Both the position numbers and the translations under genes were made by a program. Shown piece by piece: positions 1-64,000 of a stretch of 64,000 nucleotides of DNA. Position 1 is the stretch's first letter; the number at the start of each line of letters is the position of its first letter. The DNA is from Pomacea canaliculata (lineage: Eukaryota > Mollusca > Gastropoda > Architaenioglossa > Ampullariidae). The stretch spans positions 12,530,192 to 12,594,191 of the forward strand of contig NC_037603.1 of the NCBI RefSeq assembly GCF_003073045.1, written 5' to 3'. The notes under the pieces are model-generated. The model did not search any database, was not told where the DNA came from, and saw only the letters and a list, made by a program, of their open reading frames with translations.

Positions 1-484
1 GTACAAAGTCTTCAGCGTCTGGAGCTTGGCTACCCGCTGTGTCTGGTACAGCTGTGATAAATATAGTGATAGTCTGTAGAAGTACAGCTGTCAACTATAG
101 TGAGAGTCTCTAGAAGTACAGCTGTCATAAATATAGTGGTAGTCTGTAGAAATATTACTGTGATAGATATAGTGATAGTCTCTCGCAGTACAGCTGTTAA
201 CTATAGTGAGAGTCTCTAGAAGTACAGCTGTATGAACCCTAGTCGATCCAGCTGTCAGGAAGAGGGCTCGAGATGAAAAACATCTAGAGTGAGAGGAGAT
301 AGGCAGGGCTCTTATAAAAAACTGACCCCCCGAGAAGGGCGATCTCTTAAATACGTTAGGACACGACCATTTCATTTTTCTATTGGTCAATGATGAGTAG
401 TTGGCGGGATATAAACATGTTACAGAATTACAAGACTCCTGGGTACAAGATGGATTACATGGCTATTGAACTGTGTTTTACAAG

Positions 485-1249
485 TTAAAACAATACTTGG
501 CTGCGCTTGTCTTGGTTGAGTTTGATGAAGCTGAAGCCTCCCAGCTTTATACACCACCGCAACAGCCGGATGAGGTTCGCCACCTCCAGTTCCAGACTGC
601 GAATCAAGCTGGGGTAGTCTGGGGTGAGAGGAGCAGGAGTCCGCGAAGCCTTGGCCTGAGAGTTGGCACAAGAAAAAAACAAGCTCAGTCCTCAGATTAT
701 TTTGTGAAACAGAAACCACACACACAGAGGTCTTGACACTCGTCTCTCCCCTGGTCATACCTGTTGACACCTGAGCAACTCCCGCTCCAGCAGTGACAGC
801 TTCTCTGCCAGGTTCTGCACGTAGGTGTAGCCACTGTACTGCCTCTTGCGACGGTCGTCATACGCCGCCCACCACGGCCACCCGGAGTTGGAGCTGACGA
901 CGATGCGGGGCATGGGCCACCCCATCTCGCGACAACACACTTGCAGCTCCCGCTCCGTCTGAGCCACCTTCTGCTGGTAGTAGTAGTCGCTCGGGTTGCT
1001 GTACCTCTTCTTCGCCGCATTTCTCACGAACACAGCCTCGTTCTCGAGGAATGACTGGTCGTCGGTCTCATCTTCCACTAAACGTGGGTAAGGGCCGAAG
1101 TCGGTTTCGTCTGGGATGTCCCTCTTGTACTCAACATCTACATTCTCCTCCACGAGCTGAACGCTTCTGGTGTCCACGTCAGCGCCACCTGTGACACACT
1201 GGACCAGAAGTAAGGTCAAAGTCAGTCTCACCCTAGTCACTTCCATCAT
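485..1249 (-). CDS. Secreted Tyr-rich propeptide-like protein, two exons
   Basis: Not a family I can name. Exon 1 is 1249-761 and exon 2 is 655-485, joined in phase 0 (donor CAG|GTATGA, acceptor CTCTCAG|GCC), giving 219 residues. Residues 1-22 form a signal peptide (basic start, LTLTLLL core). An acidic pro-region follows, then Lys-Lys-Arg at 80-82, a DYYYQQ segment, and a furin-type Arg-Arg-Lys-Arg at 133-136 followed by Gln137 and a Tyr-rich, heptad-like stretch. Exon 2 begins Ala/Pro/Thr-rich and then carries a PSL..L..EV helix like that of the genes to its right, though here it follows the KRQ segment instead of preceding it. A TATAAAG box lies at 1325-1319. It is probably a divergent member of the neighbouring family. 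The exon 2 boundary and the C-terminus are less certain than exon 1. Confidence 0.62.
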
Positions 1250-1318
1250 GTGAGGGTCTGCGCGCGCATCCGGCGCTACAGGCGGAACTACTGCGGCTGC
1301 GCCACCGAGGCTGCGGCT

Positions 1319-1325
1319 CTTTATA
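1319..1325 (-). promoter_or_regulatory. TATA box of the 485-1249 gene
   Basis: TATAAAG on the minus strand, 70 bp upstream of the ATG at 1249. A similar TATACC pair follows just upstream. Confidence 0.5.
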
Positions 1326-1329
1326 CCTC

Positions 1330-2600
1330 CTTATACCTCCAATGACAAGAGCCTCTGGGCTCAGACTTAATTACTGTCAGCCGCCAGACCCCAGGCCTCT
1401 CTCTTATTGGACTCTGTGTTGTCTCCTATCATCAGCTTGGGACAACAAACTTTTTCATGGAGATAAAATATTCTGAGGACATCTTCTAACAGGAGATGAT
1501 TTTTACAAAGCAGTCTAGCTGTCAAAGTATATTTCACTGAGGAAGGTTTGGTTCTTCTGTCTAAAGTTGTGGTCAGAGAACAGTCAGGACAAGGATTGTG
1601 TTTACTATTATAGGTATATCTCTCCAGCCCAGTGCCTTGAATGAAATCTTCCAATTTGAGACGAAATATATTTTTTCCTACTTTGAAAATAGTCTTAGAT
1701 GCACACCTAGTGTTATTATCATTCTTTTGTAGCTGGTGTCAGGATGATAGTGAACTAATAATGTCTCATTTACAGTCTGTGAGGGTCACAGATAGTAGAA
1801 GTGGGCGAGCAAGCATCCATGTATGTTTTGGTATCTTTGGAGACTGAAATGTTTGGGTAATGGCTAGTCAATATGTACATTGTCAGATTATGTGAAAGAA
1901 AGGAAGAGCGAGAAAGAGAGACAGTGTGTATGTACCTGCATATTGATGAGTAGGATATTTATGAATGTGTATAAACAACAGTACGAGTGGTAGCATGTGT
2001 GGGTATTTATCAGTGTTTATCCAATAATTGGTGAACATCATCAAATAAAATTCCTGGTGTAACATCACTTTGCAAATAATCCAATTCTTTTTCTTAATTT
2101 AATGTTTCGTCTTTTAATCGTGGTCGAAATATTCGGGACACAAATATTTTTGGTATTCTGTACTACTGGGTAACGATGATGTAAATGTTGAGAATCAAGA
2201 AAACAGAAACCCACAGAAATTGCAATTCTTTTTATTATGCCCTCTTAATAGGTGATTAACATATCTCACGAAACAAGCGGAAGTTGATTGAAACTCCCGA
2301 TGGGAAATACACCTAACACAGTCACAATAAGTGATTCTTAACATTACTGACAGAGCAGAGAGCTGTTCTAAGAAATAGGTAATTGAGATCATTGCCACCA
2401 ACATTTAGGTGTTCAATTTTTTTCTTCGTTATTTCTAAATTAGATAATAAAATGAGTTCATTGTCAACGCTGGTGTCGACGCTGAAATGACAAGCTCAAA
2501 CGTAGGATAAAAGTTGGTATCACGTGCTCCATCTGCCGTGGTCTCTACAGGGTGGAAGGTACGCATGGTGTCTCCAGGGTACCCTAAGAGATTGTTGTGG
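1330..2600. other. Intergenic DNA, no gene seen
   Basis: AT-rich spacer with no convincing ORF, RNA or repeat array. An AATAAA on the minus strand at 2236-2231 could be the poly(A) signal of the gene to the right. Confidence 0.5.
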
Positions 2601-2601
2601 A

Positions 2602-5174
2602 TTATGAGGGAGTTTCTAGTGGGCCAAAGGGGTCGGTCGTGGTCTCTACAGAAACAAGGGGCCCTTGTGTGGTCTCTATGGGAGCAACGGAGGCGTCTGT
2701 GGTGTCCACGGGTACAAGGGACTCGCCTGTGGTCTCTATAGGAACAACGGAGGCTTCTGTGGTGTCCATGGGTACCAGGGATTCCCCTGTGGTCTCTACG
2801 GGAACAACGGAGACGTCTGTGGTGTCCACGGATACCAGGGACTCGCCTGTGGTCTCTATAGGAACAACGGAGGCTTCTGTGGTGTCCATGGGTACCAGGG
2901 ATTCCCCTGTGGTCTCTATGGGAACAACGGAGGCTTCTGTGGTGTCCACGGGTGCCAGGGACTCGCCTGTGGTCTCTATGGGAACAACGGAGGCTTCTGT
3001 GGTGTCCACGGGTGCCAGGGACTCGCTTGTGGTCTCTATGGGAACAACGGAGGCGTCTGTGGTGTCCACGGGTACAAGGGATTCGCCTGTGGTCTCTATG
3101 GGAACAACGGAGGCTTCTGTGGTGTCCACGGGTACCAGGGATTCCCCTGTGGTCTCTATGGGAACAACGGAGGCTACTGTGATGTCCACGGGTACAAGGG
3201 ACTCCCCTGTGGTCTCACTGGGTACAACGGGGGCGCCTGTGGTCTCTATGGGTACAACGATGGCGCCTGGGGTCTCACTGGATACAACGGGGGCACCTGT
3301 GGTCTCACTGGGTACAACGGGGGCGCCTGTGGTCTCTATGGGCACAATGATGGCGCCTGGGCTCGTCGGTGCTTGCGTTGGGTTATTGGTAGTAGTAGTC
3401 GCAGGAGCTGGAGTACTCAATGCTGCAAAGTTAAATATTACACGCTTTAAAAATAATACAAATCTGTCCTGTTTTCTAAATATTAGACTAACTACTTGAC
3501 CATTTGTGTGTTCAATATTCCACTCGTGCAATCTTGATTTCATACACTAAATAATCAACTAACCCTGATCTCGCTAATCTCCTGCTTACTCGACATTGCA
3601 CTAAATACTCACCTAAACCAAAGAAGCTAAGGGCTTGGCGGCACTGCTGGACATAACGGTTGAGGTTATCATACTTTTGCTTGTACATGTTGTAGTAGTA
3701 TCTGTAGCGGTAGTACTCATTCCAGCTGGACGACCCTTGACGCTTCACCTGCTCACTCTCGCGTTTTTTATCCCAATAACTGCCTCTTCGCCATTGTTGG
3801 TAAAGACGTGTGTAGTAGTTCTGTAAGTAAACACACAAGTTTATCTCAAGTGTAATTTCATGGAATTGGCAACGATTTCCTGACACTTGACACACTAAAG
3901 GTCAAGGAGCGGGTGTCCACATTCTTCGAGCTTAGTTTTGTGGACCTTAAGGAGTGTAAGAAGGAAATAGTAGGCGGGATGAGAAGAAGTAAAGAGGCTT
4001 ACAAAAGCAGTGAAAGACAGTAAGGATTTTTTTGTTGTTGAAAATATAGTATCCTCAACATACTTATGATAAGAGCAAGTTCAAGGGTTACCCCCTCCTG
4101 CTTTTTTATCAGCTGTCGAGCAATAAATTCGATTAATGACAGCAATGAGTTGACATTTTATTGCAACCGTTCTGCAACTGTTTTGGATTTTTGTTGTGTG
4201 ACTGAGTTTCTCCTTGACGGGAGCAAGGAGAAGTGGAGTCTCCTCGGTGTTCTCAGTGTGTCTGGAGCAGACGATTTGTTTGTAACAAATCCTGAACCGA
4301 CTTGGTGTTGTAGTCCTGACTGGACTGTTTGCAAATCCTGACAAGATTTGTATCGAGGTATTGGTGTAACATTGCACCTGTTGAGGTTAGTGTGTATTTG
4401 TGTTCATTTTCGGTGAGTGTTTTAATGTTTGAAGAATGGAGAAATTTCAGTATTGGATGAGTGTGATATATATATTTATATGTATATTTTATGGATATAG
4501 TTAGTTTAAAATAGTTATGGATTTGAGAAGTGGGGTGAGGTAAGTTTTGAACTTGCCATTTGTCTAAAGACTGGTTAATTTTTTTTTCTCCAGGTTTTGT
4601 TTTTCTAGCATTTAATGCTCTATGATTAAGTATATTCCAATCTTTTTAAATTTATGCTGTACGGTTGAATGTATATTTCTTGCTTTTTCAGGTTTGGAAA
4701 TAAGTGAACAAATTTGACAAAATAAAATGCGATACTCACACAATAGTTCGTGCGGTAGAGGTTTTCTAGATATGGAATCGCCTGGGAGAGCCGACTGACT
4801 TCCTGTTTGAGATAGTCGAGAGTTTGCCAAGACTGGCCTTCAAAAGAACAAATTCAGAATGAACTTTAGAAATAAAATTTACATACTTTTGAAGTGTGTA
4901 GAGTTACACTTGACTCTAAATCTCTAAATACTAATATTACTAAAATTAATAATATGCTTTTCCTATTTTGAACAAAAAAACAGAAGAACTATATATACAT
5001 ACTATATTGCAGATTTATATTACAACAGTTTGATTAAGAATCATTGTATTGACATAGAAGAGAAAATGTGAACTACTTATAAACTGCAGAAGACAGCTCA
5101 CCTTCAGCCTTGCCATCAAACAGGTATGGACTGACTGCAACTAGTAACACAAAGACTGTCGTTGTCGTTCTCAT
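2602..5174 (-). CDS. Secreted coiled-coil/mucin-like repeat protein, copy A
   Basis: Four exons: 5174-5102, 4837-4740, 3820-3613, 3422-2602, with intron phases 1, 0, 1, predict 399 residues. Exon 1 is a signal peptide (MRTTTTVFVLLVAV). Exon 2 (residues 25-57) is a heptad-like helix, LDYLKQEVSRLSQAI, ending in Cys57. Exon 3 (58-126) is rich in Tyr, Arg and Gln, with Lys-Arg-Gln at 83-85, a YYRYRYYYN stretch and one Cys near its end. Exon 4 is a Thr/Val/Pro repeat of 20-residue period (TTEASVVPIE then TTGESLVPVD), likely O-glycosylated. It stops at 2602 and lacks the CRKRG tail of copies B-D. The length and splice sites agree with copies B and C, which is the main support. The role is unknown; the architecture suits an extracellular mucus, capsule or adhesive protein, but this is inference. 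Confidence 0.75.
2640..3400. repeat. 60-bp coding minisatellite of copy A
   Basis: About 12 copies of a 60-bp unit (two related 30-bp halves). On the minus strand each unit encodes 20 residues of Thr/Val/Pro-rich protein. The other frames and strand also stay largely open because the unit length is a multiple of three, which creates many spurious ORFs. Confidence 0.9.
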
Positions 5175-5250
5175 TCTGATGTTTGTGGACTGAAGATACA
5201 GTCTGTGAAGTTTGTTGTTTTTTCACCAGAATGATCCTTGTCAACAAGAG

Positions 5251-5259
5251 TATTTATAG
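5251..5259 (-). promoter_or_regulatory. TATA box of copy A
   Basis: CTATAAATA on the minus strand, about 77 bp upstream of the ATG. The same box sits at nearly the same distance in copies B, C, D and E, which supports all five starts. Confidence 0.75.
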
Positions 5260-6589
5260 TCTTTGCGAGACTTCATTAAGCCTTATGACCAGCAAACAAA
5301 CGTGTGATCTGTGAGACAAAACGAGATAATGGGAGCGACGACAACCATCCCTTTGTGGTTTTAATAACGCTCGCTGCAAGAGACCCTGATACCTACCTGT
5401 GATTACAGATATAACTGCGGAATTTATTGTGGGCTTAGTCCGTCCATTATCTTAATTTTCTTGTTTTCTTCTACATTTCATTTAGAATAAGCGACATCAT
5501 TTTTGTTTTGTTTTTTACTTTATACCGGGTGTATTCATGGAAAAATGTTCTGAAAAATGATTTTAATCTGAAGGTAATACTTTGATAAAAATGTCCACTC
5601 CTAAAAAAATGCAGTTGTTATTGAAAATAATTGTAGCGAAAATATAAATTTTTCACACCTCATATCTGAAGTTCTATACAATATCTCTAGTGATAGATGT
5701 GATAGGAGTCGCTGTTCGTCTTGCTGTCCGTTTGTGGCCATTCAATCTATTGTTCAGCTCGAACATGTATGCCAGTGTGTCTGTGTGTGTGAACCATCTG
5801 TAGAGTATTATCCCAATATCATTCAAGGTATGTGTGTGTTGCTCACGTATATAGTACAGTGTAGGACCATTAAAATTAAGCCTCGGTGGTTGGGGTCCAA
5901 ATCGCCTAACCGTGGCTTTAATATTTGTTGATAATTCATAAATTACAATAAATAATGAAAAATAAATGTTCTCTTATCACAATCCTTTCTCACGTGTTGA
6001 TCCGCGAGTCGCCATTTTGAAAGTAGCGCCGTAATCTGACGATCATATTATTATGGTCTGCATATTAAATTGCGATTAACAGTCTTAAAATTAAAAATAA
6101 ATTATTATTTAAGAATAACGAACCATATAAAATGCATTTAAAATATTTTATTTCACATCTTTTCATAGCATGTCTATCACGGACATTCGAAATGCCAACA
6201 TGACAGTGTCAACACCTGTCTCCAGTGTTCAAAATCAAAATCAAAACAGACTTTATTGTCTGTCGAGGAGACCCAGGACAGAAATTTTTCTTCGCTCACA
6301 ATGGCAGGTATACATACTCACACAGACATTTCACACACAGTTAGGAGTAAAGATGCAAGTAGTTTGGATCCCCGTCAAATGGGAATGAAATTCCAATACT
6401 TAAAATTTCTGTGTATATTTTAAATAAATAAGTTGGCATTGGAGATTGCAACGAAATGTCTGAACTCCATTTTCTTCTTGTTTGAGGCCATGTCCAGGTC
6501 CCTACGATCCACAGTGTCACATGACTGGACACAAGCATTTTGCGTGTCTTAAGCGAATTCGCGGTTTAATAGCCCTACAGTCCTACACT

Positions 6590-6830
6590 GTAGTAGTGAT
6601 TGTAAGTGAGTGACGTGTGAACATTGTAGTAATTGTAAGTGAATGACGTGTGAACATTGTAGTAATTGTAAGTGAATGGCATGTGAGCATTCCATGGTTG
6701 TGAATGAGCGGTGTGTGAACACTGTAGTGAGAGTAAGTAGATGAAGTAAGAACATTGTAGTGATTGCAAACGGATGACTGTAGTGGTTGTAAGTGAATAA
6801 CATATGAGCTTACAGTAGTGACGTATGCCA
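6590..6830. repeat. 33-bp minisatellite
   Basis: Imperfect tandem copies of a unit like GATTGTAAGTGAATGACGTG followed by TGAACATTGTAGT. Shorter versions occur in the sister spacers at about 12850-12900 and 26335-26440. Confidence 0.8.
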
Positions 6831-7260
6831 TACAGGAGGGTTTGAAGCGGGAAGTTATAACTGTCACAAACATGTCCAGCCCCCCACACACACCCAGGGC
6901 CAATGTCTTGTGTTGACGAGAAAAGGCAAAGTTCGTAACCAAGTGTTGGCGAAGAAATAAAAGGTCACAGGTCATAATTTATTTTTTATCTGGCGCCATG
7001 ATTAAGTCTGCGTATGGTTAAGTATGCATGACAGCGTATGCGAACGAACAACTATTCCGACAAGAAAATTATTGTAGGTGAATGAAAGATTCCCGACATC
7101 ACGTAAGTAAAGTTCTATACCGGGAATGGAGGGACGTGGCAGGCGACCCTGTCTGTGTTGCTGTCAGAGTGTAGTGAGTTGTGTACGTCTCGTGTTGTCT
7201 CGTGTGAAATGACGTCTTGTGTCTGACGTCTTGTACGCGTCATTTGTTCCACGTCACTTC

Positions 7261-7301
<41 letters not shown>

Positions 7302-7999
7302 CGTCATAGATAAGAGAAAAGCAGATGCTCTAAAAATAGTCAAGTGAGAGGGAGGAAAACACAACGGTCTTCTCCGCCATCTTCCTTATAACTGTGTCAG
7401 TGACATTCCTGTGAACTTGTGTCTCTTGGAGTCAATTCACCCACAAATCTCTTCATCGTCATCCTCATCGTCGTCTGCGAGGCTCGTCGAGCGTTGTTTG
7501 TGTGTGTGTGTGTGTGTGTGTAAAGTATTATCCCAATATCATTTTAGTTATATTATTCATTACTGGGGTATGTATCTCTTACGCAAATGTCAATATTTAA
7601 GTAAGAAGTAATAAACAAGATAAAGAAACTGCACTTTTTTATTATGTCAGCATAACAGCATCATGTTAACATAAGTATAATTATCAAGAAACAAGCACTG
7701 GACAGTACAGCAAAATGAACAGTGACAGTACAGAGTCAGTTTGAAATATTGGAATATGTGTTGAGCAGGTTTTAAATTTTAAAAACGTTCAGAGCATGCT
7801 TCTTTACCTCACTGACAGAAAAGAGAAATATTTCGTTCCAAGAAATAAACAGGTCGTTCAGTTCATGACCCTGAACATATCAGTCCTCTCTTGTTTCCGT
7901 GATTTCACTTCAAATTATTGGCATCCTCTGTGTCATCATCTCCGCCACGTCATCACTAAAAGATGAGTTAAGACAACGGACAATCAGACAATGCCGGAC

Positions 8000-8005
8000 T
8001 TTATT
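8000..8005 (-). terminator. Poly(A) signal of copy B
   Basis: AATAAA on the minus strand, downstream of the repeat tail of copy B. The same hexamer sits at the homologous place in copy D (27611-27606). Copy C lacks it because about 50 bp are missing there. Confidence 0.5.
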
Positions 8006-8329
8006 TTTTAATTGAACCTAATTTTCCCCAAATAATGTCAATCAGCGGTATGTGCGTACGTGTGCATTCTATCATGCTTTACACGTGCGCCACTCACAAG
8101 ATTATTTTAAGGTTGACAACAAGAATTGCTTGACTGTCTCCAGGTGTTTCTCAATACAGCGCAGTTTGTATTCGTAGCCCTCTGTTTTTGGTAATTGCAT
8201 ACGTCGGTATCGGTACATATTTCTGGTAAGGCAAGGAATTTATTTTGGTATACACGGTCCGCCTCTTTTCCTGCAGTTTGTAGAAGGCGTGGTGGCGCCT
8301 GTGGTCTCACTGGGTACAATGGGGGTGCC

Positions 8330-9355
8330 TGCGGTCTTTAAGGGCACAGTGGGGGGTCCTAAGGTCTTTAAGGGAGCAGTGGGGAGGCCTAAGGTCTTTA
8401 AGGGAGCAGTGGGGAGGCCTAAGTCTTTAAGGGAGCAGTGGGAGGCCTAAGGTCTTTAAGGGAGCAGTGGGGAGGCCTAAGGTCTTTAAGGGAGCAGTGG
8501 GGAGGCCTAAGGTCTTTAAGGGAGCAGTGGGGAGGCCTAAGGTCTTTAAGGGAGCAGTGGGGAGGCCTAAGGTCTTTAAGGGCACAACGGGTGCGCCTGT
8601 GGTCTCTATTGGCAGAACAGGGGCGCCTGTGGTTATTTGCACAACCGGGGCGCCTGCGGTCTCACTGGGCATAACGGGGCCGCCTGTAGTCTCACTGGGT
8701 ACAACGCGGACGGCTGTGGTCTCACTGGGTACAACTTGGGCGCCTGAGGTCTCTATTGGTACATCGGGGCTGCCTGTGGTCTCACTGGGTACAACAGGTG
8801 CACCTGCTGTCTCACTGGGTACAACAGGTGCACCTGCTGTCTCACTGGGTACAACGCGGACGGTTGTGGTCTCACTGGGTACAACTTGGGCGCCTGAGGT
8901 CTCTATTGGTACATCGGGGCTGCCTGTGGTCTCACTGGGTACAACAGGTGCACCTGCTGTCTCACTGGGTACAACAGGTGCTCCTGTAGTCTCTATGGGT
9001 ACAACGGGGGCGCCTGTGGTATCACTGGGTACAACGGGGGCGCCAGAGGTCTCCATGTGTACAAACGGGGCGCCTGTCGTCTTTATGGGTACAACGGGGG
9101 TGCCTGTGGTTGTTATTGGCACAATGGTGGTGCCTGTGGTCTTTATGGGTACAATGGGGGCGCCTGCGGTCTTTATGGGCACAACGGGAGCGCCTGCGGT
9201 CTTTATGGGCACAACGGGAGCGCCTGCGGTCTTTATGGGTACAACGGGAGCGCCTGCGGTCTTTATGGGTACAACGGGAGCGCCTGCGGTCTTTATGGGT
9301 ACAACGGGAGCGCCTGCGGTCTTTATGGGCACAACAAGAACGCCTGTGGTCTTTG
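8330..9355. repeat. 30-bp coding minisatellite of copy B
   Basis: About 34 copies of a 30-bp unit encoding 10 residues on the minus strand. Sub-families differ along the array: one near-identical block at about 8330-8580, a 150-bp higher-order duplication (8731-8880 with 8881-9030), and a nearly uniform block at 9150-9330. Confidence 0.9.
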
Positions 9356-11111
9356 GTGCTTTCGTTGGGTTTTTCGTAGTAGTAGTCGCAGGAGCTGGAG
9401 TACTCAATGCTGCAAAGTTAAATATAACACACTTTAAAACTAAGACAAATCTGTCCTGTTTTCTAAATATTAGACTAACTACTTGACCATTTGTGTGTTC
9501 AATATTCCACTCGCGCAGTCTTGATTTCATACACTAAATAATCAACTAACCCTGATCTCGCTAATCTCCTGCTTACTCTACATTGCACCAAATACTCACT
9601 TAAACCAAAGAAGCTAAGGGCTTGGCGGCACTGCTGGAGAGAACGGATGAGGTTATCGTATTTTTGCTTGTACATGTTGTATTGGTTTCTGTAGTGGTAG
9701 TAATCATTCCAGCTGGACGACCCTTGACGTTTAACCTGCTCACTCTCGCGTTTTATTTCCCAATTCCAAAAACTGCTTATTTGCCATTGTTTGTGAAGAC
9801 GTATGTAGTAGTCCTGTAACATAAACACACAAGTGTATCTCAAGTTTAATTTCTTTTTATCGAATTGGCAACTATTTCCTGACACTTGACACACCAAAGT
9901 TCAAAGAACGGATGTCAACATGCTTTGAGCTTAGTTTTGAGGACCTCAAAGAGTTTTCTCGATGTAAGCAGGAAATAGTAGGCGGAATGGTAAGAAGTGA
10001 AGAGATTTACAAAAGCAGTGCAAGTCATTAAGGATTTTTTGGAAAATATAGTATCATCAACTTATGAAAAAGTGCAAGTTCAAGGGTCCCCCCTCCTGTG
10101 TGTCTAGCAGCGGTCGAGCAATAAATTAGATTAATGAGAACAAGAAGCTGATGTTATATGGCAAGCGTTCTGCAACTGGCACCTATCGTGATGTCTACAA
10201 TCCTCTCTCTAACAAAGTGTGGGGGGTCAGTGTCAGCTGTCTGGCTCATTAACTGAATTACATTTGTAAGTGTAGCTGAGTAACCACGTTGGTGGATGAG
10301 GAGGATAACGACGATCATGCCTTTGAAGTATTGTAGACATGATATCAATTGTCAAGGCATTAGAAAGCCTAAACCTATCACGTGGGTGGGTAGAGGTCCC
10401 CCATCGTCGTGTCAGTGTTTCCCTGCATCCATTTGAAGTACACAGGCAGATGGTTTGCACTTCGCACTAGATTCTTACTGCAGTCGCTCATACATATATT
10501 CTAACATTTAATGCTCTATGATTAAGTATATTCCAATCTTTATAATGTTATGCTGTACGGTTGAATCTATATTTCTTGCTTTTTCAGTTTCTGAAATAGG
10601 TGAGCAAATTTGACAAAATTACATTTAGATACTCACACAATTGTTCAGGCTATTGAGGTTTTCTAGATATGGAATCGCCTGGGAGAGCCGACTGACTTCC
10701 TGTTTGAGATAGTCGAGAGTTTGCGAAGCCTGGCCTTCAAAAGAACAAATTTCAGAATGAACTTTAGAAATAAAATTTATAGCAACATACTTTTGAAGTG
10801 GGTAGAGTTACACTTGACTCTAAATACTATTATTACTAAAACAATAATATGCTTTTTCTTGTTTGAACAAAGCACAATATAACTAGATATATACTATATT
10901 GCTGCATTATTCAAAAAGACAAAAAAGACAAAATATTGATTACAAGCAAATTTATATTACAACAGTTTGATTATGAATCAGTGTATTGACCTAGAAGAGA
11001 AAAGTTGACCTGCGTATAAAGTGCAGACGACAGCTCACCTTGAGCCTTGCCATCAAACAGGTATGGACTGACTGCGACTAGTAACACAAACACTGTCGTT
11101 GTCGTCCTCAT
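8427..11111 (-). CDS. Secreted coiled-coil/mucin-like repeat protein, copy B
   Basis: Exons 11111-11039, 10734-10637, 9813-9600, 9409-8427, phases 1-0-1, predict 455 residues. Signal peptide as in copy A; exon 2 helix ends in Cys57; exon 3 carries Lys85-Arg86-Gln87 and a Tyr-rich stretch; exon 4 is about 320 residues of 10-residue Thr/Ala/Pro/Val repeats (TTGAPVVPIE, then KTAGAPVVPI, ending with PLKTLGLPTA units). Two neighbouring units near 8422-8440 each lack one base relative to the consensus, which puts a stop at 8427. The family tail CRKRGGPCIPK (about 8275-8245) lies beyond, two bases out of frame. So either the protein lost its Cys tail recently or the consensus has errors in G/C runs. 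Splice sites match copies A and C exactly. Confidence 0.7.
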
Positions 11112-11190
11112 TCTGAGGTTTGCAAACTGAAGATACAATCTGTGAAGTTTACTGTTTTTTCACCAGAATGATCCTTGTCGACATGAGCAT

Positions 11191-11200
11191 TTATTTATAG
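11191..11200 (-). promoter_or_regulatory. TATA box of copy B
   Basis: CTATAAATAA on the minus strand, 80 bp upstream of the ATG at 11111; homologous to the boxes of copies A and C. Confidence 0.7.
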
Positions 11201-11249
11201 TCTGTGCTAGACTTCATTAAGCCTTATGACCAGCAAACAAACGTGTGAT

Positions 11250-14100
<2,851 letters not shown>

Positions 14101-14214
14101 TTGGAAATTGCAATCATCGGTTTCGGTACATATTTCTAGTTAGGCAAGGATTTTGGCTTCATATACACGGTCCGCCTCTTTTCCTGCAATTTACAGAAGG
14201 CGTGGTGGCGCTTG

Positions 14215-16375
14215 TGGTCTCACTGTACAGCGGGGGCGAATGTGGTCTCACTGGGTACAACTGGGGCGCCTGTGGTCTCACTGAGTATAACGAGGGCGCC
14301 TGTGGTCTCATTGGGTACAACAGGGGCTCCTGTGGTCTCACTGGGTACAGCAGGGGCGCCTGTGGTCTCACTGGGTACAACAGGGGCGAATGTGGTCTCA
14401 CTGGGTACAGCGGGGGTGCCTGTGGTCTGACTGGGTACAACTGGGGCGCCTGTGGTCTCACTAGGTACTATGGGGGCGCCTGTGGTCTCACTGAGTATAA
14501 CGAGGGCGCCTGTGGTCTCACTGGAAACAACGGTGTCGCCTGTGGTCTCTATGGGTACAACGGGAGCGCCTGTGGTCTCATTGGGTACAATGGGGGCGCC
14601 TGTGGTCTCTCTAGGTACTACGGGGGCGCTTGTGGTCTCACCGGGTACTACGAGAGCGAATGTGGTCTCACTGGGTACAGCAGGGGCGCCTGTATTCTCA
14701 CTGGGTACAACAGGGGCGAATGTGGTCTCATTGGGTACAACAGGGGCGCCTGTGGTCTCACTGGGTACAACAGGGGCGAATGGGGTCTCACTGGGTACAG
14801 CAGGGGCGCCTGTGTTCTCACTGGGTACAACAGGGGCGAATGTGGTCTCACTGGGTACAACAGGGGCGCCTGTGGTCTCACTGGGTACAACAGGGGCGAA
14901 TGTGGTCTCACTGGGTACAGCTGGGGTGCCTGTGGTCTCACTGGGTAGAGCAGGGGCGCCTGTGGTCTCACTGGGTACAACAGGGGCGAAAGTGGTCTCA
15001 CTGGGTACAACAGGGGCGCCTGTGGTCTCACTGGGTACAACAGGGGCGAATGTGGTCTCACTGGGTACAGCTGGGGTGCCTGTGGTCTCACTGGGTAGAG
15101 CAGGGGCGCCTGTGGTCTCACTGGGTACAACAGGGGCGAAAGTGGTCTCACTGGGTACAACAGGGGCGCCTGTGGTCTCACTGGGTACAACAGGGGCGAA
15201 TGTGATCTCACTGGGTACAGCGGGGGTGCCTGTGGTCTCACTGAGTACAGCAGGGGCGCCTGTGGTCTCACTGGGTACAACAGGGGCGAATGTGGTCTCA
15301 CTGGGTACTACGGGGGCGCCTGTGGTCCCACTGGGTACTACGGGGGCGTCTGTGGTATCACTGGGTACTAAGGGGGCGCCCGTGGTCTCAATGGGTACTA
15401 CGGGGGCGCCTGTGGTCTCACTGGGTACTAAGGGGGCGCCCGTGGTCTCACTGGGTACTACGGGGGCGCCTGTGGTCTCACTGTGTACAATGGGGGCGCC
15501 TGCGGTTTCACTGGAAACATCAGGGGCGCTTGAGGTCTCTATGGGTACAACAATGGCGCCTGTGGTCTCATTGGGTACAACGGGGGCGCCGGTGGTCTCT
15601 ATGGGTACTATGGGGGCACCTGTGGTCTCACTGAGTATAACGGGGGCGCCTGTGGTCTTATTGGAAACACCGGGGGCGCCGGTGGTCTCTATGGGTACAG
15701 CGGGGGCGCCTGTGGTCTCACTGGGTACTATGGGGGCGCCTGTGGTCTCACTGAGTATAACGGGGGCGCCTGTGGTCTTATTGGAAACAACGGGGGCGCC
15801 GGTGGTCTCTATGGGTACAGCAGGGGCGCCTGTGGTCTCACTGGGTACTATGGGGGCGCCTGTGGTCTCACTGAGTACAACGGGTGCGCTTGAGGTCTCT
15901 ATTGGTATAAAGGGGGCGCCTGTGGTCTCTATTGTAACAACGGGGGCTCCTGTGGTCTCACTGGGTACTACGGGGGCGCCTGTGGTCTCACTGTGTACAA
16001 TGGGGCGCCTGTGGTCTCACTGGGTACAACGGGGGCGCCTGTGATCTCTATGGGTACAACAGGGGCGCCTGTGGTCTCTATGGGTACAACAGGGGCGCCT
16101 GTGGTCTCTATGGGTACAACAGGGGCGCCTGTTGTCTCTATGGGTACAACAGGGGCGCCTGTGGTCTCTATGGGTACAACAGGGGCGCCTGTGGTCTCTA
16201 TGGGTACAACAGGGGCGCCTGTGGTCTCACTGGGTACAACGGGGGCGCCTGTGGTCTTTATGGGCACAACGGGGGCTCCTGTGGTCTTTATTTGCACAAC
16301 GGGGGCGCCTGTCGTCTTTATGGGTACAACGGGAGCACCTGCGGTCTTTATGGGCACAACGGGGACGCCTTTGGT
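14215..16375. repeat. 30-bp coding minisatellite of copy C, about 72 units
   Basis: Head-to-tail 30-bp units, in perfect register from 14281 to about 15990. Minus-strand consensus encodes TTGAPVVPSE. A 150-bp (five-unit) higher-order repeat is visible at 14911-15060 and 15061-15210. The plus strand is also open for 530 codons, but lacks any promoter, signal or exon support. Confidence 0.92.
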
Positions 16376-18148
16376 CGTCGGTGCTTGCGTTGGGTTTTTG
16401 GTAGTAGTAATCGCAGGAGCTGGAGTACTCAATGCTGCAAAGTGAAATATTACACGCTTTAAAATTAAGACAAATCTGTCCTGTTTTCTTAATATTAGAC
16501 TAACTACTTGAACATTTGTGTTTTCAATATTCCACTCATGCAATCTTGATTTCATACACTAAATAATCAACTAACCCTGATCTCGCTAATCTCTAGCTTA
16601 CTCTACGTTGCACCAAATACTCACTTAAACCAAAGAAGCTAAGGGCTTGGCGGCACTCCTGGAGATAACGGATGAGGTTATCGTACTTTTGCTTGTAGAT
16701 GTTGTAGTAGTATCTGTAGCGATAGTACTCATTCCAGCTGGACGACCATTGACGCTTCACCTGCTCACTCTCGCGTTTTATATCCCAATCCCAATAACTG
16801 CCTATTCGCCATTGTTTGCGAAGACGTATGTAGTAGTTCTGTAAAGTAAACACACAAGTGTATCTCAAGTTTAATTTCATCGAATTGGCAATGATTTCCT
16901 GACAATTGACACACCTAAGGTCAAAGAGTGGATGTCCACATACTTCGAGGTTAGTTTTGTGGACCTCAAAGAGTTTTTTCGATGTAAGCAGGAAATAGAA
17001 ATCGGGATGGTAAGAAGTAAAGACGCTTACAAAAGCAGTGCAAGTCATTAAGTAATTTTTTGGAAAATATAGTATCATCAACATATGAAAAGTGCAAGTT
17101 CAAGGGCCCCCCTCCTTCTGCCTGTGTGTCTAGCAGCGTTGGAGCAATAAATTCGATTAATGAGAGCAATAAGTTGATACTTTATTGCAAGCTTTCTGCA
17201 ACTGCCACCTATCGTGATGTCTACAATCCTCTCTCTAACAAAGTGTGGGGTCAGTGTCAGCTGTCTGGTTCTATAACAGTGTTACGTCTGTAAGTGTAGC
17301 TGAGTAACCACGTTGGGGGATGAGGAGGATAACGACGATCATGCCTTTGAAGTATTGTAGGCATGATATCAATTGTCATGGCATTAGAAAGCCTGAACCT
17401 ATCACGTGGGTGGGTAGAGGTCCCGCATCGTCGTGTCAGTGTATCCCTTCATCCATTTGAAGTACACAGGCAGATGATTCGCACTTCGCACTAGATTCTT
17501 ACTGCAGTCGCTCATACATATATTCTAACATTTAATGCTCTATGATTAAGTATTTTTTAATCTTTATAAATTTATTCTGTACGGTTGAATGTATATTTCT
17601 TGCTTTTTCAGTTTTGGAAATAGGTGAATAAATTTGACAAAATAAAATGCGATACTCACACAATAGTTTATGCGGTAGAGGTTTTCTAGATATGGAATCG
17701 CCTGGGAGAGCCGACTGACTTCCTGTTTGAGATAGTCGAGAGTTTGCCAAGCCTGGCCTTCAAAAGAACAAATTTAAGAATGAAGTTTACCAGTAAATTT
17801 ATAACTATATACTTTTGAAGTGTGTAGAGTTGACTTGACACTTGAGTCTAAATACTACTATTACTAAAACAATAATATGGTTTTTCCAAATTGAACAAAA
17901 CATAATATAGCTAGATATATACTGTATTGCAACATTATTCAAAAAGCGAAAAATGATAAAGTATTGATAGGTAAATCCTTCTGATTACAAGCAGATTTAT
18001 ATTACAATTATGAATCTTTGCATTGCTATACAAGAGAAAAGTTGACCTGCGTATAAAGTGCAGAAGACAGCTCACCTTCAGCCTTGCCATCAAACAGGTA
18101 TGGACTGACTGCAACTAGTAACACGAAGACTGTCGTTGTCGTCCTCAT
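15968..18148 (-). pseudogene. Copy C of the coiled-coil/mucin-like gene, frameshifted in its repeat exon
   Basis: Exons 18148-18076, 17757-17660, 16838-16625 and 16434 onward, phases 1-0-1. The first 128 residues (signal peptide, helix ending in Cys57, Tyr-rich exon with Lys85-Arg86-Gln87) are as good as those of A and B. Exon 4 begins with the usual TTGAPVVPIE repeats, but at about 16003 one G is missing from a GGGGGCGCC unit, so the frame runs into a stop at 15968 (283 residues in all). Beyond it about 1.75 kb of further repeats stay open in the ancestral frame down to about 14224, where two more bases are missing, returning to the original frame for the CRKRGGPC tail near 14188. The poly(A) signal seen in copies B and D is deleted. 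It may be a pseudogene, or a working gene with assembly errors in a G-rich array. Confidence 0.6.
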
Positions 18149-18224
18149 TCTGATGTTTGTGGACTGAAGATACAGTCTGTAAGGCTTATTGTTTTTTCAC
18201 CAGAATGATCCTTGTCAACAAGAG

Positions 18225-18233
18225 TATTTATAG
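18225..18233 (-). promoter_or_regulatory. TATA box of copy C
   Basis: CTATAAATA on the minus strand, 77 bp upstream of the ATG at 18148, as in copy A. Confidence 0.7.
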
Positions 18234-18841
18234 TCTGTGCAAGACTTCATTAAGCTTTATGACCAGCAAACAAACGTGTGATCTGTAAGACAAAACGAGA
18301 TAATGGGGGCGACGTTGCGAGAGTTCCTGATATCTTCCTGCGATTACAGACATAAATGTGGGTTTATATTGCGTACATTATCTAAATCTTCTTGTTTTCA
18401 TCTACATTGCAATATGAATAAGCTACATTATTTTTGTTGTTTTTTTTATGCCGGGTGTATTTGCGTCAGCATGGAAAAATATTCTACAATAAGATTTTAA
18501 TCTGATGGTAATAATTCGAAAAAAAAATTCCTTCTTCTAAAAAAATGCAGTTGTTTTAGAAAATAATTGTAGCGGATATAAAGATTGCCGACACCACATA
18601 TCTGAAGTTCTATACATCTTTAATCGATAGATGTGACAGTCGCTGTTTGTCTTGCTGTCCGTTTCTGGACATTCAACTGACGGAGCTTGTAGTTTTGCAG
18701 GGAAGGCCCGTTGTCTCTACTGTCATCGATATCTCTTTTTTAGTCTATAGTTATATCCATCATCATCATCATCATCTATTATTAAGTTCCAAAATGTATG
18801 CGAGTGTGTCTGTGTGTGGTTCATGTGTAGAATATTATAAC

Positions 18842-21650
18842 CAGGGATGGGGAGTAGCTGTAGCCTAGCTACAGCTACTGTAGCTGGCTACAAATTTTGT
18901 AGCTTGTAGCTTAGCCGGCTACAAATTTAAAAAAAGTAGCTTTTAGCCGTAGCTACATTTTAGAAAGTAGCTGTAGCTTGGCTACATGTTGGCTACTTTC
19001 ACGACTGTAGCACTCTAGTAATGTACAAAGTATATGTCTTTGGGTTGTAGATTTGCATCTATATTCCAGAATGTTCAGCACGGCAGCAATGTAAAAGATA
19101 GAATGTCTTTGTGCGAGGGAGGAAATGATGTTCAACAATGTAGCAATGTTCACAGTAAAAATGTCTTGTCTTTGCGCGAGGGAGGAAATGATGTTCAACA
19201 ATGTAGCGATGTTCAAAAATGTCTTTATTGCGACGAAATAGAATGTCTGTGCTAGAATGTTCGAGGGGAGGGAGAATAAATAACAGGACTGACAGTGGTG
19301 TGGGACCTCTTTGTGAATTGGAGAGAGAGAGAAGTTAGGCCAGCTGCTGAGAAAAAGATACTGAATTAAAGAAAACTTCAGTGTGGAATTCCATCTCTGT
19401 GATATTTCTGGTACGACACCCCACTGTACTTAGCCATTTGACGTGTTGGTTACACGACCATTCGTCGACAGCGTGTCAGCAAGACGACGACAGACGTACA
19501 CTGCTCTCACTGCTCGGTGTGTTGACACACTCAGTAACCGGAAGTACCGGGAGCGATTTGAAAAACGAAGATGGACGTACCCATCAATTTCCAGCCTTAT
19601 TTGAAATTTTTTACATTTTGCGAAGCCACAAAATGTGGGTATAGTTTCAAATGCAAGAATGGGTGCACGAACAAGTACTCAACGAACAAGACGTCGGCGT
19701 TTAATTTGAGAACGCACTTGCAGGTAAGTTCGTTGAGATTTTCATCGATCTTCATTCTTCATGTTCTTGCTTTTCTGCTTTTGGAATAGAGGAGTGTACA
19801 TGTTGTAAAGATTGTGGAAAGGTTGAATGGACTTCTAAAATTTTGTTTCATTTTCATGTGTTTATTTTAGAGGAAACATCCACTGCTTGCCAGGCAGTTG
19901 ACTCAAGACTTGGAAACGTCACGAAAGCGGAAAAGGGAAGACGACGACCAACCCTCTGTCTCGAAGCTCTTCAAAGTGGAACACGAAAGTACCGTCAGCA
20001 AAGCAGACGTCAATTCCGCCGTCCTTGATTACCTGTTGGAATGCAACCTGTCCTTCTTCATGCTGGAGAACGAGAAGTTTTCAAAGTTCGTGTCCAGACT
20101 CACTGGCCAGGAAACCCAGTTAATGAGCAGGAAAACGGCGAACAGAATGTTGGAGGTAAGTTTTACTATTTTTGTTTTTCTTCCTTTTTTGTTTGTTTTA
20201 CTAGTTTTATTTTAAGTAGGGTGATGTATCCACAATTAATATCTTTTGTTCTTGATCACAGAACTCAAATTTCATGTGCCTCGACTACTTGCAGGGCGAG
20301 AAGTGCGTGGGCTTGGGACACCTCCTGCCTCAGCTCAACACCCTCAAGACCCGCATCGAGCAACAGAAGTCCAAGCTAGAAATCCGTGGTCCCCTAGCTA
20401 CTGCTGAATGGGTTGGAGACCAGATTTGCTGATGCCTATAAGGACCAAGACACCCTGCTTGCAACTGTGTCGAACCCAAGGTGAGGGAGAGTTTTCGTTA
20501 TTTCAGTGTATTTTTTCTTCATTTATAAGCTACTCTCTGTCACTGTTCTTTTGAGAATGAGAAGAATGTGAAGCGTTTAGAGCTCAGATTACACGAGAAT
20601 AAGCCCTATACAAATATCCGTAAATAAATTAAAAAATAAACTTTTGACGGGAGGTGGGGGGAGGGGGCTGTTGATTAAAAAAACAAAACATAATATTCAC
20701 TGTCACTGGTCTTTTGACACTTGCCTACAAATCAGAATAAGTACATAAAACCAGTACATTTTATAAAATTAATTAAAAAACAACAATAAGAAAAAAAATT
20801 TAACGAAATTAAACAAAGCATTAATTATTGTGCATATTATTGTTTCAGGTGCAAGTTGATGTGGACTGGGGACCAAACCCTGCATGAGAAATGCAGATCC
20901 CTCTTGACTGCAGAGGCAGCATTGATGGACACGCCAGTCCAATCCCCAACCAAGTGCTCAGCTGAACAGCCAGACTTCATCATTTATGAAGAAGTTACCG
21001 GCACCCCTGAGACAACTACCTTCCTGATGTCTGGATTGTCGCAGAATGTCAATGAACTGGACAAATAGCCCACGGTCAAACAACTCTCTCTGCGCACCAA
21101 CACCGTCTTGCCAAGCAGTGCTGCGGTTGAGAGATAGTTCAGTCTGGCAGGACTTATCATGACAAAGCTGCGCACTAGGGTGACAGACAGCAACTTCGAG
21201 GCCAAAGTTCTGGTCAAGTTCAATTCCATGAAGGACTGAAAGCATGTAGATTTGTTTTAACAGTATTCACAAATTATCAGCACTAAGTCAAAAGGTTGTT
21301 TTATACCTTTGCATTTTGTTGTTAATATGGAGTTTTTGGTGGTCTCAGATCAGAATAAAGGTCAATGTATATAAAAACCAGTTCTTGTGTTAGCAAGTAA
21401 TAGTGTTTTGTGTGTATGTTTGATGTTTGTGTATGTTGCTACAGCCAGCTGACTACAGCTAACTTGTTATAACATCACGCTTTTCAAAGTAGCCAAAAGA
21501 AGCTAAAAGAAGCTGGCTACATTTTAAAAGTAGCCCAAAGTAGCTGGCTACGTTTTGGAAAATTGTAGCTGAAGTGTAGCTGGCTACGTTTTGAAAAAAA
21601 GTAGCTGTAGCGTAGCCGGCTACAAATTAAAAGTAGCTTGCCCATCCCTG
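18842..21650 (+). mobile_element. hAT DNA transposon, internally deleted
   Basis: Terminal inverted repeats begin CAGGGATGGG and end CCCATCCCTG. A perfect 8-bp target duplication, ATTATAAC, lies at 18834-18841 and 21651-21658. The sister spacer at about 11870 shows the site without the insertion. Both ends carry many copies of GTAGCTGGCTAC. The 2.8-kb interior holds start and end pieces of a hAT transposase but not the catalytic core, so it could move only with enzyme from elsewhere. Confidence 0.92.
19571..21240 (+). pseudogene. hAT transposase remnant (BED finger and dimerisation end)
   Basis: Exon-like piece 19571-19723 and 19871-20155 (phase 0) encode a BED-type zinc finger with NLRTHLQRKHP, then a KRKRED basic stretch and a DYLLECNLSFFMLEN segment. 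A piece from about 20262 has LDYLQGEKCVGLGHLLPQL and, one frame over, GLETRFADAY, typical of the late hAT region. The last piece (20850-21237) ends with the hAT dimerisation motif, SSAAVER then FSLAG and FEAKVLVKFN, crossed by two stops. The DDE-bearing middle is missing. The acceptors and donors at these pieces still look usable. Confidence 0.85.
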
Positions 21651-21670
21651 ATTATAACAATATCATTTAA

Positions 21671-22345
21671 AGGGATACTCAAGGCTTGTGATAAGGCTCT
21701 GGCGACGGTCAAGCGTTTCACAAATATATTTAGTTACAATTACAGAGCACGAGAGCAATACAGGAGAAATAAAGGATTCGTTTCTCACTTAATTACCACT
21801 TATTAGCACTATGTCGGTTGCCGATGTTTATAAAAATCGAAAACATCCAGTGAAATCGACCCTTGTGTCCTTCCGCCGAGTAACCACGATAGCTTCCCGA
21901 GATGGTCAAGCAGACGAGTCTCCTTATGACATCAGTCTTGTTATGACGTCACACGCACAGGAAGTGTCTGGTCATTGCGAAGATTTGACGTCGTCTGTTT
22001 ATTCTATGACGCACTCTGTGTGTCAGGCTTGTAAGGCTCTGTCTGTCGGAAACTGATGAAAATAAAATTTTGAATCTTTTTCCATCTTTACGTGGCAGTC
22101 GGGTGCAGCACATTCTCGAGGCATGGTTCTCACTATGGAAACCACACGTCATAGGGTCACGTGACGGAGAACGAGACTTCGTGGAAGCGAAAAAAGAGTC
22201 CCGTGTCATTTCTCTTATTAAACACAACATTCTACTAAAAACCTTCAACGTTTTCCACATGAACACACATATAAATAGACGAGATTCACATTGATCTTAC
22301 TCTTTACGCGATTCTAAGCAGTTTTATTTCGCCTTTAGAATCCCT
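21671..22345. mobile_element. piggyBac-like MITE, 675 bp
   Basis: TTAA lies at both ends (21667-21670 and 22346-22349), and the related spacer at about 11885 has a single TTAA and no insert. The inverted ends are AGGGATACTCAAGGC and its near complement at 22330-22345. It encodes no recognisable transposase; the 81-codon ORF at 21811 has no known motif. The TTAA duplication and AGGG-type ends point to the piggyBac group. Confidence 0.75.
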
Positions 22346-22349
22346 TTAA

Positions 22350-23060
22350 GGTATGTGTGTGCAGTGTTGGGCCATTAACCGCGGTGATTGGGGTGCAAAT
22401 TGCTTTACTGCGGGTTAAATGTTTTTATAATGCATAAATTACAATAAATAATGAAGAAATAAATGTTTTTTTTTTACCACAATCCTTTCTCACGTGTTGA
22501 TCCGCGAGTCGCGCCGTAATCTGAATATAGTATTATTTCTTGCTGCATATTAAAGGCGATTAACAGTCTTAAAATTAAAGATAAATTATTATTTAAGAAT
22601 AACAAAACATATCAAATACATTTAAAATATTTTATTTTACATCTTTACATAGCATGTCTAATTCAAATGTTAATAATTACATGGTAAGTTCTAAACAACC
22701 CAAAGAAACTTCACTTTTTATTATGTCATAGCAGCATCATGTTAACAGGTATATTTACCAGAAAGAAGCAGTGAACAGTACAGCTAAATGAAACTCCCAA
22801 CAAGACATCTAACATACATACAGTACAGTGTCAGTTTTAAACATTCTGACGTTGGGCCACGAAATGAGTGGATGTTGGTCTTTTGTATCGTTGTTGGTTG
22901 ATATGTGCACTTTGACCTTAGTCTTTCATCGTCTGTGTGTGTATATATACATGTGTATATATATACGATACAGTAGGTTTGTGCCTAATTTCATAGAGGA
23001 TCTGCATGATACTTCACAGTTCTTCACAATTCACAAGTCTTCAAGTCTTTGTTCGGGGAA
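22350..23060. repeat. Duplicated spacer, copy 3, left part
   Basis: Continues the block order of spacers 1 and 2 (compare 11885-12830), with small deletions. No gene seen. A short AT repeat lies near 22950-22970. Confidence 0.7.
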
Positions 23061-23077
23061 GGGAGGGTTGGTGAACT

Positions 23078-26000
23078 ATCTATCTATCTATTCCTCTTTG
23101 TGCATCAGGTTGCACATAAGGCCTCAACCAGAGTCCGCCACCGATGTCGATCGGCTGAAACACGCTCTAGGTGACCCCATGTCCAGCCCTTTCCTTTCAT
23201 CTCCCTTTCCACTGTTCTTCTCCAAGTTTCCTTTGGGCGGCCTCGTTTTCTTCGGCCGTCTGGAGTCCATCGTAGGGCGACTCTGGAAAGGTCTGCTGTC
23301 TGCTGGCGGAGCACATGTCCAATCCATCGCCAACGCCTTCGTTGAACCTGCGTGGTGATGGACTCGGTTTCACTTCTTCGGTGGAGTTCTTCGTTGGTGA
23401 TGGTGTTTGGCCAAAAGATGTTAAGTATGCGCCTGAGGCATCTGTTTTGGAAGACGTCAAGCTTGTTACTGATGGTTTTGGTCATCTTCCAAGATTCTGA
23501 TCCGTAAAGGAGGGTGCTGATCACATTTGACTTGAAGATTCTCAGCTTGATCTTCTGGCTGATGTTTTTTGCCTTCCATGTGCTCCTGAGTGAGGCAAAG
23601 GCCTGACTGGCTTTCGCCAGTCGGGCTCGAATCTCCACCTCCGCATCCCCAGTGTTTGACATTTTGGACCCAAGATAGGTGAAACTGTCAACTTCCTCAA
23701 TCTCTTCTCCATTTAGTTTGATGCTGTCTTGGACTCTGGCGTTCACTCTCATACTGTTAGTCTTTTTTGTGCTGACCTTCAAGCCAAGGTTTCCAGCTGT
23801 TTCTGAGAAGGCCTTTGTTTTTTCCTGCATGTCTTGGTGGCGGTGTGACAGCAGGGCAATGTCATCAGCAAAGTCCAAGTCTTCCAGTGCTGTTGTTGCT
23901 GTCATAGTCATGGTCAATCTGAGCCCTCTCCTCTCGCTGTCGGTGGAAGTCTTCATGATCCAGTCCATGGCCAGGATGAAGAGGAACGGCGACAGAATGC
24001 AGCCCTGTTTCACCCCGGTACTGACGTTGAAGGGGTCTGTGAGCTCCGTGTCACAGACAACCTGGGATTTGAAATCGCTGTACAGCATTGCAATGACCTG
24101 AACAAGTTTTGCAGGGACTCCGTAATGCCTCAGGATCTTCCATAAGGACTCGCGGTGGATGCTGTCAAAAGCCTTCTCCAGGTCGATGAAATTGATGTAC
24201 AGCGGTGTGTTCCATTCGTTGCTCTGCTCCAGAATCTGTCGCAGAATGAAGATGTGTTCGGAGCAGGATCGCCCAGGGCGAAATCCTGCTTGCTGTGGTC
24301 GGAGGTCTTTCTCAAGAGTTGCCGTCAGTCTTGACAAAACAATCTTGCTGAAGACCTTGCTGGTGAGGGAAAGAAGTGTTATGCCCCTCCAATTATTGCA
24401 GTCTCCAAGATCTCCTTTCTTGGATAACTTGAAGATGAGCCCTGTCTTCCACGCAACAGGGACCTGCCCTGATTCCCAAATTTGCCTGAAGATTTCAGTC
24501 AGCTTGGGAGCTGTCACATTCACGTCTGCTTTTAACATCTCTGCTGTTATTCCATCTGCCCCTGGTGCTTTGCCGCTCTTCATTGTCTTGACTGCTGCTG
24601 TCACTTCTTCCAGGCTTGGTGGGTCTGTGCAGATGTCAAGGTCTATAGCTGCTGGCTGGATGTCTGCAAGCTGAGGGGGATCTGGTCTGTTCAGAACTGA
24701 CTCAAAATGCTCCCTCCAGCGCTGTAGTTTTCCTGCCTCTCCCTCGATGACATTACCGTTCACGTCTTTCACTGGCACATCACTGTTCTTAAACCCATTG
24801 TTTAGCTGTTTGTTTATCTTGTACAGTGTCTTCAGGTCATTTTTACTTGCTGCATTTTCTGCTTCATCTGCCAGTTTCTCTATGTGATATCTTTTGTCGG
24901 TTCTTGTCATCCTCTTTACCTCTTTGTTCAGTTTTGCATATCTTTGTCTGTGTTGTTCCTTCAGGCGTTCAGATCTGGTGCTGTTGATTCTTTGTTTGGC
25001 TGACTTTCTCTCTTCTATCTTCTTCCATGTCTCTTCTCTGATCCACTGTTCTTTCTTTTTCCGTTGGAAGCCCAGTATTTTCTCTCCTGATTCCTGTAAG
25101 ACTCGATTGAAGTCGTCTAAGGTCATCTCTTGTTGGTCTCCTAGTGCCTGGAACCTGTTCTTTACTTCCATAGCAAAGGCCCTTTCGGTGGCTGGATTTT
25201 TTAGTTTGCCGGAGTCCACTCTCTGCTGACGTGCCTGTTTTCCTTGTGATCGACGCAGCTTCAGAGAAACTGTGGCTATCACAAGAGTGTGGTCACTGGC
25301 AATGTCTGCTCCTCTGTAGGCTCTAACATCTTGAAGTGAGCTCCTCCATTTTTGGTTGATGATGACATGGTCTATCTGGTTCTTTGTGATCCCATCTGGT
25401 GATGTCCATGTTGCCTTGTGGATGTCTTTGTGTGGGAAGAGTGTGCCTCCAATCAGTAGGTTGTTTTCTTCACAAAAGTCTGCCAGTCTCTCTCCGTTGT
25501 CATTGATGCTTCCGATTCCATGTTTGCCCATGACATGCTCCCTGCAGGTGTTGTCACTTCCCACCTTGGCATTGAGATCGCCGATGATGAGCAACATGTC
25601 GTGGGCTGGAACGCTTTCTGAGGCTGCCTGGAGCTGATCGTAAAAAGCATCCTTGTCTTCTGCCTCAGAGTCATTTGTTGGTGCATAGCAGGCTAGCACT
25701 GTCAGCTTGGTGTACTTGGAATGGAATCTTGCTCTCAAAAGCCTGGGTCCATAAGGCTTCCATTCCAGCAGTGCCTTTTCTGTTTTCTTGTTGAGGAGTA
25801 GAGCTACTCCTTCAGAGTGCTGAGCGTCTGATCTTCCTGAGAACAAGATGGTATGTCCTGACGCTAGTCTCCTCTTTCCCGTGCCGGTCCATCTGACCTC
25901 ACTGACTCCCAGGATGTCCAAGTTGTAGTTGTCAAACTCCTTGACTAATTGGAGCATCCTGCCAGTCTGGTACAAGGTCTGGACGTTCCAGCACCCCACC

Positions 26001-26312
26001 CTCAACTTTTGCCTCGGCTTAAGTAAATCCGCTGTCGGGGCGCCAGCTCCCTTTCGGGTTTGGCTGTCGTCCGTCATTAGTCCAGTCTCCTGGTGTGCTT
26101 CATTACCTTCGCCATCTGTGACGAGTTCTCTGGTTTTAGTTTCTGTAACAGGATTTTTTTTACATGGTGGGGTTGTTAGCCCTACCACAACCTATTTTAC
26201 CTCTAGGTGAGGTGTCCACCTTAGTCGCCTCTTACGACATGCCTGGCTGGATGGCAGGGACCCTATTCTTGCAATGCTTGCTAGGCAAGCATACCCCGGG
26301 GTCCCACAGGGG
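23078..26312 (-). mobile_element. RTE-type non-LTR retrotransposon (LINE), apparently full length
   Basis: Inserted on the minus strand. The 13-bp target duplication GGGTTGGTGAACT is at 23065-23077 and 26313-26325, and the sister spacer near 12840 is the empty site. The 3' end is a (TAGA)n-type tail only 27 bp after the stop, as is usual for RTE elements. The 5' UTR is short (about 235 bp to the first ATG) and contains CATGTCGTAAGAGGCGACTA. The perfect duplication and uninterrupted ORF suggest recent insertion. Confidence 0.9.
23105..26077 (-). CDS. LINE ORF: AP endonuclease plus reverse transcriptase
   Basis: From the first in-frame ATG the protein has 990 residues; the frame is open 37 codons further upstream to 26188 without another ATG, so a non-ATG start cannot be excluded. 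The N-terminal third is an AP-type endonuclease (LRVGCWNVQTL, LGVSEVRW, IIGDLNAKVG, and ASDHTLV near the end). The middle is a reverse transcriptase: GADGITAEML, NWRGITLLS, QAGFRPGRS, a YINFIDLEKAFD box, GVKQGC and the catalytic FADDIALL. The end has the WIGHVLR and GRPKETWRR motifs common in RTE-like elements of molluscs. It nicks target DNA and copies its own RNA into the nick. No break is seen, so it may be active or was until recently. Confidence 0.92.
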   Translation of the reverse strand: MTDDSQTRKGAGAPTADLLKPRQKLRVGCWNVQTLYQTGRMLQLVKEFDNYNLDILGVSEVRWTGTGKRRLASGHTILFSGRSDAQHSEGVALLLNKKTEKALLEWKPYGPRLLRARFHSKYTKLTVLACYAPTNDSEAEDKDAFYDQLQAASESVPAHDMLLIIGDLNAKVGSDNTCREHVMGKHGIGSINDNGERLADFCEENNLLIGGTLFPHKDIHKATWTSPDGITKNQIDHVIINQKWRSSLQDVRAYRGADIASDHTLVIATVSLKLRRSQGKQARQQRVDSGKLKNPATERAFAMEVKNRFQALGDQQEMTLDDFNRVLQESGEKILGFQRKKKEQWIREETWKKIEERKSAKQRINSTRSERLKEQHRQRYAKLNKEVKRMTRTDKRYHIEKLADEAENAASKNDLKTLYKINKQLNNGFKNSDVPVKDVNGNVIEGEAGKLQRWREHFESVLNRPDPPQLADIQPAAIDLDICTDPPSLEEVTAAVKTMKSGKAPGADGITAEMLKADVNVTAPKLTEIFRQIWESGQVPVAWKTGLIFKLSKKGDLGDCNNWRGITLLSLTSKVFSKIVLSRLTATLEKDLRPQQAGFRPGRSCSEHIFILRQILEQSNEWNTPLYINFIDLEKAFDSIHRESLWKILRHYGVPAKLVQVIAMLYSDFKSQVVCDTELTDPFNVSTGVKQGCILSPFLFILAMDWIMKTSTDSERRGLRLTMTMTATTALEDLDFADDIALLSHRHQDMQEKTKAFSETAGNLGLKVSTKKTNSMRVNARVQDSIKLNGEEIEEVDSFTYLGSKMSNTGDAEVEIRARLAKASQAFASLRSTWKAKNISQKIKLRIFKSNVISTLLYGSESWKMTKTISNKLDVFQNRCLRRILNIFWPNTITNEELHRRSETESITTQVQRRRWRWIGHVLRQQTADLSRVALRWTPDGRRKRGRPKETWRRTVEREMKGKGWTWGHLERVSADRHRWRTLVEALCAT

Positions 26313-26325
26313 GGGTTGGTGAACT

Positions 26326-27700
26326 GCAGGCTGTGATTGTAAGTGGATGAAGTGTGAACATTGAAGTGATTGTAAGTGAATGACGTGTGAACATTGTAAT
26401 GATTGTAAGTGAGTGACTGTAATGGTTGTAAGTGAATAACGTGTGAGTACTGTAGTGACGTCTTTCCTACAGAAGGGTTTGAAGCGGGAAGTTATAACTG
26501 TCACAAACGTGTCCAGCCCCACACACACACCTCCCAAGGCCAATGTCTCGTGTTTTGACGAGAAAACATAGGAAACTGCAAGGAAGCGATCGACTCTAAC
26601 GGCAACTCTATCAACTGTCTAGGCAAAGTTCGCAACCAAGAGTTGGAGAAGAAAAAAATAAGGTCAGACGCCATAATTTAGCTATCTGGCGCCATGATTA
26701 AGTTTAATTAATAGGACAGCATTTGCAGACGAATAGTGAATCCGATAAGAAAATAATTGAAGGTGAATAAAAGATTCCCGACAACACATTTGTAAAGTTG
26801 TGTACAGTGCAAGTAGGAAGGCGTCCGTTTGTGTTGCTGTCTGTAGTGAATTGTGGTAGGTCTCGTGCACGATGACGTCTTGTGCCTGACGTCTTGTGTA
26901 CGTCTCGTCTCGTATTGTATCGTGTACAATGACGTCTTAGGTCTGACGTCTTGTGTGCGTCATTTGTTCCACGTCACTTGGAGCAGAAAAAGACGTCAGA
27001 GATAAGAGAAAAGCAGACGCTCTAAAAATAGTCAAGTGAGAGGAGAAAACACAACGGTCTTCTCCGCCATCTTCCTTATAACTGTGTCAGGGACATTCTG
27101 TGAACTTGTGTCTCTTGGATTCGATTCATCTACAAATCTCTTCATCGTCATCGTCATCTGCGGGGGCTCGTCAAGCGTTGTTTGTGTGTGTGCGTGCGCG
27201 TGCGCGCGCGTGTCTGTGTGTGTGTGTGTAAAGTATTATCCCAATATCATTTAAGGTATGCGTGTGTGTGTTTGTATATAAATGTGTATTAGAATACTAG
27301 GTTATCTCATTTAAACGTTAATATTTACATAGTAAGTTATAAACAAGCCAAAGTAACTGCACTTTTTTATTACGTCAGCATAACAGCATCATGTTAACAT
27401 AAGTATAATTATCAAGAAACAAGCACTGGACTGTACAGCAAAATGAACAGTGACAGTACAGAGTCAGTTTGAAATATTGGAATATGTGTTGAGCAGCCAA
27501 GAGGTTTTAAATTTTAAAAACGTTCAGTTCATTCTTCTTTACATCTCCGCCACGTCAACACTAAAAGATGAGTTGAGATGACAGGACAATCAGACAATGC
27601 CGGACTTTATTTTTTCATTGAACCTAATTTTCCCCAAATAATGTCAATCAGCGGTATGTGCGCACGTGTGCATTCTAGCATGCTTTACACGTGCACCACT
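26326..27700. repeat. Duplicated spacer, copy 3, right part
   Basis: Resumes after the LINE and matches 12840-13990 and 6800-8080. It includes the 33-bp minisatellite remnant, TGACGTC palindromes at about 26870-26950, a GT/GC repeat at 27180-27230 and the AATAAA at 27611-27606 (minus) serving copy D. Confidence 0.75.
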
Positions 27701-27844
27701 CACAAGATTACTTTAAGGTTGACCACAAGAATTGTTTGACTGTCTCCAGGTGTTTCTCAATACAGCGCAGTTTGTAGTCGTAGCCCTCAGTTTTTGGTGA
27801 TTGCATACATAGGTCTCGGTACATATTTCTGGTTAGCAAGGATT

Positions 27845-30268
27845 TTAGATTGGTATACACGGTACGCCTCGTTTCCTGCACATTGCAGGTGTGGTGGTGC
27901 CTGTGGTCTCTAAGGGGGCTACAGTGGTGCTTGTAGTCTCTGCAGGAGTTGGTATACACCCAGAACTAGCCCCGCCGCCTCTTTTTCTGCATATTACAGG
28001 AGATGTGGTGGAGACTGTGGACTGAATAGCGGAGGTGATCATACTGATTATAGTGCTCGTGGTCGTCGTAGGCTCTGGTGTAGTTGGACTCTGCGTGGTC
28101 GTGGGTGCTTCTGTTGTGGTTGTAGTAGTTGCTGGAGTACTCGATGCTGAAAAGTGTCAAACTTCAGTATTACAGATTTAACAATTGACGTTATGTTCAA
28201 TGTTCTGTTCACTAAAACATTGCCTCAACCCCTCGGCCCTCCTGGCACTAAACACTGTAATGTCGATAACCTGATAAATACTCTACGTCAGCGGTTCTCA
28301 ACCTGTGGGGCGCGACCCCCTGGGGGGTCGCGACGTGCCTACAAGGGGGTCGCGAAGGTGGTCATTTTTTTAAAAAGTTTCTTATACCGGTATTAGTGAA
28401 ATTAGCTTAGATTGTGTAACCGAGTGGTGAGGGCGATCATACTCCAAATCTCTTCTCCCTATTCAAGTACACTGTATCGACATGCAGTGACTTCTCACTT
28501 ACAAAACTCAAAACACAATCCCCCTCTAAACAATTAAGCCTACAATCTCCCTCCTCTCGCCTTTTGCCCTCTCTCCCCCAATCTCTCATCGCGGACTCCC
28601 CTCTCCCTCTCCAGCAATGAAAGTTCTTCTGCCATTTTCAACTTCGTATATGTGTGAGCAAGGATTTTCAGCATTGGCAGCACTGAAGTCTCAATACAGA
28701 AATCGTGTGGACGCAGAGGCTGAGCTGCAAATAGCAGTGGGTACGAACATCGCACACAGGTTCGCTTCTCTATGCAACAGCAAGCAGGCTCAACCTTCTC
28801 ATTAATCAAAGTGAGTGTCTAATAAAACTAATAAAATAATATTTATTAGCACCACAGAATTTGCTTTAGTAAAATTTCATTAACAGTTAGACTTCTTGCA
28901 GATACGAACTTTGTTCTTCCGTTGTTGATTTCCTCGACGCGACGTTGGAGGTTAGCTAAGGCTCCCCCCCCCCCTCTTCCACCGACGTAGCTGGCTAAGG
29001 GGGGTCGCGGAGGTACCGGTGTTCGTCAGGGGGGTCGTCACAAGTAAAAGGTTGAGAACCGCTGCTCTACGTGCTTAGTCCACCTTATTCACCTCATTTA
29101 TTGTGTTAAATAATCTAGTCCCTTAAAGTATATTTCTCTAAATACTCACGTAAACCATAGTTGAAGCATCGGCGGCATTGGTTATCGAGAGAACGCATGA
29201 GGTCGTTGTACTCTCGGCTGTAGAGGTTGTAGTAGTAGCTGTAGTGGTTGTAATCATTCCCGCTGAACGACCATCGACCCCTCGCCTGCTCGTTTTCGGG
29301 TTGTCCCTCGTAACCCCATGCATGACCTTTACTACGTTGTTGGCAAAGATGTCTGTAGTAGTCCTGTTATGTAAACATCCACACTACATTAGTACAGTAG
29401 TCTATTTTTAGTAACCCTACGTCATAGTCCCTTTCCCTAAACACACACACACATGTAGATAGGAGAAAGATGAAATTAGTGAGATGTTGATGTCTGTTAC
29501 ACCACAAACTTGTGTTAATGGACTGCTTGCAGAGGATTTATTTTTCAATTAAGTACTAGAACGAGGCTTGTGTGTACTGTGCTTTCGGCTTTGCCACGTT
29601 TCAGCTTAGCTTTTAAAACGAGGCTGGTTTGTACAAAGCTTCCGGTTACCTGAGTGTAATGTAAAGTCTGTTCTTATTTATGTAAACGTCTCCGCTATCG
29701 GTATTTCTAGTGTTTTTCAGTTTTCAAAATACCTAAACATATATATCAAAATAAAAATACTCACACATCTTTTATTGGTGGAAACTCTTCGCAGGTAAGA
29801 GTTCAACTGGTACAGACGATTGACTTCCTGTCTCAGGTAGTCGAGACTTGGCCGAGTGGTTTGGGGCACAGCCAGACCTTCAAACCAACAAAACAAAGAT
29901 TCCATTTCATCCCGTCTTCTGTTCGCTCAGGAAGATAACAGTAATCCAGTAAAATATCAACCTTACACTTTAGAAGTATGTGCTCTCACAAGTTTCTCTC
30001 TGAATACTGCTGCTGTTGCCACTACTGATGATGACAATAACTAATTATTATCGGCACACCCACTCAGTAGAGAGATAAATGTGTCAGGTAAATTTCTATA
30101 ATAGATCACTTTCATGTGGAAAAAATTGCGTTGCCACAAAAGAAGAATGTTGAGAAAATAATTTCTAATAGGTGACTACTGGAGCTTACCTTGAGTCAGG
30201 CCTCCAAACAGACCTGGAATAATTGCAGCTATGACCGCAAACACTATCGGACTCATTGTGATGCTCAT
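27845..30268 (-). CDS. Secreted coiled-coil/mucin-like protein, copy D
   Basis: Exons 30268-30190, 29877-29765, 29363-29150, 28146-27845, phases 1-0-1, encode 235 residues with no break. Residues 1-22 are a signal peptide (SPIVFAVIAAIIPGLF). Exon 2 (27-64) is a helix, PSLDYLRQEVNRLYQL, ending in Cys64. Exon 3 (65-135) keeps the Tyr pattern (YSYYYNLYSREY) and has three Cys, but reads ARGRW where its relatives have VKRQ. Exon 4 is a Thr/Pro-rich mucin-like tail without the long repeat array, carrying two copies of a Cys motif, CRKRGGGASSGCIP and CRKRGVPCIP, the last ending the protein. This copy shows what the C-terminus of copies B and C looked like before their frameshifts. The coding exons differ strongly from A-C while the 3' flank is nearly the same as in B. 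Confidence 0.8.
28289..29064 (+). mobile_element. Short hAT (Charlie/ZBED-like) element in intron 3 of copy D
   Basis: Inverted ends CAGCGGTTCTCAACCT and AGGTTGAGAACCGCTG, with the 8-bp target duplication CTCTACGT at 28281-28288 and 29065-29072. It is 776 bp, too short for a full transposase, and sits wholly inside the intron between exons 3 and 4 of copy D. Confidence 0.93.
28617..28805 (+). pseudogene. hAT transposase C-terminal remnant
   Basis: Sixty-two codons open at an ATG: LLPFSTSYMCEQGFSAL, then LKSQYRNRVDAE and LCNSKQAQPSH. This is the dimerisation end of ZBED5/FAM200-like hAT transposases; everything upstream of it is missing. Confidence 0.88.
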
Positions 30269-30327
30269 CACTCTGGGACTTCACGTTTCCTCCGATGAGT
30301 GGTCTTGCCATTCTTTACGGCAGAAAG

Positions 30328-30336
30328 TATTTATAG
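30328..30336 (-). promoter_or_regulatory. TATA box of copy D
   Basis: CTATAAATA on the minus strand, 60 bp upstream of the ATG at 30268. Confidence 0.65.
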
Positions 30337-30339
30337 CCT

Positions 30340-31390
30340 GTGCCAGATTTCATTAAACTGTAAATCTACAAATTAATCTGTAGTCTAACGGACAAAACCG
30401 ATTCAAAACTAGGTAATGCCGCCACCACCCTGTGAACTTAATAATCCTCGCTGCAAGAGGTATTTCATTTTCGTCTTTTATTTTATGAAATTTTGTAATA
30501 TTTGTGCGGTTTTAATAGATTCCAGATATACCCGTCTGAATTCAAATTTCTTTTAATCTGAAGGTATGGTATTTTTATCTCTCTTCTCGTCTTTTTTTAT
30601 CTATGTATTATTAATATTGGTTGGCATCAAACAGACCTTTTAATTTTCTGCAACTTTTATCAGTTTCGGTCTCGCAAAATTGCTACTAATGATTTTAATC
30701 TCATAGTAACTGATGTATGAAAATGTTGTTTAATAGACTTTTATTTTGAAATGTAATGATTAATATGCAAATATTAAATGTGTTGTATAATGCCACTTAT
30801 TATCAACATGTGATCTAAACACTAAAGCATGTTTTCGTACAAGTAAAAATTAACTTTACAGCTTCAAATATATATATATATATATATATTTAACCCTTCC
30901 CTTCTGCCAAGTGGAACAAAATTATAATGTACTGTCAAATCTCAAAACACACACACTGTTGCAGTATTCCTGGTTTTTTAGTAGAAAAGTGAACACTGGT
31001 CCCCCGGGAACGGGGCACATGGGGGAGAGTTTAGCTCGATCCTCACTACCCACGTCAAAATAAGTTTAGGGGACTGTACTACAACACTCACACGTCCCTC
31101 ACATAAAGTTACAGGGGACAATACTACAATATTCATAATGGCTACAAAACGCACGCGCTCACGCAAAGACAGAGAGGAACAAACACAAACTACCAGGAGA
31201 GCATGCATATCAACTCACCCGAACGCACAAACACGCATACATATATACACAGGCAAGCACACACACACACACACAATGAATGGTGACAGACTGCATCATG
31301 GTCGACGACACTTTCTTTATTCCTTGAAGGACAACATTCAAGAGAAAATCCCGAAAACATTCTTCGAGTTTAAAATCATTAAAGTCTCCT
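30340..31390. other. Intergenic DNA, no gene seen
   Basis: AT-rich, with an AT dinucleotide array at about 30868-30890 and an AC array near 31258-31274. A minus-strand AATAAA at 31400-31395 may end the transcript of the gene to the right. Confidence 0.45.
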
Positions 31391-31781
31391 CATCTTTATT
31401 TCCAGTGGTTCACATTCTGGTCTTGTAGAGAATTAAGAGAAAAAAAAGCTCTAACATTTTTCTGAGCGTCTCGAAAAAAAGCAGCTCTGAAAAAAAATCT
31501 GCAAACATGGAATGGTGGTGCCACTGGAATAAGTAAAGTAAAGGACCTAGAAGACTAACTGAACGTTGTAGAAGATGTCGCACAAATGAGAATTAAGAAA
31601 GGTCGCCTGTTATTTGGATGTAGTCATTACTTGTGATACAATCTAGTGACATCGAAGTCTTGGAGAGGACTAATCAAAAGACAGGAGGAAAGCAGTAACC
31701 GTTGCTGTTTAGTAGACTTGTGGTAGGCATGTCTGTTAATCATGTTCCAGCAATTTCAGTAACAGTAGAGGTTCCTGTTGT

Positions 31782-33159
31782 TTAGCCACCAGTCCCAACA
31801 GTAGTTCCAATCCCAAAAGTTGTATCAGTCACAGTAGTAGTTCCAGTAGTTTCAGTCCCAACAGTTGTATCAGTCACAGTAGTTCCAGTCCCACCAGTAG
31901 TCACAGTAGTAGTTCCAGTAGTTCCAGTCCCACCAGTTGTAGCAGTCACAGTAGTTCCAGCAGTAGTCAGCGGCGGAGGAGTGCTGAATGCTGCAAGAAA
32001 ACAGGATTTTCATCAGTGGCCTCTAATCATCTTTCCCCTTCTCTGTCTCGTCCCTTCATTCTCTCTTCTTCTTCCACCCCTTCTCTCTCCCTGCTTCTCC
32101 ATCCACGTGGGTGTTGCTTTACTTTTTTTTAATTTTTGCTTTGTTTCCAATAAGTAAGATTCGAGATTTTGCCTTACTCAGGATGGACTGAATGAAGACT
32201 TACTCAAGCCAAGGCGACGGATGGTCTGATTGCAGCGGTCAACGAGGACAGCAGTGTTGTGGTAGTTGAGAAAGCAAAGGTAAATAAATTGCCGTGCTCT
32301 AGCGTCTAGCACCTGGCGTTTGTCATTATCATCTCTTACGTACCTGGACTGGTGAAGGACAAACACAAACTTTTGTATTGTCACAGATGAAATAAAATTT
32401 CACGAGAGACAGACTTACAAATTTATGCAGTCATTAGTAAGAGATAAATACAAACTTTTGAGTCTCATTGATGAGACATACAAACTTTTGAGTTGACATG
32501 AATGAGACAAAGATTAACTTCTATAGCATCACTGATGAGAGTAAACATAAACTTCTGAAGCATCACAATGGAGAGACAAACACAGTAATCTGAAGAATGT
32601 ATAAAAGCAGCTGAGTACTCACGCAGTTGTTCCTGATGTACAAGTCTCTTTGTTGGAGGTACTGTTGGTACGTGTACTGTGCAAACGGGATGTTGCTATC
32701 CCGGCATTGCTCTGGTGTAACCCTCCTGTCTGTTGATAGACATGTCGTTAACGATGACAGCTTAATAAATTATATGGGGTGGAGGGTAAGAAAGAGATAC
32801 CCGTCAAGCGCAGGTGTGTGATAGCATGCTATCACCCAAAGAATATTTGCTAGAAAGATTATATACGGTTTAGAAAACTTCTGCAACCCTTGTTAGGGTT
32901 TCCTACTTTCTTTGTAGGAATTTCTCTTTTTTATTTGTCTGTTTTTATATAAAGAATATTATCTGAGCTAGTTTTCCTAAAGTGAGTGAGTGAATGAGTG
33001 GAGTGGGTTGGGTGGGTGAGTGAATGAGTGGATGAGTGAATGAATACAAACAAAACAAGCCCAGCAAGTAGAAAACAAAGATCTCTCACCATACTTCTGG
33101 CCGACAACCAAACTTGCGATTGTCACGACAACCAGGACCTGCCACGTGATCACGCTCAT
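31782..33159 (-). CDS. Secreted Cys/Thr-rich protein, divergent copy E
   Basis: Exons 33159-33090, 32729-32623, 32348-32204, 31990-31782 encode 176 residues; intron phases are again 1-0-1 and the junction ATTCAGCACTCC at exon 4 echoes the other copies. Residues 1-20 are a signal peptide (ITWQVLVVVTIASLVVG). Exon 2 ends in Cys59 after YTYQQYLQQRDLYIRNN. Exon 3 (60-107) keeps Lys69-Arg70-Gln71 and ends RCNQTIRRLGL, like QCRQALSFFGL of copy A. Exon 4 is a Thr/Gly/Val tail (GTTVTDTTVGTETTGT), probably O-glycosylated, without Cys. Sequence identity to A-C is low, so the assignment rests on exon order, phases and landmark residues. Confidence 0.78.
32980..33050. repeat. GAGT/GAAT microsatellite in intron 1 of copy E
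   Basis: Degenerate tandem GAGT and GAAT tetranucleotides, next to the exon 1 donor. Confidence 0.7.
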
Positions 33160-33225
33160 GTCTCGTAGTTGTTGAGAGTGTGACAAGAACTAATTGCCTG
33201 TCTTACTTCATCTGTCCACTCATCC

Positions 33226-33233
33226 TATTTATA
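33226..33233 (-). promoter_or_regulatory. TATA box of copy E
   Basis: TATAAATA on the minus strand, 67 bp upstream of the ATG at 33159, the same spacing as in the other copies. Confidence 0.65.
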
Positions 33234-33239
33234 CTGTTT

Positions 33240-35980
33240 TTACAGATTATCTCGGAACACGGTAAGGACAAACAGATCAACATACCGATAGTACAATGTG
33301 CAATTACAAGAGTAGAAAGTGACCAACACATGTCCATAACGATTGTTTACGAGTTGTGTTTTCTGTCAACAACTGTGATGGTCGCAAGTAGATTATCTTG
33401 TTTGTCGGGCTCGTGTGGCTTAATGGCGCCGATCGCCGCGTGACCTGCAACATCAGAGACAATTAAATTTGTTTACTAAAACTGTTTTCCTCATGTTGAC
33501 ACCTATTATAAGAGGGCTTTTAACAATTCGTTATTGATTCTATTATAGTATTCAAATGTATTTCTAGTTGATTTGTAAAAATTTCACAATTCTGTATTCC
33601 CTGCGAGTTTCATCCTGCATCCTGATGTAAGAACTTCAGAAAACTTTAAAGCTTTGATTATTGTTTGAGCAAAATAAATTAGTGAAGCAGCATGTCACCT
33701 GCTCATGTAATGATGTCATCTCCCCTACACACACATGTCTACATTTTATTTCCCACTATATCGCAATAACAGATTGTGCATGCCTGTGTTTTTGTATATG
33801 TATGAGTGTGTGTGTGTGTGTGTACGCGCGTACGTGTGTGAGAAATAAAATTTATGAATACATCTCTGGATTTGCTTGCTTTCTTGAATATCATTTCAGT
33901 AATGTGATAATGGGTAATGTGTAATTATTCTAGTGTTATTAATGGCAGTCTAGCGGCAGGCCCTGATACTAAACATCTACTTGGGTCTCTCCAAATATTA
34001 TTGTCACCGCAGGCAGCTGTTAATGATTGTTTATCTAAGTGATGATCAGGCTTTTAACACATCCTGCAGTGGTCTGTAAATAAACAAGGGATGGAGCAAG
34101 TCAAATCATTATTACCAGCTGTGTCAACCTGGAGACAGGAGTGTGTGACAGCAGGTGGGATGCTGATGCCATGCAGTAACACAAACAGGTTTTTGCTTCC
34201 TATTTGACAGTTTTATTATTACAAGCAGTCTCAAGGTACAGTTTATGTGTTTTCACAATATGTCTACAGTACAAAATGTTTTCACAATCCAGGATTAACA
34301 GAGCTTGACCAAAGGCAGACAATGCTCCTCCACGGACATAAAGAAAATAATGTTGTCTGTGTATCTGCGTTTGTATTGTATTTAAAATACAGACAGGTAA
34401 CAACAGGTAACAACAGACTAGTGAGGATCATGAGAACCTTTACGGGTGGTGTACCCTGTAACGGAGCAGCCACCCCCTTCACAACAAGCAGGTGCAAAGA
34501 GGTCACATCGCAACACCTGACCTCTTCTTTATTCGTCTGTTGACCTCAGTCATTCTACTATTCCTTCTCGTGAGACTGACGCTACATAGTTAGTATTAGT
34601 TGGGTGAAGGTAAGGCTCTCGATATGTACACGACCCTTTGAGTTCAGGGGTTAAAATGCAGAAAGTTCATATGGCATGGTGCTGTTTGTGTGGCCTATGA
34701 ACCCCATAGTGTGTTCAGATGGTGTAGCGCAGTTTGCATGAGGTACGAACACCCTAACAGGAGGTGGCTCGTTGTATGTCGACTTGTTGACGAGTGTAGT
34801 GCGAGTGCGAGAAATTCCCAAACATCGCAGTTAGCCACTTTATAACATCAGTGACTTCATCAAGAAAGTCGCTTCTCTCGTATAAACAAAACCCGGTTCT
34901 CTAGCGGCGACATCCAACATTCAACAAATCAAAAAGAAAGTTCCTGGCACTCATTCATACACCCGCCAACACAAGTTCAAAAACAAAATCCCACAGAACA
35001 GAAACAAAAGCCTGATGTTTACGACTGCTACTCGATAGTTGCGGATGTGGCGGATGTGGAGGCTGAGTGATCAAGCGTGACAGTCCCCTTCACACTAAAT
35101 AAAGCCACAGCTCCTACTGGGGACACCAAGGGTCTGACAAAAATATTTTCCTTCACCCCATTAAATCTCAAAATTGAACATATCTATGTATTTCCTCCCA
35201 TAATTCTTAAATATATTTTAATGGATTTTTATGTATATATTACATTCTTTTCTATTTCCTTCTTCTTATTTCTATGAGCAGCACAACTGTTTCCCTTTGG
35301 TACAATCAGAAACTTCCTGTGGGGAACCCCATTGTAAATTCGGTCAGTGTGTGTGGGGGGCACTTTTTATCCGGGCTGCCCAAACGCTTTTTCTGTTTCG
35401 TACTTCGTGATTGAACACACCCACGACTAAACACACCCACGACTAAACCGACTTACCAGAGGATGTTGGTGAGTTCGGTCACACCATCACACTTGTAATT
35501 AAGGAGCTGGGTCTTAGAGCTTGAGACAAGAACGAGACATGGACAACATGTGAAAGACTGAAGGATAAAAGTATCGATGACTAATAAAAGACAAATATAG
35601 AAAAGCAATAAAGAATCGGATAACAACAACTGAGCGTTTCATCAATCTCCAGAGGAAGACGAGTAGATGAAACACAAAAAATCTCTAAAAACATTAATTT
35701 CACCGAAAGATTCAGAGTAATTTTGTCCATTAAAACTTGGTTGCAGTTGTCAAGTCTATTTAAACCAGGGGACATAACTGCTTGATTGTTCATGCTTGCC
35801 TCGGTGGCTTACTTCCCTTACAAGTTGTCCTAATATGAAATAGCAAGGTACTGACGTCTTTATTCTGAGTGAGCATACACAAACATGAATGAGCATGACT
35901 GAAATACACGTTGTCTTAAAAGGTCCAGTCGGTTGCAACAAAAGAAATTATTATTATAAAAAAAACAACCAGAATGCAAA
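33240..35980. other. Intergenic DNA, no gene seen
   Basis: Holds a GT array at about 33805-33840 and AT-rich stretches. The block 35260-35480 resembles 40480-40770, upstream of the trefoil-like gene at 38.1-40.0 kb, and may be a relic of another duplicated copy. Confidence 0.5.
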
Positions 35981-35989
35981 GACATCAAA

Positions 35990-36180
35990 AAGCACAAATG
36001 TGGCTGGATAGGACACACCCTGCACAAACCAACTGACACCATGGCCAGGCAGGCACTTGACTGGAACCCTCAGGGGAAGAGGAGAGTTGGGAGACCAAAG
36101 CTGACTTGGAAAAGAACAGTAGAGAGCGAGGCAAAGGACGGGGGGAACACATGGACCCAACTGAGGGGGGGCTGGCCTAT
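35990..36180 (+). mobile_element. RTE-type LINE 3' fragment
   Basis: Encodes GWIGHTLHKP, ARQALDWNPQGKRRVGRPKL and TWKRTVESEAK, which match the C-terminal end of the 23.1-26.2 kb LINE protein. Only this end remains; no reverse transcriptase is present upstream, so it is a 5'-truncated old copy. Confidence 0.75.
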
Positions 36181-36189
36181 ACCCGATTA

Positions 36190-38080
36190 TGATCATGATG
36201 ATACTGAGATGACATTGCAGAAAAAGTTTATGGTTATACAAATTATGTGTATCAGGCACGATTCCGCCTAACAGAGAAGAGTGGAGCTGAGCAGACTGAG
36301 CAGAAGGGATTAAAGCTGTGTGTGTTCTAAATGAACCTGGTAATTATACTATTTCGTTTGTTTGTTTGTTTGTTTGTTGTTGTTTTTTTTGCACAAGTTA
36401 AGATAGGCCTGTACTTTGCACTTACATGAGACTAAATTAGCAGCTTCATCCTGTTTTAATGTGACCTTTGTTTAATGGCGAGAAAGAGATTCTGAGAAGT
36501 GTGAAAGTAGTAATAATTATATTCTGTTTTTGAAATTTCATGGTGAATATAGCGTTTACAAGCAAATGGCGCGAGGATGAGGATGATTTATATACAAACT
36601 ATAAAAACACGAGACAGACGTACCGACAAAATATATATTTCAGGTAAAATCAAAACTGAGGAACAGGTAAACAGCTTCCTTTTCCTCACTATGATACATC
36701 TAAAAGGATTCCCTAAACTGTCTTAACATGCCAATGCCAACAATATTGCATGCCACAAAGTAACATCCATATTTTTACAAATGGTGAATGTAAGCACATT
36801 TTTACATACTCGTACGACCAGGAAACCAATACATAGGTGTAAAAATTAACAACCACATTGCCAAATGTATAAACAAATGCACCGCTACTGTTACCCGATT
36901 CTTATTGCTTGCCATGTGTATAGACTAGTAAATTTAATGAGTTTCAAAATGGTCTTGGACAATTCAACTCACAAAGTCACAAAGAAATATTCTAGACATG
37001 CAATCTAGATTGTATACACACACTCAATCACTAGCTCGTTCCCATAGTTACCCATCCACCCTATGATCACCCGTTTAACAGCGCGTCTGCTCCACTCGTG
37101 GAGGGAATAGAAGTCTGGCACCAACACTATCGCCCTATTCATCATTATCACATGACAAGCAGTGACTAGCAGGCTTTTAAACCTCTCTTGCCCTCTTAAC
37201 GACACAAGAACAATTCTGAGATGAGTTTAAGGAGACCTGTACATTAATACTGCTTTTTGGTTAATAATTAAACTCTGCTTCCACTAATAGGCTGCACATC
37301 ATATCACATTCACAACCTCAGTAGAGGATAAACATTCTGTCATATACAGCACTACAACTTGCAGCTAGATAAAAACATCAATAAAATCTGAATTTAAAAA
37401 ATGTAAATAATATTAGAAAAAATAATCAATAAACAAACTGATCAACTTAATTTACTGTACCTATACCATTCACACAAAACTAAAAAAGATAAACAGCAGC
37501 TTTGTGACACCTTGTGACAGCAGGTTTGTGACATACCAATATAGTATACCAGTTATATCAGTTTTTGCTCAGAATTTGTACTCTGCTGACATGAGTAAAC
37601 TGCACATTTCCCCCTTCACAAACTTTTATATCTGTAATTTGTCATCACAGCTTAGTAAACAGCTATCAATAAACATTTCCTCAGTCTCCATGAGGTCTCA
37701 TTGGCATTTATCACATTTGTGCATTATTTTTGTTCTTGTTTGTTTATAGTTTGAATAACTGACACATCTGCAGTTTTTTATTAATAATAATAATAACAAT
37801 AATAATAATAAGTGGGAATTTATAAAGCCCAATATCTCAGACAAAGGCGGACTCGTTGCGCTGAACAAGATCACAAATTGTAACAAAGATGTAATAAAAA
37901 AGAACAATGCGAGGACTTGCTGTCTTTCGGCAGTAAAGTAAGATGACTGTAGATGTACGGATGTAGATGTAACCCCAGAGAATAAGATTGATGACATCAA
38001 ACTTCTGGTTTGCCTGTGCATAATCCAGCAAGCAGCTGTTCAACTGTGGTGGTGTTGCTGGTGGTGGAGATGAATTGTTG
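36190..38080. other. Intergenic DNA, no gene seen
   Basis: AT-rich. A TTTG array lies at about 36356-36378 and a TAA-rich array at about 37778-37812. An AATAAA on the minus strand near 37780 may serve the gene ending at 38091. Confidence 0.45.
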
Positions 38081-38090
38081 TCATTGGCCT

Positions 38091-40024
38091 CTAGTGGACG
38101 TGGTAGTCAGCGACCATGGCGAGGTCTTCAGAGGACGAGTGAGGATGGTCAGCCACTTGTGTGTCAGTCGAGTATGGCTGCATGTTGAATGATGAGATGT
38201 CATCTGTCACCTCAACTGTGCTGCCTCTGTACCCCAGGTATTTTCCTGAAACAAAAGGTAGCAGTAACTGTAGCAATATGCCAACCCATTATTTGCGAGA
38301 AAAATAGCGAGGGCGTCGTCGAGGGTCTTAATATTCTCTGCATTACACTTCTACATTGACTTTTACTGTGGACACTTAACTCCCCTGTAGCACCTGGCAT
38401 GTGATCATCGTGTGCAAAGTATCTGCTGTAAGGGAGACACAAACATGTCACCAACAGCGACTACTCCACCTGGCCCTCATATAGGTATTTACCGCACCTG
38501 GAGTCACAGTCGGGAGGAGACGTGTTGTCCCCGTATCCTGCATGATGAAGAGACAAGGATGTCGGCATGACTTAGGGTCACCGGATAGTTCACACTGCAA
38601 GTCACAAGTGTCACATGGTTTAAAGGTGACAAGTGTCAGTAAGCATCACATGAATATATATATATTAGTGTTTCGAGTCACATATGATAAAGTAGCAAAT
38701 ATCTATATCTTCAACATGTGACAAGAGTGTGATTTATATCTGGAAGCTCTTTTGACAAAAGTAAATAAAATTTCATGGGATAGCCAGTCACGTGTCAGAT
38801 TTAGGAAGAAGTAGCTCAACAAGGGACATTACCAGATAAAATAGTTTGCACTGTATCAACTTAATTTATGCATTATTCTATTTTATAATAAAAGGTCCAC
38901 GTATTGTACTCTAACAGTCTGTATGACAGTCACTCACCAGGTGAACTTGTGATTCCTGGTTGACAGCCACGTACGTCAGTGTCTTCATGTTCATGAAGGT
39001 GGCCGCGTACTGACCATCCTCCTTCAGGGTGTAGTCTCTCTTCAGGAAACGCGCAGCTGCAAGAGCAGAAATGTGTATCATTGGCAGATGAATGTACACA
39101 CTCACACTCACACACACACAACAGACAACAGACAAACTAACACATCTACCTGACTACGTTAGCACGTGAGTGCACGACCAACGGTGCCGTGGACCCCACA
39201 TATTCTCACACTCATCTTTCTTATCATTGACACTTTCGTTCGCTGTGCGGTCTGAAGACGATGAAAGACGACTCGGACAATGCTTGAAAGTCGAGCTGAG
39301 CAGCAACAAGAGGAATGTGAGTAGTAATTCTTTGCATCTGTCTTCAACGTTGAGTCAGTTCAGTCATCAACATGAAAGCTTTGTCCTTGTTGTCCCTGTC
39401 ATCAACGTCATCTGTTTTCTGCTCCACGAATTCAGTTTCGCCCTGGGGAATATTTTGTGGGCAATTGTCATGATTGCAGTATTTCTATGGCCTTTCTTTA
39501 CAGCTTTTTATGATCATTGTATTATTTCAAGTGTCTGAAAGCTGAATGATATTTCTTGGAAAGTGAAAAAGACTTTATCTCAACGACCTCCAACATAAAG
39601 ACAGTCTGCAGTCTTTCCTTTCGCCTTTTCTACTCGTCGTCCTCTTCACATTGCTCATCATGAAACCTTGTTTTTGTAATACTACACTAGGACCAAAGAT
39701 GCAAGCCCAGGTGTGATACAGAGGTAGCTAGGAAACTGTTTACCTTTGTCTTATGTAAAGGTGAGGTAAGATGTATCGAGGACACTGCTTACCTGGGTCA
39801 TCTAGACTGCTGATGGACTCCATGGTCAGGATTAAGCCAGTTTCAGAGACAACCATAAACTCAATCTCACCCGGTTTTCTCAGTAAAACCTGTCGTAGCT
39901 TGTTTTTAACGGGCTGTGGCGCGTCATCACCGACGCGAGTTATCTCCGCCTCGTCACAGTTGTCTGTCAGTTGGTACGACTGTCTCAGCTGCAGGTGTCC
40001 ACAGATCAGAGGCCTGGGTTCCAT
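38091..40024 (-). CDS. Leaderless beta-trefoil-like (IL-1/FGF-like) protein, copy F
   Basis: Exons 40024-39793, 39056-38938, 38594-38498, 38245-38091; phases 1-0-1; 200 residues. There is no signal peptide or membrane segment. Alternating hydrophobic strands run through EFMVVSETGLILTMESI, QYAATFMNMKTLTYVAVN, CLFIMQDTG and TPGKYLGYRG (148-157), and the fold would close with VTDDISSFNMQP. The P-x-x-Y-L turn followed by a D..S-F-x-M strand resembles the last two strands of interleukin-1 family proteins; TYVAVN also recalls FGF. Cys pairs in exon 3 (CRHPC) are conserved in copy G. The role is inferred: a secreted signalling ligand released without a leader. An upstream exon could extend the N-terminus, since copy G is longer there. 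Confidence 0.75.
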
Positions 40025-40085
40025 CTTGTGTGCCACCCAACTAAGTGAACGAGCTGTTGGTAAGTCAAGTGACCGGCGAGTCGTC

Positions 40086-40093
40086 AGGTATTT
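40086..40093 (-). promoter_or_regulatory. TATA-like box upstream of copy F
   Basis: CATAAATA on the minus strand about 60 bp upstream of the ATG at 40024. It is weak evidence that exon 1 as drawn is the first exon. Confidence 0.35.
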
Positions 40094-40109
40094 ATGTCCT
40101 TCCCTCAAT

Positions 40110-42000
40110 CATCGACATCATCGAACAATTCGCTGATTGGCTCCTTAGGTTTAACCCCATTTTTTCTACACAGGGGAAGTATTTTGACCAAACAGTGTTT
40201 CCCACGGGGAGTAACCTAAATTGAAACTAATTCTTTTCCAATTCAATTCAATAAATTTCCTTCTTTCACTGTTTTCTCGTTTGTCTGGCGGTCTGTCTTT
40301 CTCTCTTAGCTGTTATCTCTCAGCAAACTGCTGAGCGCCGGCATTTTACAGTTTTCATTTAACAATAGCCTGTTAATTTGCTCTCATTTGTTGTACTCAG
40401 TTGCTATACTCATTTGCTCAGTGTACTCAGTGTATTCACTAAACTGCTGTACATACTTGCTACTCTCAGTTGTATTCACATCCTTCTCTATTTCCTTCTT
40501 ATTTCTGTGACCTAAGAGCATCACAACTTTTCCTCTCGGTACAATCAGAAACTTCCTGTGGGGAACCACACAGTACAGTTCGGTCAGTGTGTGTGTGTGT
40601 GTGTGTGTGTGGGGGGGGGATGATTTGCATGTTGACACAATTTGAAAATGGTGTACCAAACAGGGAAATCACCGACATTTTTTACCGGCTACTCGTACTT
40701 CTTTTCTGTTTCCTGCTTCGAACAGACCCACGACTAAACCGACTTAGCAGCGGATGTTGGTGAGTTTGATCACACCCTCGGCAGTCGTCGTAGTCGTCCT
40801 TGCCGGAAGTATCAAAGCTGAGTTACTATTAATACATAAATATATATAATTATTAATCTCAAAGTAAATAGAGAGCAGTCAACACACAATGGTGTGATAA
40901 TATCTGCGTTACAAAAATCATGCCACATACGTGTTTTAAATCATATGTAAATTTTCAAACTATATTTGTTTTGGTTTTTTTCTTACAAAGTTTTATTTAT
41001 TTTTTCCTCTGAAATGTATGTTTACTGTTGGTTGTGCTTAAGAAAACTGTTAAATGAAAGAGGTGATGTAAGAGGTGATGTAAGGTTCATCAAGTGGAGA
41101 GCTGTGTCGACATCAATGGTGGGTGAGGGTGAGGTGTGGAAATGTGCAGAGAAAGTTGGGGTCTTGTGTGGACAAATGATTTCTCACTCAAAATGTTTAT
41201 GGTTGTTCTCTTCATGTCAGCAGACCTACAATAATCTTCTGAGATTGGAGCTGAAGTGATGACACCTGTATTCTGTGTACAACCACCTCACCTGAGTGAA
41301 CACACAGACTGAACACAATACTGACACGCGCTCTTTCACTCAACAAAACACAAACATCTCCATGAGCATCCCACTACTGTATTCAAAGATGCCAAAAGAT
41401 ATCTTGTTGGCCTAGCTTCTCTTTTCTGTTTTGTACCTTTGCTTATTTTTTATATTATTATCTTTTAAGGCCATACGTTGATATATCCTAGATGCAACAC
41501 ACATCACTATCCACTTTATCAAAGGGACTAATATAAGTGTATAACATCAGGCGGTATTTACAACTCACAAATACAAAAATACATGGAACTTCTATACATA
41601 TATATCTATATACAATTCCCACTATCTCTCTTTAATTCGATTCATTCTGTCTATCTCTCTCTCGGTCTCTCTCTCTCTGTTTGTCTGTCTCTCTGTCTGT
41701 CTCTCTCTCTCTCTTCCCTATCACAAGCTTGGCCCAAGCTTGGCTGAATCTTGGGTCCTAATAACCTTTCACTAGTTATTCCTCAACAAGTCACTTCCAC
41801 ATCTTCTACTACTGGCCGTCTGTTGCTAATGGCACCGCCATACTCCCACCTGTGTGCCAGGCTGGGCAGGTGTTTACATCCGGGGCACTCGACGATGCAT
41901 TCGTTCGCCCTGCTCTGCACATTGGGTCTCTACGACATTTATCACATCTGTGAAGCTGGAAGTCTATGTTTCCTACTTATCTCTATTCTCATCAGTTGTT
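40110..42000. other. Intergenic DNA between copies F and G
   Basis: No convincing gene. It contains a GT array at about 40585-40618, a block (40480-40770) similar to 35260-35480, and a CT/TCTG array at about 41640-41715. Confidence 0.5.
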
Positions 42001-42006
42001 TTCAGC

Positions 42007-44387
42007 TTAACCGTGTGAAACCACACAGGTGGCTGTTGAGAGAACTCTCGTGGTGTTCCTGGGCGGGGAGATGGGTGGACATGAATTTCCGCCATTGGTC
42101 TCGTGGATGTGATGGTCGCCGGCCATGTCGAAATCTTCAGAAGACGACTCAGGCTCAACCCTCGAGGTAGTTGTCTTCAGTCTCCGAACCCTGACAATGT
42201 GATGGTCAGCCACTGGTGTGTCACTGGATGCGGGCAACATGTTGAATGAGGAGATGTCATCTGTCACCTCAACCACGCTGCCTCTGTACCCGAGGTACTT
42301 TCCTACAATCAAACAGTAATTATTGTTATTCATTGCTAAAAACAAATCCAGAGCAAAAGTTGTCAGTGAATGTTCACATGCTCTACCAGTGAGCACCGGT
42401 GAGCGTGCTTGCACCTTGTGTCTGAGTCTTAATCCATGAAAACTACAGGTAACTGTATGATGAATGTGCTTTGAGTCTCCTTTTTATTTCATTTTCATTG
42501 CTGAATGTTACATAACGTGGACATAACGTCGATAACGAATTTTCCTGACTACTCTACACACAGCTTACCTGGAGTCTCAGTAGGGAGGAGCTGTATTCTT
42601 CCCGGTGTCTGCAAAATGAAGAGACAAGGATGTCTGCATGACGGAGGGTCACCGGCTAGTTCACACTGCAAGTCACAAGTGTCACATGGTTCAAAGGCGA
42701 GAAGTATCAGTAAGCATCACACACACATTTATATATATAATGGAAAGGTATTAGTGTTTTGAGTCACACGTGATAAAGTAACAAATATCTATATCTTCAA
42801 CAAGTGACAAGAATGTCGTTTATATCTGGAAGCTCTTTTGACAAAAGTAAATAAAATTTCATGGGATAGCCAGTCACGTGTCAGATTTAGGAAGAAGTAG
42901 CTCGACAAGGGACATTACCAGATAAAATAGTTTACACTGTCTCAACTTAATTTATGCATCATTCAATTTTATAATAAAATGTCCACGTGTTGTACTCTAA
43001 CAATCTGTATGACAGTCACTCACCAAGTAAACGTGTGATTCCGTGTTGACAGCCACGTACGTCAGTGTCTTCATGTTCATGAACGTAGCAGCGTACTGAC
43101 CATCCTCCAGGATGTAGTCCCTCTTCAGGAAACTCGCAGCTGCAAGAGCAGAAATGTGTATCATTGGCAGGTGAATGAACGCACACACACACACACAGAC
43201 ATCAGACAACCTAACACATCTACCTAACTACGCCAACAGGTCAGTGCACGACCAACGGTGTCGTGGACCCGACGTAGGCACGCACTGATTTTTTTTTTTT
43301 TTTTTTTTTTTTTGTTCATTGAGATTTTCTGGGCTTGTCTGATAATGATGAAAGACAGCCCAGATACTGTATCGTCTGCGGAGTGAATACTTGTCTTTCT
43401 CACCTGTCTTCAAATTTGAGTCAGTTCAGTCATCACCACAAAGCTTTTTGTCATTGTTCTCAATAATGTCCCTGTCATCAACATCATCTGTTTTCTAATC
43501 CACGAACTCATGTTTGCCTGGTAGAATGCTTTGTGGACCATTGTCATGATGTGCAGTATTTATATAACCTCTCATTCCACTGTTTTTTTCCCTTGGTAAG
43601 AAGTATTTCAAGTGTCTGTAGCAATCCAAATGCTTTTTCTTGGAAGTCAAAAGAGACTTCATCTCAACGACCTCACCCCCAATTTTTTTTCCCTGTTTTC
43701 TACTCGTTAATTACCTTAACTAAATTGTCGAGTCCTTTAATTAACTTTTTCTGTTCTCGGTTTAATTTATTTAGTAATTTGCACTCTACGTTTTATTTTC
43801 TAATATTAAATCTTTCTTGTAGCACAATACTAGGACAGGTGGGGTGGGAGGTATCGAGGAGACTGTTTACCTGTGTCCTGTAGACTGCTGATGGACTTCA
43901 TCGTGAGGAAGCCAGTTACACTGACAACCATAAATTCCTTCTCAAACGGCTTTGATTTTCTGAGTAAAACCAGTCGTGGCCTGTTTGTAACGGGAAGCGG
44001 CGCGTCATCAGCCCCGTTGCCACAACTTTCAGCACCGACGCGAGTTATCTTCGCTTCTTCACGGTTGTCTGTCAGTTGGTAGGGCGGTCTCAGGTGGAGG
44101 TGTCCACCGACCAGAAGTTCTGGTTTCATGTCGTGGTGCTCCTCGTCCTCCTCCCAAGATGTCGTCTTTTTGTGGAAACAGCTGAGAGCAGTGAGGCAGG
44201 AGGAGAGGTTGTGAGTCTTCTTTCCTTTCTTGACGACGTCAGCGACGTCAACGTGAACGTCAACGTCAGACGAGCCGCCGGGTCCACGTGAGGCTGACAT
44301 AGTCGAGTTTGGTGTTCGAGGCGATGAGAGTTTGCAATGTGCCATCAACTTTAAAGTTGAGCTTAGACCAAGTGGTGTATCTTCCAT
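42007..44387 (-). CDS. Leaderless beta-trefoil-like (IL-1/FGF-like) protein, copy G
   Basis: Exons 44387-43871, 43139-43024, 42665-42569, 42302-42007; phases 1-0-1; 341 residues. The body (from about residue 96) aligns with copy F throughout: HLHLRPPYQLTDN, EFMVVSVTGFLTMKSI, QYAATFMNMKTLTYVAVN, CRHPCLFILQ, TPGKYLGYRG (242-247 region) and VTDDISSFNMLP. It has an extra N-terminal 95 residues with no signal peptide, containing VKKGKK, which could be a pro-domain of the kind leaderless cytokines carry, and an extra C-terminal stretch with VRVRRLKTTT and a longer end. Introns 1-2 and flanks are near copies of those of F, so the pair arose by tandem duplication. The ATG at 44387 is the first in frame; a later Met (MKPELL) aligns with the start of F. 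Confidence 0.75.
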
Positions 44388-44420
44388 GATTATTCTGATG
44401 AAGAACTTGGGCGATGTCTG

Positions 44421-44427
44421 ATTTATA
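44421..44427 (-). promoter_or_regulatory. TATA-like box upstream of copy G
   Basis: TATAAAT on the minus strand, only about 35 bp before the ATG at 44387, so the leader would be very short. It may instead favour a downstream Met. Confidence 0.35.
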
Positions 44428-44831
44428 TGGAAGGCATCATTGTCTATAATTAGTTCTAGAAAACCGAGATTTGACGTTTCAGAGTAGACAATTCAGTTAA
44501 ACATTTCCACTGTGACTAAACACTGATAGGCATTCTTTGTTTAATCCTCTTCTACAGTTTCCCACACTGAGTAAACTGATGTCAAAGTACGTAAATCGGT
44601 AAATCACTTCGAAAGACATTTTTAGTTTGAATGGTGAGTTCTGTGTTCGCACTTCAACTCCCTCACACGAGATGACGGATGTCCAATGTTTTCAGATGCT
44701 CACCACTTTGCGGTGACACTTTACAGTCAAGGGAAAGAACTGCAGGCAAATCGTTATCTCTTTGAAAAACCCTTAGTCCCTCAAAATAGACATGATAGCA
44801 AAGCAAAGTTCTTTCTCCTTCTATCTCTTTG

Positions 44832-44940
44832 TCTGTCTGTCTGTCCGTCCGTCCGTCCGTCCGTCCGTCCGTCCGTCCGTCCGTCCGTCCGTCCGTCCGT
44901 CCGTCCGTCCGTCCGTCCGTCCGTTGGTCCGTCCGTCTGT
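44832..44940. repeat. (GTCC)n microsatellite
   Basis: About 25 GTCC tetranucleotides, flanked by GTCT. The Arg/Pro/Ser/Val ORFs over it are repeat artefacts. Confidence 0.97.
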
Positions 44941-45039
44941 CTAGCTTGATCTCGCTGTCGTTTTATGGTGTTATGTCTAAGCAAACTGCAGAGCCAAGTA
45001 ATATAAGCTTCAATGCTAAATATCCATTTGAGTTCATGG

Positions 45040-45690
45040 GGATTTCAATGTTTTGCACCAGACCCTCTTCTTTGCACCAGACCCTCCCTTTCAAATAGTT
45101 TGGGGAAAATTATTTCTAAGTTTTACACCAGACCCTCCCTCTTCCGCGACTTTGCGAAAAACCAGGTACCCAAGCTACTTCAATGCCAAACATCGATTTC
45201 AGTTCATAGACAAAACCTGCCGATGAAAGATACACAACTGGGTGAGCATGTCATATCTAGAAACCTTCTTTCTTGACACGGTCCCTTTCGAGCACCTTTC
45301 GGGACGCCTGCTACATAGCGCCGACCTTGTGCCACGCCTCCCATTGCACCAGGCCCTCCGGGCAGCTGACCCTCCCTAAGCACCTGACCCTCCCCCTGCA
45401 CCAGGCCCTCCGGGCACCTGACCCTCCCTAGGAACCTGACCCTCCCTAAGCACCTGACCCTCCCCGTGCACCAGGCCCTCCGCGCACCTGACCCTCTTCT
45501 TTGCACCAGACCCTCCCATTCAAATGGTTTGGGGAAAATTATTTCAAAGTTTTACACCAGACCCTCCGTCTTCCGCGACTTGCCGAACACCAGGTAACCC
45601 TAAGCTTTAAATGCAAAAGTGATTTAGCTTGAGCTAGGATAAGAATTTTTGCACCAGACCCTCACCTCTCTCGTTAAAAAAAAAAGGGGG
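45040..45690 (-). repeat. rDNA spacer-like repeats, left block
   Basis: Many copies of a motif read on the minus strand as GGAGGGTCTGGTGC or GGAGGGTCAGGTGC, with one degenerate copy of the promoter-like segment at about 45226-45345 (compare 47610-47750). The same motifs flank the rRNA fusion on its other side, which points to ribosomal intergenic-spacer subrepeats. Confidence 0.7.
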
Positions 45691-45699
45691 AAAGTGCTA

Positions 45700-45955
45700 C
45701 GGCCTGAGCGGCTAATGGCCTGGTACTGTCGGCTTTGAGGCTCCACTGAAGGACTAGAACTTCATGGGCTAAGATGACATCGGACAAGCAACTCACGCGT
45801 TGCACGGGGGACCGACGAACCAATGCAAGTCACCACTGGATACACAGACTTTATTGCCTCCTATTCTTCGCAGAGTCTTTATTTGATGCTACCTTGTAGA
45901 GGCTTTTGTAACTGTACTGGGGGGTACAATGCGTGCCTATACGATCGTTTGTATG
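45700..45955 (-). other. Region downstream of the rRNA fusion, unidentified
   Basis: Follows the 28S piece on the minus strand and precedes the spacer repeats. It does not match rRNA that I can recall. It could be 3' external spacer or unrelated DNA. Confidence 0.3.
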
Positions 45956-45956
45956 C

Positions 45957-46230
45957 TATACCTCTTGATTCACACTCCGAAATTCAAAAGGATCGATAGG
46001 CCACGCTTTCACGGTCTGTATTCGTACTGAAAATCAAAATCAAGCGAGCTTTTGCCCTTTTGCTCTACGCGAGGTTTCCGTCCTCGCTGAGCTCGCCTTA
46101 GGACACCTGCGTTACCTTTTGACAGATGTACCGCCCCAGGCGAGGTGCCGGCGCGAGCTTAATTCCAGAAGCGATGGGCTTGCGCCTCGCTCTCCGCTCG
46201 ACTGAATAAGTAAAGAAACGATAAACACCT
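45957..46230 (-). pseudogene. 28S rRNA fragment (3' region)
   Basis: On the minus strand this matches conserved 28S: GGGGCGGTACATCTGTC, then AACGCAGGTGTCCTAAGGCG, GAGCAAAAGGGCAAAAGCTC and AGCGTGGCCTATCGATCC. It starts straight after the 18S piece and decays near 45957. Small changes (AAAAGG where CAAACG-type sequence is usual, CTCAGCGAGG) show it is not a functional gene. Confidence 0.88.
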
Positions 46231-47157
46231 GCGGATCGCTAGCTGGCATCGTTTATAATCAGAACTACGACAGTATCTGATCGTCTTCGAGCCTCTGACT
46301 TTCATTCTTGACCAATGGCAAATGCTTTCGCAGTTGTTCGTCTTGCAATGATCCAAGAAGTTCGCCTCTAACACCGCAATACGGATGCCCACGTCTGTCC
46401 CTCTTAATCATTGCCTCGTGTTGCCAAAACCAGCAAAATAGAAGCGAGGTGCTATTCCATTATTCCATGCACCATTATTCAGGCTGACGAGCCTGCTTTG
46501 AACACTCTAATTTCTTCAAAGTATGCCTGAGATCCAACTACGAGCTTTTTAATCGCAACAACTTTATTATACGCTATTGGAGATGGAATTACCACGGCTG
46601 CTGGCATCAGACTTGCCCTCCAATTGATCCTCGTTAACGGGTTTAAAGTGTACTCATTCCAATTACGGAGCCTCAAAAGAGTTCCGTATTGTTATTTTTC
46701 GTCACTACCTCCCCGAGCTGGGAAGTTGCGCGCCTTGGATGTGGTAGCCGTTTCTCATGCTCCCTCTCCGGAATCGAACCCTTATTCCCGTAGTCAACAT
46801 GGTAGACATGTCACGTACCATTGACATTTGATAAGGCAGACAGGAAAAAGATACTTCGCCGGCTCGAGGCCATGCGATCGGCACAAAGTTATCCAGTCAC
46901 CAAAGGGGACGGGGCCGAAACCCCGACTGGTTTTGAACTAATAAAAGCGCTCTTTCCTGGCTTTGACACCCGGTCGGAGCTGGTTTGCATGTATTAGCTC
47001 TAGAATTGCCACAGTTATCCAAGTAGAAATGGATCATCTAAGGAACCTCGACTGATTTAATGAGCCAATTGCGGGTTCACAATACGAGGGTGTGAAGTTA
47101 GACATACATGGCTTAATCTTTGAGACAAGCATATGACTACTGGCAGGATCAACCAGA
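46231..47157 (-). pseudogene. 18S rRNA fragment (5' half)
   Basis: Begins on the minus strand with CTGGTTGATCCTGCCAGTAG and runs in order through ATGCTTGTCTCAAAGATTAA, TTCTAGAGCTAATACATGC, the 530-loop region and GATGCCAGCTAGCGATCCGC, where it switches to 28S. Several internal segments are deleted, and the universally conserved GCCGCGGTAATTCCAGC reads GCCGTGGTAATTCCATC, so it cannot be a working SSU gene. The 3' half of 18S, the 5.8S and most of the 28S are absent. Confidence 0.93.
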
Positions 47158-47159
47158 AT

Positions 47160-47610
47160 GCTCAATGGCTTCACGGAACCGATTCCCACGAACCAGTCGC
47201 CGCGAGGCCGCGGGTTCTGCGTCCGTGCGTGCATTTCGTTCGGTAGTAGCGCCGAAGGACGCTTGCTTTTCGCTCTTGCAACCGAATCATCGGTTCAACA
47301 TTTCCACGTGCTGAGCTTCACCCGATCGACACGGGCGAGCTCTTTCACTCGAGACACAGTCAAGCGTTATTCGATGCGCCGACGCGGCTGGCCGAGAGGA
47401 GCAGGAGGACCAACCCCTCTCTCTGCTCAACCAGCCCACGCCTGAGCCGTGGGAAACGCGACAACGACAGCCGCGAATCGCCACCGAGCCAACCCGTACC
47501 ACACCTTCTTCGGTCCGCGTAGAAACCGGCTCGCGGTAGGACGGGACGCAGACAACGATCACTTTCGACCGAGGGCGTCGCACGCCGAGCGAGCGCTCAT
47601 TTGCCGATCA
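47160..47610 (-). other. 5' external transcribed spacer-like sequence
   Basis: GC-rich DNA between the 18S 5' end and the promoter-like site, in the place an ETS would occupy. ORFs across it have no protein features. Confidence 0.55.
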
Positions 47611-47694
47611 AAAATACACAACTGGGTGAGCACTACATGGCTAATAGTAACCTTTCTCTATTGCCATGTTCACTTTCTCGCGCCTTTCGGCACA

Positions 47695-47750
47695 CCTGCT
47701 CCCCATATATATAGCGCCGACTTTTACCTTCCCTGCCTTGTGCCACGCCT
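47695..47750 (-). promoter_or_regulatory. RNA polymerase I promoter-like site
   Basis: Minus strand GGCGCTATATATATGGGGAGCA, a TATATA-GGGGA arrangement like many invertebrate pre-rRNA start sites, followed by the ETS-like stretch and 18S. Degenerate copies lie at about 45290-45335 and 48990-49050. Confidence 0.5.
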
Positions 47751-48545
47751 CCCCTAGCACCAGGCCCTCCGCACCAGGCCCTCCGCACCAGGCCCTCCGC
47801 ACCAGGCCCTCTGCACCAGGCCCTCCGCACCAGACCCTCCTGTTGGGTATACTTGAACGAAACGAGGTTCCCCTAAGCTTCTAGCATCAAATTGAAGTTA
47901 CTAATAGCTAGAAGGGTGTTTTCAAAGTGTTGCACCAGACCCTCCGCACCCGACCCTCCCTTTCAGTAAACTTGAAGAAAACGACGTACCCCTAAGCTTC
48001 GACTATCAAATAGAAGTTACTAGTGAGTGGAAGTGTGTTTTCAAAGTGTTACACCACCCCTTCCCCTCGAACAAACATTTCAAAGTTTGGCATCAGACCC
48101 TCCGCACCAGACCCTCCTGTTCAGCATACTTGAAGGAAACGAAGTACCACTATGCTTCTAGTACAAAATTGAAGTTACTAATGAGTGGAAGTGTGTTTTC
48201 AACCCTGAGCGCTCATCTGACCCTCCCTAAGCACCTGACCCTCCCAAGGCACCAGGCCCTCCGCGCACCTGACCCTCCCCCTGCACCAGGCCCTCCGGGC
48301 ACCTGACCCTCCCTAGGAACCTGACCCTGTCTAAGCACCTGACCCTCCCAAGTCACCAGGCCCTCCGCGCACCTGACCCTCCCCCTGCACCAGGCCCTCC
48401 GGGCACCTGACCCTCCCTAGGAACCTGACCCTGTCTAAGCACCTGACCCTCCCAAGTCACCAGGCCCTCCGCGCACCTGACCCTCCCACTGCACAAGGCC
48501 CTCCGGGCACCAGACCCTCTTCTTTGCACCAGACCCTCCCATTCA
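47750..48545 (-). repeat. rDNA spacer-like repeats, right block
   Basis: Dense GGAGGGTCTGGTGC-type motifs. At 48227-48500 a unit of about 104 bp is repeated at least twice almost exactly. The position upstream of the promoter-like site fits enhancer subrepeats of a ribosomal spacer. Confidence 0.75.
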
Positions 48546-48774
48546 AAAGGTTTGGGGAAAATTATTTCAAAGTTTGACACCAGACCCTCCCTCTTCCGCG
48601 ACTTGTCGAACACCAGGTAACCCTAAGCTTTAAATGCAAAAGTGGTTTAGCTTGAGCTAAATTTTTTTTTGCACCAGACCCTCCCCTCCTTCGTTAAAAG
48701 AAAAAAGTAAAAAAGAGTAAAAGTGCTACTGGTCCACCCGGCGTGAGCTACTATTGACCTGGTCCTGTGGCTTT

Positions 48775-48990
48775 ACCATTGCCACGGCTTTGACACCGCG
48801 GAGTGTATCGCAGCCTCCGGAGCATAAAGTTTCTGTACATATTCAGGAGGAGGCACAAAATCATCCATAGTCACCAAGAATGACGGGATCGATACCCGAT
48901 TGGTTCAGAACTAATAAAAGCGCTCTTTCCTGGCTGTGACACCGGGTCAGAATAGTTGGAAAGTTTAGCTCTACAATTGCCTCAGTTATG
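48775..48990 (-). pseudogene. Second 18S rRNA fragment, decayed
   Basis: Minus strand keeps AAAGAGCGCTTTTATTAGTTC and a mutated TTCTAGAGC-like stretch, homologous to about 46870-47010, followed at once by a degenerate promoter-like segment. It is more diverged than the first copy and shows a separate, older event. Confidence 0.75.
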
Positions 48991-49059
48991 CTCCCCATAC
49001 ATATAGTGCCAACCCTAACCTTCCCTGCCTTGTCCCTCGCCCCCTTCCCACCCGTTTAA

Positions 49060-50345
49060 CCGGATGGAGGCTATTTACCGGGTAAACGAGTTGGCTTCTT
49101 AACATCGATTTCACTACATGGGGAAATTATTATTTATGTTATATCTTTCTATTTTTTGGTCTTAGTTTTATTCTCATAGTTAGTCTTTAAAGTTTTGTCC
49201 CAGGCCCTCCCCTTCTTTTTCTATTTGTTTAATCTTTTATTATTATTTTGTTTTTGTTTCTCGTTGTTATTTTTTCTTTCTTTCAACTGTCCACTCCATC
49301 CTCCCCCGCGACACACACGGCGCGATGATATTAGTCTTCGCTGTAGTCGTGTAAGTTTAATGATGTTGCTTGTAATATCCTTACTTTCTCTTTCTCCCCT
49401 GTCACATCTCACAAAACTAATGTGTGATAAGTAATCTCCTCCATCACACATGGCCCAATGGTGGGGCATGACGGTCCCTCGTGATGCACTTGAATGAGAG
49501 AAGGTACAGAAGAACGAACAGTTCGCATACACTTGTTGCTATATACATGAGCGGGAATTTCAGTTGTGTGTCACGATGGCAGACGACTTCTGTGATTTCA
49601 AACATCTACATTCGGTGTGGGCGGTGCCCTGCACTTCCAGTCACACAGACTGAGTTGTGTTGACAAACATCGACCGCCTTCATCGGGTGCGTGGGTGTGT
49701 TTATGACAGCAAGTACCCGACTCGTGCAGGGGTCGACTCCTGACCTTTATCTTGGCCTAACACGCAAAAAAAAAAAAAAAAAAAAATCCATCACTTCTTA
49801 TATATAGAAAAGTATTATATTCTTGATTGCTTCTATCTCTCAGGTAGGGGAAAGACGGGAAAAGTCTCTGCAGTTTCTACAAAAATTCCATTTCTTGGTG
49901 AAGTGAAACTATGTGTGAAGCTAAAATGTCTGACAGCGCGTGTTTGCATGTGTGTGAGATTGTGTTATATTGAATTATTCCACATTCTATTTTAATTCAG
50001 TTTTTTCATGCTTCAGACGAGGAAGGACAAATACGAAACAAGAGGAAATTTCTTCCCTTCACAAACCGAAACTAAGCTAAAGGGCGGCGACTGGGTTGAA
50101 CGCACCGCGGAAATCCCCCGCCCTGCTCTCGGGGTCAGCTGCTCACAGGGTTCACTGTCGTCTGCTGAACAAGGGAAGTACGAGCACAGTTTGTGGCTAC
50201 ACGGGGCTGGATCACACCGCCTCGCCGTCCGTGCTGTCAGTCCTCGCCCCAGTCAGCGGTGGTGTTATCGTCACAGTCTACGACAACGACGACGTTGTGC
50301 ACACACAGAGGAGCAGTGGAAGTGCTTGACAACAACAACCACTGC
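49060..50345. other. Intergenic DNA, no gene seen
   Basis: T-rich tract at 49200-49290 and an A run at about 49767-49787. GC content rises from 50040 toward the first exon of the gene at 50350, consistent with a TATA-less promoter or 5' UTR, but no defined element is visible. Confidence 0.45.
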
Positions 50346-50349
50346 CATC

Positions 50350-53300
50350 ATGGCGGCACCACTCGGTGTCTACCGTAATGACGTAAGTAAGACACCTTCA
50401 CCTCTGTTTTGCTCTCGGCAAAAGCCGTTGTAGATGCGACAGTTAGTCCAGCACCACTCACATTGTTTGCTCTCTACAAGAGTCTAGTATCACACACATT
50501 GTTAAATGTTTACGTAGATATAAGCTAGAAAGATAAGTGAATAATTTCCTGAGCCAGCTCTTATGTTTCATTATTTACGAGACATGGACGAGAGCTTGTC
50601 ATTACTTGCGACTCACGTGGTTGCAGAGAACAGAGACGTTCACCCCACGCATCCATCGTGACCCCTCCGAGCTGCTGACCGGTCAGTCGGAGATCAGACT
50701 AACTCGACAGGACACAACCGCCAGCTTCTACGTCACAACTTTCAAAGGCGACAGGCATCGGCATTACGTCACTGGAGTGGACAGGTTAAGGTCAGTGAAC
50801 CCAACCTCGCATTACTCTCGTTCAAATGAAGTGGATGATGACTTCATAATCATCTCTGTCCTCATCCTGACAGTCTGACAGGCCGGATAATTTGATGAAA
50901 GTAACACCAGATGTTGTCATCATTACTGGTGTCCTTCTCTCATTCATTTAATTAATCAAGCGAGCAGCTACACCTGTACATATGACCTATTCTTATCTAT
51001 ACAATTTTGACATATTTTTTGTTCATGTTAGCTCATGTATATACTATATCTTACATCTGTAAAATGTCCATTTGCAGCTCCTACATCGAGTGCCAGCTGT
51101 GGCTGGTCAACAGTCACAAGGTCTTTCACTGGACACACGAAATGCTGACACACTGGCTGCGGGAACTGGAAGCCTTGGACCAGGAGACAGTCTTGGTTAG
51201 TTGCACGATTCTTGCTTATCTTTCAGAAGTTTCAAGTATACTACAATAAGTCTAACTAGAGGCCATGTTCTCGACTTAATTACCAGTTTTGTCTGTAGGC
51301 TGGTGCGCATGTCAAGTCTTTAAACGAGTCTACAGTTGCCGGTCTCTAGTGGCAAGTTGAGAATTGAGATCGGACTTAACAAAGTCTACCTACACTTGAG
51401 ATTCATGATGTAAGACTTATTTTAAGACCTCCCATGAAGCCATCGCTCGGTCTGTCTTGAAATTGTGTGAGTGTGTGTGCACGCGCGTTCGTGCTGTTTA
51501 TCCATTACTTGGCATGTTTTTGTTTGTGTGTAGACTCTGGTTGCGACTACATACAAGAACAATAAAAGGGTGGACACCTACCTTGAACTTGTCTTCATTC
51601 CGATAAATCTGGATGGAAGAGGGGTGGGTAGTCAAGGTAAGAGAAGTGTCTGTGTAGGAAGTCCGAGACCTCCACTACCCCACACTTAGTGATTATCACG
51701 AACCAGTCGTGTCCATAACAACAATCTCACAATTAATCTTCTTATCAGCGCTTTTAACAGAGGAAAGAAAAGCTCATAGCCTAGCTGGGCAAAGCATAGA
51801 AGGGTTGCTATAGTAACTACTGACTAGTTCAGATGCAAAAAGCGACAGTGTTTACAGGTGGCGCAAATATGAGAGAAGTGGCACGAGTTGATTGGTTAAC
51901 TGACTGTCTTCCTCCCCTCTTCTCTCTCTCCACCTTGCTTTATGTTCATGTTGTTTTCTGTTTCCATTTATCTGTGTGATTGACATTTTTGTTTTAATCA
52001 CAGAAAAAAAAGAGTAGTAACAGTAGTGGTGGAGGTGGTGGTAACAGTAGTGGGGTGGTGGTAACAGTAGAATAATTTTCTGATAAAGTGTTCTTGCTCA
52101 CAGTTATATATTTCGTCAACAGTGAAACACGGTTACGAGATTCTGATCCGTGCGATACAGAAGCAAACAGTGATCATCAAGGTGACCAACGTCAGCTTCC
52201 AAGGACCTGCTCAACAAATAAGGATTCGACACGGCGCCCAGTTCGGTCATTTTCTGCGAGCAGAATCCAACTGCCAGTCGTTGAGCATGACCTACGATGC
52301 CAGCGGCTGTGAACGTGAGTGTTTACTTGTTCTTTTTCTGTATGTGACATCTGTTTATAGGGCTGGCTGCCTTGCTGTGATGTAGTCTTAGTTGCTGATG
52401 GTGTCAAACACAATACCTCCTAGTAATTTTGTGTATATCAGATATTTGCGAAGAGATGTGATATCATAGCACAACCGTACTCTTTCATTCTTTATTTTTT
52501 TCTACGTTTCTGTTTTTCTCTCTACTTGTCTATCTGTCGGTGTCGGTGTTTATTTGACTTTGGGTTTTTTTTTTCTTTTTTTAATTTACTTGGGTTTTTT
52601 TTTTTGTGTCTCTTTTCTACTTCCGCTAAGTAGCACTGCAGCAGATAGCCTCATAACCCTTTCACTCGTATCATCGCACTTCCGTCTTGAGACTGTCTTC
52701 ACATGTACTTGACGAAGTTTGTCGATAACCCTCCATGCACCTTCATGTGGAATGATGTTAGGACAGAAGATATTTAGAGTTAACGATCTGTGACTGGCAT
52801 TCACCTCTGACCACACTTTTCGCCATATCAGTCATTATCTGTAGTGTTGGTACTTGTGGCCAAACCGTTTGATACAAAGATATGTCTGTGAGAAAACATC
52901 AAAGACCCAAGACTAACTGTGACTGACTGTTGTCTCAGATGTCTTCACGTGCTACAAGTTCGTGGGCGACGATGACACCCTGGACCGCGTGGTGTTCCTG
53001 TGCGTGCTCCAGGTGTACGGAAAGAGTCAGTTCATCGTGCCCAGCCCCACCTCCAGTCGCCTGACCACCTTACAGGTGCGTGTCGCCGTCGTGCACGAGC
53101 TTATCTCCTCCCACGGCGGGGTGGGTTGAGAAAAATGTTTGCTGCTTTTTTTTCATTTTTTAAAAGTTGTGAAAGTGGATCAGTGTCTAAAGCAGAATAT
53201 TAAGTCGGGCACCTCGTATCGGTAGGGGATGGAGGGGGAGAGAGAAGTACATAGAAACCTACGAGAAACAAACAAACAAACAAACAAACCTGGTTCCACT

Positions 53301-54587
53301 ATCATTAGTAATTATATTACAAACTATTCATCTTGACTGTTTCTCGTCACCAGAGCAGCGCCCTGGACACCAGCATTGACAGCCTGAAGGAGGCTGACCC
53401 GAGGTTTTTCGCCATGGTCACATCAGGACAGGGGGAGGAGACCTACTTCCTCAGGCCGCTCATGTTCCAAAGTAGGTCCCGCGCTTTACTCTTCCTGTCG
53501 TTATCTTTCCTTCTTCTTTATCTCCTTGCACACCCTTTTTCCTGTGACACCTGCTTACAGGAAGTTCTGTTATCTTTCTGTCTTTCCCTCCTATTTTTTC
53601 ACACCTCTTCACACCTCTCTCTCCAATTAACAAATAAATCACACACACACACACACACTAGTTCTAATACTTGCAACATTTATTATTCATATAAAGCACG
53701 ACTCAAACTGAAGTGGTCATAGCTTGTAAAAAGCAGTGTTGGATGCAGGGTTAGTCGAGTGTTGAAGCTCGTTAAGGAAGGAAGTTTATTACAGTCAATA
53801 TTGTCATTACCGTATCGCGCCCACGTGCGCACGCGCGTGTGTCTGCGTCAGAACATGGCGATCAGTGAAGTCGCCTCACGTCCTCCACAATTGAAGGAAA
53901 ATGCGTTTAGTGCAGTGATCACAGGAAGTTCATGGTTAATGCTCTGAACGCTTGACCTTTAGTGTGCCAACGGACATTTGGCAGAATGAACCCTTGCCGG
54001 TTTCGATGTGATCACAGTTGTCAGCTTGACTGCCTCCCTGTTTGTGGTCTTACACTGTGTCGACTGTGGAGACTGTATTGACTGTGGACACTGTGTTGAC
54101 TGTGGACACTGTGTTGATAGTGTTGACTGTGGACACTGTGTTGACTGTGGACACTGTGTTGATAGTGTTGACACTGTGTTGATAGTGTGGACACTGTGTT
54201 GACTGTGGACACTGTGTTGACTGTGGACACTGTTGACTGTGGACACTGTTGACTGTGGTCACTGTGTTGATAGTGTGGACACTGTGTTGACTGTGGACAC
54301 TGTTGACTGTGGTCACTGTGTTGATAGTGTGGACACTGTGTTGACTGTGGACACTGTGTTGACTGTGGACACTGTTGACTGTGGACACTGTTGACTGTGG
54401 TCACTGTGTTGATAGTGTGGAAACATTATTATTTCTGTCCTCAGATTACTTTATTTACTACGATGCGGTGGACGGATTGAAGCTGAAGCTCTGTGACCCT
54501 CCGCCCTACGACGAGAAATTTCTGGAAAATGTCAGCAACTTCACATTCGAGTTTCTGCAGGCGCCTGCCAGCGACCTGCAGCGATAG
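50350..54587 (+). CDS. Beta-trefoil-like (IL-1-like) protein H, eight exons
   Basis: Exons 50350-50382, 50627-50790, 51078-51195, 51534-51636, 52123-52314, 52939-53075, 53354-53471, 54445-54587; phases 0, 2, 0, 1, 1, 0, 1; 335 residues. All sites are GT/AG and every exon joins in frame. No signal peptide or membrane span. The last third (from about residue 204) is strand-rich: RVVFLCVLQVYGKSQFIV, LKEADPRFFAMVTSG, ETYFLRPLMFQNYFIYYD, GLKLKLC and NVSNFTFEFLQ. EADPRF, the Y-F-I turn and a closing F-T-F-E-F strand resemble interleukin-1 family proteins, and the last three intron phases equal those of copies F and G. Upstream (about 12-203) may be a further domain. Exon 2 could also end at 50784 (same phase). 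Role inferred: cytokine-like ligand. Confidence 0.82.
53640..53660. repeat. AC microsatellite in intron 7 of gene H
   Basis: About ten AC dinucleotides. Confidence 0.8.
54055..54420. repeat. Minisatellite in intron 7 of gene H
   Basis: Tandem GACTGTGGACACTGTGTT units of 12-18 bp with TGATAGTGT variants, stopping about 25 bp before the last exon. His/Ser/Gln-rich ORFs on the minus strand are artefacts. Confidence 0.93.
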
Positions 54588-54690
54588 ATGACACCAGCAG
54601 CGATAGATGACACCAGCAACGATAGATGACACCAGCAGCGATAGATGACACCAGCAGTGATAGATGACACCAGCCAGTGACATCCAGCGA
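54588..54690 (+). repeat. 18-bp repeats in the 3' UTR of gene H
   Basis: About five copies of GATAGATGACACCAGCAG directly after the stop codon. Confidence 0.9.
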
Positions 54691-54831
54691 TCGATGACAC
54701 CACGCAGTCGGATGCTGGCTCCAGGGGAGGAAACACGTCATTCTATTGACTGTACATTTTCTTTGTCAATAGACCGTGTCTGTAAATAGTGTAAATATAG
54801 GATTGCACGCCTTGCTGATTATCAGGGGCTC

Positions 54832-54837
54832 AATAAA
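54832..54837 (+). terminator. Poly(A) signal of gene H
   Basis: AATAAA 245 bp past the stop, followed by GT/T-rich DNA (GTCGTCTTTGCGTCTTTTC), a normal cleavage-site context. Confidence 0.75.
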
Positions 54838-54859
54838 TGTCAAAAGAAATTGTCGTCTT

Positions 54860-57540
54860 TGCGTCTTTTCGGGGTTTGAAAGAACACCGACACGGAATTT
54901 CTCTTTTAGAAATATTTGAGTGCCGACGAAAGGAAAGATCACAATTTTGGGTTATACTGCTTCATGGTCAGCATTATCACTTTTTTCTACATTTTTTATG
55001 ATTTTGAGACACTTGTTCACTGTATAACCTGCAGTCAATAAAAGTTTTAAGAATTAGGCTATCTGTGAAGGTAAGGATGTGAGTAACACTTGTTAGAACC
55101 TACCAGACCCACTGTAGGACCAGTTGCAGGAATTACGATTAGTACGAGAAACACACAGTTTATGGGAATACCTCAAAAGGCCGATTTTCAAGCAAGAACC
55201 AGTTTCTCAAAGTCATTTCTGGTTTCATGTGTTTTCCGTTCACCCATTAGCTTATGGCATTAGTCATCACAAAACGTACTTTCTATACATATTTGTGCAA
55301 GAAAGTCGGTTAAGTGTCTAGCTAAGAGAAAAACAAAAGTTCATTAGAACGACTTCTCTCTCTCTCAGAGTTTGATTGCCCCGTAGCCCTTGGATAATCA
55401 GTGTCAGTCTCTGTCTCTTAAACACACACACACACGAACAAGCAAGCACATGCTGGGACAATACTCAACAAGCTGGGGTCCGATGCATAACACGCCGCTA
55501 GGTGCAAACTAGTTGACAATCTGCTAAGTTGATAATGTGGTGCAGCTAGCACCTAGAAAGATGCAAAGGGTTAAAAAGAAACTAAAAAAATGTCACCAAG
55601 AAGGTTTTGTACATGAAATTACTGAACTGAAATTATTAAAATCGTCGCCTTTGAATTTCCCTAAAGTAAAAGAGAAAAATTCCGGATATCCTATTACTGA
55701 CGCGCGCATCTCAAGCACAAGCCACTCGTCACGAACCTTGGGGAGCAGGATGCTCTCTGCAGTCGGAAGTTGGGGTCACTTCTCTTGACCTTACATGATC
55801 AGCGACGCGTGGGTAACCATGTATTTTTAGGATCATGCTTTTGTTGTCATGGTAACAGTTATTGTTGAAGCTCTTACACCCGGTAAGCTGCAGCACATCA
55901 TCGCCTCCCTACCGCGCTTTCATCCGAATCTTGTTGACACTGAACAGCGCTCACCATGTTGTGTACAAAGGCGACAGCATTAGTGTACCCGCCTACACCA
56001 CACTTGACATGTATTTATATCTTGACAACTATTTATATCTTGACAAGTTTCTTAACTGTATACGATCCATAGAATGATTGTAATATTGTCATACCGCTCT
56101 ATATTCCATTAAGAACATAACAGCAACTAAACATGTTTCGCCAACACACACAGATATTCACACACATGCAATTCACAGAACGCACAATCAAACATAGTGA
56201 AAATTACTCAGAGCATCAACTTTAAATATGTTGTGTAATTTCAGTGTGAATACATCCAATATTTGCAAAAATGAAATGGCAGACTAGCATTTTCTAGTTA
56301 TAAATGTGTGATTCTACAAACTTACATTTCAGTGGAAAAAAGAGCGCCCCCAGTATCATGGGGTTCTTTTGATAACACTAAATAAATCTCTTTCAGATAA
56401 ATCAAGCAAACCTGACTAATTCTGAGTATAAATTCAAGATAAAGATACTCTAAATAAATGAGGTTTAATATGGGTTTGGGTCAGCCAGGTCAATCTCCAG
56501 CTCAGTTTGAATTGCTTTCAGAAAAGATTAAAGCACACCTGTTTCATCAATACACACAATCGTGGTTTCTGGAATAGACAATTATTTTTCATAATTAGAT
56601 ATTTACAGAAAGTCATTTTATTCAAAAGATCTGTTTCTCTTCTATCTTACATCCAAGTAATATCTTTTACGAAGTTCAAAAAAAAAAAAAAACAACCAAA
56701 AAACAAATACGATCCTGCCTATACTAAAGAAAGGTCCAAATAATGTGCCAAAATATACACTGGCTCCAAATTTAACTGGAATAATCCGAAATCAATCAAG
56801 TTTTAATGATGACTCAGAAATACTAGATAGGTTATCAAGCTGACTAAAAATTAAAATAAAGAAAGATCAGATTTTGTTGCAATTCTGTGCGCACAGACTA
56901 TCTAATGACAATAATATTATCTGCATTTACTCTACATATCTTGTACTCATTTAGTACATTTTATTGTGGTTTTCGTTTTTGGGGATCATGCAATTTAATC
57001 GAGGTAATGAAAACTAGAACGCGAGAGAACCAAGGGAGAGTAACAGGATTGAATTCCTACTCTTACGTTGTACATGCTTACCTCCCTTGGGAAGCCTGCA
57101 CTAGCCTGTGGCTTAGGCCACGTTTATCTCAGTTCCGTGAATATGCTGTTGAGGGATAAAACAAACTGTAAGAATGGGTGGAAACAGTCTGCAGTGCAGA
57201 GTAAGAACAAGAAGGCAGGTTGTGGGTGGGCGGATAGGGAGGAGGAGCTTACGACAGACCCCACCAATCCTCCAACTAGTGACTGTGATCTCGCACCTTC
57301 TGATGCACCTGACTACCCTGCCTCCTCTTGTGACATTTAATATTGAATAAAAACACCATCGATAGGTCACATGCAGGTTTCTGTTTCCAGTACAAGTACG
57401 AAAAGATGATACGAACATAAGACATATAAACACAGGCAAACAGTAACATGACTATGTACCCACGCAGGTACATTCACTCATAAACGGGTATTCGTGTTGA
57501 AAAACTGCAGTTACAGTTCTCACAAGCTTCCGTAAGTTCC
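54860..57540. other. Intergenic DNA with one unassigned ORF
   Basis: Mostly AT-rich DNA without recognised genes. An open stretch at 57140-57340 (plus) reads KNGWKQ, KKAGCGWADRE and a Pro/Asp-rich end, with AATAAA just after; it might be the 3' end of a decayed mobile element or gene, but I cannot place it. Confidence 0.35.
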
Positions 57541-57552
57541 ATTCACTCTCTT

Positions 57553-58140
57553 TCACACACACACAAACTACACCACTTAGTGGCAGGTAGTGTACTTGTT
57601 TGATGTTCTGTGATTTTTCTGCTGCGGTTTTCCCTCAGTGACAGTCCACGTCTACCCTGACGGGTCAAATCTAGGAAAACTTTCGAAGTAATTCGAAATT
57701 ATCCAAGATTTTATCTCCCTTTATTGCTTCAACTAGTCTAAGAAATAGATAGTAAGGTAAATAATTCACTTCAAGTGATAAAGCTCCCTTTTTCTTTACC
57801 GCCCACATTAGAGTTGATCGAGGAACAGCTGAGACGTTGTCGGTCGGACTGATGACCTCTGACCTGTACAGTGGCAGACAAAAGCAAGAGAGGTAACCGT
57901 AATGCCAATGGCGCGAAGATTGCAGTTGTCTAAACTTTTCTCGTTTTACATTAAGTTGAGAATTTTAAACACACGCTTGTTGCCAAACATTTTCAGTAAA
58001 CTAGCAAAATTTATTTTGTAATGAACTTTGTTCACCACTGAAGAAATTTGTACTGAGTAAATAGGTGGGGAACAAGAAAAAAATAAAAAATCTCTTAGAT
58101 CACCACTGAATAGCGCACAAATAGTTTGGGGTAGGTGTGT
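57553..58140. repeat. U1 upstream flank, unit 1
   Basis: Homologous to 60790-61410 and 63190-63788, which lie upstream of the other two U1 copies. Strongly shared blocks include CTTTATTGCTTCAACTAGTC and TAATTCACTTCAAGTGA, likely to contain the snRNA promoter elements. Confidence 0.8.
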
Positions 58141-58149
58141 CACACGACC

Positions 58150-58254
58150 ATATCTTAACACGGGAGGCACCTTGTACATCAAGGTAGAAGCCTCACAAGT
58201 GCAGTTTATGTGTGTAATTTACGCACACGGGGACTGCCTTCGCGCTATCCCCAC
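58150..58254 (+). pseudogene. U1 snRNA pseudogene
   Basis: Keeps CACGGGAGGCACCTTG of stem-loop 1 and the 3' end (ACTGCCTTCGCGCTATCCCC), but the 5' splice-site recognition sequence reads ATATCTTAACAC in place of ATACTTACCTGGCAC and most of stem-loops 2-3 is deleted. It cannot pair normally with 5' splice sites. Confidence 0.88.
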
Positions 58255-58299
58255 CAAAACAAGTCAATATCATGTGAGAATGGTTCAATTTCATCATAG

Positions 58300-59470
58300 G
58301 TAACCTTACACTTATCTTAAATATGTCTGTATGGAAGTTAAATGTGTCAGCTGTGCTATATATATATTTATATGGCCTATTCATTATTTACTACACATAT
58401 CTACACTTTCTTCATTCGTCCACCGCCGCAATCCAATCAGTAAACACGTGTACAGTCGTCTGTTATCATCAATGTCAACCAAACGCTGCAACATTTGTAT
58501 TTCTTACCACCAGTCCTCGTTCAACGGGTTCAAGTCGTTGCCGTTAGGTTACCACGCTGACACTAGGACTGTGAATACCCTTAGCCTTGTAAGCATGCAA
58601 GATAGTTGTCGAAGTGTGTGAATACTAGTGAATAAACTATCTAGCGCAAATTCTCACATTCTTTTTTCGAATTTCAAGAATTGTTTATTTTTTTTTCCAG
58701 AAGACTGCTGTGTCGACTTTCATCAGCGTCGGGATAGGACAGACAAGCAGAGAGGGTTTCTCGCTTTTCTTTCTTTATGTGTATGTTAGCCTCTATTTGT
58801 ATGTGCATGTTGATGTTTGTAAGCCTCTATTTCCAGAATGAAAAGACGACGTATCACTCAGATTGTGGGAAGTAGTATCTTTCGCTCAGGTATTACACAA
58901 ATGAGATGTTGCACCCACCCACCACTCCACTAGAGCATTACAACAGCACAATGATATGTATTTCTGGAGAGACACCTAGGGACAAGGGACTTATATTGTA
59001 CCTGAATGACAGAGGGGATGACACTTATAGAGGCTAGTGCACATGGAAAGACGGACAGAATAAGTGTTAATCTGAGAATCAATTCAGCACAGTCGACATT
59101 GAAAGGAAACACGTTGACATGTCATGTGAACATATAACCTGTAACCATGTCAATATGTATATAGTAACATAAGCAAGCTGTTCAGTCTGCGTTGCCCTCC
59201 TGAATTGCACAGGCTGCGTGAACAATGGTGAACCTCGGACACAAGCATTCGTGATGGCGACTGTTTATTTACTGTGATGAGTAAGTAACCAGGTCACACG
59301 CTCCATCGCCTGCAGTATTTGTGAATATTCAACGGCGTGTGAACATAGTGTATATCTTCTTTCCGACATGTACACATATGGCTACAAGTGCCCCTTGTCT
59401 TTGCTACAAGGATATCCGGCTTCTTCCTGGTGGCGTCCTGACACGTTCACATTACACAATGCACCACCGT
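58300..59470. other. Unit 1 spacer, no gene seen
   Basis: DNA present only in the first U1-5S unit. No ORF or RNA gene that I recognise. Confidence 0.4.
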
Positions 59471-59474
59471 GTGC

Positions 59475-60449
59475 ACCCGCTCCCCCATCCCATCATCTTC
59501 CTTTCACTCCTCCCCTGAAGGTCGGCGGTGGTAATAACAACCAGTATACTAAGTTGCTTCGGTGGTCATCACTGTACTGACCTGCATGTACTGCCGTCAG
59601 GAGTATGAGTTGAACTCCGGACACCCGCATTACTACAACGCAACACTGGTGAACCTTGACATTGCGACAAGTAGTCTGTCACAGTCGCTGGAGAGAAAGT
59701 TGTAAATGATATTTAGCGATAATAACCTTTTGAAAACAGCCGAGCCACTTGAATTTCCTGGAGTCGTTTGAAGGATGTCGGCGTGTATGCAGTCCTACTC
59801 ACAACTCGCAGGCTACTGTAAGTACACGATTTCACGTGGCTTTCCTCTACAACCGTTATCGTGTATTAACACTTACTAAGCCTTACTCAATATAGGTGTC
59901 TACTCATTTAAGAGGCCAGCAATCCGCTTACCATAATTTACCTACGCTTACTGTCAGTAAAGTCTCACAACAGTTTGACTAAATATAACAATGGTTTGTA
60001 AGGCTACAGATATTAAAATCGCTCAAAAGTTAACAAAACATTCCTGTAAAAGCAGCAGCCATTATCGTCGCTCAGCAACCTGTTTCATGTAACGTGTACC
60101 AAACAATACAAGACCTCTTGTCAAAACTGAAACCTCTAGTCTAGACTATGGTGTGACATCGCATAATACAGGTTGTTGCACGATGGTCGAGTGGCAAGCA
60201 AGTGATCGAACACAGAAACACAGTTGTATGGTTGAGGATAGATAACGTGACACTGACACAGTAAAGACGAAGACAAGCACGGCTTAAAAGCAGCAGATAA
60301 AAGGTTGCTAAAACAGGATGTGTACTAGAGAGAAAAGTTTCCGTGTCATCAATCCCTAAAATCGAAATATGCTTGGAATGAAGATGGAGGTTGCCACATG
60401 TTAAAGTTTACCACACTAGACAGAAGCTATTAAAAAAAAAATAAAAGTT
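59475..60449. repeat. U1-5S spacer, copy 1
   Basis: Nearly identical to 61888-62840 throughout, ending in an A-rich tract next to the 5S gene. No gene seen. Confidence 0.9.
60432..60441 (-). terminator. Pol III terminator of 5S copy 1
   Basis: Runs of T on the minus strand just past the 5S 3' end (TTTT then a longer T run), the standard Pol III stop. Confidence 0.7.
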
Positions 60450-60569
60450 TTGCCTACAGCACCCGGTGTTCCCAGGCGGTCACCCATCCAAGTACTAACC
60501 GGGCCCGACGTTGCTTAACTTCGGTGATCGGACGAGAACCGGTGTGTTCAACGTGGTATGGCCGTAGAC
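60450..60569 (-). rRNA. 5S rRNA, copy 1
   Basis: Full 120-nt gene on the minus strand: GTCTACGGCCATACCACG start, box A region AGTTAAGCAACGTCGGGCCC, intermediate and C boxes GGTTAGTACTTGGATGGGTG, and end GGGTGCTGTAGGC. Conserved positions are intact, so it is probably functional. It is transcribed toward the preceding U1 copy. Confidence 0.97.
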
Positions 60570-60579
60570 GAGGAGTGTG

Positions 60580-61410
60580 TGTTGTGTGTTTAGAAAGCTT
60601 TATTAAATAAGCATCCCCTACCTGACGGGGAGCGAGTATTTTAAGTGTGCCTACAAACTCACGCAAATTCCATTATCATTAACACCAGTTTTTTTAAGAA
60701 AGAACAAAAAGCAGAGCAACAGAAAAAAAACATTAAACGATACAATGCACAAACATGACCGTTGTGCCAAACCCAGTGTGCAAAATATGTCTCTCTCTCT
60801 CACACACACACACAAACTTCACCGTACTTAGTGGCAGGTAGTGTACTTGTTAGATGTTCTGTCATTTTTCTGCTGTGGTTTTCCCTCAGTGACAGTCCAC
60901 GTCTACCCGGTATGGGTCAAATCTTGGAAAACTTTTGAAGTAATTCGAAATTGTCTAATAGTTTATCTCCCTTTATTGCTTCAACTAGTCTAAGAAATAG
61001 ATAGTAAGGTAAATAATTCACTTCAAGTGATAAAGCTCCCTTTTTCTTTACCGACCACATTAGAGTTGATCGAGGAACAGCTGAGATGTTGTCAGTCGTA
61101 CTGCTGACCTCTGACCTGTACAGTGTCAGACAAAAAGCAAGAGAGGTAACCGCAATGCCAATGGCGCGAAGATTGCAGTTGTCTAAACTTTTGTCGGTTA
61201 CCTTAATTTGAGAATTTTAAACACACTCTTGTTGCTTAACATTTTAAATAAAATGACAAATTTTATTTTGTAATGCACTTTATTTACAATGGAAGAAATT
61301 TATATTATTTGAGTAAATAAATGGAAAAAAAGCTATAAATAAAATTCTCTGAGATCACCACAGAATAGCGCACAAATAGTTTGGGGTGCCCTTTCACACG
61401 AACAGTTCGA
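60580..61410. repeat. U1 upstream flank, unit 2
   Basis: From about 60790 it matches the flanks at 57553 and 63190. No gene seen. Confidence 0.8.
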
Positions 61411-61412
61411 TC

Positions 61413-61470
61413 ATACTTACCTGGCACGGGAGGCACCTTGATCATCAAGGAGGTCCTCCCAGGGCAGGGT
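61413..61470 (+). pseudogene. U1 snRNA 5' fragment
   Basis: Identical to the intact U1 at 63790 for about 55 nt (ATACTTACCTGGCACGGG through CTCCCAGGGC), then departs abruptly into unrelated GC-rich DNA. The 5' splice-site recognition sequence and stem-loop 1 are kept, the Sm site and later loops are lost. Confidence 0.9.
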
Positions 61471-61537
61471 TAATCTCCCCGCCGTCGTCCCCATAAGCCC
61501 CTGCGGCGTCTCGTCGTCTGTGGTACCACGTTCTTTT

Positions 61538-61581
61538 ATCTTAGCCAAAAGGCTAAACTGCAAAGTGTAGTATCTGTTCTT
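61538..61581 (+). pseudogene. U2 snRNA-like fragment
   Basis: Contains AAGTGTAGTATCTGTTCTT, the U2 branch-point-recognition region, preceded by a 16-bp palindrome TTAGCCAAAAGGCTAA that equals U2 stem I read on the other strand. The rest of U2 is not present. It lies about 70 bp after the U1 fragment, in the same orientation. Confidence 0.75.
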
Positions 61582-61599
61582 CGATTTTTCAGTCAGTTT

Positions 61600-61885
61600 T
61601 TGCGATATCGTGGCCTTTTAAGGCCGGATACACCTGAGTAGGTGGTAGAGAGTCGACTCCACGACAGCAAGAGGAGTCAGCCACACAGCAGCGCCCCAGT
61701 CAGGGCTCCTTGTCTCAGCACTGATATTTTCCAGACATGCCTTCCTTGTACTCACAGATCGTCACCGGCGGCAACGACACCACCTCAGCAACAAGACCAC
61801 CAGGCGGCTTCATCCCTCTCTCGGAGGTGGGAGTAGTTTCCTTCACCCTCGAAGATGGAGACTGAGATGAACTCCTAAAAAGATC
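61600..61885 (+). other. Unit 2 insert with a short open frame
   Basis: An ATG at 61738 opens 42 codons (SLYSQIVTGG, PPGGFIPLSEVGVVSF, stop at 61866). The codon look is protein-like but I recognise no family. It may be a captured exon or processed-RNA fragment. Confidence 0.3.
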
Positions 61886-61887
61886 AA

Positions 61888-62840
61888 CCGCTCCCCCATC
61901 CCATCCTCTTCCTTTCACTCCTCCCCTGAAGGTCGGCGGTGGCGATAACAACCAGTACTATTGCCTCGATGGTCATCACTGTACTGACCTGCATGTACTG
62001 CTGTCAGGAGTATGAGTTGAACTCCGGACACACGCACTACTATAGTGCGCAACACTGGTGAACCTTGACATTTGCGACAAGTAGTCTGTCGCGTTCGCTG
62101 GAGAGAAAGTTGTAAATGATATTTAGCGATAATAACCTTTTGAAAACAGCCGAGCCACTTGAATTTCCTGGAGTCGTTTGAAGGAAGTCGGCGTGCAGGC
62201 ATTCTTACTCACAACTCGAAGGCTACTGTAAGTACACGATTTCATGTGGCTTTCCTCTACAACCGTTATCGTGTATTAACACTTACTAAGCCTTACTCAA
62301 TATAGGTGTCTACTCATTTAAGAGGCCAGCAATCCGCTTACCTGAATTTACCTACGCTTACTGTCAGTAAAGTCTCCCAACAGTTTGACTAAATATAACA
62401 ATGGTTTGTAAGGCTACAGATATTAAAATCGCTCAAAAGTTAACAAAACATTCCTGTAAAAGCAGCAGCCATTATCGTCGCTCATCAACCTGTTTCATGT
62501 AACGTGTACCAAACAATACAAGACCTCTTGTCAAAACTGAAACCTCTAGTCTAGACTATGGTGTGAAGTCGCATAATACAGGTTGTTGCACGATGGTTGA
62601 GTGGCAAGCAAGTGATCGAACACAGAAACACAGTTGAGGATAGATACACTGACACAGTAAAGACGAAGACAAGCACGGCTTAAAAGCAGCAGATAAAAGG
62701 TTGCTAAAACAGGATGTGTACTAGAGAGAAAAGTTTCCGTGTCCTCAATCCGTAATATCGAAATATGCTTGGAATGAAGATGGAGGTTGCCCCGTGTTAA
62801 AGTACACTAAAGAGAATCTATTAAAAAAAAAAGAAAAAGT
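61888..62840. repeat. U1-5S spacer, copy 2
   Basis: Near-identical copy of 59475-60449. No gene seen. Confidence 0.9.
62823..62832 (-). terminator. Pol III terminator of 5S copy 2
   Basis: T run on the minus strand past the 5S 3' end. Confidence 0.65.
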
Positions 62841-62960
62841 TCGCCTACAGCACCCGGTGTTCCCAGGCGGTCACCCATCCAAGTACTAACCGGGCTTGAC
62901 GTTGCTTAACTTCGGTGATCGGACGAGAACCGGTGTGTTCAACGTGGTATGGCCGTAGGC
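62841..62960 (-). rRNA. 5S rRNA, copy 2
   Basis: Full-length, differing from copy 1 at its first bases (GCCTACGGCC) and at GTCAAGCCCGG versus GTCGGGCCCGG between the A and intermediate boxes. The change lies near the internal promoter, so this copy could be weaker, but nothing else is broken. Confidence 0.96.
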
Positions 62961-62969
62961 CAAAGCCCC

Positions 62970-63788
62970 GTGTTTAGGAAGCTTTATTAAATAAACATAC
63001 CTTACCTGATAGGGCAGCGAGTTTAAGTCTGCCTACGAAAATCATATACACAAATTTCATTATCATTAACAACATCTTTTTAAGAAAGAATAAAAGACAG
63101 AGCAAAGGGAAAAAATAAAGTTAAACGATACAATTAATGCACAAACATGACCGTTGTGTCAAACCCGATGTGAAAAATATATATATCTCACACACACTCA
63201 CAAAATACACCCCGTAGTGGTAGGTAGTGTACTTGTTTGATGTTCTGTCATTTATCTGCTGTTGTTTTCCCTCAGTGACAGTCCACGTCTACCCGGTACG
63301 GGTCAAATCTAGGAAAACGTTTGAAGTAATTTGAAATTGTCTAATATTTTATCTCCCTTTATTGCTTCAACTAGTCTAAGAAATAGATAGTAAGATAAAT
63401 AATTCACTTCAAGTGAAAAACCTTCCTTTTTCTTAACCGCACACATTAGAGTTGAAGAACAGCTGAGACGTTGTCTGTCGTACTGCTGACCTCTGACCTG
63501 TACAGACAAAGGCAAGAGAGGTAACCGTAATGCCAATGGCTCGAAGATTGCAGTTGTCTAAACTTTTGTCGTTTTACCTTAATTTGAGAATTTTAAACAC
63601 ACGCTTGTTGTCAAATATTTTAAATAAAATGACAAAATTTTGTTTATAATGTACTTTGTTTTCAATTGAAGAAATATATACTATCTGAGTAATAAGATAG
63701 GAAAAAAACTATAAATAAAAATCTCTTAGATCACCAAAGAAAAGCGCACAAATAGTTTGGGCTGGTCGTGTCACACGTTAGTATCAAG
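62970..63788. repeat. U1 upstream flank, unit 3
   Basis: Matches 60580-61410; contains the conserved flank blocks from about 63190. No protein gene seen. Confidence 0.85.
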
Positions 63789-63789
63789 C

Positions 63790-63953
63790 ATACTTACCTG
63801 GCACGGGAGGCACCTTGATCATCAAGGAGGTCCTCCCAGGGCGAGGCCTGCCCATTGCACCTAGGGCGGGTTGACCCCTGCGATCACCCCAAATGTGGGT
63901 GACTCGAGTGCGTAATTTATGCGTAAGGGGGACTGCGTTCGCGCTATCCCCTG
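63790..63953 (+). ncRNA. U1 spliceosomal RNA, apparently intact
   Basis: A 164-nt match to metazoan U1: ATACTTACCTG pairs with 5' splice sites; stem-loop 1 (U1-70K site) and stem-loop 2 with ATTGCACC (U1A site) follow; the Sm-type stretch TAATTTATGCG precedes the last hairpin GGGGGACTGCGTTCGCGC. Transcribed by Pol II from the shared upstream flank. It is the only complete U1 of the three in the window. Confidence 0.97.
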
Positions 63954-64000
63954 CAAAAACAATTCAATGTCATGTGAAAATCTAGAGCTATTAATAAAGA

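Follow-up and report, generated by a model that had tools for sequence, protein, structure and literature searches.

A candidate family of leaderless, cytokine-like genes in the snail Pomacea canaliculata

We show that a 64,000-nucleotide stretch of the Pomacea canaliculata genome (hereafter the window; NC_037603.1, positions 12,530,192 to 12,594,191) carries three genuine protein-coding genes, F, G, and H, that are under purifying selection. F and G, a gene fragment, an intronless copy (R), a distant relative (J), and, as a doubtful branch, H might together make up a new family of snail proteins: cytokine-like, leaderless, and probably folded as beta-trefoils. We put this reading forward tentatively, at somewhat less than an even chance. 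Neither an interleukin-1 (IL-1) nor an FGF label is assigned here because neither the family matches nor the signatures tested for were found.

RESULTS

Gene models and their surroundings

All three genes could be modeled with AG/GT exon boundaries. F and G follow one another head to tail on the minus strand; H is on the plus strand. In each, the final three introns have phases 1-0-1. The loci, together with R and J, are as follows.

Gene F: 38091-40024, minus strand, 200-residue protein
F exon 1: 39793..40024, minus strand, start Met to the first domain strands, ends in phase 1 (paralogue identity and retrocopy join)
F exon 2: 38938..39056, minus strand, ends in phase 0 (model and retrocopy join)
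F exon 3: 38498..38594, minus strand, ends in phase 1 (model and retrocopy join)
F exon 4 with stop: 38091..38245, minus strand, encodes PGKYLGYRG and DISSFNM (model and retrocopy join)
Gene G: 42007-44300, minus strand, 312-residue protein
G exon 1: 43871..44300, minus strand, longer N-terminal part, ends in phase 1; the open frame extends 5' to 44492
G exon 2: 43024..43139, minus strand, ends in phase 0 (gene model)
G exon 3: 42569..42665, minus strand, ends in phase 1 (gene model)
G exon 4 with stop: 42007..42302, minus strand (gene model)
Gene H: 50350-54587, plus strand, 335-residue protein
H exon 1: 50350..50382, plus strand, MAAPLGVYRND, putative start with the frame open further 5' (second copy)
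H exon 2: 50627..50790, plus strand (model; identical splice sites in the second copy)
H exon 3: 51078..51195, plus strand (model and second copy)
H exon 4: 51534..51636, plus strand (model and second copy)
H exon 5: 52123..52314, plus strand, putative trefoil begins, ends in phase 1 (model and second copy)
H exon 6: 52939..53075, plus strand, ends in phase 0 (model and second copy)
H exon 7: 53354..53471, plus strand, ends in phase 1 (model and second copy)
H exon 8 with stop: 54445..54587, plus strand, encodes NYFIYY and NVSNFTF (model and second copy)
R, intronless copy of the F/G type: contig C12, 1459-2280 of extract L001, minus strand, 274-residue open frame
J: 114 kb left of the window, four exons, 318 residues, intron phases 1-0-1

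The initial annotation had placed genes at these positions, and the splice-site models, the paralogues, the retrocopy R, and a second copy of H bear this out. The models likewise show the end motifs that it described, as PGKYLGYRG and DISSFNM in both F and G and, in H, as NYFIYY and NVSNFTF, together with the 1-0-1 intron phases.

The window also holds other elements. Between G and H (45962-47159, minus strand), pieces of 18S and 28S ribosomal RNA (rRNA) lie amid CACCTGACCCTCC-type repeats. The 18S piece has 1,003 bp spanning model positions 1 to 1831, and is thus internally shortened, and the 28S piece has 182 bp; together they look like a displaced, rearranged rDNA fragment. Two 5S rRNA matches, 2,391 bp apart, occur at 60451-63953, with a U1 snRNA match past the second. 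Several related open frames lie at about 1-17100 and at 27845-28156 (minus strand); they combine a Tyr-rich module (YRYYYNMYKQKYDNL..QALSFFGL) with extended VVPSETTGAP-like Thr/Pro repeats. One of these frames, 755-1330 (minus strand), has a signal-peptide-like start, and a Pfam search of five of them gave one match, below the cut-off. A non-LTR retroelement at 23105-26191 (minus strand) has a 1,028-residue open frame with endonuclease, reverse transcriptase, and DUF6451.

Paralogues and purifying selection

F and G are 75% identical, with a dN/dS of 0.53 (bootstrap 0.34-0.81; comparison of the domain only, 0.53 with an interval up to 0.98). The ratio is lower in exon 2 (0.31) and over the last strands (0.15) than in exon 1 (0.77) and exon 3 (0.79). 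Intron 2 is 93% identical between the two genes, against 68% for intron 1 and 43% for intron 3, which suggests gene conversion between the tandem copies.

A genome search with F matched F, G, exon 1 of a copy at C14:16.10 Mb, R, and one chance-level row. At C14:16.10 Mb, exon 1 is present and the match to exon 2 breaks off part-way; no later exon was recognized in the 9.5-kb stretch around it. The N-terminal part of G exon 1 recurs both in this fragment and in R. The open frame of R reads through all three exon joins as modeled for F and G, which confirms their splicing. Over the domain, dN/dS is 0.33 (0.19-0.58) for R and G, and 0.55, with an interval up to 1.03, for R and F. With its open frame kept and its sequence constrained relative to G, R may be a working retrogene.

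The second, near-identical copy of H, at C14:17.80 Mb, retains all eight exons and their splice sites. It differs by indels in every one of the seven introns and by none in an exon (dN 0.014, dS 0.079, ratio 0.18). Ratios across the compared pairs thus range from 0.18 to 0.55. Pseudogenes or chance open frames as an account of F, G, and H are ruled out by this constraint, the retrocopy, and the conserved splice sites.

A conserved domain behind a variable N-terminal part

J came to light in a genome search with R, as a marginal match (E 2.3) to the left of the window; its exons were read by eye and then modeled. An alignment of 141 residues with R, interrupted by a single gap, shows 35% identity (E 3e-27), and exon-by-exon comparison of J with F, G, and R gives z of 13.6-18.1. 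The stretch conserved between J and R starts about ten residues ahead of the first strand and stops just past the last, which marks out a compact domain, about 130 residues long, preceded by a variable N-terminal part. Directly before the domain, F and G have the sequence DD/AP and R has ED/TP; no site of this type precedes the domain of J.

The initial annotation had described F, G, and H as lacking signal peptides. The most hydrophobic ten-residue stretch within the first 40 residues of the modeled proteins scores 0.25-1.35 in F, G, H, R, and J, compared with 2.15 in a signal-peptide-like gene from elsewhere in the window. The 5' ends are predicted ones, and we accordingly describe the five proteins as likely, rather than certainly, leaderless.

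The kinship of H is looser. Compared exon by exon, H scores z 2.25 (p 0.02) with F, 0.70 with G, and 1.16 (p 0.13) with the F/G/R average. Its score with J (z 3.36, p 0.001) is driven by exon 3 (z 4.4; other exons 1.8, -0.3, and 0.3), and on the F/G/R/J profile it reaches z 0.60. When exon profiles of F/G/R/J were run over the window and 120 kb to its right, only F and G appeared at E < 0.3 among the matches listed, and H was absent among them. H is thus not a close copy of F or G, and these scores only weakly suggest that it could be a more doubtful branch of the family. No relatives were confirmed in viral contigs.

Family searches

A Pfam search listed no match to PF00340 (IL-1) or PF00167 (FGF) for F, G, H, R, or J. 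In the controls, PF00340 placed six of seven typed IL-1-superfamily sequences above its cut-off (IL-33 matches IL33_bt instead) and matched one of three FGFs, below the cut-off. PF00167 finds an FGF exon elsewhere in the P. canaliculata genome (contig C1, E 5e-6), which, by reading of its frames, seemingly starts in phase 0. Across all Pfam models, F and R had no family, and G, H, and J had only chance-level matches to unrelated models (E 0.023-0.2). NCBIfam gave nothing beyond chance level for F and H. A PDB sequence search gave no match for F and chance matches only for H and for the F/G and F/G/R/J profiles.

Family signature patterns were also compared. The IL-1 signature occurs in 0/5 of F, G, H, R, and J and in 6/12 typed IL-1s, and the FGF signature in 0/5 and in 8/8 typed FGFs. 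In profile-profile alignments (hhalign), one of the checks proposed in the initial annotation, neither F/G nor H stood out when paired with IL-1 or FGF (P 0.12-0.21). PF00340 has no match in the snail's own genome; this carries little weight, as 14 control genomes also lack one. Human IL-1 beta has a single match in the snail genome (E 0.24), with an internal stop, which we take as chance; for this 401-base site, the reading frames were listed only.

Profile similarity to IL-1 and FGF

We built profiles locally from typed IL-1 and FGF sequences and scored controls alongside. Five of the twelve IL-1 members, each left out in turn, reach glocal z of 3.55 (IL-33) to 24.6, with IL-18 at 6.72. F, G, and H fall below the most divergent of these, at 1.65, 0.32, and 0.97 against IL-1; against FGF they score 0.88, 0.65, and 1.32. 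FGF2 (6.82) and FGF12 (3.51) score against IL-1 at the level of its most divergent member. In unanchored comparisons with controls, F/G against IL-1 has p 0.03 end-to-end and 0.66 locally, and H against FGF has p 0.012 locally. The local score of H is z 3.0-3.3 for FGF (p about 0.01) versus 0.1 for IL-1.

In an anchored test, alignments were pinned at intron sites, with assumed positions for the vertebrate genes. Against IL-1, z is 2.41 (p 0.016) for F, 0.04 for G, 1.48 for R, 2.33 (p 0.015) for the F/G/R average, and 2.85 (p 0.005) for H. Against FGF, the same sequences score 0.65, 0.94, 1.16, 1.28, and 0.34, respectively. Without anchors, H in this comparison scores 1.54 for IL-1 and 2.12 for FGF. 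Reversed F, R, H, and F/G/R average score under the real sequences against IL-1, whereas reversed G and J exceed the real ones. Overlapping pieces of three unrelated proteins served as controls; of these 68 pieces, one reached 2.3 and none 2.85 against IL-1, and against FGF four and one did so. Three of six FGFs score z 2.6-6.3 against IL-1 in the same test, and such scores therefore do not single out IL-1.

J scores 0.65 for IL-1 and -0.20 for FGF. Once J is added, the preference of F/G/R for IL-1 vanishes (F/G/R/J: 2.03 for IL-1, 2.00 for FGF). In the reverse direction, the F/G/R/J profile gives mean anchored z of 1.14 over 12 IL-1 and 1.16 over 8 FGF sequences, and 37 control pieces give a mean of 0.11 (SD 0.87, maximum 1.97). 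Overall, the snail sequences score near chance and well below true members of either family. Members within one family are not independent, and several choices were made after the data had been seen; read in this light, the profile evidence mildly supports a trefoil and does not decide between IL-1 and FGF.

Fold and intron phases

The AlphaFold models are unreliable, with pLDDT 30.6 and pTM 0.18 for F with G, and pLDDT 32.9 and pTM 0.23 for R with F and G. By our reading of the DSSP assignments, strands fall at 9/12 and 10/12 of the expected trefoil positions in these two low-confidence models; the apparent strand-richness derives from those assignments and that reading only. F, G, and H gave no signal of an internal threefold repeat, and among controls 3/8 typed FGFs and 0/12 IL-1s fell below p 0.05. 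The domain is probably a 12-strand beta-trefoil.

According to PMC4880838, the introns of IL-1 beta genes are of phases II,0,I,I,0 and all twelve strands lie within the last three exons, so that the pair (I,0) falls inside the trefoil. The first two of the snail phases match this pair, and an extra phase 1 follows. Vertebrate FGF genes share the phase pattern (1,0); the phases thus support a trefoil-ligand layout rather than IL-1 alone.

DISCUSSION

Like members of the IL-1 superfamily (IL-1 beta, IL-1Ra, IL-36, IL-18, and IL-33), the snail proteins as modeled have no signal peptide, a trait typical of that superfamily though not universal in it, and consist of a variable N-terminal part followed by a C-terminal domain of about 130 residues. 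In both, that domain is split by introns of phases 1 and 0 (PMC4880838). The snail proteins also resemble IL-1 beta in their PG-x-[YF]-L turn and in a last strand of the form D-x-x-x-F-x-M. Unlike that superfamily, the snail genes have an extra phase-1 intron ahead of the last strands, no Pfam IL1 match, and no IL-1 signature. Their profile scores lie under those of the left-out true members tested, and their fold is putative. To FGFs, some members of which are also leaderless, they are comparable in domain length and equally, if weakly, similar by profile. They differ in lacking a PF00167 match and the FGF signature (0/5) and in being less basic (domain pI 4.8-8.4 in F, G, H, R, and J, against 7.9-10.1 in FGFs).

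On our reading, the snail proteins would be made in the cytosol as precursors without a signal peptide and would be released by unconventional secretion or through cell damage. The N-terminal part might be cleaved off, in F and G possibly at DD/AP before the domain. Once outside, the protein could signal alarm or growth by way of a receptor on the cell surface. The proteins would in this way work like IL-1 or leaderless FGFs, and we file them in neither family.

The initial annotation had read F, G, and H as resembling IL-1, with FGF as an alternative. What stands of the first reading is that the genes are real and apparently leaderless, that they share a conserved domain, and that their intron phases would suit IL-1 beta; for IL-1 in particular we find no support. 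A stricter form of it holds that one bilaterian cytokine, signaling through an Ig-TIR receptor, was ancestral to both vertebrate IL-1 and the snail genes. The shared (1,0) phases, leaderless models, and variable N-terminal part agree with this, as do the IL-1R-like genes reported for protostomes (PMC9020223) and the anchored preference of H and F for IL-1, where one of the 68 control pieces reached 2.3 and none 2.85. However, G (0.04) and J (0.65) score low against IL-1, the F/G/R/J family is even, and H without anchors leans toward FGF (2.12 versus 1.54; locally, 3.0 versus 0.1). Real IL-1 members score higher (glocal z 3.5-24.6, against 0.3-1.7 for F, G, and H), half of the FGFs tested score as high on IL-1, the anchors are assumed vertebrate intron sites, and PF00340 and the signature were each found in 0/5. 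Two papers, moreover, report no invertebrate IL-1 (PMC9020223, PMC9382457). We therefore regard an IL-1 lineage as quite improbable and the IL-1 label as premature.

Very divergent FGF-type ligands that no longer carry the FGF signature or the basic heparin site are, in our estimate, a shade less probable still. The local score of H against FGF, the equal scores of F/G/R/J for the two families, and the (1,0) phases, which are also the vertebrate FGF pattern, would fit such ligands. Yet PF00167, which finds an FGF exon in this same genome (one that apparently starts in phase 0), matches none of the snail genes, the signature present in every typed FGF is missing, and the domains are less basic. 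Anchored, H scores a mere 0.34 against FGF, and control pieces reach 2.3 and 2.85 more often against FGF than against IL-1. Of the FGF alternative, then, a similarity about equal to that of IL-1 survives for F/G/R/J. The structure and profile evidence is weak throughout, and two strand-rich, low-confidence models would suit many folds. The domain could accordingly be a gastropod-specific all-beta domain of another fold, intracellular or structural and without a cytokine role, its trefoil look arising by chance. This is unlikely, although distinctly less so than either named family: IL-1 and FGF sequences average about one control SD above the controls on the family profile, and the length of the domain, its intron phases, and the motifs of its last strands are in line with trefoils. 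We thus tentatively retain the reading of a new family in the snail, whose leaderless and cytokine-like proteins are probably beta-trefoils.

In literature searches, judged by titles and the beginnings of abstracts, we recognized no invertebrate IL-1 and no gastropod trefoil cytokine. According to two papers (PMC9020223, PMC9382457), invertebrates have no IL-1; one of them (PMC9020223) adds that IL-1 receptors are older than their ligands and reports IL-1R-like genes in protostomes without ligands. Even if the genes described here are not IL-1, gene models and paralogues are in hand for a family that is under constraint and has no name in Pfam. A leaderless trefoil ligand family in the snail, if real, would offer a candidate for the ligand missing from invertebrates. 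If it were truly of the IL-1 type, then the ligand, like its Ig-TIR receptor, would be older than the vertebrates and would be represented by a small cluster in a protostome.
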